Source: Pyrus communis
Lineage: Eukaryota > Streptophyta > Magnoliopsida > Rosales > Rosaceae
Direction of reading: 5' to 3'
DNA length: 64,000 nucleotides
Assembly (NCBI RefSeq): GCF_963583255.1
Contig: NC_084817.1
Span: 16,270,489-16,334,488, forward strand
Shown here: piece by piece, positions 1 through 64,000 of the stretch
How positions within the stretch are numbered: the stretch's first letter is position 1
How the letters are laid out: the number at the start of each line of letters is the position of its first letter
The notes under the pieces: generated by a model
Database searches by the model: none
What the model was told of the DNA's origin: nothing
What the model saw: the letters and a program-made list of their open reading frames with translations, nothing else
Program-made: the position numbers and the translations under genes

Positions 1-479
1 GTTTTCCATGATTGTGTATATGTGTAGACGATCACGTATATGCAAGATGAGTCTGTGTTAGGCGTAGGGAAAGTATAAGGGAGATATATCTTCAGTTGTG
101 GTAGATTAGAGAGATCTAAGAGCCTCATTTGTTCCTTCATTGATTCATTGCAAAGCCCTCATAGGGCATTGTACTCACAGAGATAATATATGTGTTGTAG
201 AGAATATCAGATTATTGAGATAAATAATAACCATATCGTGTTACAAGTGAGAAAGGAAGCGTAATGAGACTAAAGAAATAGTGCGATGGATTGCACGCCT
301 TATGGCACAAGTTTTCTCTCAAACGCCATGTGATTGATTGTAGCGGTCAAAGCATTTCTTCATAGGGATATAATATGGAAATTTATGTGTAAATTTCCAA
401 AGAATACACTTTCTCAATTCAAATAAGGTGTTCACTTTACGGATTGAAGCAATCCAGGCGGGTGTGCTATACAGGTCTA
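1..479. other. No gene seen; retroelement-like sequence
   Basis: AT-rich sequence with no supportable coding frame. The first 150 bases loosely resemble the stretch around 17940-18130 (similar words around tgtgtagacgatcacg and ctgtgttaggc), so it may be LTR or leader sequence of a related copia element. The similarity is weak and was judged by eye. Confidence 0.3.
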
Positions 480-1911
480 AGTGATTATTTGATCAATTAG
501 GGATATGAAATTACATTAAGCATTTGCGTGTTAACTATGAAGTATTCCAAATTGCTAGAGTCGTAGTTTTTGTCGATAACATAAATCTTACTAAAACTTT
601 AGAAGAGCTTGAGAAAATTGCCTCGCATATGAAGACGGATTTTGAGATGAATGATCTTAGGAAAATATATTTATGCCTTGACCTGAAGTTTGAGCATTGC
701 TTTGACAATATTCTAGTCCATAAGTCGAGCCACACCCTTAAGGTGTTACATTTTAAGTATGCCCTTGATCATCCATACACTAGATGTAAATGAGACCCTT
801 GAAGAGGTTGTGGAACCCGAAGTTCCATATCTAAGTTCCACGTTGTACTTTGTTGTAGTTTGCTCATTACATTAGGCAGCACATCTTTTTCATGTTGAGT
901 TGATCTATTGACAATATACAACATTGTGCCTACATACAACGAATTGCATTAAAGACGTTTTCTACTAGCATAAAGTTACTACGAATTTAGGCTTATCCCT
1001 ACGCATCCCGAGCAGATCCAACCTCTTGATCCTTAGAATAATGCTTGCCTTATTTATTATGTTGACGCATGTTACTTATCAAACCCATACAAGGCACGTT
1101 TGCAAATGGTTATGTTTTTATTGTTAGGGACACAATAATATCTTAAAAGTCCATGAAATAGACCTTAGTTGCAACATCTTTGAATCGTTCCAAGCTTATT
1201 GCACCTTATTACATCACACTTGAGAGATATGTTTGAGAGCTTACGTTGAGCATATTCGAAGTACCTGTGGTTTTCATCCATCCCTAAGTTTTAATGACGA
1301 TCTATGAAGAGAATGTCGCATGTATCAACTAGACTAAGGCATGATATATCAACAAAGTCAACACCAAGAATATTGTGCCTTCATCACATCAACAAAGCCT
1401 TTGGAGATTGAAGTCAAACAAACCTGATCCCAAGACAACCTTGCCAATCTCTTCATGAAGTCATTGCTGAAGCCAAACATGAGAAATTATCTCATTTGCA
1501 ATGTTTGTAGTTCTCAATTGAAAGTTTTGTCAAATAGATGAAGAATTACTAGAAGTATAGTCACTTGACCTTAATGTACTCTTTTTCAAAAATTTCTCCT
1601 ATCTAATCAGATTTTGACGAGGCATCTGTTAAGGGCTGGTCATACGCTTGTGTGCATTTTACTTGCGTTGTGAAGACGTCTAGTTTTGACTTAATGCAAT
1701 TTGTCACTTTTCTTCTTAGACTATGAGTTTTATCCTACCTTGAGCTTTAACATTACCAGGTTTTCGGAGTTTAACTACTTATGTATTCTTTTATTTATTT
1801 TTTAGACTCGCATTGGCTCATTGTGTTGACTAGAAGAGGCGACTTCATCAAGTATTTATATACCATCACATGAAGACCTGATGTGCAACTTATTTGAGTA
1901 TTTACACACTT
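480..1911 (+). pseudogene. Ty1/copia pol remnant (RT and RNase H)
   Basis: The best-preserved stretch, 524-793, reads as the part of a copia reverse transcriptase just after the catalytic site: a degenerate VVVFVDNINL (normally YVDDxNL), then LEELEKIASHMKTDFEMNDL and a residue run matching the usual ..KVL.. region. Further on, around 1080-1140, a decayed frame still resembles the RNase H segment (KARLQ..GYVF). Stops and frame changes break the reading throughout. Order and strand fit the 3' half of a copia element whose LTR follows at 1921. The element's left part lies outside the window or is lost. Non-functional. Confidence 0.7.
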
Positions 1912-2148
1912 AAGGGGAAGTGTTGCAGTCATAACTCCATTAGAAGTGTGACTGCGTAAATTCTAGTAGATTAAGTATATGAATCTTATGAGATGTAGAC
2001 TTTCCTTGTGCAACTTGTGTTACTTAGAAAGAGTTTCTCTCTCCATTTTTAGTACAAATAAAAGCACAAATTCCTCAAACTCTTCTCTCTCTTTCTTCTT
2101 TCTAGCCGATCTCCCTCTTTCTTCCCTCACTAAATTCATAATACAACA
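1912..2148 (+). mobile_element. Copia polypurine tract and short 3' LTR
   Basis: A purine run (aaggggaag, 1912-1920) is directly followed by TGTTGCAG at 1921, the expected layout of a polypurine tract and the start of a 3' LTR. The LTR would end at ATACAACA (2148), giving about 228 bp with TG...CA ends. It contains a CT-rich stretch typical of a transcribed LTR region. No second LTR copy is in the window to prove the end point. Confidence 0.5.
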
Positions 2149-2581
2149 AGCGAACCAATTTATCATATGAATCGGTTAGATTTTGGACCATTAGACTTTC
2201 CTTGAAAAATAATAATAAACGGGCCATTCTTATTCTGATCGGCCGGTTTGGTCCATACCAAATTGATGTACCGCCCAACTATATGCAGTAGCAGGACTTT
2301 TAAGGCACCCAATCAATTTCGTTCAACGAAAAAAGCACTCAATCAATCACGTTCTTATCCAACGGCTGAGAAGAGCACCTTCCCAACACCAACGTGCATA
2401 TGTTTACACCGAGATGCAGTAGGGCCCACCAAATTCCTCTTCTTTTTCTCTTTCAAGTTTCAGGTTGACTCCGCGTGTGCATGCATACCTCCTTCCTACG
2501 AACCAGGAGTAGGAGAAAATTTGCAAAAAATTTATCAAATTTTATAAGATATAAATTCGACGATCACGATTGAATCAGAAA

Positions 2582-2704
2582 ATGTTGTGGCAGGCGTATG
2601 TCTACGATCACTTGATGTGCGACATTAACGGCCACCACCTGACCGTCGCGGCCATCCTCGGTCACCACTGTAGTGTGTGGGCCTAGAGCTCCACCTTTCC
2701 TAAG
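2582..2704 (+). other. Profilin exon 1 (with in-frame stop)
   Basis: 41 codons from ATG at 2582 to a GT donor at 2705. The length equals exon 1 of intact plant profilin genes (ending ..SSSFPQ). The reading is colinear with profilin except that codon 35 is TAG (2684-2686). Confidence 0.88.
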
Positions 2705-3060
2705 GTTCTCCCTCCTTCTTTTCTTTCCTCTCTCCGATTACTTTTCGTTTTCGTTTCTTCATTTGATCTGTGCACATAGCTCGGTTTGGTTCCTCAGAAA
2801 ATTTTCAATTTTCACGGAAAAGTGAAGTAATTGGATTGCAGATGTGAGGACTTGTAAAACTAATGGATACTAATTTTGACATTTCAATTGAGATTCTGAT
2901 AAGAATCAATTTTTGTTTTTGTTTTTTCAGTGATTGATCGATATAGTTTGTGAATTATGATTCATACTTTCTGTTTGGTTGCTGAGAAAAAGTTCTCTGC
3001 TATTGTAGGTAGTGAGTGATGGAGACAGATTGGTTTGCTTGTTTCATTATTTATGTGCAG

Positions 3061-3195
3061 TTTAAGCCAGAAGAAATTACGGCAATAATGAAAGATTTCG
3101 ACGAGCCCGGGTCTCTTGCTCTAACCCAATTGCACCTTGGTGGAACAACGAACGTGGTTATTAAGGGCGAGAACGGAGCTGTTATTCGTGGCAAG
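3061..3195 (+). other. Profilin exon 2
   Basis: 45 codons between an acceptor (tgcag, ending 3060) and a donor (GT at 3196). Starts FKPEEI and ends AVIRGK. No stop and no frame change; this is the best-preserved exon together with exon 3. Confidence 0.9.
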
Positions 3196-3406
3196 GTTTG
3201 TTTATGTTGCTCCTTTCCTTCATCATATACTAATAGGTCATTGATAACATTGTTTGAATTCATTTTGGAGTAATTCAAGTTAGGTATATTTGTTTTAGAT
3301 GAAAATGATCATTTCGAGAAAATTCCCCTTCGAAAGTGTTTTACTTGATTAGGATTTCAGTCCATGACTAACACAATGTCTGCAAAAGGTTTCAGGTCTC
3401 AATTTC

Positions 3407-3492
<86 letters not shown>

Positions 3493-3510
3493 AAGAAGAA
3501 GAAGAAGAAA
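3407..3510 (+). repeat. Compound microsatellite (AAT)n(AAG)n
   Basis: About twenty AAT units pass directly into about fifteen AAG units inside profilin intron 2. The Asn-Lys run seen when translating it is an artefact. Confidence 0.97.
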
Positions 3511-5646
3511 CAAGTAAATAGTAATTTTTTAACGAATAAAGAAATGACTAAGACAATGCATTATCTAATGTAACCTCTAAGAACCCTACATGTTCATGAA
3601 ATCACGTCTAAGATTATGATTGCTTTCTCAAATGACAAGTGAACATGAAATGTGGACAATTTATGTTCAAGTGATGGATCTTGTTGTGAAGCATAAATAA
3701 ATTAATTCACATATGAACTACTTAATCTTCACCATGTGTGCTTTTAGGCAGAATGAAAGCTTGTAGAAATGATCCTAAGTTCGAGCTTAATGTAACAGAT
3801 ACTATCTAATTACATATCAAAATCATGCAATAGATTCTAAAACTGTTCACCATCTATTGTTTTAGCTTTTTGACTTATAAAATTGTTCACCATCGATTCC
3901 ATCTGTTGAAGTTTCTTCATGTTGTAGTCAACATTTTGCCTTCTCATCTGCTCCTAATTAAAGGACTTTAGATAATAGTATGTCCTTAAAAGAATAGTAA
4001 TAGATCGTCAAGAGTTATACCGGTGAATCGCCTTAAATTTCCTCTTTTGTGTATTCAAATTTCCTTTTGGGTTCCTTGTTCTATAATAGAGCTTGAGCTT
4101 CAAGAGTCCCACAGTCGTCGTTGACAATAGTCTCACATAGCTAAAGTACAAAAACACATGGTTGCCTAATTGCATATGATTTGTCTCATGTGCTAGTTTA
4201 GTAACAAACTATTCCCAACAACAGAATGCCCCTTGATAGGAGCATATTTATGCGACATAGTTAGCTTGTTTCTTGGCATTTATGTAGTTAGTTTCTAGTT
4301 ATTATAGTAATTTAAGCTATTTTTGTGTGTTTGTAGGTTCAATTGACTAAAGTGGCAAGAAAAGGCAATTTGGAGCAGTTTTGGACTTGGAATAGATAGC
4401 TCATGCATGGAGCAAGGTGGATGGATGAAATTGAAGTTCAAGAAGGCTAGGAATATGCTAAAGAGTTGAAGAAATTAATTCAAGACTTGGAAGATAAGGA
4501 ATTAGCAAGAAAGAAGGAAACATGAGTCAAACTTCCTTATTTTGACTAAGTTAATCCTAATCCTTCACTACCTAGAGTTCCAGCAGCAAGGAGGATCCCT
4601 AATTATTTTAGGACACTTAAATAATGATTCTAGAAGACCTAGTCCTATTTCCCATTCCTTGCCACACCAATTTTCCCTTTCCCTTTCCCTTGCCGTGCAA
4701 GGCACCACCTTTCCCCTTGTCTTTTCCTTGCCACACCCTTGTTACCCTTTTCTCTCTTGGATTCTGATTTAATTAGCCTTTTTCCTTGAGGATTTGGAGT
4801 CCAAATCTTTCCCAAAACATTTAATTAATGCCTTGTCTTTATATATATGTTCTTGCCGCAAATCCCTAACCATTCATTCATTCAGCCAGTCATCCTTCAA
4901 CACAATTCCGCACCACCCATCCCTAATACACAATAACCCAATTTCAGCCACAACCACCCTTGTGCCACAATTTTGCAAGGAAGGAGAGGATAGCTTAGAG
5001 TCGTACCTACCATTCAAGATTTATTGCATTGTTGGAGCATTTCTAGGTGTATTCAATCTTTTGTTTTCAATGTTTAATTAAAGTTTTCTTTGTTTAATTG
5101 CAGAGGTGCTAAACTCGTTTTAGCTAGAGGAGAATTCAAAGCCATGAACATATTTGCAATATGAATTGATTACTTCCAGTTGTGATTTCATAAATCGTGA
5201 ATGCAATTCACTTAACTGTTTGATTGATAACTTATCTTGTATGTTGATTAAGAGGGCCCGCTTAGTTTGCATGCATGAATTTGATGCTAGAATATAAGGA
5301 AGTTTCACTTAATCATTATGAACTTATATTTGCAAGTAGTGGAGGTTGCTAGTCACAATCGTGTTAAGTAAATTCTTGGTAGGAGTATCATGCTGTTCAT
5401 AGTTACAAATGCCTTGTTAATGCTTATGATTTTCACAAAGCTTAATGATCTTTGATTGTATCTCTATTATGCTGTTCATGTAGGGAACTATTGAAGAATA
5501 ATTTGGTTGCCGATGTGTTGTCCATCCAATTCAATGACTTAAGGAAAATCTGAGGGTTAATTAGTGTTGTTCACGGTTAATCTGGAGCGTTGAGGTTCAT
5601 GGTTTATGGGAAAAGCAACTGGAAATCGATTTGTATGCAAGTGTGT

Positions 5647-8245
5647 TGATAGGAGCATATTTATGCGACTTAAATGGCTTGTTCTCGTACATTTACGTTA
5701 TGTTTCTTTAGTTATTTTAGTTCTTTATGCTTCTTTTGTGTGTTTTCAGGTTCTAAGGGCAAAGTATGCAAAAGGATGCCTTTTGGAGCCTTTTGGAGCA
5801 AATTAGAGATTGGAATGGATATCATATGCTTGGAGCCAAAAGGATGGACGAAATTGAAGACTTGAAGTAGGAAAGTTAAATCCTAAAAAGACCTCATGTT
5901 TGAGCATCATTGAAAACTCCTACGCATTTTAGAACACAAAAACAACATTCCTAGCAACCTTAGGACATTGTCGTGTGTTTCCTTGTGTCTCCCTTCCTTG
6001 CCATGCAAGGAAGGGCTTTGTTCCCTATTTTAAATACTTAAACACTACCACTTATCATTCACCACATATCATTCACCACTTATCATATCATACATTCATT
6101 TACCACTTATCATAATCATTCACTTATCACTTAACATATCATACACTTATCACTTATCACTCATAATCATCTACACATTTCAACCATTTAAACACATGTA
6201 CTTCACCTACAACATCCACCTACTTCACCTTCACCTACAACATCCACCTACTTCACCTACAACATCCACCTACTTCACCTACAAATGACATAGCCATATG
6301 TTCCCTCCACTACTCCTATAAATACCCTTGCATTCATTCATTCAAAAACATCTCATTTCAAACACAACACCCCTCAAACACTTCCATTATTCCCTAGCCG
6401 TGAGCTTCCCATCTTCCCCTTATAATCCAAAAACCATTTCTCCATTCCCCTTCCACTTCTCCACCACTCCTTTTCCATTCCACACTTCCATCCCCCAAAC
6501 CAATTATCCCTAGACCTTATGCTTCAATAAAGAGGAAGAGAAGAGGGCCTAAACGTTCATACAATTCAAGTTTGAGTTGTTGGAATGTTCAGGTGTTTCT
6601 TTGATTTCAATGTTTAAATTCAATTCTCTTTGTTTGTACGTATGAGGAATGGAAGAGAAGAGTGCCTAAACGTTCATACAATTCAAGTTTGAGTTGTTGG
6701 AATGTTTAGGTGTTTCTTTGATTTCAAAGTTATAATAAACTAAACCCCCCCTTGGCTAGGGGGGGATTCGAAATATATGTTTATGCTTGCATTTTGATTT
6801 GATTACTTCTAATTGCGTTTCATAAGTTGTGGATTCAATTTGTTTAACCGTTTGATTGATAACTTATTTATGTATGTTTATTAAGAATGCGCGCTTAATT
6901 TTCATGCATGAATATGACGCTAGAATATAAGTGAGTTTCACCTAATAGTTACGAACTTATATTCACAAGTAGTGGAGGTTGCTTATAAACAATCGCGTTA
7001 AACGAATTCTTGGCATAAGTTTCATGCGTATTCCATAGTAACGAATGCCTCGTCAACACTTATAGTTTTCATGATGCTTAATGATCTTTGATTGTATCTT
7101 TATTGTGCTTTTCACGTAAAGGACTTTTGGAGAATGTTGTGAATTGCGTTGCGCTAACCCATCCAATTCATTAACTTAAGGAAAACTTGACGGTTAATTT
7201 AAGCGGACCTAATTGACCCGGGGCGTTGAGAATTAATGATTTATTGAAATGCAATTGGAAATCGTTTTATTATGCAAGTATAACATATGTGGAGATGAAC
7301 CCCGTAGCTAACTTTCCATCCATTTGTTCTTTCTTTTCTTGTTTCTATTTTCATGTTTAATTTAACTTGTTATTCAATTATGTTAAACATGTGAAACTAA
7401 TTTCTTTTTAGTTAGAGGCGAATTTGAAGCCATGGACATATGTTGGTTATGATTTGATTTACTCCAGTTATGAACTCATGAACTTTAGATGTGGGTTACT
7501 TTTCTGTTTTGATTAAGAACTTGTTTATGTATGTGGGTTGAGGGTCGACACTTAATTTGCATGTCTAAACTTGATGCTAGGATATAAGGGAATTTCACCT
7601 AATCGTTATGAACTTATATTCATGAGTAGTAAAGATCGCTAGTCACGATTGTGTTTAGTAAACCCTAGGCTGGATTAACATGCGTATTCCATAGTTATGA
7701 ATGCCTAGTCGATGTTTATGATTTCCGTTGAACTTAATGATCTTTGTTGAATGTCTCTATCATGCGTATTCCATGGTTAGGGACTTTGATTAGGAATAAT
7801 TTGGTTGTAATGCGTATCCCATTCAATCCAATGAATCTAGGGAAATCTGAAAGTTAGTTTAAGCGAACCTAATTAACTTGGAGCATTGTCATTCATCGTT
7901 TGTTGAAGTCATAACTGGGAGTCAATTTATATGCTTATGTTCATGTGTGGATAAGGAACCCTCTAACTAGTTGTTCATCATTCTAATTCATTAATTTCGT
8001 TTTTAGAATCTGTTTTAATTCCAAGTTTCTGTTTTAGTTTAAATTCATCCAAAACCAATCCCCCATTTATTTTAAAGTGTTAGATTAGTTAGAAATACAT
8101 TCATATTGTTATTTTACGTTTTTGAGTCAAATCCAAGTGATTAACAATCCCTCCTAATTCCCGGTCCAGAACGATCCCTACTTATACATATACTACAATT
8201 TGACGAAAAGAGGGTTTAATTTGTGTGCGTATAAATCTCGCATCA
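5647..8245 (+). repeat. 5' LTR of the complete element
   Basis: Begins TGATAGGAGC and ends CTCGCATCA. It contains a short-repeat block of cacttatcat and cttcacctac words (about 6050-6290) and a TATA-like stretch (cctataaataccc, about 6315) that could be the LTR promoter. The copy at 12369 is offset by exactly 6722 bp throughout. Confidence 0.93.
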
Positions 8246-8250
8246 AATTT

Positions 8251-8269
8251 TGGCGCCGTTGCCGGGGAT
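8251..8269 (+). other. Primer-binding site
   Basis: TGGCGCCGTTGCCGGGGAT lies 5 bases after the 5' LTR. This is the PBS sequence long known in plant Ty3/gypsy Athila/Tat-type elements (tRNA primed). It fixes the element's orientation and superfamily even though pol is absent. Confidence 0.9.
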
Positions 8270-8581
8270 TAGAAAATTTGCTAATCTCTTGGATTGTTTT
8301 ATTTTTCGTTTGTTTTTATTTTATTCCAGATTCTTAATCTTGTTTTGTTTCTTGTTCTAGGTACTAGTTTATGGCTCGGAGTTCTCATCCGATTCGTGAA
8401 CATATCCTGGAGTGATTGGGTTCTTCGTCCGGCTGCAAGACGTAAAAGAAAGCGCTTCTTGGGAGGCAACCCAATGCACTGAATAAAACAAAGCATGTTC
8501 ATAAAAATAAAAAATAAAAATAAAAATAAAAATAATAATAAAAAAATAAAAAAATACTAAACATGGAGAAAGATGGAGCCT

Positions 8582-9286
8582 TCACAGAAGTTGTTTGCTT
8601 GAAGCCCCACTACTGGGCAAAACTCTAGAAGCGGGAGGCATAGAAGCGGGAGGCATCGGAGCAGAAGGCATCAGAGCGGAAGGCATCGGAGCAGAAGGCA
8701 TCGGAGCAGGAGGCATCGGAGCTAGAGCATTCCAGGCCTCAATACTTGGCCAAACGCTGGACGAGCCAGGAAAAATGTGCCTCTGGAAGTAAGCCGCAAG
8801 CCTTTGACGGTCACTTTGACGGTCACTTTGCATCCGACCATTGGATTCTTGCAGCTCATCAAGCTTCATCTTCATACCCGTCGAATAGTTGTTGGCAAGC
8901 ACGTGCAAACTTCTATTCTCGTGCTTAAGCAGTTTGATCTCCTGCTTGAGACTTTCCACCTCTGCCATCAATGATTCCACCTGACGGGAGCGGGCAAGCA
9001 GGCGTTGGCCCATGTTGGACACAGAACTCGCACACTGAACACTAAGTGCGAGGGACTCTTGAACGGCCAACTCATCGGACCGTCCTGACAGCAGCCTACT
9101 ATCTTTTGGAGTGAGGAGGTTCCTAGCTACTATTGTAGCTGTTGTGGCGTCCTGCATCACAGAGTCTTCACCTGAAAGAGGACCGTTAGAAGATAAGAAA
9201 GAAGGGCGCCATACGTTACCTTGACGCGGCGCGCCCGTATCACTGCTAAGGCTCAATTCCAAGCTAAGGTTCGATGGGTTTGCCAT
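8582..9286 (-). CDS. Antisense ORF of the non-autonomous element, 234 residues, function unknown
   Basis: An uninterrupted 234-codon frame on the strand opposite to the retrotransposon transcript, about 300 bp inside the PBS. The product starts MANPSNLSLELSLSSDTG and has a central heptad-like, coiled-coil-prone region (about residues 95-155: QVESLMAEVESLKQEIKLLKHENRSL) and a Pro/Met/Ala-rich tail built on a five-residue repeat (about 187-222, PMPSA/PMPPA), mirrored by 15-bp DNA repeats at about 8630-8725. From memory, similar uncharacterised plant proteins beginning MASPSNPSLELSL are widespread and are associated with LTR elements; this needs a search. Antisense ORFs are known in Tat-lineage retrotransposons, function unsettled. 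It is the only sizeable intact frame in an otherwise non-coding young element, which argues for maintenance. It is not gag, protease or pol. Confidence 0.65.
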   Translation of the reverse strand: MANPSNLSLELSLSSDTGAPRQGNVWRPSFLSSNGPLSGEDSVMQDATTATIVARNLLTPKDSRLLSGRSDELAVQESLALSVQCASSVSNMGQRLLARSRQVESLMAEVESLKQEIKLLKHENRSLHVLANNYSTGMKMKLDELQESNGRMQSDRQSDRQRLAAYFQRHIFPGSSSVWPSIEAWNALAPMPPAPMPSAPMPSALMPSAPMPPASMPPASRVLPSSGASSKQLL

Positions 9287-12200
9287 TTTTCAAAAGTGTT
9301 CAAAGAGAAGGGGTGGATGGAGTTAAATTTCAAAGGGTCGGAGTCGATTTTCAAGAATGGGAATTCTTCAGAGTGTGTTTGTTGGCGATGATCGACACCT
9401 CTATAAGAAGCCAAGGCGACGCGTCCACCGATTCAAAACGCCGGAATTTCCGGCGGAAGTTCGACGGCACTTTATCTGCTTTTCAGAAAACGCGTTCAAC
9501 TTTGTCAAAAGTTCACGTGGAGGTCATCATCGCAGCTACACTTTTGCCGACAAGCGTAAATTTCGGCGACGCTTTCTCTGCTTTTCAGAAAACGCATGCG
9601 ACTTTGTCAAAAGAGCTCTGACAGAGCCGCATCCGCACTACCACGTGTCGTTCAGAAAGCGAAGGGGCGCCTGTACAGAAATCGAAGGGGCGTCCGTTCA
9701 GAAATCGAAGAGCCGTTTGCTCAGAAATTGAAGAGACGTTTGTCGACAAGGGTAAAAGAACAGTACCACCACTTGATATTATCTCTATATATGTCGACCT
9801 TCGTCTTTTAGGGCAAGACAAACCTGAAGAAAATGTCCAACTCTTCCGCACCTCTGAGGGCGCTCTCCCAGCAACGCTTTTTGAAATACTCAATTTTTTC
9901 TCCCCCAAAGAAGATACCAGAAACCTGGAGTACAAATAAGGCAGAAGGAAACGGTCGATCGAAGCATGTGGAGACAACCACAACAAATACATGTGCTGCT
10001 TCATTCGCCGTTTCTTCAAAAGCAAAGGTATCTCATATCATCAAAGTCTAAAGCAAAAGCATCTCATATCATGCTCTTTCCCTGTCCTTTCCTTTGTCCT
10101 TGTTATTACTCGCATGGCAAAGTAAAACGAAAGCAATCAGAGGCACTTGGAGTCAGTCTTCTGTTCTGGAACCGACTGCCTGGAATCCATTCCTGATTGC
10201 TTACCTAGCGTTGCTCTCGAGTAGTCATCTTCAACGGTTGACACACTTCCAGAGAAGGGACCACTTCTGCAATGGGGAGCAAGCAAGGCAAGGGAAAATG
10301 ATACATTGAAGCATGTGGAGACAAACATAGGCTGAGTTATCCTCCAACCCTTTTCAATACGAATTGGAAAGATTGAACAAAGAAACAGACCAAAGGAGTA
10401 AGCTCAGACCTTCGGGGGAGACCAAAAGAATCCTGTTGCCCAGTTCAAGAGTAGCACAAAGGAAAATCAACGATGGGAGGAACCCCTGTGGAATCAACAA
10501 CATCAAGCCTCAATGAAATCAACAAGGAGAAGATGGAATTTACATTCCACAACCAGATTTGCGTCTCTAAACTCTTCTCTTTGTTATTTACATTCTGCCA
10601 TGTTTAGTATGATTAAGTGCTTTTTGTGTGTTTACTTTTGTTTTGTGTGAATCTATGCTTAAAACATTGAGGACAATGTTTGATTTAAGTGTGGGGGGGT
10701 AACTAATGTTGTTAATGCAAATTCGTGGGATTTTATCACCCATAACTTCAAATGTTGTTCCTTGCTGTTTTAAGGTGTTTTGAAGTTGTTTTAGAGTGTT
10801 TTAGTATGTTTTGTTTTATAACTCCGAAAATCACATAAAAATTTGAAAAACATGTTTTGAAAAGCCTAAAAAGAGTGTTTTGAGTCGTTTTTGTGTGTTT
10901 GTGTCTTAGGATACCTTCCAACACAATGATAAGGATTTGGTTTGTAATTGCATGACTGTTAAAAAGAGTTATGAACATAGAGAAAAGTTTGATTTACTCT
11001 TGGTATATGCTTGGTTATGGTTATAATGTATGACTTCACATGCAATCATAAAAGAAAAATTCATTTTTGTAACATGCTTGAAGGAAGGAACTCAAACAAA
11101 CGCTACAACCCTGTGAGACTCGAGCCGTTACCTTATTTGGAGAGTTATAATCTGTGATTCTTTGTTTTCTAAAGTTGTTGCATGATCTCATTATTCCTTG
11201 CTTGGTTGATACTTAGAATGCAATTGTATCATGATAGAACTAAATGCTAGAACTTATATCCGTTTCATTCAAAGCATGACATTGAATTGCATAACATATA
11301 TCAAGATGAAGTTGTGTAGTTGCCACCATAGCCAAATAGCCTTACTTCCCATATTTCGTATATATTAGTTTTAACCCTGTTGAGCCTCGTTTAGCCTATT
11401 TTCTTTGCTAACCACATCACCCCTTACCTAGCCTAGAGTAGGACTTTCCTATACCCTTGTTCTTGAAGTATAATGAGCATGACTTAAATGAATTCCTTTT
11501 GAGTTACATTATGCAAGAAAATGAGTGTGGGGGAGTAAAAGTTTGTTTTTTTAAGTTTATATGTATGTTTTGAAGAAAAAGAAGAAGAAAAGAAAGAAAA
11601 GGAGTGAAAATAAGTGAAAATGAACTCACGAGCGTTGATGGTTGAAGAAAGGGTCCAAAAAAGATGAATATGGCCCTAAGTTCTATGTAATTCCCCCTTG
11701 GGTGATCAAAGTTGACTTCTGCATTCTAAAGGAAATTCTAAGTGCCTAATTCAATACTTTGCTCACTATTGCTTGAAGAACGTTTGTTATCCTTACCTTT
11801 CATTTTTAGCCAATTACCCCAAGCCCCGTTACAACCCTTGACTTCTATATTGAGTGTTATGTATTTCAATTGTGGAGTTTGAACTTGGTATGGGCTTATG
11901 GTGTCATTGGTTCTCGCGTCTAAGTAGTAGCATTCCATTCATGAGATCATATCTAAACATGCTTATTAACTCCAGAAAATGCTTTCCTTATTATAACATA
12001 TGTGAGTGTTCGTCTACATGTTTACATCAATCTTCTCACATATACCTAGTGTAGGGTGTGTAGTCAGAAAATCTGTGTGAAAAACGAGAGTACATCTAGT
12101 AAGAAATTGAGGGAATTCTCTAAGGCATGTTACTACATTCAAAACATGGTTTTAAATGCTTAATTGTGAACTAGTATGTGGTGACTATGAGTAAGAATGT

Positions 12201-12368
12201 ACTTAAGTGTAAAGATGGCTCAAATCTGTGAGAATAATGATTTTTAATTTGTCATGTGCATTGGAAGTCCCTGATACGATTGTTGGAAGGTGTAGGTTGT
12301 GTTTTGTTCTTTTTGTTTTGTTTTTCTGTTTTGCTCGAGGACTAGCAAAAGCTAAGTGTGGGGGTATT
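9287..12368 (+). other. Internal non-coding part of the complete element
   Basis: Three kb without a supportable sense gene. The part 9420-9750 is GC-richer and has diverged repeats (gcttttcagaaaacgc twice; cagaaatcgaag-like words several times). Three gtgtggggg motifs (about 10691, 11527 and 12357) are polypurine-like. The section 10600-12360 is related to 22040-23500 in the truncated element (shared words such as catgcttgaaggaaggaactcaa), so it is the 3' untranslated part of the same family. The last G-run (12354-12366) precedes the 3' LTR and is the likely functional polypurine tract. Confidence 0.7.
9786..9791 (-). promoter_or_regulatory. Candidate TATA box for the antisense ORF
   Basis: TATATA within catatatagag read on the minus strand, about 500 bp upstream of the antisense ATG at 9286. 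The stretch between has higher GC than the rest of the element. Only position and sequence support it; no transcript evidence. Confidence 0.3.
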
Positions 12369-14967
12369 TGATAGGAGCATATTTATGCGACTTAAATGGC
12401 TTGTTCTCGTACATTTACGTTATGTTTCTTTAGTTATTTTAGTTCTTTATGCTTCTTTTGTGTGTTTTCAGGTTCTAAGGGCAAAGTATGCAAAAGGATG
12501 CCTTTTGGAGCCTTTTGGAGCAAATTAGAGATTGGAATGGATATCATATGCTTGGAGCCAAAAGGATGGACGAAATTGAAGACTTGAAGTAGGAAAGTTA
12601 AATCCTAAAAAGACCTCATGTTTGAGCATCATTGAAAACTCCTACGCATTTTAGAACACAAAAACAACATTCCTAGCAACCTTAGGACATTGTCGTGTGT
12701 TTCCTTGTGTCTCCCTTCCTTGCCATGCAAGGAAGGGCTTTGTTCCCTATTTTAAATACTTAAACACTACCACTTATCATTCACCACATATCATTCACCA
12801 CTTATCATATCATACATTCATTTACCACTTATCATAATCATTCACTTATCACTTAACATATCATACACTTATCACTTATCACTCATAATCATCTACACAT
12901 TTCAACCATTTAAACACATGTACTTCACCTACAACATCCACCTACTTCACCTTCACCTACAACATCCACCTACTTCACCTACAACATCCACCTACTTCAC
13001 CTACAAATGACATAGCCATATGTTCCCTCCACTACTCCTATAAATACCCTTGCATTCATTCATTCAAAAACATCTCATTTCAAACACAACACCCCTCAAA
13101 CACTTCCATTATTCCCTAGCCGTGAGCTTCCCATCTTCCCCTTATAATCCAAAAACCATTTCTCCATTCCCCTTCCACTTCTCCACCACTCCTTTTCCAT
13201 TCCACACTTCCATCCCCCAAACCAATTATCCCTAGACCTTATGCTTCAATAAAGAGGAAGAGAAGAGGGCCTAAACGTTCATACAATTCAAGTTTGAGTT
13301 GTTGGAATGTTCAGGTGTTTCTTTGATTTCAATGTTTAAATTCAATTCTCTTTGTTTGTACGTATGAGGAATGGAAGAGAAGAGTGCCTAAACGTTCATA
13401 CAATTCAAGTTTGAGTTGTTGGAATGTTTAGGTGTTTCTTTGATTTCAAAGTTATAATAAACTAAACCCCCCCTTGGCTAGGGGGGGATTCGAAATATAT
13501 GTTTATGCTTGCATTTTGATTTGATTACTTCTAATTGCGTTTCATAAGTTGTGGATTCAATTTGTTTAACCGTTTGATTGATAACTTATTTATGTATGTT
13601 TATTAAGAATGCGCGCTTAATTTTCATGCATGAATATGACGCTAGAATATAAGTGAGTTTCACCTAATAGTTACGAACTTATATTCACAAGTAGTGGAGG
13701 TTGCTTATAAACAATCGCGTTAAACGAATTCTTGGCATAAGTTTCATGCGTATTCCATAGTAACGAATGCCTCGTCAACACTTATAGTTTTCATGATGCT
13801 TAATGATCTTTGATTGTATCTTTATTGTGCTTTTCACGTAAAGGACTTTTGGAGAATGTTGTGAATTGCGTTGCGCTAACCCATCCAATTCATTAACTTA
13901 AGGAAAACTTGACGGTTAATTTAAGCGGACCTAATTGACCCGGGGCGTTGAGAATTAATGATTTATTGAAATGCAATTGGAAATCGTTTTATTATGCAAG
14001 TATAACATATGTGGAGATGAACCCCGTAGCTAACTTTCCATCCATTTGTTCTTTCTTTTCTTGTTTCTATTTTCATGTTTAATTTAACTTGTTATTCAAT
14101 TATGTTAAACATGTGAAACTAATTTCTTTTTAGTTAGAGGCGAATTTGAAGCCATGGACATATGTTGGTTATGATTTGATTTACTCCAGTTATGAACTCA
14201 TGAACTTTAGATGTGGGTTACTTTTCTGTTTTGATTAAGAACTTGTTTATGTATGTGGGTTGAGGGTCGACACTTAATTTGCATGTCTAAACTTGATGCT
14301 AGGATATAAGGGAATTTCACCTAATCGTTATGAACTTATATTCATGAGTAGTAAAGATCGCTAGTCACGATTGTGTTTAGTAAACCCTAGGCTGGATTAA
14401 CATGCGTATTCCATAGTTATGAATGCCTAGTCGATGTTTATGATTTCCGTTGAACTTAATGATCTTTGTTGAATGTCTCTATCATGCGTATTCCATGGTT
14501 AGGGACTTTGATTAGGAATAATTTGGTTGTAATGCGTATCCCATTCAATCCAATGAATCTAGGGAAATCTGAAAGTTAGTTTAAGCGAACCTAATTAACT
14601 TGGAGCATTGTCATTCATCGTTTGTTGAAGTCATAACTGGGAGTCAATTTATATGCTTATGTTCATGTGTGGATAAGGAACCCTCTAACTAGTTGTTCAT
14701 CATTCTAATTCATTAATTTCGTTTTTAGAATCTGTTTTAATTCCAAGTTTCTGTTTTAGTTTAAATTCATCCAAAACCAATCCCCCATTTATTTTAAAGT
14801 GTTAGATTAGTTAGAAATACATTCATATTGTTATTTTACGTTTTTGAGTCAAATCCAAGTGATTAACAATCCCTCCTAATCCCCGGTCCAGAACGATCCC
14901 TACTTATACATATACTACAATTTGACGAAAAGAGGGTTTAATTTGTGTGCGTATAAATCTCGCATCA
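12369..14967 (+). repeat. 3' LTR of the complete element
   Basis: Same start and end words as the 5' LTR and the same length, 2599 bp. One difference noticed: near 14881 it reads aatcccc where the 5' copy reads aattccc. Confidence 0.93.
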
Positions 14968-15638
14968 TGTGTTACGTGTGGAGAAGGACCCTTTAGCTAG
15001 CTAATCACCCATCAATTCACCCAAATTCGTATCCCTTTACTTAGTTTCTGCAATTTGTTTGTTTAAGTTTTAGATTCGTCAAAAACACAATCCCCTTTAC
15101 TTTGTTGTGTCAAATTAGTTAGAATCTGTCAAAACTTGTGTTTTTAAGTGTTTTGAGTCAAGTTAAAATCAATTTTCATCCAAATCAACCTTTAGTGTCT
15201 AGTTTGAGTCTATTTGATTATTTTGTGTTGTTTTGAGTCTCTTTAGTTTGTTTTGAGTTCTTTGAGTCTAGTTAAGTGTTTTTAAGCCTAGTTTTGTGTT
15301 TTTGAGTCAGTTTTAAGTAGATTAGCAATCCCTCCTAATCCTCGGCCTAGAACAATCCCTACTTACATCTTTACTACAATTGTCAATAAGAGGGTTTAAT
15401 TTGAGTGCTAGTTTATAATACATCACCCCTTATGAATTATGAGGTCCGTAACTTTGCAGATGCAGGTATATGCAGTTGCAACCACTGAAGCTAATTTCCA
15501 CCGAATTGCCTTTTTCATATTCCTTTATGATGTATTGCTTGTTGTCTGGTCTATGTGTTATCGACATGATGGATCTTTTAAATGGACTGAGTCATTCAGA
15601 ATATAGTAAAGTTCAATCTGATTCGATTTCCTTTGCAG

Positions 15639-15773
15639 GGCTCTGGTGGTGTTACAGTGAAGAAAACCGGCCAAGCTCTTGTTTTTGGTATATATGAGGA
15701 GCCCTTGACTCCAGGACAATGTAATATGATTGTGGAAAGGTTGGGAGGCTACTTGATTGATCAGGGCCTATAA
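15639..15773 (+). other. Profilin exon 3
   Basis: Acceptor tttgcag ends at 15638. The 44 codons run from [17 protein letters not shown] to IDQGL with TAA at 15771-15773. No stop or frame change. One Lys codon expected at the start of this exon is absent. Confidence 0.9.
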
Positions 15774-17100
15774 CTCATATCACCATCATGATTTTCATAT
15801 CCTTAAGTTCTCTTTTTTGGCTTGCATATACTTGTTGGTAGTGTTATTGAAAATAACCGTGACGGAAGGATTGTCTTTTCGTGTTCTAGGATTTGTTCAT
15901 CTGTTCGATTTTTCTGTTTTCTTTAAGTTCTGAGTATCCTTTTGGAATTTTCACCTTACGACAGTGTGGTAAAAATTATTTTTTCTATGCAAAAGAAGAA
16001 ATGTTCTTGTATTATATATGCGGTGGCAAAAAATGTTAGTGTCTTTGAACCACATTATTGTTAACTTATTGTGAGGTTTAGCACACTCTCTCACTCCCTT
16101 AATATAGTAATATCGTTTGTTTAAAAATAAAAATTCTCAACCGTAACCAACAATTGGATGCAAGTTGGAAAAAAATGAGCCTAGGTGGAGATTGGAGTAT
16201 AACTCGTCAATGCCCAACTCATCTCCTCTTGGCAGGCCCTTTGCACATCTGTGGACCGATTTCAGCGATGTGCTCCAAGTACTCGACAAAATACCGCATA
16301 CAGTAGTTGATCCATGTATTAGTTGGTATGAGTTTGGTTGAGTTTGGCCTTAATCTCACAGGGTATTCATTCAACGTGGGTAAGTATCAAATATCGAACG
16401 AGAGAAAAATAAAATTCAAGCAAGTTTATGGTAAAATTTTACCACTTTCCTTATTGATTTGCATTCATCATATATCATAATTTTTATAGCTTAGCTTAAA
16501 GTTATAAACCACCTGATAAAATCTCAACTCTGTCTCTGAAATTGACTATTTCTGCCACACTCTAAAAATATGTTAAAATAGACACAAAATAAGATAAATT
16601 AGTAGAAACCCTTAATCCTCTACGACCATCGTAAAATATGATATTGATGGGTGGTTGAAGGTAGAAAAATAAATATGGATGGATAAAGGGGAGGGAGATA
16701 ATGGTTGGTAGGCCATGATTGGCGATCACTAATTCTGAATTGATGTGAGAAGGTTTGTTTGCCCATCAAGTCCTATCTATATCTCTTGTATATCGATTTA
16801 TATTATATACATAATATGGAGCTCAAATCTTACAAGGAGTTTGATTTCTGGTGTGCTAAGACACAAGAGGTGGCACCTTGTTGTGGTTTACTTTTAACTT
16901 TCCTTGATGATTTGAATAGTTTATATTATAATTCATGTAGTTATATATTCTTTTTATAAAAAGTTAGACAAATTCAAAATCACAAAGAACTTCCAATTAA
17001 AATGAAGAAAATAGACGAATATAGTACTTCAAAGAAAACTAAAATGGCTACAATTTGATCCAACATTCATACGGTTTCTTATTTTGGTGACTTTTTGGTA
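15774..17100. other. Profilin 3' flank and AT-rich intergenic sequence
   Basis: Contains the former 3' UTR and then AT-rich sequence. No coding frame, RNA gene or clear element end was recognised. Confidence 0.5.
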
Positions 17101-18540
17101 AACATGTGTTGGGGGATTTTTAGGTCGAACTAGAGTTGGGGTATACACCATTTGTTCTCCTAGTCAGTTTGAATACCGAGTCCAAGGATACCTCGAAAGG
17201 ATGAGCGTGTCTCTCTTGATTGGTTCGATTAATGGTTCGAAGACAGCACAATTGGACAAATAATGACTTGCCTAAGCAAAGCGTGGCGTGGATGCTAGAA
17301 GCTTGTTGGCTTAGCGTGAGAGAGAACTTTGCTTGATTGCATGATGTTCAAAGTGAGGTGATATGGGTTTCCTAGGGTTCTTAGAGAGCTTTTATTGACT
17401 GAGGAAGATCAAAGGAAGCTTAGAGGAACCACTAAGATTGTATGAAGATGACTATCTCCAGGATTCAAGGTTGCTTGCACTTAGAGAGTGATTTCCCTTA
17501 CTTGCTGCAGTACAACCTTGAATTCCTTTCATTCTCTCTCTAAACGTAAGAAGTACGCATAATGTCAACATTAAATGTTTATGGGACGCAAGTAGAAAAA
17601 CCTCATAAGGGTACGACCAACTCAGGTGGGGTGCCTTGTTAAAACCTAGTTTAGTAGCAAAAATCCAGTGAGAAAAATGCTCATAATCGTAGAGAAAAAA
17701 AGTACATTGATCAAGTGATTATACTTCTGTGTTGGAATTAAATTCACGCACTTCCACAGACGGAGGCGAGAACCAAGTCGAAATTATCCATGATCATCGG
17801 TGAGGGTAGAAGAGGTTGATTAGGGGTGTGGTTGAATCCGAAAATGATTGCCTACATATCTTCAGGAAGGATAATCAAACCACGGGTGTAGTTCTACAAA
17901 AGAATGGCGTGAACCATCCTTGATAAATAACCTATTGTGGGGCATTGGGAGATGAGTTCTCTATGCATGTATCTACGTGTGGACGACAACGTAAGGGCCT
18001 CTGTTAGGCATTGAGAGAATATGTGTAGAGAAGTCTAAAAGAGAGATAGAAGTGTAGGTGAATATCTATGGTAGTCTTGTAGAGAATAAAATGATCGTCC
18101 TAGAGGGAGATAGATCCGAGAAAGAGTAATCGAAGTCTCTTGATAAATACCCAGGCTAGTGTATATATAGGGATCTTGAGAGTTCTTGTAGGAAAAATAA
18201 TCTTTATCAAATCGGGAGACTATCTAGGAGGAAATCTAGGATAAAATATCCAATCTCCCTAGAATCATGATTATATTGCCTAATCCCTAAGATATCTTAA
18301 TTTGACTTTAACTAGGGCTTCCTTTACTTGGGAGACAAGTAATATCTTTAATAGGCCTAAGCCTATCCAACTAGACTACGCTCCATGGGCTTTGGGCATT
18401 CCGATCATTCTCAGGCTCAAAAAATCATGGTCCCACATTTTGGATACTCTCCCTGAGTTTGACAAAACTTCCAAAAATGAGAACTACAAGCAATTCAGAT
18501 CAAATAATTTACACATACGAACTCCTTGGATGAGGTTCTA
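17101..18540 (-). mobile_element. Probable 3' end and LTR region of the minus-strand copia element
   Basis: Non-coding sequence directly beyond the RNase H remnant. It has runs of short purine blocks and a TATA-like cluster (gtatatataggg, about 18162). Its place suggests the element's 3' untranslated region and LTR. Exact ends and a matching second LTR could not be found, so only the general assignment is supported. Confidence 0.4.
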
Positions 18541-19110
18541 AAATGTGGACTTTGGTAATGACTTTGTGAAGAGATTGGCTAGGTTGTCCTGGGTATAGAT
18601 TTCATTGATTTTAATGTTCTGATGCTTTTGTTTTTGATGTAAAAAGAAGAATTTTGGTGTAATATGCTTGGTGTTCTCTTCTTTGATGTATCCCTTCTTA
18701 ATCTAGTAGATACATGTTGCGTTGTCTTCATAAATCGTTGTAGGGGTGTCAATGATGAAATAAAGACAACAGGTGCTTCAAATATGTTCCATTACTCCTC
18801 TTAGCCAGTAACATTCACGAGTATCTTCATGTAGGGCAAAGATCTCAGCATGGTCCAAAGAAGTCACAATTAAGGATTGTTTGGTGGATGTCCAAGATAT
18901 TATGGTATCACTAATGGTAAAGACGTAACCATTTGAGAACATGCCTGATATGAATCGAATAAGTAACCTGCATCATCGTAACCAACAAGGCGAGAACGAA
19001 CCCTAGGATTGATGGGGCGGAGATTGCTCTCAAGGATTTGTATAGGTAAAACAAACCTAGATCTAGCGTACCCTTGAGGTAGCAGAAGTTGTCTTTAACA
19101 CTAGTTTAGT
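18541..19110 (-). pseudogene. Copia RNase H remnant
   Basis: Read on the minus strand, this stretch follows the RT remnant and keeps the order of copia RNase H words (segments resembling the RSQTGYVF, TKQSL..TSS and AEI..L blocks), but with stops and frame changes. It is the 3' coding end of the dismembered minus-strand copia element. Confidence 0.5.
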
Positions 19111-19210
19111 GTCTGCACGTGGGTGTATTGCTGCATTTTTCCAAAAGATATGCAGCCAAGAAGATGTCCAGTTTAGTGCACTTTTAAGTACAATAAAGCA
19201 CCAATTGCAC

Positions 19211-19474
19211 TCAAGTATGAAACTTCAGGCTCCAAAACCTTTTCCTTATCCTCCTTCGAAGGAAATGATCTCGTTTAACATTTATTGTCCAAATGACCAT
19301 GGAAGTGCTTAAAGGCTTCCCTTTATCCTCAGTAAAACGACGCAACACCTTCCAAGTGTAGTTCAATTGATGTACTAGAAATCCATCTGAACAATCCTCG
19401 ATCTTCAGGCCAGGACAATATCGAATTTTCCCAAGATCATATTTATGCAACTTTGTTATCTTATCTCTTTGCAT
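19211..19474 (-). pseudogene. Copia reverse transcriptase fragment (C-terminal part)
   Basis: Reads DLGKIRYCPGLKIEDCSDGFLVHQLNYTWKVLRRF, matching the copia RT segment after the YVDD site (DLG.. YCLGLE). It is the same family as the fragment at 524-793 but on the opposite strand. The frame is cut at about 19438 where a gypsy-family LTR begins; the rest of the RT resumes at about 23521. Confidence 0.8.
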
Positions 19475-19748
19475 TTACTTAGTTAATTTCCATTTATTAT
19501 AGTAATTTAAGTTATTTTGGTTTTATTGTAGGTCTGGTTGCTAAAGTTGACAATTAGAGATCAAATAGAGCAATTTGGAGCAGTTTTGGACTTGGATTGA
19601 ATAGCATGTGTGGATAGCATATGTGATGGACGTTTTTGGTGTTTAAAAGGTGTTAAACATGTGTTAAAATCTGGAGAAATTAAAGTTAAGGCTTGGAAGA
19701 CAAGCAATTGCACAAGAAAGAGGAATCCTAGTTGAAGTAAAACATTAT

Positions 19749-19780
<32 letters not shown>

Positions 19781-22700
19781 CCAGTTGCAAGGAAGAATCC
19801 TAATCACATTCCAACACTCTCCAACTATTTCTTAGAGTCCTAAAATAATGCAAAACTCCTAATCCCTTTCCTCCTTGGATTTAGCCGTGCCCTATATATA
19901 AAGTGTCTTGCAACATTTTAGAAGTGTGCCACACCTACCATTCATCCATTGAAGTTACTAGAATTTTCAGAGTTCTTTCTATCTTTGTTTTAAGTTTCAA
20001 TGTTTATTTTAGATAGCTTTTCAATTATGATGAACATGCGTAACTAAATTTCTTTTTAGCTAGAGGTGAATTCGAAGTTATGATCATATGTTTTATATAA
20101 ATTGATTACATCTAGTTATTGTTTTATAAAACATGAATGCGATTACTTATCTGCTTTATAGAAAACTTATTCTTGTATGTTTATTAACGATGCATACTTA
20201 GTTTGCATGTAGGGATTGGATGCTAGAATATAAGGGAATTTCACCTAATCGTTATGAACTTATGTTTGCAAGTAGTAAAAGTCACTTGTCATGATTGAGT
20301 TAAGTAAATTCTTGGCAGAGATATCATGCTTTTCATAGTTACAAATGTTTTGTCAATGCTTATGATTTTCATAGAACTTAATGATCTTTGAGATGTATCT
20401 CTATCATGCTTTTCATAGTTAGGGAACTTGAGAAGAATAATTTGGTTGCGTTGCTGAGTCCAATTCAAAGAACTTAGGAAAATCTAAGAGTTAATTAGTG
20501 TTTTTCACGGTTAATTTGGAGCATTGTCATTCATGGTTTATAGGAAGAATAACTGGAAATCGATTTTTATGCATATGTTTCATGTGTGGAGAAGAATCCT
20601 TTAGCTATCATTTCATCCATATTTCATTCACAACTTAATTTACTTGCTACCATTTACTCTTGTTTTAATTAAATTCGTCCAAAATCCCCCAGTCACTGTT
20701 TTGTTGTTAGTTTAACTTAGTTTTTGGTTTTATAAGTTTAATTTCTGTTGATTAGCATCCCTTCTAATCCCTGGAATAGAACAATGCCTACTTACTTGTA
20801 CTACGATTGCATAATTTATAGTGATTAATTTGTGTGTTAGTTTCTATCACATCAAATTTTCGCACCGTTGCCGGGGATTAGTAAAATTGCTAATCAGTCT
20901 ATGTTCTTTGTTTGTTTTTCTTCTGATATTTGATTTAGTTTTATTTCTTTGATTTTAGGTACTAGAGAAGCAAGACATGGCAATTGCCAATCTTCAAGCT
21001 CAAATGGCAAATCTTACTTCTCTTATGTCTCAGTATATCGAAAGGTCCACAATGCAAAATGTGGCTACATTTGGTGTATCCTCTAGGCAAGGATATCAAA
21101 CTAGTCAATGTCCTCAATTCATTGAGAATGGAGGTTAGGATAGTGTCAATGCCTGGGGTTATCAAGGCCATAATCAATCAAGGAACCACTTGTTTTCCAA
21201 CACTTACACTCTAGGTTGGAGAGACCATTCAAATTTTATGTGGAGGGAACCTCAACAAGTTTAACATGAAGGATGTTGGCAGCCATCTCAGGAGTTCTAT
21301 CCAAGATCTATCTAGCCACCATAAATTCCCCCCACACCAATTCCAACCAAATTCAAGTATGTCCATGTTAAAATTCTTCAATCACTAAATACTTTTTGTT
21401 CTTCTTTGACTCAGGATTTAGAAAACCAAGCTGAAGAGGTGGTCGAATTAAAGAAACAACTTGGACAAATCATGGAATTCATTGGACAAATTCGAGAACA
21501 AAGTGAACTCCCTAGCTTAACCATTGTCAATCTGATGGGAGATTTTGAAATCGCTGAAGCTATCACTTTGAGAAGTGGTATGGAGGTTGTAGGTGATTTG
21601 AAGGTGTCTAACCATAGCCTAGAAGTAGAAAAAGATGATCTATTTGAAGAGGAGGACGAAAACTCAGCCACGGTAAGCTTAGAAGAAGCCTTGTTGCAGC
21701 ACCAAATCATCTTGAATCCTAGTACCGCCACCACCCTAGCTCCACCACCATCCAATTCTAGTAAGGTTGTTCCGAATTTGATTTTTTCTAACCTTATTCC
21801 ACCAAATGTGCCTTTTCCTTGTAGATCTTTGCAATCCAAGAAAGAAGAGAATGAGAAAAACATCTTCGAAACCTTTCCAAAGGTGCAAGTTAATATCCCG
21901 ATTCTTGATACAATAAAGCAAGTTCCAGAATGTGCTATTTTTTTTAAAGAGCTTTGTACAACAAGAAGAAGGATTCAAGAGAAAGAAGTGGTTGGGGAAT
22001 ATCTAGATGAGGATTTGAGAAAAAAACCAAAAAGAGTCGTTTTTGTTGCTTGTTTGTATCTTAGGGAACCTTCCAACACAATGATGAGGATTTGGTTTTT
22101 AATTGCATGATTGTTAAAGAAAGTTACAAGCATGGGTGGAAGTTTGATATGCTCTTTGGTTAATACTTAGTTGTGGTTCTCATTTATGAATCTTATGTAA
22201 TCACAAAGAAGGGGAAAAAAAATCAGTTTTTGTAACATGCTTGAAGGAAGGAACTCAAACTAACGCTAGAACCCTATGACACTTGATTGGACAATTATTA
22301 ATCTATGATATTCTTGTTTTCTAAAGTTGTTGCATGATCTCATTATTTCTTTGCTTTGTTGCTACTTAGAATGCTTTTTCATCATTTTAGTTCCAAATAC
22401 AAGAATTCATGCCTGTTTCGTTCAAAGCATAAAATTGATTTCATAACAAATAACAAGATGAAGGTGTCTAGTTACCACTAGAGCCAAAAAGCCTTATCCC
22501 TTGCATATGTATCTAGGTTTAACTCCTTTGAGCCTTATTTAGCTTATTTTCTTTGTTAGCCTGCATTATCCCTACCTAGCCTAGTATAGGAATATCGATA
22601 CCCTTGTTCCGAAAGAATAGTGAAGCATGACTTATTGGGAATTCCTTTTGATCTACGATTTGCAAAAAAACTAGTGTGGGGGAAAGATTTGTTCTTTTGA

Positions 22701-23520
22701 ATCTAGTGAAGTAGTGTTTATGTTTTATGTTTCAAAGAAAGAAGAAAAAATTTGAAGAAAAAGTTGAGAAAAGAAAATAAAGAAAAGAAAAAAAAAAGCA
22801 GAAAAAAGGTTGAAAAAGGTGAGAATGAGTTCATAAGTGTTGGTTGTTGAAGAAGGGTCCAAAAATGTGAATCTGACCCTAAAGTTGTATGAAACTCCCC
22901 TTTGTGTTTATAGTTCGGTGTTGCAATCAAAAGTTGAATTCTAAGAGTTAATTTCATTACTTTGCTCACTTTAAGAACTTTTGTTTATCCTTAAACTTTT
23001 TTTGTTACCCAATACCTTAGCCCCGTTACAACCCTTAGACTTTTATCTTGATTGTTACGTGTTTCAATATGCGGAGTTTGGAATTGATACGAGCATATGG
23101 AATCCCTGGTTCTCGCTTCTAAGTAGTGGCATTCCGTTCATGAGATATATACATATTTGTATTAAAAATTCTAGAAAGTGCCTTCTTTGTTATAACATAT
23201 ATGAGCGCTACTCTACATGTTTACATCAATCTTCTCACAAATACTTAGTATAGGGAATGTAGTCAGAAAATCTATCTGAAAATAAAGAGCATATCTGGTG
23301 AGGAATTGAGTGAATTATGTAAGGCATGTTGCTACTTTAAAATGTTTTAATAAATTAAATGCGAGCTACTGAGTGGTTACTGTGGTTAAGTACAAGCTCT
23401 AGATTAAGGATTGCTAAAATCTATGTAAGTAGTGATTTTTAATATGTTATGTTTCATTGGAAATCCCTGAGGTAATTGTTGGAAGGTTTAGGGTTTTTTT
23501 TTTTTTTGTTTTCTTTGTGA
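19438..23520 (+). mobile_element. Truncated Athila/Tat-like element inserted in copia RT
   Basis: A 5'-truncated LTR (from CATATTTATGC near 19440 to ..CACATCA at 20854) is followed by a PBS-like site (about 20860-20877, two mismatches to the copy at 8251), gag sequence and the family's 3' non-coding part. It stops near 23520, just before the expected polypurine tract and 3' LTR, where copia RT sequence resumes. Protease and pol are missing: gag joins the 3' region directly near 22030. Loss of both outer ends means no target-site duplication can be read. Confidence 0.8.
20977..22110 (+). pseudogene. Degenerate gypsy gag (Athila/Tat-like)
   Basis: From ATG at 20977 a frame reads MAIANLQAQMANLTSLMSQY, then stops at 21136. 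Around 21200-21240 the typical gag words NTYT..GWRDHSNFMWRE can be seen in another frame. A third frame, 21406-22110, has a coiled-coil-like start (residues 1-35), AEAITLRSG, an acidic run, PFPCRSLQSKKEE, and KVQVNIPILDTIKQVPECA.FFKELC, the gag-to-protease linker of Athila/Tat elements. Its last 30 residues come from the 3' untranslated region, showing an internal deletion. Not functional. Confidence 0.8.
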
Positions 23521-24607
23521 CTTACCAAATACTTATTCAGATGGTTATACCACATTTGCCCAGATTGTTTCAATATGTAGAGTGATATCTTCAAACGAAT
23601 TGAGAAGGTGTTCTGGCTCTAGAACTATTTGATCTAGTGAATGTAAGTCATTCGGAAACTTACATATTCATTGTTGTATCGTGATCCCTATAGAGATACG
23701 CAGTTACCACGTGTATGAGCTGCATGTTTAGTTTTTCAGAAACTAACAAACTGATAAGGTTGTGGAACATTATGATGTCAATTACGAGGAAATATGTATC
23801 CTCGTAATTAATCCCAGGGTGTCGAGAGAAGCCTTGCGCTACAAGGTGTGCCTTATATTGCATTATTTCATTCTTCTCATTACGTTTTCATAAGAAAACT
23901 CACTTGTAGCCAACTGGCTTCACATGTAGAAGTGTAGGAAATACGGGCCTAAACACCATGCGTTTTGCAAGTGAGTCAAGTTTGACCTGGATTGCTTATT
24001 TATAGTTTAACCAATATGTTTTACGTCGACACTCATCAACGAAATGTGGTTCATTGTAATTGGTTAGTATGACATCAGTAGCTACTGTGTATGCAAAGGC
24101 AACTCATCTAAACTTGCATAATGGACTGAAATGTCACTATTCTTAGGGAGCGGAGACGTCTCGTTCAGGACGCCTTCGTAATTAGAATAACCTCATACGT
24201 TTAAACAATTGAGTAGGTGATGGTCAGATTCACACTAGATTCACTAGTTTGTGCCGATTTCCTCTTCCGGGGTTGTGAATCTTTTGAACCAACTGGTTTG
24301 CCATGCTTTAGGGTTAGAGCAAATGATTGGCTAGCTGCCAATGTACCTCGTCGTGCACTAGGTGAGACCGACCTCGCTTCGGGAACGACTCATTTTTTTG
24401 TGGCGATGTTACCGCATACTTTTGGTACTTTATCCTTGTAGGCATGTTTGTAGTAGGTATATATGATCTCTTTACCTTTGCTAGATCGGTAAAAGCATAT
24501 GACATACTTTGAGCAATGGTTTGTAGATCTAGAATATGACACACTTCAGTTTCAGAATGGGCAGTGCAAGGATCTAAATGACACATAGTGGGGGTAATCC
24601 ACAACAA
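23521..24607 (-). pseudogene. Copia RT N-terminal part and IN-RT linker
   Basis: Two recognisable pieces in different frames: 23660-23863 reads YKAHLVAQGFSRHPGINYEDTY, the classic start of the copia RT domain, and 24314-24607 reads the linker upstream of it (SETEVCHILDLQTIAQSMSYAFTDLAKV). Both are interrupted by stops. They belong to the same minus-strand element as the integrase at 26908-27288. Confidence 0.8.
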
Positions 24608-24793
24608 TTCACGATGTTCTTCAAGAGCGTTGCATTATTATTTCCCCATAATGACAGGAAGACTGTCTCATCTAATAATCCGCAAAACGTGTGGTAAAAA
24701 GATCATCTGTTAAGTTCTCTAAGTAGTGAATAAAGGATGGTAAATTATAACCGACATATATTTTCATTATTCTCTAAGGACCCGATGAATAGG

Positions 24794-26901
24794 TGATAGG
24801 AGCATATTTATGCGACTTAGTTAGCTTGTTCTTGTGCATTTGTGTTGTTATTTCTTAGTTAATGTAGTATTTCAAGTCATTTTCGTGTGTTTGTAGGTCC
24901 AAAGGGTTAAAGTACCAAGAAAGTGCATTTTGGTGCATTTTGGAGCAGTTTTGGGCACTAAATGGGTAGCACATGTATGGGCCAAGATGGATGGACGAAT
25001 TTGGAGTTCAAAAGGCTAGGAATCTGATAAGAAGAGGAAGAAATTAAAGTCAAGACAAAGAGGGTAAGGAATCAGCTCAAAAGAGGAAACATTATCCAAA
25101 ACCTTATCCAACCTTATCCAATCTTATCTTATCCTATCCTAACCTTATCATGCCTTAATCTTAGTTGCAAGGGGACCTAAATGTATATTTCTAGAACCTA
25201 TTTCTTGAAGTATTCTCTTCTAGAAGGGCCAAATCAGCCACAAAGCATATTGTTTCTAGAAACCCTACAAAGGTGGCGTCTATTTTCTTCTAGAATGCCT
25301 TGACTTGCCTTGCAAGCCACTTTCCTTTCCCTCCAATTGTTGCCGCACCCCTCTAGGCCTTTTCCCTTATGGATTCTGATTTATTAGGCCTTATTCCTTG
25401 TGGAATTGGGTTATACAAATCCTTTTCCGAAATTAATTGGGCCAAACCTCTTCCTAAGTGGATTTAATGACTTGTGCCGAAACCTAGGGCCCTAATCCTT
25501 AAAAATCTGCTAAGTTGTAACCCTAATCTAATTAATCCTAGGGTTGGCCGAACTATATATTCATATTTTTAGCCACAAATTCGCATCAACCCTTTATGCT
25601 ATTCAGAAAACCCTTGCCGCAACCTTCCACCCTATTTCTCCATCATTCATTCAATCCATACACCTCCATACACAATCTGCCGCACCCTTTCACCCTAATC
25701 AACCATCCCAAGCAAGAATACATTGTTCATAACCCCCAAAACCATCACCCACACCTTGTGCCGCAACAAGGAAGAAGGAGGAAAGCCCTAGTTGTGCATG
25801 CCATTCGACTTGGAGTTGTTGGAACGTTTTAGGTGTATTCTTTCTTGTGTTTTTCAATGTTTAAATTCAAGAATCTTTGCTTTGTGAGTGTGAGGAACTA
25901 ATCCCCTCTTAGCTGGGGGAATTTCGAAACCATGGCTATATTTGCATTATGATTTGATTACTTCCAATTGTGATTTCATGAATTGTGAATTCAATTTACT
26001 TATCTATTTGAATTAAAACTTGTTTGTGTATGTGGGTTAAGAGTGCACACTTAATTTGCATGCATAAATCTGATGCTAGGATATAAGGGAGCTTCACCTA
26101 ATCATTGTGAACTTATATTCATAAGTAGTAAAGGTTGTTAGTCACAATCATGTTAAGTAAATTCTTGGCATAAGTATCATGCGCTTTCATAATTACAAAC
26201 GCCTCGTTAACACTTATGATTTTCATAGAATTTAATGATCTTTGATTGTTTCTCTTTATGCGCTTTCATGTAGAAAACTTTTGAGGAATAATTTGATTGC
26301 AATGAGCTAATTCCATTCAATTCAATGACTTAAGGAAAATCTGAGGGTTAATTTAAGCGTACCTAATTAACTTGGGGTGTTGAGGTTCATGGTTCATTGA
26401 AAAAGCAACTGGAGATTGTTTTGTATGCCAATGTGTCATGTGTGGAGAAAGACCTCCTAGCTAGCCCATCATCCATTTATTTCCACCAAATTCGTGCAAA
26501 TCTGCCTAGTTCAAGTTTTTGTTTTGTTTACTTTATTTTCATCCAAAACCAAATCCCCCTTTATTTTAGAGTGTCTAACTAGTTAGGATATGTTTTAGAG
26601 TGTGTTTTCAAGTGTTTTGAGTCAAGTTAAAACCAAAATTCGTCCAAAATTGTGTTTAGAGTCAAATCTGCCCAGTTTGTGTTTTTAGGCAGTGTTCTTA
26701 GCTTATTTTGAGTCTTGTGAACTTGTTTTGAGTCTTTTAAGTTGAGTTAAGTGTTTTAAAGTTTAGTTTTATTTATTTGAGTCAACTTAAAGTGTTTAGC
26801 AATCCCTCCTAATCCCCGGTTTAAGAACGATCTCTACTTACCTATATACTACAATTGTCAAAAGAGGGTTTAATTTGTATGTTAAGTTAATTGTCGCATC
26901 A
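24794..26901 (+). mobile_element. Solo LTR with ATAGG duplication
   Basis: Starts TGATAGGAGCATATTTATGC, ends GTCGCATCA, 2108 bp; same family as the nested pair at 4234-15425 but clearly diverged. Flanks 24789-24793 and 26902-26906 are both ATAGG. It splits the copia element between integrase and the linker. No internal region remains. Confidence 0.93.
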
Positions 26902-26907
26902 ATAGGA

Positions 26908-27288
26908 TTATGTAACAATGGGCCTCAGGCGGACCAACATGGTTGCATGCAATATTGCATGGCCTCTAGCAGATACTGGCATGTTGGTTTGCATGACCAA
27001 GGTCTGAGTGGTCACTTGAAGGAGCTTTATGAACTCTTTTGTCAGGCCACTGTGGGTGTGAAAATAAGGGTACTGGATGTTCAACTTCAATCCAACTGAG
27101 ATGCAATAATTGTCGGAAGGCCGCGACGTATACTCTCTAGCATTATCTAGTCGAATTAACTTAATCAGATAATCAGGGTGGTGAGCCCTAAGCTTTATGA
27201 TTGAGCTAAAGAGTTTTGCAAAGGCACTATTATGTGTGGACAATAAATAGATGTGTGACCAACATGTTGATACATCAATCAATACCAT
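26908..27288 (-). pseudogene. Copia integrase core fragment
   Basis: Reads MVLIDVSTCWSHIYLLSTHN, then IKLIRLDNAREYTSR (normally LRLDNAGEF, holding the second catalytic Asp) and SGLTKEFIKLL (normally NGLAEAFIK, holding the catalytic Glu). This is the rve core of a copia integrase with several unusual replacements. Continuous for 127 codons but isolated from the rest of the polyprotein by insertions and stops. Confidence 0.85.
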
Positions 27289-28029
27289 AAAGTATCTGAA
27301 TGGTCAGTATGTTGGTTGGATAGGTCCATAACAATCCCCTTGAATCATTTGAAGAAACTTGGGGGTGGGTCGTTTGAATAATCTTTGTAATTAAGGGTAG
27401 GGTTCAACTTCCTCAAGGAGCATGCTTAGGAATGGGGAGAATAGAGGGTCTCTGTATTATTCAATTAGGTTGGATGAGCCTGAGAGGGTTGTCAGAGGTG
27501 CATTTTCATGTACAAAGTTAGTGAAATAGTGTTGCTCATGCAATATGGTGTGCGTAGTTGCACTATCTACCGGACAACTAACTTCTCCACAAGACATACC
27601 TAGAAATAAATTAATTGAACTCAAATATAATTTAATTCATTCAAATAATCATTCGAGAAATAATATATATATATATTTAATATAAAAAATTCAAAACAAA
27701 ACATCAAACAAATAATCCAAGTACATAGAAAACTGTTCGAAAATTAAACGACAAGAAAATTTAAAAAGGAGTTTGGCCAAAGCTTGTGGCTTTGGTAACT
27801 AGTGGGATCCTAACCCTACATGTCACGAAAAATAAAGTTTAATCTTCTATAGGAGCGGATGCCTCTTGAAAATCTAAAATCTTTATGGTGGTGGTGGTAT
27901 CTTCGGGATTTTCCACTTGTGCAAAATTAGTCTCCACTTTCACATGACATGAATTATACTTGGCAATGACCTTAGGAGAAGCTTGGAAGACATGTGACCA
28001 ATGTGCTCTTGATCCATGGCGATAACACA
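27289..28029 (-). pseudogene. Copia gag C-terminus to integrase N-terminus, decayed
   Basis: 27839-28029 on the minus strand holds a worn zinc-knuckle region (CYRHGSRAHWSHV, where a CCHC motif CxxCxxxHxxxC is expected) followed by a linker found after copia gag. The stretch 27289-27838 has only traces of protease/GAG-pre-integrase sequence and an AT-rich tract. The gag frame is cut at 28029 by an LTR insertion. Confidence 0.6.
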
Positions 28030-29880
28030 TAAGGAAATATTTGTGAAAACTAGTTCATTTGAGAAACATCTATGCATGCTATTAACAATTAAAAGGCGGA
28101 ATCATGCTTGTATGCACTCAAAAACAAAACTTTACCCATGAAATTCAAGGCCTAATAGTTGTGGTGAATCAAGACTCAACTTAAAACAAAGTGAGTTAAG
28201 AAACTTTATGCCTTTGAAACACTTATTTTCTTAGCAAAGGTAAATCACCCATGTGAGGGCCTTCTTCCTTTGTCACCTTGCTCCTTGGCTCCATGGATTT
28301 GGATGGAGGAACTTTTGCTTCTTGGCTCCATGTCTTCTTGGATATGAATGGAAGAATTGGGTTCTCCAAAAGTCACCAAAGTTGGAGACCTCTAAGCTTG
28401 GACACCAAGGATGGTTGAGGAAGAAGATGAGTGACCATGGAAAAATTAGATGCTAGTAAATTTTCCCATGGTGGCTTGCTGTTCTAGAGAGAAGAGAGAG
28501 AGAGTTGTTCTCTTTTCTTCCCTTAGAAAACCCTAATGATGAAAAGGTTATAAAGTCCTTTATATAGTCCCTTCAATTAAGTGACTAAAAGAACCACTAA
28601 CCCTTTCCTTCTCTATATGGCCGGCCTCCTTAACGCTATGGGCTGTTTGGGCCCTTTTGGGTTTTTAGTTAATAAGTTGTCATACAATTTATGTTAATGG
28701 GCTTAACATTCAAATCCTATTGGGCCTTGTGGCCCAAAACTAACCCGAGGTCTATAACTAACTTTTTTGTTTGATTAATTAACATATTAATTAATCTTAT
28801 CCATAAATAATTAAACCATTTAATTATCCTTACTCATCTCTGTTAAATCCTTCAAACATTACCTTACACGATGTGCGATCCATTAGGTTTCTTTTAGTGA
28901 GGCAGTGGACGATTATAACTCTTCAAATCGATTGTGAATTGAAACTTATTTTCAATTCTCCCTTTAGCGATTATACACCTTTAGGGCTTCCACAAACCAT
29001 GAGTGACACCTAGCAGTATGTCATGGGTACTTAAGCTAATCAGAAGAGGTTGGAAAACCTATTCAGTTTGGTATTACAATGCAATACAGTTTTTCTCTAA
29101 TACAATACTCTTGACCACATTGTTTGGTTTGATAGTTTATTCATGTTTACTATCCAATGTGATTCATTTTACTTATATGATTACCTTGAATGTGATTTGG
29201 AACAACTTCCTAAATCTCATTTATACTTTGGCCAGAGTTTTTAATCATATCATAGAATATTCTCCCTCAAACGATTTGAAGGTTAGAGATCCTTTGTTGC
29301 GCATTCACTTGCCTCCATGGCTAAGTGGCTTAACCCCAACTATGTCGTGGACACCCTTTGACGGAGTGACTTTGACGTAGTAAAAAATGAAGGACCTAAC
29401 CACAAGACAATTATGATGCCTTGGGTCAGAGGATTACTTTGCATTATCCCAACCATGAGTTCTCATGTGACATAAGTATGAGAACTCCTTGTTGATCGCA
29501 TTTAGTGAACTCATTCTCTATTGAGCACCTACATGCTTGTCTTGGTGTCAATCACATGAATGACTTGAGACCAGTCACTCTCTCTAAGAGAAGACGTAAC
29601 ACATACTGATCTTAACAGACTGTCAATGCCCAATTGGCAATCCTATGATCAGGAACGTTTAGGATATGTATATGAAAAAGAATGGTCTCATGAATCTAAC
29701 TTCTTTAGATCATATTCTCCCAATTACATATTCCTGGGACTTATCGTTTAAGCATATAACATTTATATGACATGACTTTAAACAATAATCTTTTATCTTT
29801 ATATTATACTAGATTAGTATAACATGTGAAATGTCCATAAAGTATCATCATATGATTGGCTTTAGGGCACATTTCTAACA
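28030..29880 (-). mobile_element. Solo LTR inserted in copia gag (TSD ACACA)
   Basis: On the minus strand it starts TGTTAGAAATGTGCCC at 29880 and ends ..TTCCTTA at 28030 (the expected final CA is TA). Both sides carry ACACA (28025-28029 and 29881-29885). Removing the 1851-bp insert rejoins two parts of the copia gag. No internal region or partner LTR is present. The family differs from the TGATAGGAGC elements. Confidence 0.85.
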
Positions 29881-29885
29881 ACACA

Positions 29886-30713
29886 TGTCCAATTCAATGG
29901 AATCTGAATTAACTACAACTAGCTTTTGCCCTTGTTCTTAAAGTTAGAAGCATTAGGGGCGAGGGAATAGAGCTTCGAGGCCAAATTTCGTCCCTTGATT
30001 GGCTTCTGCCTTAGGCCTATGGCTAGGAATTTGTGTCCTTTGCTGCAACCATGAAGGCGTCCTTGTTTGTGGCTTCGAGAAGTGATTGCTTGCGCTTCAA
30101 GCATAGTGTTTGAGTCAGTGGGTCGAGTTTAGTGATTTTTCATCAACTACTGGTTTTGATTTTGAGCGATAAATAAAACGAAAATCAAATCTGAAAATTT
30201 GAAAAACCTTTGTGCCTAATATTGTTACTGTATGCCAATATTGGTGTTATGGAAGGTTGAATAGGTCTTCTCCAAGAGATCCTGTTTAGTAAAGTTTTAT
30301 CTATAGAACTTGAGCAGTGATCAGATTCAACAAACTTCAAAGTTGTATTCATTCACAGCCTCAAAGTCTTGGTAGCATAATTGCTGCTAGTCATGTCTTG
30401 ATTTAGGCAACAATATATTTCTGGTGATCAAAGTGCTTGCCAGAGCGAGCTAAAGAGTGTTGGGATCCTTTTCAACAAGGTACTCAGTTTGCAGTACATT
30501 GTGCATATGTCTTCGGATGAAGATCATGGCAATGGCTTTGTCAGATTTGCCTACTGGAAAGTCCGTAGCCTTTTGAAAGGTGGGTCTAAGACTTTTGGCA
30601 GTGAGATGGATCTTCACGTCTTGAACACACTTCAAGGAGTTTCTTCGAATACTTCCAGAGCGATACAGTCGAGTTTATTCAAGTTCAACATGTCACTGCA
30701 ATGGTGGGAATAA
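29886..30713 (-). pseudogene. Copia gag, N-terminal and middle parts
   Basis: Minus-strand frames 30450-30635 (DVKIHLTAKSL..KAIAMIFIRRHMHNVLQTEYL) match the conserved gag segment of plant copia elements, and 29919-30104 gives the basic Gly/Lys-rich region before the zinc knuckle. Several stops separate them. This is the 5' end of the coding region of the minus-strand copia element. Confidence 0.75.
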
Positions 30714-32050
30714 GATCATGGTTAGTCTTATGGAAAATCAAAGATTGATAAACATACAGTTAGAGCATTCGGGGTTCTATCGAGCATTCAGGATTCATGG
30801 TGTATGTTTTGATTGAAAATTTGCATTTTCAAAGGCGCAAAGTTCGAAACTATAGGTTTGAGTTTATTATGAACTTCGGGTTCATAAAAAGGGGTACCTG
30901 TAAGAACTCATAATACAATATCCTATTCAAATGTGGTGAATTTGTAGTTGCTTCAGGAACCCAAGTGTGAGCAGCTTGGGGACTATGAAAGACGTCAAAA
31001 GAAAATAAATAAAATATTGAATTGTAATTCCAAAAGGTGGAATGTGGGTCAATAATTTTAGACTTTTGTCGAAGTAATGAATTGTTGGTCACTTAAATTA
31101 ATATTCAATAAATCGAGACCATATAGAATCAATCGTCGAAGAAAAAATAAACATATTAGCTTTGGTAGGCTTCGGGCCAAGCAATTAAGAAACTATGACC
31201 TGATAAGGCTTTAGCTGAGCACACCCCAAAATAATTGCGTGTGGTTAAGAAGCAACGAGGGCCGAAAACGTTAGCCTTTGGTAAAAAAAATAATAATAAT
31301 AAACTTACAGCCTAATAAGGATTGTTGTCAAGGCACGGCCTGCAGCAAAGGCTAGGCATTGTGGGCTCGGTGCAGGCTACTGCAAGCAGCCCAATTTTCT
31401 GCAAAGCCAGCTGCAGGCTTGCTGTAGTCACGGGCCGAGGGAAAACAAAGGCCCAATAGCACAGAAGGCTAGAAGTGGGCTATCCAAAAGCTGCAGGCTT
31501 GGTACTCGAACGCGGGCCGAGGACGTCAGGCTAATCAGAGGGGGACCCAAGCATCAAGCATGCTCTGTGGCACGCGCGCAGCAAAGCTGGGGGGATGCTG
31601 CCATGATCCAGACTTTAAAATGATGTCGTCGTGGCGTGCGGGCTCGGTGCGACACTGCTCAGCGATGCTTGGCTGCAGGCCAGCACGGCACGGCTCGACC
31701 TGATTCTTTTTTTTGGGTTCTAGGGTTTTTAGAATCCAAAAATTCATGCTTTTATTTTCTTTCGTCTTTTTTACTCACAAAAATCTATATAGAAAATATC
31801 AATTGCGTATGCATCAACATATATATACACACACACAAAATATATAATTGTAAAAAAATAAATAATAGACTGGGATTTCATGCATAATGAGGAATGTTTT
31901 CATGCAACATGGTGTATGAAATATCACATTTGTGTTTTAGGAGAACCTGATTGAAAAAACTAAACTGAGCCTTTAAATGTGTACAAGAACCTCCTCCATG
32001 AACCTTCAGTTCCTTAGCGTCAGACAAAATCGTGCTGATAACGTGTTGTG
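30714..32050 (-). other. Copia leader with primer-binding-site-like end
   Basis: Non-coding sequence upstream of gag, with a GC-rich patch of ctgcaggctt-like words at 31320-31700. Read on the minus strand, 32029-32048 is CACAACACGTTATCAGCACG, a junction typical of copia LTR end plus primer-binding site (..TTATCAGCACG). The 5' LTR would lie to the right of about 32044; its outer end was not found. Confidence 0.45.
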
Positions 32051-33376
32051 TGCCTATTTAACTAAAAAATTATTAAGCGGGAGAGAGAGGAGTTCGGCAA
32101 GTAAGAGGGAGAGAGAATTTGGTGTCATTCTGATGTTGTATTATCTCATCTCATTGTGCATCTATTTATAGTAGTAAGAAGGTAAATTCTTTACTCAAGA
32201 GGTATTACAGCTTAAATATGATACTACCTAAAAGATATGATTGAATCCTATAAGGATTTTCTAGGATTTATGTAATTACATTTTTAACTTAATTAGAACT
32301 GCAACAGAAATGAGTATTTAAGTCCTCCAAGTTTATTTATATTATATAATTTTTTTTTTCTCTGAATAAAGAAGTAGGTTTTGGGGATATGTTGGAGTAA
32401 GTCCATACCTATCCAAGCAATGTGTCCTAATGTTGGTACATCTAGAACGACCTTCATTTTTGACCCACTCTTAGAAGTTACAATCATTGAAAATTACATT
32501 ATTAAATTAGACACTATTGTCCAATTAATGGTGACTCAGTTGCGTATGTGGGTGGGTGGATGGGTGGCTTAAAGGATATATAACTTATCCTCTTTTGTTC
32601 GTACCATAATTATAAGTCAATATTTCAAACCATGTATGAGAAGATAATGAAGAATCTTAAGATAAGGCAATGTATGAAAGGGAAACAACCTAGGTATAAT
32701 TTCAAAAACCAAGTTTTTTAATTTTATTTAAAAAAAAAAAAAAAGAATTGAGAGACAGTCGAGTGCATGGATTCTTGCATGTTGTCTAGATTAGCTGTGG
32801 TCGATAATTGCACCCATAATTTAAAATGTAAGAAAAATTGTCAAGTGCATGTTTAGTTTATTTATTTTTTTAATAATACTTGAATTCATGTCCCACTCGT
32901 TACCAATAGTGTATTTTTATTTAATAATACTTCAATTGGATGTTCTACCATCAGAACATTTCAATTTCTTAATCTTCATTTAATATTTATTCACAAAATT
33001 TAAATAAGAGATCATTTGGTCATTCAAATGTTTTAAATAAATGGACGGTTTATGAATATGTTATTTGATATTCGTACTGTAGATTTGTTTTATATTTGGA
33101 TGCATAAAAAATAATTGATTAGAATGGTTCTTTGTAGAGATAATTTTCAAATGAAGATTAAGAAATCGCACGATTCTGATTATAAACTTTATTCTATGAA
33201 GATACGTTATTCGCAACAAGTCTGAAATACCATCCTTTCCAATTTTTTAGATTAAAAACCAGTGTATGTGTTGCTTCTTTACGTAAAAATCATAGAATTT
33301 CCATGTAATTGCCTGTCATAGTTATACACATTTATGGGAAGCAAGCAATCTGATCCACTAAACTCTTTATGTACAT
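32051..33376. other. AT-rich intergenic sequence upstream of the OXS3-like gene
   Basis: Includes the probable copia LTR at its left end and then AT-rich sequence. No coding frame found. It would include the promoter of the gene at 33530, but no TATA box could be assigned with confidence. Confidence 0.4.
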
Positions 33377-33529
33377 GTGTTATATATTCTTTTGTATGTA
33401 TATCTTCCCCAAAGGAATGTGCCAATTAGCTCAAAATTAATTACATTTACACGAAACTTCTTCGAACTTATTATCCGTAAGTTTCTTTTGCTCTTCTTCT
33501 CCTCCTCCTCTTTTTCTTCCTCAAAATCT

Positions 33530-34559
33530 ATGGGTGCAGGTAGTGACGAACAAATGATTCAGGGTGGAAGCTCGATCACAAATTATGACAACTACACAAA
33601 AAGGGAAGATAGCTGGGTGATGGAAGGAGATCATGATGATCATGATGATATGTACGACACAACATCCTTGACGTCGATTTCAAATAGATCATCGACATCT
33701 TCATCGGACTTAGTAGATGATGCATCTTCACCATCAACATCATCATCATGTTCTTCTTCCTTTCATTCTCATGGATCGTTGCTCGACTTGACAGATCTCA
33801 TGACTCAGCTACCCATCAAGTAAGAAGAGAAAAAGAAAGCCCATCTCAATTCTCATCATGACTATATTTCTAATTTCTTTTCCATTAATTTATAACCACG
33901 CACAATATTTAGTTTTAGGTTTTGGATGTTGGATAGTTTTGCATTGTTTTGGATGTTCGATAGTTTTAGCATTCAGGTATATTAGTATATATATCCACGA
34001 TAAAGTTTATATTGTGTTATGAAAAAAGAAAAAAAACATCTAATTTAATTAGTACCATAATCTTCCATTTTCCACACAATGCATGAAAGAATGGAACATT
34101 TGATTAAGTAGGCAGAACATAGATTAGATCAGTTGGTTCGGACAGTATAATCGAGCTCTGAAATCCAAATTTAAATCTCTCCTCCCATATCTGAATAGTT
34201 TAGAATATCCTCTTTCAAAGGATTTTGTTAATTTTCAGCTAAATTTCTTATTATACATGTACAGTAGAGGACTTTCAAAGTATTTTGAAGGCAAGTGCCA
34301 ATCCTTTACATGTTTATCAAAGGTAAAGAGCATTCAAGATCTTGCAAAGAAAGAGTCTCCATATAATCAAAGAAAGGCACTAAAAGGAAGCGAGAGCTAT
34401 GGCGGTGGCTTGGGTTCTTACAGATCGTACACACATCCGAAGGCCGCGATTTCTAAGAGTAAGAAGGCATCAACTACTTCATCTTTTTCGAGCAGATCAA
34501 GAGGCAGCTCTTTTCTCATAAATAACAACACGCTCCCTCCAACTCCAGTAAGAAAGTAG
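33530..34559 (+). CDS. OXS3-like (OXIDATIVE STRESS 3 family) protein, two exons
   Basis: Joined exons 33530-33819 and 34265-34559 give 585 nt, 194 residues, with a GT donor (33820) and an AG acceptor (34263-34264) in matching phase. The N-terminus has an acidic patch (HDDHDDMYD, about 34-42) and a long Ser-rich stretch (about 45-83). The signature spans the splice site: LDLTDLMTQLPI then RGLSKYFEGKCQSFTCLSKVKSIQDLAKKESPY, the conserved core of plant OXS3 proteins, followed by a basic Ser-rich tail ending PPTPVRK. OXS3 of Arabidopsis is a nuclear protein linked to tolerance of cadmium and oxidative stress; its biochemical role is unsettled. The ATG at 33530 was chosen because the CT-rich sequence before it looks like a 5' UTR. 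The gene appears intact. It stands alone between retroelements. Confidence 0.85.
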
Positions 34560-35801
34560 TTTTAACGTACGTACGTACGTGTGCCGGTGTGCATGTAAAC
34601 TACACAATGTATATACTTGTTAATATTTTTTTTTTTAATTTTTTTAATTTTATGGAAGTAGACTTTGTTAGTATTTTGAACCTCTCCTGTTTGTTGGTCT
34701 TGCAACTATCTTTTACACTGAGGAATCAGATATTATATTTGTTCTTCAGCTGCGTATGTTAAGATCTGGAATTTAGAATATAGGCAGATTCCATATATGA
34801 TCTGAGAAAAAAAGGAAAGAAGATTGCGATAAATCCAAATTGAATTTTACATGAACGGTTCGTCTTAGAAAGCTCGACTTGTATGATTAGGGATGACAAT
34901 GGAGGGGAGCGGATTGAGTTTGCTTGCCCTTCCATCCGGGACATCCCCGATTTGCCCCCAATGAAGATCCGTTTGGTGGGCTGGATGAGATTGAACCTTA
35001 GAATAAGATTGGATTGACATGGATTGGTTAGGTTTTGAATCTCACTCCATTGTTTGGTGAAACACTAAGTTGGATGAGATTGGATTGGACTTAAATCCAG
35101 TCGACTATTTGGTACATGACTAAATTGGACTTAAAAATTTTATTTGTTTTTTTAATCTTCATTCAATATCACGTATAATTAATCAAAGCAAATAAAAGAA
35201 CCACAAATTTGATAATAAGAAAATCATATGAAGATACAACTATATGTTCATCCAAAAGGTACGATTTTTGGAATATAACAAAGTCCAAATTAAAATTCCA
35301 TAACAAAGTTAAATTCTTAAAAAACCAACTAGAAAATAGAACAAAATCCAAATTTTAATTCTTAAAATTCAACTAGAGAATATAAAAAGCAACTACATCT
35401 AAGTCACGAGCTCTACGATAAAAAAAAAGTCATGAGCTCGACGATCGATCTCCATGGAGTGTCCTCACATACTTGAACCTATCTTCACCTTCATCTAGTG
35501 TTCTCGAATACACACACTTTTGCCAGATCCGTAAACAAGGGAAGGTAATCCGATCTCCAATTGAAAACCCAACCTCTTTGAGCTCTTCTCCCTCAAACTT
35601 ATGGTCATCATTTACGCCTTTCTCCTTCAACCCATCAGCCAACTCGTGCAGTTTAGAATCATGACCCTCCACCATATTCTCTAGTACACTAGCAATTTTG
35701 CCCAAGCCATCCAAAACTTTGCTCGGCCTTTCTCTCCTACTTCTACATGCGGATGATTAATTAGAATGAGCTTGAGTTGCACTTTAGTTTGATGACTCCC
35801 T
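34560..35801. other. 3' flank of the OXS3-like gene; possible small MITE remnant
   Basis: A cgta repeat (34567-34580) and a T-run follow the stop. At 34970-35150 the words gatgagattgga and ttggattggactt recur, resembling a worn MITE without readable ends. A 95-codon minus frame at 35430-35714 resembles nothing I recognise and lacks support. Confidence 0.4.
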
Positions 35802-36238
35802 TGTTGGAATTTGTGTTTTATGTGGGACTTGGAGTCCCACATCGCCCAAACCTTCTTTGAACATCACTTTTATAAGTGAGTGAACTCACTTATAGTTTGA
35901 ATTGAATTGGGCCAAAGACATGGACCTTGGGCCTTAGACTTGGAGGGTTTGGGTGTATATACAAGATGAGTGACACCAAGTCTGTTGTCAAGCAAGTTGA
36001 AGAACTCCAAGTGATTGTTCATGAGTTAGATGAAGCATCTAACTGAAGACATGAGCATGGATCAGTTGATTCTCAAACTGCGTGTGGATGAGGATCATCG
36101 CAAAAATGAGAAGTATGATGTCTCATCGCTGGAGGCAAAAGCCAATGTTGTGGAAGGAGGTGAAACAAAGGCAAGGATGCTGCAAAGAAAGCAATGACTG
36201 CTGTGAAAGGGAAAACCTTCAAGAAAATCAAAGGAGGT

Positions 36239-36280
36239 TGCTGGGTTTGTGGAAAGACAGGTCATAGGGCAAAGGACTGC
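36239..36280 (+). pseudogene. Gag zinc knuckle (CCHC)
   Basis: Reads CWVCGKTGHRAKDC, a complete CX2CX4HX4C nucleic-acid-binding knuckle of copia gag. About 70 bp later the sequence jumps to the RT active site, so the protease, integrase and most of RT between them are deleted. Confidence 0.85.
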
Positions 36281-36336
36281 CGCCACAAGAAGGATCAGAA
36301 AAATGCATTTATGTTAAGAAAACGAAAAATGCTTGT

Positions 36337-37288
36337 GTTATTGTATGTCTATATGTTGATGACATGCTTATAAGATGTGATTAACTCCACAAAGAAAATG
36401 CTAAATTCTAGTTTTGATATGAAAGATATGGGATTAGCTGATGTGATTCTTGGAGTTCGAATTCTAAGGAATTCAGATGGATATGTCCTAACTCAATCAC
36501 ATTATGTGGAAAAGGTTCTAAAAAGGTTTGGACATTATGATTGTAAACCTGCAGTAACTCCTTTTGATCCTATTCATAAACTTACTAAAAACGAAGAAGA
36601 GAGTGTATCTCAATTGGAGTATACCCAAGTTATAGGTTGCTTGATGTACATTATGAATTGTACAAGACCTGATCTTGCTTATTCAATAAGCCGACTAAGT
36701 AGGTATTCAAGTAATCCTGGAAGAGATCATTGGAATGCTTTAATAAGGGTATTAAGATACTTAAAGCATACAATGAACTATGGTTTGCATTACACTCAAT
36801 ATCCCCCAGTATTAGAAGGATATAGTGATGCAAATTGGATTTCAGGGAGCACAGACAGTAAATCCACAAGTGGATATGTACTTACACTTGGTGGAGCAGC
36901 TGTGTTATGGAAATCATCCAAGCAAACATGTATAGCACGTTCGACAATGGAATTAGAGTTTATAGCCTTAGATATAGCTGCTGATGAAGCTGAATGGCTT
37001 AAACATTTTCTGGAAGATATTCCATTATGGCCCAAGCCTGTGACTGCAATATGTATACATTGTGACAGCATGGCTGCACAAGGTCGAGCCAAAAACGCTG
37101 AATATAATGGGAAGTCAAGACATATAAGGCGACGACATAAAACCATTAGACAACTACTCAAGAATGGAACTATTTCCATTGATTATATTAAATCTAAGGA
37201 GAATATTGCCGATCCTTTGACAAAAGGCCTATCCAAGGATCAAGTGGCATTTACATCGAGGGGAATGGATTTAAAGCCAACTCAATGA
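36337..37288 (+). pseudogene. Copia RT end plus RNase H
   Basis: CLYVDDMLI with the catalytic YVDD lies at 36352-36363, stops soon after, and the reading continues one frame over (36377-37288, about 300 codons) with [15 protein letters not shown], the RT thumb region, and then RNase [56 protein letters not shown], and [10 protein letters not shown]. RNase H acidic residues (D of SDANW, E of MELEF, D of HCDS) are present. This half is nearly intact, but the frame break and the missing upstream domains make it non-functional. Confidence 0.85.
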
Positions 37289-37863
37289 GTTATAACTTGA
37301 CGGAAACCTAACCTAGCTAATTGGAGATCCCATGGTCTAGGTTCAATAGGCAAACTAGTTGAGGAAAACTCAAAGTAAACAACACAATATCTTTACTTAT
37401 TCTTATGATGGAAAACTGTGTGTTGCCTGTAAGACGAAAAGGGTGAATAACTATTCTTAATAATGCTAATATCTTATGATTAAGATGAATAGAACAAGAT
37501 ATTCTTTATTAGCATTACCTATATGAGATTGATGTGGGATCGCATCTTTGAGAATTGGTATGGCTACAATTCTCTAAAGGTCTCATGAAATCAGGATATG
37601 TTTAGGACCAAAATGAACACAACCGTATGAATTGACGTGTGTTCAGATGTGATATGTGTGATACTTATTGTTTCGATTTTACTACTAAGAATGATCAGTT
37701 CAAGATAGTAAATTCACTGCTTCATTAGGTAAAACCGATAAGTACTCACTAGAGAAGGTTCAAGTCCAAAAGACACCTATCCCGATGCGTATCATATCTA
37801 AGTTCTCTGGAAAGACATTACTAATTTAGCTAGTATCTTATTTTCAATTCAAATGTGGGGTAT

Positions 37864-38450
37864 TGTTGGAATTTGTGTTTTATGTGGGACTTGGAGTCCC
37901 ACATCGCCCAAACCTTCTTTGACATCACCTTTATAAGTGAGTGAACTCACTTATAGTTTGAATTGAATTGGGCCAAAGCCATGGACCTTGGGCCTTAGAC
38001 TTGGAGGGTTTGGGTGTATATATTAAATGTCAAAGATGGGCCTTGGGCCTTGGGGCTCTTGGGCTCGGATGGACGAAAAACACAAGTTACGTTTTTTATT
38101 TTTTGGATTCAGTTTTTTCCGAAAGGATAAAACTGATTGAACAGTTACATTCAGTTACATTCGGTTTTTATTTTTTTAAAACTGATAAGCATGAGTGGTT
38201 GTATTTGTTCAATTTATGCCATTATATATATGGCAATAAAATCAGAAACCAATCATCAATTTCATTTTCCGTCCTCCATATTTCACAGAGAAACGCTCAA
38301 TCAATTCGCCAAGAATCCAAGTTCGTGTGCAAGAACTTGGGTTAGATAGTTGTATCCTGCAAGATAGACGTCCATTTGAACTACTGAACTTGGGTTAGAT
38401 AGTTGTATCCTGCAAGATAGACGTCCATTTGAACTACTGCACTGCAAGAT
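37864..38450 (+). repeat. 3' LTR of the deleted copia element
   Basis: Starts TGTTGGAATTTG after a purine tract. It holds a perfect tandem duplication of about 53 bp (38335-38441). The right boundary is an estimate. Confidence 0.6.
38335..38441 (+). repeat. Tandem duplication of about 53 bp
   Basis: Two identical copies of a unit containing gttagatagttgtatcctgc and gacgtccatttgaactact lie head to tail. Confidence 0.95.
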
Positions 38451-38505
38451 AGATCCTTTTCTAGTTGCGGGATCCTGGCCAATGTTAGTTTCAGATGACT
38501 CCTTG

Positions 38506-38929
38506 CAAGGATGGAGCTAGAAATTTCTTTTAGTGGGGGCAACCCAAAAATCAATTAAGAAAACCTTATTATAGTATGACTTATAACCAATATGAAAATA
38601 GGGATGATTTCAAATGATAATGTATCACAATTCCAATGTTACAAATTTTAGTGTAGTAGTGGAAAGTGGCAAAGTGATAAGAAAAATGTTAATACATAAT
38701 TACGCAAGAGTGAGGTTTTTCAGTTTGAATGACAGAACAAGAGCACTTTTGCTCATATAATATTTGATATGGAGTATACGCAGTATGAAACTATGTTGGA
38801 TACTAGGTACATATATTTTCTTCAAAAATAATGCGTGTGTATTATATAATTATAGTCTGCAACTTAACAAGCAAATCACTTGAGTGGGGGGCATATGCCC
38901 CCAGTGAGCCTTCATTGGCTCCATCCTTG
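38506..38929. mobile_element. Small non-autonomous element with inverted ends (hAT-like)
   Basis: Ends CAAGGATGGAGC... and ...GGCTCCATCCTTG form a 12-13-bp terminal inverted repeat around 424 bp. The flanks ACTCCTTG (38498-38505) and ACTCCCTT (38930-38937) look like an imperfect 8-bp duplication, as in hAT elements. A second inner palindrome (gggggcatatgccccc) lies near the right end. No coding capacity. Confidence 0.6.
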
Positions 38930-39355
38930 ACTCCCTTCTAACCCAACGTTAGCTTCAGATGACCCTGTAACCTTGTGCATGAGCAAATCACATTGGCCCC
39001 TAAACGACCACGCGAAATTCAAAAATATTAATCAAAATGATCACACGAAATTCAAAAATAGGAATTAATAGTCTTTTCCATTCTTTTACTTCATCTCCCA
39101 AGCATGAGACTTGGTTATAAAACACATGAAATTCAAAAATACTAATCAAAATGATCACATGAAATTTAAAAATAGGAATTAATAGTCTTTCCCATTCTTT
39201 TCTTCTGTCTCCCAAGCACGAGACTCAGTTATAAATGACACATGTCAAAAATAAGCTGCTAAAAATAAGCAAAAACGGTTATAAACAACGGGCGTCACAA
39301 ATAAGCCGCTAAAAATACGCAAAAAAATGATTATGAAAAATAAAAAAGACGTGGG

Positions 39356-39474
39356 GGAATGCAACACAAAGACTTCCCCAAAGGTCACCCATCATAGTAC
39401 AGCTCTTGCCCAAACTCAATTAACTTTGAAGTTCTGTTGGGATCCGGTGCATATGTATTGGCATGATCACATCT
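39356..39474 (-). pseudogene. 5S rRNA pseudogene
   Basis: Full length but strongly diverged (plus strand: acaaagacttccccaaagg, actcaattaactttgaag, gcatatgtattgg). The helix II partner segments no longer match. Confidence 0.85.
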
Positions 39475-39747
39475 GTTAGTCTATTACTTGTAAATGTATA
39501 TAACCATTTCTTTTAACCATGGCCCTGTAACCTTATGCATGTGCAAATCATACCGGCCCCTAAACGTTCAAGCGAAATTCAAAAATATTAATCAAAACAA
39601 TCACACGAAATTAAAAAATAGGAATTAATTGTTTTCACATTTTTTTCTTCCATCTCCTAAGCACGAGACTCAGTCATCAACAACGTGCGTGACAAATAAG
39701 CTGCTAAAAATACGCAAAAAATAATTATGAAAAATTAAAAAGAGGTG

Positions 39748-39868
39748 GGATAATGCAACATGAAGACTTCCCAAGAGGTCACCCATCCTAGTAGTACTCT
39801 CTCCCAAACTTGCTTAACTTCGGAGTTCTGATACGATTAGATGCAAGTGAGTTGGTATGATCTCATCC
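39748..39868 (-). pseudogene. 5S rRNA pseudogene
   Basis: Full length with many changes, including a rewritten segment gatacgattagatgcaag in place of gatgggatccggtgcatg. Confidence 0.85.
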
Positions 39869-40143
39869 ATTAGTCTATGACTTGTAATAATATATAACCA
39901 TTTCTTTTAACCATGACCCCGTTACCTTATGCATGTGCAAATCACACCGGCCCCTAAATGAACACGCGAAATTCAAAAATATTAATCAAAACGATCACAC
40001 GAAATTCAAAAATAGGAATGAGTGGTCTTTCCCATTCTTTTATTTCATCTTCCAAGCACGAGACTCAATTATAAATGACCCGCATCACAAATGAGTTGCT
40101 AGAAATATGCAAAAAAGAATCATGAAAAATAAAAAAGAGGTAG

Positions 40144-40206
40144 GGGAGGCAACACGAGCACTTCCCAAGAGGCAACACGAGCAAGTGAGTTGGTATGATT
40201 GCATCC
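40144..40206 (-). pseudogene. 5S rRNA pseudogene, internally deleted
   Basis: Only the two ends remain: aggcaacacgagcacttccc joins directly to gcaagtgagttggtatgatt. The internal promoter region is lost. Confidence 0.85.
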
Positions 40207-40496
40207 GTTAGTCTATGACCTGTAATTGTGTATAACCATTTCTATGAACCATGACCCCGGAACCTTTTGCATGCGTAAATCATACCGGCCCCCAAACGAC
40301 CATGTGAAATTCCAAAATATTAATCAAAACAATCACACAAAATTCAAAAATAGGAATTCAGAGTCCTTTCCATTCTTTTCCTTCATCTCCTAAGCATGAG
40401 ACTTGGTTATAAACGACGTACTCCACAAATACGAAGCAAGAAAGACGCCAAAAAAAAAGAACTATGAAACATTAAAAAGAGGTTCCCGGGGGGGGG

Positions 40497-40614
40497 GGAT
40501 GCAACACGAGGACTTCCTAGGAGGTTAGCCATCCTAGTGCAACTCTCGTCCAAACTCGCTTGACTTCGAAGTTCTTATGGGATTTGAGGTATGTGGGCTG
40601 GTACAATTGCATCC
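40497..40614 (-). pseudogene. 5S rRNA pseudogene
   Basis: Full length; several changes (cctaggaggttagcc, gatttgaggtatgtgggctgg). Preceded by a G-run of eleven. Confidence 0.85.
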
Positions 40615-40862
40615 GTTAGTCTATGACTTGTAATTGTATATAACCATTTCTTTAAACCATGACCCTACAACCTCAGGCACATGCAAATCACACCGGCCCC
40701 CAAACGATTACATGAAATTCAAAAATAGGAATTTAGAGTCTTTCCCATTCTTTTCTTTCATCTCTCAATTACGAAACTCGGTTATAAACGACCCACGCAA
40801 CAAATAAGCCGCTAGAAATATGCAAAAAAGAATTATGAAAAATAAAATAAAAAGGAGGTGGG

Positions 40863-40909
40863 AGGATGCAACACGAAGACTTCCAAGGAGATCACCCATC
40901 CTAGTACTA
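40863..40909 (-). pseudogene. 5S rRNA pseudogene, 3' third only
   Basis: Breaks off after ctagtacta and runs into spacer sequence; the internal promoter half is missing. Confidence 0.8.
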
Positions 40910-40947
40910 TACGCGAAAAACAATTATGTAAAATAAAAAAGAGGTGG

Positions 40948-41066
40948 GGGCACGCAACACGAGGACTTCCAAGGAAGTCACCCATCTTAGTACTACTCTT
41001 GCCCAAACTAGCTTGACTTCGAAATTCTGATGAGATCCCGTGCATGTGAGTTGGTATGATCCAACT
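40948..41066 (-). pseudogene. 5S rRNA pseudogene
   Basis: Full length with about ten changes (gggcacgcaac, aaactagcttgacttcgaaat, gagatcccg) and an altered 5' end (gatccaact). Confidence 0.85.
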
Positions 41067-41368
41067 GTTAATGTATAACTTGTAATTGTATATAACCATT
41101 TCTCTTAACCATGACCTTGTAACCTTATGCATGTGCAAATCACACCGGCCCAAAACTATCACTCGAAATTCAAAAAATAGAATTAATAGTCTTTCCCATT
41201 GTTTTCTTTCATCTTCCAAGCATGAGACTCGGTTATAAACGACGTGCGCCACAAGTAAGCAGCTAGAAATACCCCCCAAGCACGAGACTCGGTTATCCAC
41301 GATGCGCACCACAAATAAGCCTCCAGAAATACACATAAAAGAATTATGAAAAGTAAAAAAGACGTGGG

Positions 41369-41487
41369 AGGATGCAACACGAAGATTTCTGAGAAGGTCA
41401 CGCATCCTAGTACTGCTCTCACCCAAACTCGCTTGACGTTGGAGTTCTGATGGGATCTAGTGCATGTGACCTGGTATGATCGCATCC
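41369..41487 (-). pseudogene. 5S rRNA pseudogene
   Basis: Full length with changes scattered through it (gaagatttctgagaagg, cttgacgttgg, gtgacctgg). Confidence 0.85.
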
Positions 41488-41763
41488 GTTAGTCTATGAC
41501 TTGTAATTGTATATAACCATTTCTTTGAACCATGACTTTGCAACCTTAGGCACATGTAAACCACACAGGCCCCAAAACAATCAAGCAAAATTCAAAAATA
41601 TAAATCAAAACAATCACATGAAATTCAAAAATAGAAATTCAGAGTCTTTCCCATTCTTTTCTTTCATCTCTCAAGTATGAGACTTGGTTATAAATGACGC
41701 ACGCAACAAATAAGCCACTAGAAATACGCAAACAAGAATTACAAAAAATAAAAAAGAGGTGGG

Positions 41764-41882
41764 AGGATGCAACACAAAGACTTCCAAGGAGATCACCCAT
41801 CCTAGTACTTCTCTCGCCCAAACTCGATTAAGTTCGGACTTCTGAAGGGATTCGGTGCATGTGAGTTGGTATGATCGCATCC
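41764..41882 (-). pseudogene. 5S rRNA pseudogene
   Basis: Full length; changes include aactcgattaagttcgg and ctgaagggattcgg. Confidence 0.85.
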
Positions 41883-42133
41883 GTTAGTCTATGACTTGTA
41901 ATTGTATAGGATCATTTCTTTAGCCCGGAACCTGTAACTTTTATACATGTGCAAATAACAACGGCCTAAAATGATCACACAAATTCAAAAATATTAATCT
42001 AGACGATCCCACAAAAATTAAAAAATAAAATTAATAGTCTTTCCCATTCTTTTCTTTCATCTTCCATGCACGAAACTCGGTAAGAAACGATGAGCACCAT
42101 AAATAAAATTATGAAAAATAAAAAAGAGGTGGG

Positions 42134-42252
42134 GGCATGCAACACAAGGACTTCTGAGGAGGTCACTCATCTGAGAACTACTCTCGCCCAAACTCGCTTG
42201 ACTTCGGAGTTCTGATGGTATTCAGTGCATGTGAGTTGGTGTGATTGCATTA
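42134..42252 (-). pseudogene. 5S rRNA pseudogene
   Basis: Full length; changes include ttctgaggagg, catctgagaac and gatggtattcagtg. Confidence 0.85.
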
Positions 42253-42313
42253 GTTAGTCTATGACTTGAAATTGTATATAACTATTTCTTGGGCCATGGG
42301 CCCATAAACTTTA

Positions 42314-42991
42314 GGGGCACTTTGATTCAGGTCCAAAAAATTCAGCTGTTTTTGAATTGGGTCCAATTTTATTTCATTTTCTATTACACCTATTTTGCCC
42401 CTGGAATTTTTTTTTTTTTTAATTCTTTAAATTTGAATTCTTTAACATTTTAATCTTCAAATACCTTTATCTACCCGTTTTTTAATTAAAAAGACATTAT
42501 TTCAAATCTTATAAGTTTATCAAAGCTTAAAAGAAACATTGCTAGAGGTAGATAACAAATTTGTGATGTAGGTAGAATCTATGATAGAGGTAGCCTATGA
42601 ACAAAAACCTATTGTATAGATAGATAATACAAAATAATATATGATACAGATAGACTATGAACAATACCTATTGTATAGATAGATAATACAAAATAATCTA
42701 TGATACAGATAGACTATGAACAATACCTATTGTATAGGTAGATAACACAGTTAATTTGTGATATATAGGTAGATAAACACAATTAATCTTATATAGATTA
42801 TCAACAAAATATGTAATATATAGGTAGATAAATACAATTCATGATACAGGCACAGTATAATATAAAAAGATAAATAAATAAATAAAGGACAAGTGATATA
42901 GGTAGATAAAAACCAAAAACAAAATCGTGAAGAAAAATGATATTGAGGGAGGAAACACTAGAGAAAATGCTAATTCGATAGAACTTCAAAG

Positions 42992-43031
<40 letters not shown>

Positions 43032-43469
43032 ACGAAGAACCCAAAACACAAGATTGACTAATACAATTTTTTTTTTTTTAAAGAAACCAATCAAATGTAT
43101 ATTGATCATCCTTATTAAAGGAGGAGCAAAAGAATAATATTATGGTAGAAGACTACTGGGAAAAATAACAGAGGAAGAGAAAGATATTGTGAGGGAGAAA
43201 CAAGAAAAGAGAAATGAACGATTTGGGGAAGGAGAAGAAAAAAAAGGAGATTTATATCCCTAATCCTATAATTAAGGATACGATTAACATTAATCACAAA
43301 CTTAAAAAAAACAGTAATTACTTAATTGGTCAATTTAAGGGTAAATTTGGCAAGAGAATACAAATAAGCTTACGTGGACAATGAATCACTGGACCTAACC
43401 TAAAAATTAAATAAAATTGGACTATAACTAATAATGGCTCATAAAATTGGACTCATATTAAGTTTCCCC
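42314..43469. mobile_element. 1.16-kb element with 9-bp target duplication (Mutator-like size)
   Basis: The flanks 42305-42313 and 43470-43478 are both TAAACTTTA. The ends begin GGGG and are imperfect inverted repeats (ggggcactttgattcaggtcc against ggggaaacttaatatgagtcc read from the other side). A 9-bp duplication is typical of Mutator-like elements. The inside is AT-rich, with a (TA)n run at about 42995-43028 and a roughly 63-bp tandem repeat at 42590-42740. No transposase frame. It sits in a 5S spacer. Confidence 0.65.
42590..42740 (+). repeat. Tandem repeat of about 63 bp
   Basis: Units built on gatacagatagactatgaac and tattgtatagatagataat recur two to three times with small changes. Confidence 0.7.
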
Positions 43470-43581
43470 TAAACTTTATGCATGTGCAAATCACACCGGC
43501 CTAAAACAAACACAGGAAATTCGAAAATAGTAATGAAGACAATCCCACGAAATTGAAAAAATAGAATTAATAGTCTTTCCA

Positions 43582-45487
43582 TGTGAAACCCCATCCCTAA
43601 TTTGTTGTATTTTTATATTGTCAGACTTTTGAATTACCAATTTACCCTTGAGTTGACTTTTGTTGACCGTCTCGTCGAAATGCGTATTTCAATTTTTATT
43701 AATTTGTCTTTATTGTACTCATTGCCACGAACGTGTAGGCATGAACAAATTTAAATTTGAAGTTATAACGAAGATTTTATGTAATAAAATGTCGAAAGTT
43801 TTTAGGATATTTTCGTGTTTTGTCCTTAGTGACCTTGTTTTATGAGCCCCTAGGGCCCACATGTTTCCTCCCTTTTAACCTCCCCGTGACTTCATTCCTC
43901 ATTCCATTTCTAAAAAACACTTTCTTTCTTTCTCACAACACTCTTATCTCTTTCTCCCTATCTACAATCTCGGCTCTCTCTCAAACCATCATCTCCGAGG
44001 GCTTTCCACACAAATAAACAATACAACAACGACAATAACATCCCCATCACCCTGGTGAACTTAGAATCGAAGGAGAAGCCTTCAAACCCTTCCAAACTCA
44101 CTGCACAGTACATTCACTGTTCATTAAGTTTTTCGATGAGTTTCCACGTCCTCCGGCGAAGGTAAGCCTTCGAACCTCATCTAAAAGTTGTGGATCATGT
44201 CTTAATGTATGTTTGGAACTAGTTTTGAGAAGTTTTGGTGATATTTGGACATAGGAATGTCACGGGGAAAGCTTCCCTAGTTTTCCAGTGAGCACCGCCA
44301 TTTTTTAGGCGTTTTTTAGCCAAATCACAGTGAGTTAGCCATCCTGCAAGGTACCATTCTCTTTATCTCGTTGAGAACTATGACTTTCATTTTTGAATCA
44401 CTCGATTTGGTTAAGAATTGAGGAAGTTATGAGCATTTCAAGGTTTGCCCAAAAACCGACTGACGCATGGCCTGCAACTGGGTTAACCCGACTTGGCCGG
44501 ATCCTAGTTCCCAGTCAGTGCGTGGGCGCCAATCTTGGCTTATGCATAGAGGATACGTGCTTCCATTAGAGGTACTGTGCTTCGTCCCAGGCAACTTTTC
44601 TGGCTAACTTTCCGGCGACTCAACTCTGTGTGTGGCAGCGCGTTGGGGTAACTGAGGTTCTCCCCTTAGGTTTTTCGACGTCCTAAATCCATTTATGACG
44701 TCCCTTTTTCCGAAATTCAATCATTTTAGTATAGTTTTATTAATTGGTCCCTTTATGTGCTTAGGTGCATTTGTTAGTGGCGTTTCCGTCCTCCCCTAAT
44801 TCGCAAGGCTCTTCGACGACGAAGTATCTATGAGTGGACCCCTTCTAAAATGCATGATTTTACTATTATAGATGCATACATGAAAAGCATGATTTAATGG
44901 CTACGTTTTATGAAACATTTATGAGTAAATTTGATTTACGCTTCATGAAATATCGTGCTTTAATGGATTTATGTTTACTGAGATATTTATGAATATGATT
45001 TATGATATGATGTTTAAGCTATTGAGCTCTGATGAGATATAATTTGGAAAGATTATGTTCGATGATTTTTATGTGCTTATTCGGTGGTTACTCATACTAT
45101 GTGCCTACTGGCAAATGATATCTATATATGGCTTTGGTCGGGTGATGTAGGGGCTTATGGGTGAATGATATCTATATACGGCTTTGGTCGGGTGATGTAG
45201 GGCGTATGGGCGAATGAAGGCCTTCAGGCAATTTTGATACCACTACTAAGCACACTACATATAATATATGTTTAATGAAGTTTTATGGCATGCTAGGGTT
45301 TTTGGAAAAGCTATTACATATTATACTATTCAGTTTTCATAAACTTTGCGCAATTATGCGCAAAATTTTTATGCATGTTTCACATGTTCTCGGCATATGC
45401 ATTCTTAAATTGGCTTGCGTCACCCTCGGGTGTCGGCCAACACCTGGCCATCCCGTTGTCCTTCGGACACCGGAATCGGGCGTGTCA
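43582..45487 (+). mobile_element. Solo LTR, 1906 bp (gypsy-type ends)
   Basis: Begins TGTGAAACCCCATCCC and ends GGGCGTGTCA, with a GC-rich 3' portion (caccctcgggtgtcggcc, tcggacaccggaatcggg) typical of plant gypsy LTRs. Flanks TTCCA (43577-43581) and TTCCC (45488-45492) are a 5-bp duplication with one change; removing the LTR restores the 5S spacer word tctttcccattctttt. Orientation is read from the LTR's own TG...CA direction and its GC-rich 3' end. Confidence 0.8.
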
Positions 45488-45603
45488 TTCCCATTCTTTT
45501 CTTTCATCTCCCAAGCATGAGACTCGGTCATAAACGACGGGCGCCACAAATAAGTTGTTAGAAATATGCAAAAAAGAATTACGAAAAATAAAAAAGAGGT
45601 TGG

Positions 45604-45723
45604 GGGATGCAACATGAGGACGTCCCAAGAGGTCACCTATTCTAGTACTACTCTCCACCCAAACTCGGTTAACTTTGAAGTTCTTATGGGATTCGGTGCA
45701 TGTGAGTTGGTATGATTGCATCC
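45604..45723 (-). pseudogene. 5S rRNA pseudogene
   Basis: Full length with an extra base; changes include acatgaggacgtccc and ctctccacccaaactcgg. Confidence 0.85.
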
Positions 45724-45996
45724 ATTAGTCTATGACTTGTACTTTTATATACCCATTTCTTTGGCCATGACCCCATAACCTTATGCAAGTGCAAATCACA
45801 CCGGCTCAAAACGATCACATGAAATTCAAAAATATTAATCAAGACAATCCCACGAAATTCAAAAAATAGAATTAATAGTCTTTCCCATTCTTTTCTTTCA
45901 TCTCCCAAAGCATGAGACCCGGTTATAAACGACGCGCGCCACAAATAAGCCACTAAAATACGCAAAAAAGAGTTATAAAAATAAAAAAGAGGTGGG

Positions 45997-46086
45997 GGGA
46001 TGCAACACGAGGACTTCCCAGGAGGTCAACAATCCTAATACAACTCTCGGCCAAACTTGATTAACATTGGAGTTCTAATGGGAATC
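45997..46086 (-). pseudogene. 5S rRNA pseudogene cut by an insertion
   Basis: Runs to gttctaatgggaatccc and is then replaced by retroelement sequence. The missing 5' part of the gene is not found at the other side (about 51730), so the junction is not a simple insertion. Confidence 0.75.
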
Positions 46087-46301
46087 CCTAGCACACAAAG
46101 CTTTTGGTGGAACTCTTACATAAAAGGGTAGCCTCCATGTCTTGTACCCGTGAGTAGCAAAGAAAACACTGAAGAGAAGAATTTACAAAGAGGACAATTT
46201 CTTTTCTCTCGAGTTGCATCTTGGTATATTGCTTCTTCCTGCCTTTTCCACAGGGACGAAGCTTGGCACTTTGAAGCAGCACTTGCGGACCGGCGAGCAT
46301 G

Positions 46302-46559
46302 GATCACTTAGACTTGGTTGGAACTTCATGGGGTGGTTTAGACCACCCACAAGAAATTCATGGAGTTGATGACAGCGGCAAGGAGCGGATCATGTAGACT
46401 TGATTGGAACTTCACGGGTTGGTTTGGACCACCCCGAAGAAATTCATGGAGTTGACGGCAGCGGCTGGGAGCCGATCACGTAGACTTGATTGGAGCTTCA
46501 CGGGGTGGTTTAGACCACCCCGAAGAAATTCAAGGAGTTGACGGCAGTGGCAAGGACGG
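46302..46559 (+). repeat. 86-bp tandem repeat, three copies, in the LTR
   Basis: Three head-to-tail units (starts 46302, 46388, 46474), each with gtagacttgattgg, ggtttagaccacccc and gaagaaattcatggagttg, differing at several bases. Confidence 0.93.
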
Positions 46560-47344
46560 TTCTGTTTTCAGAACTTCTGTCGACTGTTTGTTGATGCTGC
46601 CATGGTGAGCCGGTGGGCTTAGTCTCCATTTTTGGCTTTGGTGAAAGATGAAGAAGAAAGCAAATTTTCTTCATTCTCTCCTGCAAAAGTCGAGAGGAAA
46701 GAAAACAATAAAGAACAAATTTAAAATAAATTTATACCTTGCTGCCCTTTGTTGTTTCTTTTTTTTTCTTTATGTTTCTCCCTTGCTTTCTTGCTTTGTT
46801 CTTCTTTGCCGTCTGTGCTTCTCTGCTGTCTTCTCCCTGTCCTGCTCTTCTTCCTGTTTTTTTTCCTCTGTGCTCTTCTCTATCGTCCTCTTTTTTTTTT
46901 TGTCGATCTCCTCCGTGAAAGTAGTATTTTGTTGCTTCTTTTCCCTCTCAATTCCTGCAGAGTACCTCCTCCTCTTTCTTTTTTTTCTTCCCCCTTGCTT
47001 TTGGATCACATCCTTTTATAGAGAGAAGACATGGAGCAGTTGCTTGCCATTTTCACGAAGTGGAGCGGTTTGGAAGAGCCACTACGTTGATCTAGTTGAA
47101 GACGTGGGACTATGGGATTGTTCTGGAAGCAACCCACTTCTTGAAGTTTCAGAAAGTGATTTTATCCCACCATCTTTTATTCTTATTTATTTAATTTATT
47201 GCAAACAAGTATAGACTTTTAAAGGAGCCAGCCCAATCTTACTTTTCGGAATGAACTCGGGCTGTTTTTCTTTTGGCCCTCTTTAAAGCTCTTTACCTTT
47301 AAGGGCTGTTATTTATTTTCTTTGTGAAAATATATGGCTCAACA
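46560..47344 (-). other. Remaining 3' LTR sequence, T-rich on the plus strand
   Basis: CT-rich stretch 46660-47000 and LTR start at 47344. Long open frames here (for example 46648-47214, plus) are Leu/Phe/Ser-rich translations of T-rich sequence and are not considered genes. Confidence 0.5.
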
Positions 47345-47862
47345 GTTGCCCCCTTAAGCATCGTGCATGGAAACGGTTTTGACACATGTGAGGCTTGAAA
47401 ATTTTTCTCTTCTTTGGCTTTATTCTATGTTTTGAATCGACAGTGACTTGACATCCCAGTAGTGATTTTTCTTTTTCAAGTCACTCGAGTGGGCCAGGAA
47501 TTCTAAGAACATTAGCATGTAGTAGTTTATCCACGTGCAATACAATTGGTGGGAAAATGTATTTTTTATGATTCATGGCTATATCTAATATTGGAGATCA
47601 AATTGCCTACGTACCTTATGAAAGGATCAAGTCAAACATAGCTCATCCCTTACTTTTCAAGATTTTTGTTTTTGTTTTTATGACTGCACCCAGCTTTTAA
47701 TGCTAGGCTGCCTATGTACCCTTTTTGAAGAATCAAGTCATACGTAGTTTAAAGTGCATTTTTTTAGACCACCTTATAGGGATTTACCTAAAGAGCTCAC
47801 TCTCCTTCAATTCCTTTGTCGGTCTCTTCAATTTCTGACCACGCTCGAGACCCAAATCACTT

Positions 47863-48640
47863 TCAAGCAATTTGCTTTTCAACATTGCATGCCATCGAGA
47901 GTAGCTCATCAAATGTGTGAGGCTCTGCAACAGCAACAAAAGTTCCGATCTCGGGTATAAGGTTATGTGAGCACATTAGTACTGCCATCACCTCGGTCAA
48001 TTTCTCTGTGCGTTGTAGTTTTAGGCTTCTCCATCTTGCGATGAAATCATTTACGCTTTCGTTATGCCTTTGCATGCAATTAGCCAAATCCACTAGGAAG
48101 CATTTTCTTTTGGAGCAGATAAAGTGTGCAAGAAATGACTTCTGCATGTCGTCCCATGTATGGATAGAACTTGGAGGCAATTGTGTGTACCAAGTGAAAG
48201 CTGGTCCTTTTAGGTATTGTTTGGTATGCAGACGGGACGAGACGGAACGGAATGGGATTGGACGGGACGAGACAGGACGGAACAGAACGGAGCGGGAGCA
48301 AAGATGCCCTCGGATGGAAACAAGGAGGAAGAAGGAGACGGAAATGTTATAATTTTGTGTTCCATGGATGTGGAACGAGTCGTTCCAGGAGGGTGAGGTG
48401 GAATGAAAATTCACCCAAAACTCGTCCCGTGGAACAGCTCATTTCACCCGTTTTAGGCGCGCCAAACGTGGAACCGAACGCATTGTCCCACTCTGTTCTG
48501 TCCCGTCCCACGTACCAAATGGTACCTTAGGACTGCATAAATTGCCTTATTAGCTAGGCATCGCATTGTGATGTCTCTCCACAGGCTCAGTAGAAATGAG
48601 CTAGATATTCTTGTGGGGTGCCATTTATGCCATCAAATTT
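47863..48640 (-). pseudogene. Gypsy gag domain, split by a MITE
   Basis: Read on the minus strand, the retrotransposon gag domain is recognisable: KGPAFTWYTQLPPSSIHTWD, FLVDLANCMQRHNESVNDFI, RWRSLKL, and EPHTFDELLSMACNVE. About 35 residues upstream (around 48530-48595) are separated from it by the insertion at 48213-48526; excising the MITE and one TTA copy puts both parts back in frame. Gag forms the virus-like particle that packages element RNA. Other stops further upstream also break it. Confidence 0.8.
48213..48526. mobile_element. Tourist-like MITE (PIF/Harbinger type), 314 bp
   Basis: Ends GGTATTGTTTGGTATG and, from the other side, GGTACCATTTGGTACG, are imperfect inverted repeats. TTA lies on both sides (48210-48212 and 48527-48529), the 3-bp duplication of PIF/Harbinger elements. 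Inside are repeated gggacgagacgg-like words. No coding capacity. Confidence 0.8.
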
Positions 48641-49957
48641 TTCGAAGCTTGGTCTTTGATAACTTTTGGGGAATGGCATGGCATCGTAGTTTGCAGGGTA
48701 TGGTCTTTGGTACCCTAAGATTGGTGGAGTTATGGACATATGGAATTACGAATGTTCTCATCAAATATTTCCTTGATTTCTTGTCGTGTGATTTGATTTG
48801 AGGAACTTTCTTCTTTTTTCGTCTCACTACCACCAACAATGTTAGCCTTAACGGCTAGCTGTGCAGTTAATGCTGCAATTTCGACGTCTTCTTCAGCTAG
48901 CGTCCTTTGCATTTCTTGAAGCTGCTCTTCTAGACTTGATGTGCCAATTACCATGATTGACATAGACTCCACATCTTCATTTTTGCTCTTCAACCATTTA
49001 GGGATGTTGTTTGAGGCAAATGCCTTGGAACAGGGCTAATGTAGTCTTGCTTGAGCCATTGATTATTTAATATGACCAATACATGGTCGTGACTTGGCTT
49101 GGAGATCGGGGAATGCCCCCTGTGATTTCGAGCTAGCGTGAAGCCCCAAGACTTGGTTTTAAAACTTGACTTGAGATTTTGAAGATGGCCCCTGTAATAT
49201 GTGGGCTTGAACTCTCATTTCCTCATTGTCGTCTAGTTTCGGATTCGTCTTCTTGGACTTGACATATTTGTCACTTTGGAGTGCCTCCATAGGCAGTGTG
49301 TGTTAGCAACCTTGACTTTACCTTCAATGTACCGGGCTTGTGATTTGATATTTGAGACGGTATTGTCTTTCTTGGCAGGTTGTATACGCCTTGTGGTATT
49401 TTTTCTTGAAACTTTCTTTTCTTCTTTAAAAGAAACCACCCTTGCAGGCTCCGCATTGATTAACGTGATTGAAATTAAGCCAATCATGATTTTAGTTGTG
49501 GTGCAAGTTTTATCAACTGCAAATGCGTCAGTCTTGATGACTCTTTGCTTTTTGGTCTTCACAGCTTTGGTTAAATGCAAGTGGAGCCTTAGCAACTACG
49601 TTTGGGATGCCTTCAGTAGCTTCCATGGTAGCATCTTCACTTCTTCCTAAGAACTCGTTTCTTCACATTTTTGGTGGTGTTCTGTAATGGAGTCTTCTTC
49701 TACAGTCTTTGCGACTTTGGCAGTTGCCTTGTTGGCTTCGACTCCATGATTCGGCTTTTGGATATTGAGTGAGGCTAGTGCTTGATCAATGATGAATGAC
49801 ATTCGGTAACCAGTGCGCCTTACACATCTTGCCTTGGTATGAGTTGTCGGAAGCTCATGGAAGTAAACAATAACTTGTCGTGCCATCTCGTTTCCTGCGA
49901 AAAAAAATAAGTAGCACATAAGATTTCATTTATTCATAGACAGATGAAAAGGTGAAT
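48641..49957 (-). pseudogene. 5' part of the gypsy gag region
   Basis: Minus-strand fragments in changing frames: 49647-49919 (with NEMARQVIVYFHELPTTHTKARC), 49233-49595 (basic), and 48730-48993, which has a coiled-coil-like run (SSLEEQLQEMQRTLAEEDVEIAALTAQL) typical of the N-terminal part of Tat-type gag. Stops separate them. Confidence 0.55.
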
Positions 49958-49984
49958 GGGTCCCACTAGGTGTGCCAAAAATCA

Positions 49985-51730
49985 TGTTGAGCAAAAATTG
50001 TACACAATATGTAAACAAATAATTCACTCGACACAATTTCACCCTCATTCATTTTTCCGAAGAAGGTTTTTATTAATTCGAATTAGACCCATTCTAGGCT
50101 ACGCGCCTATTAATTACAACTCTTCTTTTGGGAAAGGAATACCCTTTGATTCCAACTTGAATAAATCGTAATTTGGGGATTTGGGTGTTTATTTCATTTT
50201 GCGACTACACCTAGGTCGAGCCTTAGATTGCCTACGTACCCTCGTTGAGGGATTAAGTCACTCGTAGTTCCTGATGTATTTGTTGGGGTTTGATGCCTTG
50301 TGCAATTTTAGCTTGTGTGAACAAGGACTTTGAGCTGTTGGAGCTTTTGATGCCTTGTGCAGTTTTAGCTCGTGCGGGCGAGGACTTTAAAATGTTGAAG
50401 AATTTGATGCCTTGTGCAGTTTTAGCTTGTGCGGGCGAGGACTTTGAGCCATTGGAGCTTTTGATTCCTTGTGCAGTTTTAGCTCATGCGGGCAAGGACT
50501 TTAAACTGTTGGAGAAAGTTTGAAATTTGATGCAGCTTTGTGCTATTTGATATTTGACATGACTTTATGCCATTTGAGACTTTTCTTCGACTTCGTGCCA
50601 TTTGAAACTTGACGTGGCTTCGTGCCATCTGAATTTAGAGCGGCTTTGTGCCATTTGACCAGTTTGGGAATTTGAAATTAAATTTGACGTAATGTAAGTC
50701 CATCGAGCTTGGTACTTTGAGGTGGTTCACGTCTACGGATTTTGAAGTGGTTCGAAGTTGTCTTCTATTTGATGCGGCAATGAGGCTGCAAAGGAGATGA
50801 GAGCGGTGCTGTTGTCATCGATTTGGGGTTTTGGAGACTGGGCTTAAGACTTTGGCAAAAGCAAGGTGCCCATTTGATTTATTTGAACCAAAAGATGATG
50901 ATTAGCGAAAAATGAATTGATGGGTTTTGACAAGAATGACCCATGTCTTTTCTTAATAATCAAAGCCCAGTGCATTTAGGGTGAGACCTAGACTCCCATG
51001 TGATGGGCGACCTTTCTTTCTTTGATTTGCCTTACTTTACTTTGTCTTTAAACCCATTTCATTTTGTCGTCATACCTTTCACTTTGTTGTCGCCTTTTAT
51101 CTTTGCACAACAACACAGCAAGTCTTTGCTGTCATATTGTTTGATAAAAGAAAGCGGCAGAGCAACATTTGTTTTTTTTTATAAATGCTTTTGTCAAGCT
51201 TTTATAGTTAGACTTTCTTTCAAAGGAAACCACATGATTTTATGTTGGAGAGCTGTGGCATTTTAAAGTTGCCACCTGAGTGTCTTTCCCATTTGATTTG
51301 GGGAGTTGTCAGCAAGCCTTTTCCTTCTCTTATCTTTCCAAGTCCAAATAGGATTTTTTTTTTCATTGAGTCAGGAAGATGGCTATCTATTTGAGGATGT
51401 GGCAATGCTTTTAGAACAAAGTCAATGAGAGTTGTTGCATGTCTTTGTTTACTTGTGGGACGAACACAATCTTGTTTTTGCATGCAAATTTTGTGAGTCA
51501 TCTCCACGTTATTTCTTTTTGAAATAATGATCTTTTTCAATCTTTGGTGTCGTAGAGCAGCTGCCGCTAATATAATTCTTGTTTTGTGCACAAAATTTAA
51601 TCTATGGGGGCCATTCTCATAATACTCACGTGCGTGGAAAGTTTTGGAAGAGCTTTGTTTCCCTCTCATCTTTTCTTTGCGTTTGCGTCAAATCTTCTAG
51701 CAACTTAGAAGACAACTTTCAAAAGATAAA
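49985..51730 (-). repeat. 5' LTR of the gag-only element, 5'-truncated
   Basis: Ends at GCTCAACA (minus strand) next to the PBS. The expected start TGTTGAGCC is not found before 5S spacer sequence resumes at about 51730. Little overlap with the 3' LTR part is visible, as if different portions of a long LTR survive on the two sides. Confidence 0.6.
50293..50520 (+). repeat. 57-bp tandem repeat, four copies, in the LTR
   Basis: Four units starting atgccttgtgcagttttagc, each containing gggcgaggactt, head to tail. Because 57 is a multiple of three, all four stay in one open frame of 19-residue repeats (MPCAVLARAGEDF..); this is most likely incidental. Confidence 0.93.
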
Positions 51731-51828
51731 GTAAAATTAATACTCTATTTCTTTCATCTCCCAGACACGAGACTTGGTTATAAACTACTTGTGTAGCAAA
51801 TAAAACAATTTGAAAAAAAAAATGTGGG

Positions 51829-51947
51829 GGGATGCAACACGAGGACATCCCAGGAGGTCACACATTCTAGTATTACTCTCGTCCAAACTCGCTTAACTTC
51901 GGAGTTCTGATGGGATCCGGTGCATGTGAGTTGGTATGATCGCATCC
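51829..51947 (-). pseudogene. 5S rRNA copy, moderately diverged
   Basis: 119 nt; changes: gaggacatccc, cacacattctagtattac, ctcgtcc. The 5' half, with the helix II pair, is intact. Upstream TATATA is kept (gtatataacc on the plus strand). Confidence 0.85.
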
Positions 51948-52185
51948 GTTACTCTACAACTTGTAATTGTATATAACCATTTCTTTGCCCATCATCCCGT
52001 AACTTTTAAGCATGTGCAAACCATATCGGCTCCAAACGTCCACACAAAATTCAAAAATATTAATCAACATGATCCCTTGAAATTTAAAAAGACAAAATAA
52101 AATAAATACTCTATTTCTTTCATCTCCCAGACACGAGACTTGGTTATGAACGACGTGCATTGCAAAAAAAAAAAAAAAGGTTGGG

Positions 52186-52304
52186 GGGATGCAACACGAG
52201 GACTTCCCAGGAGGTCACCTATCCTCGTACTACTCTCGCCCAAACTCGCTTAACTTTAGAGTTCTAATGGGATCCAGTGCACATGAGTTGGTATGATCAC
52301 ATCT
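52186..52304 (-). pseudogene. 5S rRNA pseudogene
   Basis: 119 nt; changes include acctatcctcg, aactttagag, gttctaatgggatccag, gcacatgag and atcacatct. Confidence 0.85.
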
Positions 52305-52359
52305 GTTAATCTACGATTTGTAATTGTATATAACCAATTCTTTGGCCATCTCCAATAAC

Positions 52360-52478
52360 GGGATGCGACACGAGGACTTCCCAGGAGGTCCCCCATCCTA
52401 GTAATACTCTCTCCTAAACTCGCTTAACTACGAAGTTCTGATGGGATCCAGTGCATGTGAGTTGGTTTGATTGCATCC
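52360..52478 (-). pseudogene. 5S rRNA pseudogene with shortened spacer
   Basis: 119 nt; only 174 bp from its left neighbour, so most of one spacer, including the T-tract, is deleted. Changes include gatgcgacacg, cccccatcc and actctctcctaaac. Confidence 0.85.
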
Positions 52479-52663
52479 GTTAGTCTACGACTTGTAATTG
52501 TATATAACCATTTCCTTGTCCTCTGCACGAAATTCATAAATATTACGAAATTTAAAAAGATAAAATAAAATTAACACTCTATTTCTTTCATCTCCCAGAC
52601 ACGAGGCTCGGTTACAAATGACGCGTGTCACAAAAAATTAAAAAATAAAAAAAAATAGGTGGG

Positions 52664-52782
52664 AGGATGCAACACGAGGACTTCCCAAGAGGTGACCCAT
52701 CCTAGTACAACTCTTGCCCAAACTCATTTAACTTCAGAGTTCTGATGGGATCTGGTACATGTGAGTTGGTATGATCGCATCC
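52664..52782 (-). pseudogene. 5S rRNA pseudogene
   Basis: 119 nt; changes include cccaagaggtgaccc, tagtacaactcttgcc, actcatttaac and tctggtac. Confidence 0.85.
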
Positions 52783-52973
52783 GTTGGTCTATGACTTGTA
52801 ATTGTATATAACCATTTCGTTGCCATTGGCACGAAATTCAAAAATATTACGAAATTTAAAAAGATAAAATAAAATTAATACTCTATTTCTTTCATCTCCC
52901 GGACATGAGGCTCGATCATATACGACGTGTGTCACAAAAAAAAAGAAATAAATAAATAAAAAACAGAGGTGCG

Positions 52974-53092
52974 GGGATGCAACACAAGAACTTCCTAAGG
53001 GGTCACCCATCCTAGTACTACTCTCACCCAAACTCGCTTAACTTCAAAGTTCTGATGGGATCCAATGCTTTTGAGTTGGTATGATCGCATCC
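52974..53092 (-). pseudogene. 5S rRNA pseudogene
   Basis: 119 nt; changes include acaagaacttcctaagggg and tccaatgcttttgag. Confidence 0.85.
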
Positions 53093-53259
53093 GTTAGTCT
53101 ATGACTTGTAATTGTATATAACCATTTCTTTGCCCACGAAATTCAAAAATATTACGAAATTTAAAAAGATAAAATAAAAGTAATACACTATTCATTTCAT
53201 CTCCCAGACACAAGGCTCGGTTATATACAATGCGTGTCACAAAAAAACAAATAGGTGGG

Positions 53260-53378
53260 GGCATGCAACACGAGGACTTCCTAGGAGGTCACCCATCCTA
53301 GTCCTACTCTCGCCCAAACTCGCTTAACTTCGGAGTTCTGATAGGATCCGGTGCATGTGAGTTGGTATGATCGCATCC
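53260..53378 (-). rRNA. 5S rRNA copy, near consensus
   Basis: 119 nt; few changes (gcatgcaac, cctaggagg, tagtcctac, gataggatcc). It marks the transition from the decayed region to the regular array. Confidence 0.75.
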
Positions 53379-53538
53379 GTTAGTCTACGACTTATAATTG
53401 TAAATAACCATTTCTTTGCCGTTTGCACGGAATTCAAAAAAAATGAAATAAAATTAATACTCTATTTCTTTCATCTCCCAAACACGAGGCCAGGTTATAC
53501 GACGCGCATCCCTAAAAAAAAAAAAAAAAAAAGATTGG

Positions 53539-53599
53539 GGGATGCAACACGAGGACTTCCCAGGAAGTCACCCATCCAAGTACTACACTCGCCCAAACT
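53539..53599 (-). pseudogene. 5S rRNA pseudogene, 5' half deleted
   Basis: Ends abruptly at cgcccaaact and continues as spacer tctttgccg. The internal promoter and helix II partner are gone. The deletion joins two short matching words (aact/tcttt). Confidence 0.9.
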
Positions 53600-53728
53600 T
53601 CTTTGCCGTTTGCACGAATTTCAAAAAAAACAAATAAAATTAGTACTACTACTCTATTTCTTTCATCTCCCAAACACGACGCTCGGTTATATACGACGCG
53701 CTTCCCCAAAAAAAAAAAAAAAGATTGG

Positions 53729-53847
53729 GGGATGCAACACGAGGACTTCCCAGGACGTCACCCATCCTAGTACTACTCTCGCCCAAACTCGCTTAACTTC
53801 AGAGTTCTGATGGGATCCAGTGCATGTGAGTTGGTATGATCGCATCC
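53729..53847 (-). rRNA. 5S rRNA gene, array copy 1
   Basis: Plus-strand changes from the array consensus: aggacgtca, ttcagag, tccagtg. Confidence 0.85.
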
Positions 53848-54018
53848 GTTAGTCTACGACTTGTAATTCTATTTAACCATTTCTTTGCCGTTTGCACGAA
53901 TTTCAAAAAAAAAACAAATAAAATTAGTACTACTACTCTATTTCTTTCATCTCCCAAACACGACGCTCCGTTATATACGACGCGCTTCCCCAAAAAAAAA
54001 AAAAAAAAAAAAGATTGA

Positions 54019-54137
54019 GGGATGCAACACGAGGACTTCCCAGGAGGTCACCCATATTAGTACTACTCTCGCCCAAACTCGCTTAACTTCGGAGTTCTGA
54101 TGGGATCCGGTGCTTGTGAGTTGGTATGATCTCATTC
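54019..54137 (-). rRNA. 5S rRNA gene, array copy 2
   Basis: Changes: cccatatta, gcttgtgag, and a changed 5' end (ctcattc). Shares these with copies 8 and 17, marking a higher-order repeat. Confidence 0.8.
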
Positions 54138-54306
54138 GTTTGTCTACGACCTGTAATTCTATTTAACCATTTCTTTGCCGTTTGCACGAATTTCAAAAAT
54201 AAAACAAATAAAATTAGTACTACTACTCTATTTCTTTCATCTCCCAGGCACGACGCTCGGTTATATACGACGCGCTTCCCCAAAAAAAAAAAAAAAAAAA
54301 GATTGG

Positions 54307-54425
54307 GGGATGCAACACGAGGACTTCCCAGGAGGTCACCCATATTAGTACTACTCTCGCCCAAACTCGCTTAACTTCGGAGTTCTGATGGGATCCGGTG
54401 CATGTGAGTTGGTATGAACGCATCC
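54307..54425 (-). rRNA. 5S rRNA gene, array copy 3
   Basis: Changes: cccatatta and gaacgcatcc (position 8 of the RNA). Confidence 0.85.
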
Positions 54426-54597
54426 GTTAGTCTACGACTTGTAATTCTATTTAACCATTTCTTTGCCGTTTGCACGAATTTCAAAAAAAAAACAAATAAA
54501 ATTAGTACTACTACTCTATTTCTTTCATCTCCCAAACACGACGCTCGGTTATATACGACGCGCTTCCCCAAAAAAAAAAAAAAAAAAAAAAGATTGG

Positions 54598-54716
54598 GGG
54601 ATGCAACACGAGGACTTCCCAGGAGGTCACCCATCCTATTACTACTCTCGCCCAAACTCACTTAACTTCGGAGTTCTGATGGGATCCGGTGCATGTGAGT
54701 TGGTATGAACGCATCC
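54598..54716 (-). rRNA. 5S rRNA gene, array copy 4
   Basis: Changes: cctattac, aactcactt (breaks one helix II pair) and gaacgcatcc. Confidence 0.85.
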
Positions 54717-54878
54717 GTCAGTCTACGACTTGTAATTCTATTTAACCATTTCTTTGCCGTTTGCACGAATTTCAAAAAAAAAAACAAATAAAATTAGTAC
54801 TACTACTCTATTTCTTTCATCTCCCAAACACGACGCTAGGTTATATACGACGCGCTTCCCCAAAAAAAAAAAGAATGG

Positions 54879-54997
54879 GGGATGCAACACGAGGACTTCC
54901 CAGGAGGTCACCCATCCTAGTACTACTCTCGCCCAAACTCGCTTAACTTCGGAGTTCTGATGGGATACGGTGCATGTGAGTTGGTATGATCGCATCC
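54879..54997 (-). rRNA. 5S rRNA gene, array copy 5
   Basis: One change (gggatacgg). Short T-tract preceded by aagaatggg, shared with copy 11. Confidence 0.88.
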
Positions 54998-55160
54998 GTC
55001 AGTCTACGACTTGTAATTCTATTTAACCATTTCTTTGCCGTTTGCACGAATTTCAAAAAAAAATACAAATGAAATTAGTACTACTACTCTATTTCTTTCA
55101 TCTCCCAAACACGACGCTCGGTTATATACGACGCGCTTCCCCAAAAAAAAAAAAGATTGG

Positions 55161-55278
55161 GGGATGCAACACGAGGACTTCCCAGGAGGTCACCCATCCG
55201 AGTACTACTCTCGCCCAAACTCGCTTAACTTCGGAGTTCTGATTGGATCCGGTGTTGTGAGTTGGTATGATCACATCC
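55161..55278 (-). rRNA. 5S rRNA gene, array copy 6
   Basis: 118 nt: one base lost in ggtgttgtgag; also catccgag, ctgattgg and atcacatcc. Confidence 0.8.
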
Positions 55279-55442
55279 GTTAGTCTACGACTTGTAATTC
55301 TATTTAACCATTTCTTTGCAGTTTGCATGAATTTCAAAAAAAAAAAAGCAAATAAAATTAGTACTACTACTCTATTTCTTTCATCTCCCAAACACGACGC
55401 TCGGTTATATACGACGCGCTTCCCCAAAAAAAAAAAGATTGA

Positions 55443-55561
55443 GGGATGCAACACGAGGACTTCCCAGGAGGTCACCCATCCTAGTACAACTCTCGCCCAA
55501 ACTCACTTAACTTCGGAGTTCTGATGGGATCCGGTGCATGTGAGTTGGTATGAACGCATCC
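55443..55561 (-). rRNA. 5S rRNA gene, array copy 7
   Basis: Changes: tagtacaac, aactcactt, gaacgcatcc. Confidence 0.85.
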
Positions 55562-55724
55562 GTTAGCCTACGACTTGTAATTCTATTTAACCATTTCTTT
55601 GCCATTTGCACGAATTTCAAAAAAAAAAAAACAAATAAAATTAGTACTACTACTCTATTTCTTTCATCTCCCAAACACGACGCTCGGTTATATACGACGC
55701 GCTTCCCCAAAAAAAAAAGATTGG

Positions 55725-55843
55725 GGGATGCAACACGAGGACTTCCCAGGAGGTCACCCATATTAGTACTACTCTCGCCCAAACTCGCTTAACTTCGGAG
55801 TTCTGATGGGATCCGGTGCTTGTGAGTTGGTATGATCGCATTC
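55725..55843 (-). rRNA. 5S rRNA gene, array copy 8
   Basis: Changes: cccatatta, gcttgtgag, cgcattc; pattern of copy 2, six units earlier. Confidence 0.82.
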
Positions 55844-56013
55844 GTTTGTCTACGACCTGTAATTCTATTTAACCATTTCTTTGCCGTTTGCACGAATTTC
55901 AAAAATAAAACAAATAAAATTAGTACTACTACTCTATTTCTTTCATCTCCCAGGCACGACGCTCGGTTATATACGACGCGCTTCCCCAAAAAAAAAAAAA
56001 AAAAAAAGATTGG

Positions 56014-56132
56014 GGGATGCAACACGAGGACTTCCCAGGAGGTCACCCATATTAATACTACTCTCGCCCAAACTCGCTTAACTTCGGAGTTCTGATGGGA
56101 TCCGGTGCATGTGAGTTGGTATGAACGCAGCC
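56014..56132 (-). rRNA. 5S rRNA gene, array copy 9
   Basis: Changes: cccatattaatac and gaacgcagcc. Confidence 0.82.
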
Positions 56133-56301
56133 GTTAGTCTACGACTTGTAATTCTATTTAACCATTTCTTTGCCGTTTGCATGAATTTCAAAAAAAAAAA
56201 TAATAAAATTAGTACTACTACTCTATTTCTTTCATCTCCCAAACACGACGCCCGGTTATATACGACGCGCTTCCCCCAAAAAAAAAAAAAAAAAAGATTG
56301 G

Positions 56302-56420
56302 GGGATGCAACACGAGGACTTCCCAGGAGGTCACCCATCCTAGTACTACTCTCGCCCAAACTCACTTAACTTCGGAGTTCTGATGGGATCCGGCGCATGT
56401 GAGTTGGTATGAACGCATCC
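56302..56420 (-). rRNA. 5S rRNA gene, array copy 10
   Basis: Changes: aactcactt, tccggcgc, gaacgcatcc. Confidence 0.85.
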
Positions 56421-56581
56421 GTCAGTCTACGACTTGTAATTCTATTTAACCATTTCTTTGCCGTTTGCACGAATTTCAAAAAAAAAACAAATAAAATTAG
56501 TACAACTACTCTATTTCTTTCATCTCCCAAACACGACGCTAGGTTATATACGACGCGCTTCCCCAAAAAAAAAAAGAATGG

Positions 56582-56700
56582 GGGATGCAACACGAGGACT
56601 TCCCAGGATGTCACCCATCCTAGTACTACCCTCGCCCAAACTCGCTTAACTTCGGAGTTCTGATGGGATCCGGTGCATGTGAGTTGGTATGATCGCATCC
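56582..56700 (-). rRNA. 5S rRNA gene, array copy 11
   Basis: Changes: aggatgtca and actaccctcg. Confidence 0.87.
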
Positions 56701-56860
56701 GTTAGTTTACGACTTGTAATTCTGTTTAACCATTTATTTGCCGTTTGCACGAATTTCAAAAAAAAAACAAATAAAATTAGTACTACTACTCTATTTCTTT
56801 CATCTCCCAAACACGACGCTTGGTTATATACGACGCGCTTCCCCAAAAAAAAAAGATTGG

Positions 56861-56979
56861 GGGATGCAACACGAGGACTTCCCAGGAGGTCACCCATATT
56901 AGTACTACAATCGCCCAAACTCGCTTAACTTCGGAGTTCTGATGGGATCCGGTGCATGTGAGTTGGTTTGATCGCATCC
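56861..56979 (-). rRNA. 5S rRNA gene, array copy 12
   Basis: Changes: cccatatta, actacaatcg, ggtttgatc. Confidence 0.83.
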
Positions 56980-57137
56980 GTTAGTTTACGACTTGTAATT
57001 CCATTTAACCATTTCTTTGCCGTTTGCACGAATTTAAAAAAAAACAAATAAAATTAGTACTACTACTCTATTTCTTCCATCTCCCAAACACGACGCTCGG
57101 TTATATACGACGCGCTTCCCCAAAAAAAAAAGATTGG

Positions 57138-57256
57138 GGGATGCAACACGAGGACTTCCCAGGAGGTCACCCATCCTAGTACTACTCTCGGCCAAACTCG
57201 CTTAACTTCGGAGTTCTGATTGGATCCGGTGCTTGTGAGTTGGTATGATCACATCC
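57138..57256 (-). rRNA. 5S rRNA gene, array copy 13
   Basis: Changes: ctcggcc, ctgattgg, gcttgtgag, atcacatcc. Confidence 0.83.
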
Positions 57257-57429
57257 GTTAGTCTACGACTTGTAATTCTATTTAACCATTTGTTTGCCGT
57301 TTGCACGAATTTCAAAAAAAAAAACAAATAAAATTAGTACTACTACTCTATTTCTTTCATTTCCCAAACACGACGCTCGGTTATATACGACGCGCTTCCC
57401 CAAAAAAAAAAAAAAAAAAAAAAGATTGG

Positions 57430-57548
57430 AGGATGCAACACGAGGACTTCCCAGGAGGTCACCCATTCTAGTACTACTCTCGCCCACACTCGCTTAACTT
57501 CGGAGTTCTGATTGGATCTGGTGCTTGTGAGTTGGTATGATCACATCC
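57430..57548 (-). rRNA. 5S rRNA gene, array copy 14
   Basis: Changes: aggatgc, cccattcta, gcccacactcg, ctgattggatctgg, gcttgtgag, atcacatcc. Among the most diverged in the regular array. Confidence 0.78.
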
Positions 57549-57724
57549 GTTAGTCTGCGACTTGTAATTATATTTAACCATTTTTTTGCCGTTTGCACGA
57601 ATTTCAAAAAAAAAAACAAATAAAATTAGTACTACTACTCTATTTCTTTCATCTCCCAAACACGACGCTCGGTTATATACGACGCGCTTCCCCAAAAAAA
57701 AAAAAAAAAAAAAAAAAAGATTAT

Positions 57725-57843
57725 GGGATGCAACACGAGGACTTCCCAGGAGGTCACCAATCCTAGTACTACTCTCGCCCAAACTCGCTTAACTTCGGAG
57801 TTCTGATGGGATCCGATGAATGTGAGTTGGTATGAACGCATCC
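57725..57843 (-). rRNA. 5S rRNA gene, array copy 15
   Basis: Changes: caccaatcc, tccgatgaatg, gaacgcatcc. Identical to copy 16, together with the spacer. Confidence 0.83.
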
Positions 57844-58019
57844 GTCAGTCTACGACTTGTAATTCTATTTAACCATTTCTTTGTCGTTTGCACGAATTTC
57901 AAAAAAAAAAACAAATAAAATTAGTACTACTACTCTATTTCTTTCATCTCCCAAACACGACGCTCGGTTATATACGACGCGCTTCCCCAAAAAAAAAAAA
58001 AAAAAAAAAAAAAGATTAT

Positions 58020-58138
58020 GGGATGCAACACGAGGACTTCCCAGGAGGTCACCAATCCTAGTACTACTCTCGCCCAAACTCGCTTAACTTCGGAGTTCTG
58101 ATGGGATCCGATGAATGTGAGTTGGTATGAACGCATCC
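58020..58138 (-). rRNA. 5S rRNA gene, array copy 16
   Basis: Same changes as copy 15, 295 bp away: a very recent single-unit duplication. Confidence 0.83.
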
Positions 58139-58311
58139 GTCAGTCTACGACTTGTAATTCTATTTAACCATTTCTTTGTCGTTTGCACGAATTTCAAAAA
58201 AAAAACAAATAAAATTAGTACTACTACTCTATTTCTTTCATCTCCCAAACACAACACTCGGTTACATACGACGCACTTCCCCAAAAAAAAAAAAAAAAAA
58301 AAAAAGATTGG

Positions 58312-58430
58312 GGGATGCAACACGAGGATTTCCCAGGAGGTCACCCATATTAGTACTACTCTCGGCCAAACTCGCTTAACTTCGGAGTTCTGATGGGATC
58401 CGGTGCTTGTGAGTTGGTATGATCGCATTC
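58312..58430 (-). rRNA. 5S rRNA gene, array copy 17
   Basis: Changes: gaggatttccc, cccatatta, ctcggcc, gcttgtgag, cgcattc; pattern of copies 2 and 8. Confidence 0.8.
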
Positions 58431-58603
58431 GTTTGTCTACGAGTTGTAATTCTATTTAACCATTTCTTTGCCGTTTGCACGAATTTCAAAAATAAAACAA
58501 ATAAAATTAGTACGACTACTCTATTTCTTTCATCTCCCACGCACGACGCTCGGTTATATACGACGCGCTTCCCCAAAAAAACAAAAAATAAAAAAAAGAT
58601 TGG

Positions 58604-58722
58604 GGGATGCAACACGAGGACTTCCCAGGAGATCACCCATATTAGTACTACTCACGCCCAAACTCGCTTAACTTCGGAGTTCTGATGGGATCCGGTGCAT
58701 GTGAGTTGGTTTGATCGCATCC
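58604..58722 (-). rRNA. 5S rRNA gene, array copy 18
   Basis: Changes: aggagatca, cccatatta, actcacgcc, ggtttgatc. Confidence 0.8.
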
Positions 58723-58894
58723 GTTAGTCTACGACTTGTAATTCCATTTAACCATTTCTTTGCCGTTTGCACGAATTTAAAAAAAAAACAAATAAAATTA
58801 GTACTACTACTCTATTTCTTTCCTCTCCCAAACACGACGCTCGGTTATATACGACGCGCTTCCCCAAAAAAAAAAAGAAAAAAAAAAAGATTGG

Positions 58895-59013
58895 TGGATG
58901 CAACACGAGGACTTCCCAGGAGGTCACCCATCCTAGTACTACTCTCGCCCAAACTCGCTTAACTTCGGAGTTCTGATGGGATCCGGTGCATGTGAGTTGG
59001 TATGAACGCATCC
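58895..59013 (-). rRNA. 5S rRNA gene, array copy 19
   Basis: Only the RNA's 3' end (tggatgc) and gaacgcatcc differ from consensus. Confidence 0.88.
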
Positions 59014-59176
59014 GTCAGTCTACGACTTGTAATTCTATTTAACCATTTCTTTGCCGTTTGCACGAATTTCAAAAAAAAAACCAAATAAAATTAGTACTAC
59101 TACTCTATTTCTTTCATCTCCCAAACACGACGCTAGGTTTTATACGACGCGCTTCCCCAAAAAAAAAAAAGATTGG

Positions 59177-59295
59177 GGGATGCAACACGAGGACTTCCCA
59201 GGAGGTCACCCATCCTAGTACTACTCCCGCCCAAACTCGCTTAACTTCGGAGTTCTGATGGGATCCGGTGCATGTGAGTTGGTATGATCGCATCC
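59177..59295 (-). rRNA. 5S rRNA gene, array copy 20
   Basis: One change (actactcccgcc). Confidence 0.9.
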
Positions 59296-59456
59296 GTTAG
59301 TTTACGACTTGTAATTCTATTTAACCATTTCTTTGCCGTTTGCACGAATTTCAAACAAAAAACAAATAAAATTAGTACTACTACTCTATTTCTTTCATCT
59401 CCCAAACACGACGCTCGGTTATATACGACGCGCTTCCCCAAAAAAAAAAAGATTGG

Positions 59457-59575
59457 GGGAAGCAACACGAGGACTTCTCAGGAGGTCACCCATATTAGTA
59501 CTACTCTCGCCCAAACTCGCTTAACTTCGGAGTTCTGATGGGATCCGGTGCATGTGAGTTGGTTTGATCTCATCC
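59457..59575 (-). rRNA. 5S rRNA gene, array copy 21
   Basis: Changes: ggaagcaac, acttctcagg, cccatatta, ggtttgatctc. Confidence 0.8.
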
Positions 59576-59745
59576 GTTAGTCTACGACTTGTAATTCCAT
59601 TTAACCATTTCTTTGCCGTTTGCACGAATTTAAAAAAAAAACAAATAAAATTAGTTCTACTACTCTATTTCTTTCATCTCCCAAACACGACGCTCGGTTA
59701 TATACGACGCGCTTCCCCAAAAAAAAAAAAAAAAAAAAAGATTGG

Positions 59746-59864
59746 GGGATGCAACACGAGGACTTCCCAGGAGGTTACCCATCCTAGTACTACTCTTGCC
59801 CAAACTCGCTTAACTTCGGAGTTCTGATTGGATCTGGTGCTTGTGAGTTGGTATGATCACATCC
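59746..59864 (-). rRNA. 5S rRNA gene, array copy 22
   Basis: Changes: aggaggttaccc, ctcttgcc, ctgattggatctgg, gcttgtgag, atcacatcc. Confidence 0.8.
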
Positions 59865-60033
59865 GTTAGTCTACGACTTGTAATTCTATTTAACCATTTG
59901 TTTGCCGTTTGCCCGAATTTCAAAAAAAAACAAATAAAATTAGTACTACTACTACATTTCTTTCATCTCCCAAACACGACGCTCGGTTATATACGACGCG
60001 CTTCCCCAAAAAAAAAAAAAAAAAAAAAATTGG

Positions 60034-60152
60034 GGGATGCAACACGAGGACTTCCCAGGAGGTCACCCATCCTAGTACTACTCTCGCCCAAACTCGCTTA
60101 ACTTCGGTGTTCTGATGGGATCCGGTGCATGTGGGTTGGTATGAACGCATCC
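60034..60152 (-). rRNA. 5S rRNA gene, array copy 23
   Basis: Changes: ttcggtgtt, gtgggttgg, gaacgcatcc. The first breaks the conserved loop A side of the internal control region. Confidence 0.82.
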
Positions 60153-60328
60153 GTCAGTCTACGACTTGTAATTCTATTTAACCATTTCTTTGCCGTTTGC
60201 ACGAATTTCAAAAAAAAAAAACAAATAAAATTAGTACTACTACTCTATTTCTTTCATCTCGCAAACACGACTCTCGGTTATATACGACGCGCTTCCCCAA
60301 AAAAAAAAAAAAAAAAAAAAAAGAGAGA

Positions 60329-60345
60329 TTGGTATGATCACATCC
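60329..60345 (-). pseudogene. 5S remnant, first 17 nt only
   Basis: A spacer T-tract joins directly to ttggtatgatcacatcc, so about 100 bp of the gene are deleted. It lies exactly where the array changes from the left to the right spacer subfamily. Confidence 0.9.
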
Positions 60346-60543
60346 GTTAGTCTACGACTTGTAATTCTATTTAACCATTTGTTTGCCGTTTGCACGAATT
60401 TCAAAAAAAAAAACAAATAAAATTACTACTACCACTCTATTTCTTTCATCTCCCAAGCACGACGTTCGGTTATAGACGACGCGCTTCCCCAAAAAAAAAA
60501 AAAACAAAAAAAAAAGAAAAAAAAAAGAAAAAAAAAAGATTGG

Positions 60544-60662
60544 GGGATGCAACACGAGGACTTCCCAGGAGGTCACCCATCCTAGTACTACTCTCGCCCA
60601 AACTCGCTTAACTTCGGAGTTCTGATGGGATCCGGTGCATGTGAGTTGGTATGATCGCATCC
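60544..60662 (-). rRNA. 5S rRNA gene, array copy 24 (consensus)
   Basis: Identical to the array consensus. First copy of the right-hand subfamily. Confidence 0.93.
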
Positions 60663-60897
60663 GTTAGTCTACGACTTGTAATTCTATTTAACCATTTCTT
60701 TGCCGTTTGCACGAATTTCAAAAAAAAACAAATAAAATTACTACTACCACTCTATTTCTTTCATCTCCCAAGCACGACGTTCGGTTATATACGACGCGCT
60801 TCCCCAAAAAAAAAAAACAAAAAAAAAAAAAAAAAGAAAAAAACAAACAAAAAAAAAAGAAAAAAAAAAGAAAAAAAAAAGAAAAAAAAAAGATTGG

Positions 60898-61016
60898 GGG
60901 ATGCAACACGAGGACTTCCCAGGAGGTCACCCATCCTAGTACTACTCTCGCCCAAACTCGCTTAACTTCGGAGTTCTGATGGGATCCGGTGCATGTGAGT
61001 TGGTATGATCGCATCC
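60898..61016 (-). rRNA. 5S rRNA gene, array copy 25 (consensus)
   Basis: Identical to consensus. Its downstream T-tract is the longest in the window, about 90 bp with interspersed C and G. Confidence 0.93.
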
Positions 61017-61201
61017 GTTAGTCTACGACTTGTAATTCTATTTAACCATTTCTTTGCCGTTTGCACGAATTTCAAAAAAAAAACAAATAAAATTACTACT
61101 ACCACTCTATTTCTTTCATCTCCCAAGCACGACGTTCGGTTATATACGACGCGCTTCCCCGATAAAAAAAAAAGAAAAAAAAAAGAAAAAAAAAAGATTG
61201 G

Positions 61202-61320
61202 GGGATGCAACACGAGGACTTCCCAGGAGGTCACCCATCCTAGTACTACTCTCGCCCAAACTCGCTTAACTTCGGAGTTCTGATGGGATCCGGTGCATGT
61301 GAGTTGGTATGATCGCATCC
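61202..61320 (-). rRNA. 5S rRNA gene, array copy 26 (consensus)
   Basis: Identical to consensus. Spacer marker cccgataaa shared with copy 31. Confidence 0.93.
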
Positions 61321-61504
61321 GTTAGTCTACGACTTGTAATTCTATTTAACCATTTCTTTGCCGTTTGCACGAATTTCAAAAAAAAAACAAATAAAATTAC
61401 TACTACCACTCTATTTCTTTCATATCCCAAGCACGGCGTTCGGTTATATACGACGCGCTTCCCCAAAAAAAAAAAAGAAAAAAAAAAGAAAAAAAAAAGA
61501 TTGG

Positions 61505-61623
61505 GGGATGCAACACGAGGGCTTCCCAGGAGGTCACCCAACCTAGTACTACTCTCGCCCAAACTCGCTTAACTTCGGAGTTCTGATGGGATCCGGTGCA
61601 TGTGAGTTGGTATGATCGCATCC
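61505..61623 (-). rRNA. 5S rRNA gene, array copy 27
   Basis: Changes: gagggcttcc and cccaaccta; flank reads ctaccacttg. All three recur in copy 32. Confidence 0.88.
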
Positions 61624-61820
61624 GTTAGTCTACCACTTGTAATTCTATTTAACCATTTCTTTGCCGTTTGCACGAATTTCAAAAAAAAAACAAATAAAAT
61701 TACTACTACCACTCTATTTCTTTCATCTCCCAAGCACGACGTTCGGTTATATACGACGCGCTTCCCCCAAAAAAAAAAAAACAAAAAAAAAAGAAAAAAA
61801 AAAGAAAAAAAAAAGATTGG

Positions 61821-61939
61821 GGGATGCAACACGAGGACTTCCCAGGAGGTCACCCATCCTAGTACTACTTTCGCCCAAACTCGCTTAACTTCGGAGTTCT
61901 GATGGGATCCGGTGCATGTGAGTTGGTATGATCGCATCC
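61821..61939 (-). rRNA. 5S rRNA gene, array copy 28
   Basis: One change (actactttcg), recurring in copy 33. Confidence 0.9.
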
Positions 61940-62126
61940 GTTAGTCTACGACTTGTAATTCTATTTAACCATTTCTTTGCCGTTTGCACGAATTTCAAAA
62001 AAAAAACAAATAAAATTACTACTACCACTCTATTTCTTTCATCTCCCAAGCACGACGTTCGGTTATATACGACGCGCTTCCCCCACAAAAAAAAAAAAGA
62101 AAAAAAAAAGAAAAAAAAAAGATTGG

Positions 62127-62245
62127 GGGATGCAACACGAGGACTTCCCAGGAGGTCACCCATCCTAGTACTACTCTCGCCCAAACTCGCTTAACTTCGG
62201 AGTTCTGATGGGATCCGGTGCATGTGAGTTGGTATGATCGCATCC
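62127..62245 (-). rRNA. 5S rRNA gene, array copy 29 (consensus, with TATATA)
   Basis: Identical to consensus; the 5' flank has TATATA at -28 to -23 (62268-62273), where almost all other array copies read AAATAG. Confidence 0.94.
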
Positions 62246-62431
62246 GTTAGTCTACGACTTGTAATTCTATATAACCATTTCTTTGCCGTTTGCACGAATT
62301 TCAAAAAAAAAACAAATAAAATTACTACTACCACTCTATTTCTTTCATCTCCCAAGCACGACGTTCGGTTATATACGACGCGCTTCCCCCAAAAAAAAAA
62401 AAAGAAAAAAAAAAGAAAAAAAAAAGATTGG

Positions 62432-62550
62432 GGGATGCAACACGAGGACTTCCCAGGAGGTCACCCATCCTAGTACTACTCTCGCCCAAACTCGCTTAAC
62501 TTCGGAGTTCTGATGGGATCCGGTGCATGTGAGTTGGTATGATCGCATCC
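62432..62550 (-). rRNA. 5S rRNA gene, array copy 30 (consensus)
   Basis: Identical to consensus. Confidence 0.93.
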
Positions 62551-62735
62551 GTTAGTCTACGACTTGTAATTCTATTTAACCATTTCTTTGCCGTTTGCAC
62601 GAATTTCAAAAAAAAAACAAATAAAATTACTACTACCACTCTATTTCTTTCATCTCCCAAGCACGACGTTCGGTTATATACGACGCGCTTCCCCGATAAA
62701 AAAAAAAGAAAAAAAAAAGAAAAAAAAAAGATTGG

Positions 62736-62854
62736 GGGATGCAACACGAGGACTTCCCAGGAGGTCACCCATCCTAGTACTACTCTCGCCCAAACTCGCT
62801 TAACTTCGGAGTTCTGATGGGATCCGGTGCATGTGAGTTGGTATGATCGCATCC
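62736..62854 (-). rRNA. 5S rRNA gene, array copy 31 (consensus)
   Basis: Identical to consensus; spacer marker cccgataaa as in copy 26, 1534 bp away. Confidence 0.93.
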
Positions 62855-63037
62855 GTTAGTCTACGACTTGTAATTCTATTTAACCATTTCTTTGCCGTTT
62901 GCACGAATTTCAAAAAAAAAACAAATAAAATTACTACTACCACTCTATTTCTTTCATATCCCAAGCACGGCGTTCGGTTATATACGACGCGCTTCCCCAA
63001 AAAAAAAAAGAAAAAAAAAAGAAAAAAAAAAGATTGG

Positions 63038-63156
63038 GGGATGCAACACGAGGGCTTCCCAGGAGGTCACCCAACCTAGTACTACTCTCGCCCAAACTCG
63101 CTTAACTTCGGAGTTCTGATGGGATCCGGTGCATGTGAGTTGGTATGATCGCATCC
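63038..63156 (-). rRNA. 5S rRNA gene, array copy 32
   Basis: Same two changes as copy 27, 1533 bp away. Confidence 0.88.
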
Positions 63157-63353
63157 GTTAGTCTACCACTTGTAATTCTATTTAACCATTTCTTTGCCGT
63201 TTGCACGAATTTCAAAAAAAAAACAAATAAAATTACTACTACCACTCTATTTCTTTCATCTCCCAAGCACGACGTTCGGTTATATACGACGCGCTTCCCC
63301 CAAAAAAAAAAAAACAAAAAAAAAAGAAAAAAAAAAGAAAAAAAAAAGATTGG

Positions 63354-63472
63354 GGGATGCAACACGAGGACTTCCCAGGAGGTCACCCATCCTAGTACTA
63401 CTTTCGCCCAAACTCGCTTAACTTCGGAGTTCTGATGGGATCCGGTGCATGTGAGTTGGTATGATCGCATCC
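63354..63472 (-). rRNA. 5S rRNA gene, array copy 33
   Basis: Same change as copy 28, 1533 bp away. Confidence 0.9.
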
Positions 63473-63607
63473 GTTAGTCTACGACTTGTAATTCTATTTA
63501 ACCATTTCTTTGCCGTTTGCACGAATTTCAAAAAAAAAACAAATAAAATTACTACTACCACTCTATTTCTTTCATCTCCCAAGCACGACGTTCGGTTATA
63601 TACGACG

Positions 63608-63657
63608 CGCTTCCCCCACAAAAAAAAAAAACAAAAAAAAAAGAAAAAAAAAAGATT
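63608..63657 (-). terminator. Pol III T-tract terminator of 5S copy 34
   Basis: Directly after the RNA's 3' end the minus strand reads CCAATC and then T-runs of about ten separated by single C or G. Four or more T suffice for Pol III, so this is a strongly redundant terminator. Every array unit has one, differing in length. Confidence 0.85.
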
Positions 63658-63659
63658 GG

Positions 63660-63778
63660 GGGATGCAACACGAGGACTTCCCAGGAGGTCACCCATCCTA
63701 GTACTACTCTCGCCCAAACTCGCTTAACTTCGGAGTTCTGATGGGATCCGGTGCATGTGAGTTGGTATGATCGCATCC
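63660..63778 (-). rRNA. 5S rRNA gene, array copy 34 (consensus, with TATATA)
   Basis: Identical to consensus, 1533 bp from copy 29 and with the same TATATA flank. Read 5' to 3' on the minus strand it starts GGATGCGATCATACC and ends GTGTTGCATCCC. The internal control region has AAGCGAGTTTGGGCG (A-box area) and GATGGGTGACCTCC (C-box area). Confidence 0.95.
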
Positions 63779-63812
63779 GTTAGTCTACGACTTGTAATTC
63801 TATATAACCATT
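63779..63812 (-). promoter_or_regulatory. 5' flanking promoter elements of 5S copy 34
   Basis: TATATA occupies -28 to -23 (63801-63806) and C is at -1 (63779 on the minus strand), as described for Arabidopsis 5S genes. The GC dinucleotide known near -12 is not exact here: the minus strand reads TCG at -12 to -10. Confidence 0.7.
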
Positions 63813-63964
63813 TCTTTGCCGTTTGCACGAATTTCAAAAAAAAAACAAATAAAATTACTACTACCACTCTATTTCTTTCATCTCCCAAGCACGACGTTCG
63901 GTTATATACGACGCGCTTCCCCCAAAAAAAAAAAAACAAAAAAAAAAGAAAAAAAAAAGATTGG

Positions 63965-64000
63965 GGGATGCAACACGAGGACTTCCCAGGAGGTCACCCA
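63965..64000 (-). rRNA. 5S rRNA gene, array copy 35, cut by window end
   Basis: The 36 bases present equal the consensus 3' end. The array continues beyond the window. Confidence 0.9.

What the first reader, a model, noticed from the sequence alone, without database searches (positions are those of the whole stretch)
53729..64000. 5S array fixed for a compensated helix II variant
The usual plant 5S rRNA (as I recall it, for example Arabidopsis) pairs AGCAC with GUGCU in helix II. Here the two strands read AACUC and GAGUU. Two base pairs have changed (G-C to A-U, and A-U to U-A) with both partners altered, so the helix is intact. The adjoining loop also differs (ACA for UAA), while the rest of the RNA is nearly standard. 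The change lies in the A-box part of the internal promoter as well. The pair is kept in nearly all regular copies and is recognisable in older diverged ones, so it is not random decay. This looks like a distinct, RNA-selected 5S lineage: either the organism's main 5S or a second class beside a canonical one.
Basis: partly seen in the sequence, partly recalled or inferred. Interest (0 to 1): 0.8.

Follow-up and report, generated by a model that had tools for sequence, protein, structure and literature searches.

The report
Pear 5S genes with swapped pairs
A pear chromosome carries a tandem array of 5S ribosomal RNA genes in which two base pairs of one stem are swapped on both sides so that the stem still forms; apricot has the same change, so it looks like an inherited trait of one branch of the rose family rather than an oddity of this array.

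Summary
Rfam finds 48 5S rRNA copies in the window, minus strand, 39356 to 63778. Of these, 41 of 48 read AACUC/GAGUU in helix II; none has a canonical AGCAC or GUGCU strand. Against the usual angiosperm 5S (recalled; strand 1 of helix II supported by published primers) the consensus differs at six bases: four make two compensated pairs, two lie in the adjoining loop.

The window is pear: a gene in it is 99% identical to a Pyrus x bretschneideri protein. Proteins mis-predicted from 5S genes give a second species: in apricot two overlapping reading frames fix the DNA as AACTC-ACA...GAGTT, as in pear. One strawberry-based 5S primer ends in AGCA, the canonical form. The simplest reading is a compensated change that arose inside Rosaceae before Pyrus and Prunus split and became a standard 5S form there.

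Copies inside the window do not by themselves show RNA selection: all seven with a changed strand lose a pair, and the lower substitution rate in helix II is not significant. The window is the decaying left edge of an array. RNA data and the rest of the pear genome could not be examined, so a canonical pear array is not excluded. Novelty is modest.

The parts
53729..63778 (-). younger part of the 5S rDNA array: 34 copies found by Rfam, 31 of 33 intervals 277-316 bp, with T-run terminators; the array continues beyond 64000
   Evidence: Rfam; spacing and flanks; helix II state
39356..53378 (-). 14 older, diverged 5S copies (mean 12.8 differences from the reference copy against 2.8 in the younger part), irregular spacing (174-746 bp) with gaps of 3.5 and 6.2 kb; same helix II form in 9 of 14
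62736..62854 (-). example copy (119 nt), identical to the consensus
62835..62839 (-). helix II strand 1, AACUC (5S positions 16-20), in the example copy
   Evidence: sequence; positions
62832..62834 (-). adjoining loop, ACA (positions 21-23); canonical UAA (recalled)
   Evidence: sequence
62793..62797 (-). helix II strand 2, GAGUU (positions 58-62); lies in the A-box of the internal promoter (A-box limits recalled)
   Evidence: sequence
33362..34559 (+). OXIDATIVE STRESS 3-like gene used to name the plant
   Evidence: 99% identical over 100% to Pyrus x bretschneideri LOC103938069

Best explanation
This is the left, partly decaying edge of an ordinary tandem 5S rRNA gene array of pear. [quoted passage not shown] Pairing is kept, so the RNA should fold and enter ribosomes as usual. 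Shown: the letters, the pairing, the array anatomy, the shared form in apricot. Inferred: single origin, spread by homogenisation, transcription, and that this is pear's main 5S.
For: 41 of 48 copies exact, 0 of 48 canonical. Apricot: P0113, P0118, P0159 read MRSYQLTCTG...KRVW and P0202 reads NGCDHTNSHAPDPIRTPKLSEFGRE. The DNA that satisfies both frames is fixed over helix II, loop and neighbours as ATGCGATCATACCAACTCACATG...AAGCGAGTTTGGGCG and equals pear; only three positions at the far end stay ambiguous. Five apricot proteins were seen (P0113, P0118, P0159, P0188, P0202) and none shows a canonical residue. Pyrus and Prunus are both Amygdaloideae, Fragaria is Rosoideae. A Fragaria vesca-based primer ends AGCA (PMC3261831). 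In the younger part 34 of 34 copies have C at -1 and a T run of at least 8 that starts 4 or 6 nt after the gene end. Minimum free energy: canonical -42.0, pear -40.3, strand 1 plus loop changed alone -38.0, strand 2 changed alone -38.1 kcal/mol; helix II is shortened in the third and lost in the fourth. C61T alone (G-U step) gives -39.6 and keeps helix II, a possible intermediate. A passage of PMC10490022 says Pyrus typically has one 5S cluster per haploid set.
Against: No transcript was seen. Younger copies mostly have TTAAAT at the upstream TATA position (31 of 34; 2 of 34 have TATATA), older ones mostly TATATA (12 of 14), so this block could be weakly active. A cherry FISH paper used a canonical primer, 5S1 (PMC10490022, passage; the passage does not name the template of the 5S probe), which may mean mismatch-tolerant PCR, another template or a canonical class in cherry. 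Unnamed protein P0170 is 67% identical to variant protein P0115 over residues 6-94, spacer-derived tail included, but has the canonical strand-2 residue (KRAW), so a canonical copy may sit in a close relative. The false-protein searches favour open loops, so canonical apricot copies with UAA could be missed. The Fragaria evidence is one primer, covering most of strand 1 only.
Confidence: 0.8

Rival explanations
1. A second, variant class: pear (and apricot) keep a canonical 5S array elsewhere and this array is a divergent minor class, perhaps silent or used under special conditions.
For: The pear genome could not be searched. Rosa carries two old 5S spacer families (PMC7984461, passages). The TATA-like motif is altered in most younger copies. 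P0170 hints at a canonical copy with a related tail.
Against: 0 of 48 copies in the window and 0 of 5 apricot proteins canonical, the latter from searches that favour open loops; Pyrus reported with one 5S cluster per haploid set (passage of PMC10490022).
Confidence: 0.13
2. The units are tandem Cassandra retrotransposon LTRs, which carry a 5S-like region, rather than 5S genes.
For: Cassandra occurs in pear and apple (pear: title in reference lists; apple: passages); Malus Cassandra has more than 100 nt of 5S similarity and a tandem step of 377 bp (PMC10853983, PMC7215508, passages); the oldest copies here, at 39-42 kb, are 370-451 bp apart but for one 746-bp interval.
Against: No primer-binding site TGGTATCAGAGC within one mismatch anywhere in the window (motif recalled); whole-model 5S match with T-run terminator and C at -1 in 34 of 34 younger copies; step of 277-316 bp in 31 of 33 younger intervals.
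Confidence: 0.04
3. Relic array: the form is an accident of one founding copy with chance pairing and no selection, amplified as satellite DNA.
For: No compensatory change inside the window; helix II constraint not significant; older copies show methylation-type C-to-T and G-to-A change (CG 0.214, CHG 0.235 against CHH 0.064 per site).
Against: Two pairs changed on both sides, with one-sided forms predicted to disrupt helix II, and the same letters in apricot.
Confidence: 0.03

Closest known systems
Canonical angiosperm 5S rRNA gene array (Rfam RF00001)
   Same: 119-nt gene, Rfam match over the whole model, upstream TATA-like motif, C at -1, T-run terminator, tandem step near 300 bp
   Different: helix II AACUC/GAGUU and loop ACA in place of AGCAC/GUGCU and UAA (canonical recalled, strand 1 supported by published primers)
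5S rDNA of Prunus armeniaca
   Same: identical letters across helix II and its neighbours, deduced from two overlapping frames
   Different: seen only as proteins mis-predicted from 5S genes, not as DNA; the tails after the 5S part differ from pear's
Asteraceae (Anthemideae) 5S genes with a shifted C-box, mirrored by Cassandra (PMC10853983, abstract, sections 14 and 15 and passages)
   Same: a lineage-fixed change within the internal promoter of an otherwise conserved 5S gene
   Different: there the C-box changes; here helix II and the A-box part
Two 5S rDNA families of Rosa (PMC7984461, passages)
   Same: old 5S lineages in Rosaceae
   Different: told apart by spacers; Box-A could not be determined there because of primer overlap

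Membership tests
5S rRNA gene (RF00001) | sequence and structure match above the curated score | tested here: met
   48 matches, best 111.8 bits against a cut-off of 38
5S rRNA gene (RF00001) | helix II can pair | tested here: met
   41 of 48 copies keep all five pairs; 7 of 48 lose one
5S rRNA gene (RF00001) | terminator and upstream signals of a Pol III 5S gene | tested here: met
   T run and C at -1 in 34 of 34 younger copies; TATA-like motif TTAAAT rather than TATATA in 31 of 34
5S rRNA gene (RF00001) | transcribed and in ribosomes | not testable with these tools
   no RNA reads available
Cassandra LTR retrotransposon | tRNA-Met primer-binding site next to an LTR | tested here: not met
   no match within one mismatch in 64 kb (motif recalled)
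Cassandra LTR retrotransposon | TG...CA LTR ends and target-site duplication | not tested
   not examined
Amygdaloideae 5S form (proposed here) | same letters in another tribe of the subfamily | tested here: met
   apricot
Amygdaloideae 5S form (proposed here) | absent from the other subfamily seen | tested here: inconclusive
   one Fragaria-based primer with AGCA

The most novel reading that the evidence does not exclude
A fully compensated 5S helix II replacement that also rewrites part of the A-box swept to fixation through a whole subfamily of Rosaceae, with Pol III factors, 5S-binding proteins and Cassandra elements adjusting to it, while a canonical class may persist beside it and be used differently.
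Probability: 0.12. Interest if true: 0.6.

Novelty: new member of a known kind. Interest (0 to 1): 0.33.

Why it matters
5S rRNA is among the most conserved plant genes. A two-pair compensated swap kept in two tribes gives a natural experiment on how paired sites in a multicopy RNA gene move together, and on how much of the A-box sequence Pol III transcription needs. Practically, plant 5S primers in use end in these bases (for example GGATGCGATCATACCAGCAC), so they mismatch pear and apricot genes near the 3' end and could favour canonical-like relics.

Tried and rejected
Searches for the variant DNA in bacterial and archaeal genome contigs, viral contigs and plasmids found nothing, as expected for a plant gene. 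Text searches for variant 5S letters in papers: one search matched 40 papers, 20 listed; two searches listed 4 of 4 and 5 of 5. By titles none of the listed papers is about plant 5S; the one plant paper, on mulberry small RNAs, was opened, and its sequence AATTTTTTGATACCAACTCACATG is not 5S beyond the shared stretch. Topic and primer searches listed 2 of 2, 6 of 7, 20 of 39, 20 of 121, 10 of 10 and 10 of 11 papers. Of these I saw passages of nine papers, of one of them also the abstract and two sections; none of what I saw describes this form. The pear Cassandra paper PMC4079214 is not held. The claim that the form is not described is limited to these searches; 5S sequence databases were not available. 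Selection inside the window was tested and not shown. Cassandra tandem units were considered and judged unlikely.
Full report
What is there. Rfam finds 48 5S rRNA genes in the window, all on the minus strand, between 39356 and 63778. They form two parts. From 53729 on there are 34 copies; 31 of the 33 intervals between them are 277-316 bp, and the array runs off the window's end. Seven of these 34, the reference copy included, are identical to the reference copy; the mean is 2.8 differences. From 39356 to 53378 there are 14 older copies with a mean of 12.8 differences, irregular spacing and two gaps of kilobases. At least five more 5S pieces, one of them cut by the window's end, are not among the 48. 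Divergence rises towards low coordinates, as expected at the edge of an array that is homogenised in its middle.

Helix II. In 41 of 48 copies strand 1 is AACTC and strand 2 GAGTT with all five pairs; 32 of 34 in the younger part and 9 of 14 in the older; no copy has a canonical strand, and canonical 15-mers across either strand are absent from the window. Loop ACA is present in 44 of 48. Strand 2 lies in the A-box (limits recalled). Folding gives -42.0 kcal/mol for the canonical form and -40.3 for pear; one-sided versions give -38.0 (helix II shortened) and -38.1 (helix II lost); the helix changes with the canonical loop give -39.8, and C61T alone, a G-U step, gives -39.6 with helix II kept.

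Which plant. An OXIDATIVE STRESS 3-like gene at 33362-34559 is 99% identical over its full length to Pyrus x bretschneideri LOC103938069 (two isoforms); the next protein, also pear, is at 82%. The window is therefore pear or a very close relative.

Relatives. Plant DNA could not be searched, and the window's own genome did not answer. I used a detour: proteins mis-predicted from 5S genes. The canonical loop UAA is a stop in the frame MRSYQ-, whereas the variant loop is open, so variant genes can yield long false proteins. A search with a window frame returned 89 proteins. A pattern in my script could read 38 of the 89 across both strands: 20 have the canonical pair of residues (QH and A), 7 the pear pair (QL and V), 11 others, among them one mixed case, P0120 (QH and V). 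Genes with a UAA loop are under-represented in this set. The 7 include three named Prunus armeniaca proteins. A further search returned 6 proteins, one of them from apricot (P0202) in another frame. Overlaying the two frames fixes the DNA over the region, equal to pear: AACTC, ACA and GAGTT; three positions at the far end stay ambiguous. This assumes that the proteins represent one 5S form. Pear belongs to tribe Maleae and apricot to Amygdaleae, both in Amygdaloideae.

Outside the subfamily. A primer that PMC3261831 says was modified from the Fragaria vesca 5S ends in ACCAGCA (passage), the canonical strand 1. Fragaria is Rosoideae. So the change probably arose after the two subfamilies parted and before Pyrus and Prunus did. 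The outgroup evidence is thin.

Is it selected. That is weak: copies share it by descent. Of seven copies with an altered strand, seven lose a pair and none compensates. Substitutions in the ten helix II sites are fewer than elsewhere (0.0059 against 0.0251 per site per copy in younger, 0.0571 against 0.1101 in older copies), but random sets of ten sites do as well in 12% and 9% of draws. The better arguments are that both sides of two pairs changed and that two tribes keep the same letters.

Is it active. In the younger part all 34 copies have C at -1 and a T run of at least 8 that starts 4 or 6 nt after the gene; of the 14 older copies 11 have C at -1 and 13 a T run of 4 or more within 40 nt. 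The upstream TATA-like motif is TTAAAT in 31 of 34 younger copies and TATATA in 2; 12 of 14 older copies have TATATA. In older copies C-to-T and G-to-A change is concentrated at CG (0.214) and CHG (0.235) sites against 0.064 at CHH; in younger copies the figures are 0.029, 0.008 and 0.012. The older pattern is what methylated, silent plant DNA leaves. Whether the younger block is transcribed is open. A passage of PMC10490022 states that Pyrus typically has one 5S cluster per haploid set, which favours its being part of the main locus.

Hints against. An unnamed protein, P0170, is 67% identical to variant protein P0115, spacer-derived tail included, but has the canonical strand-2 residue; it may be a canonical copy in a close relative or a broken one. 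The cherry paper PMC10490022 used a canonical 5S primer. Neither settles whether a canonical class exists in Amygdaloideae.

Not a retrotransposon array. Apple Cassandra has a 5S-like LTR and forms tandems (PMC10853983, PMC7215508; passages), and Cassandra is known in pear (title of a paper not held, seen in reference lists). The window has no Cassandra primer-binding site within one mismatch, and each of the 34 younger copies is a 5S matched over the whole Rfam model with a terminator. LTR ends were not examined.

Verdict. The finding is real. Its best reading is a lineage form of 5S rRNA shared by pear and apricot, a new member of a well-known kind (compensatory change in an rRNA helix), with the added point that part of an internal promoter changed. 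A similar case, a lineage-specific C-box shift, is published for Asteraceae (PMC10853983, sections 14 and 15). I found no description of the Rosaceae form in what I saw of the searches listed under Tried and rejected.

Noticed in passing
window 61505-63778: Higher-order repeat: copies 61505 and 63038, and 61821 and 63354, share private variants, and 62127 and 63660 share an upstream TTATAT; each pair lies 1533 bp (five units) apart, pointing to a recent five-unit duplication.
   Followed up: partly
window, 5' flanks of 5S copies: 31 of 34 younger copies have TTAAAT at the TATA position, whereas 12 of 14 older ones have TATATA.
   Followed up: partly
window 6047-6284 and 12769-13006: The same set of tandem repeats occurs twice, 6722 bp apart, perhaps terminal repeats of a mobile element or a segment duplication.
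   Followed up: no
proteins P0115 and P0170: Two unnamed proteins share a spacer-derived tail, but one has the variant and the other the canonical strand-2 residue; a canonical copy in a close relative, or a degenerate one.
   Followed up: partly
protein P0120: An unnamed 5S-derived protein mixes the canonical strand-1 residue (QH) with the pear-like strand-2 residue (KRVW), a possible one-sided or G-U type helix II.
   Followed up: no
proteins P0118, P0159, P0188, P0202 (apricot, same listed contig length): A shared stretch follows the 5S part in two of them and precedes it in two others, which suggests tandem apricot 5S units with a longer spacer.
   Followed up: no
window 36374-37288 and 47863-48438: Fragments with matches to a copia-type reverse transcriptase (PF07727) and to a retrotransposon gag (PF03732).
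   Followed up: no
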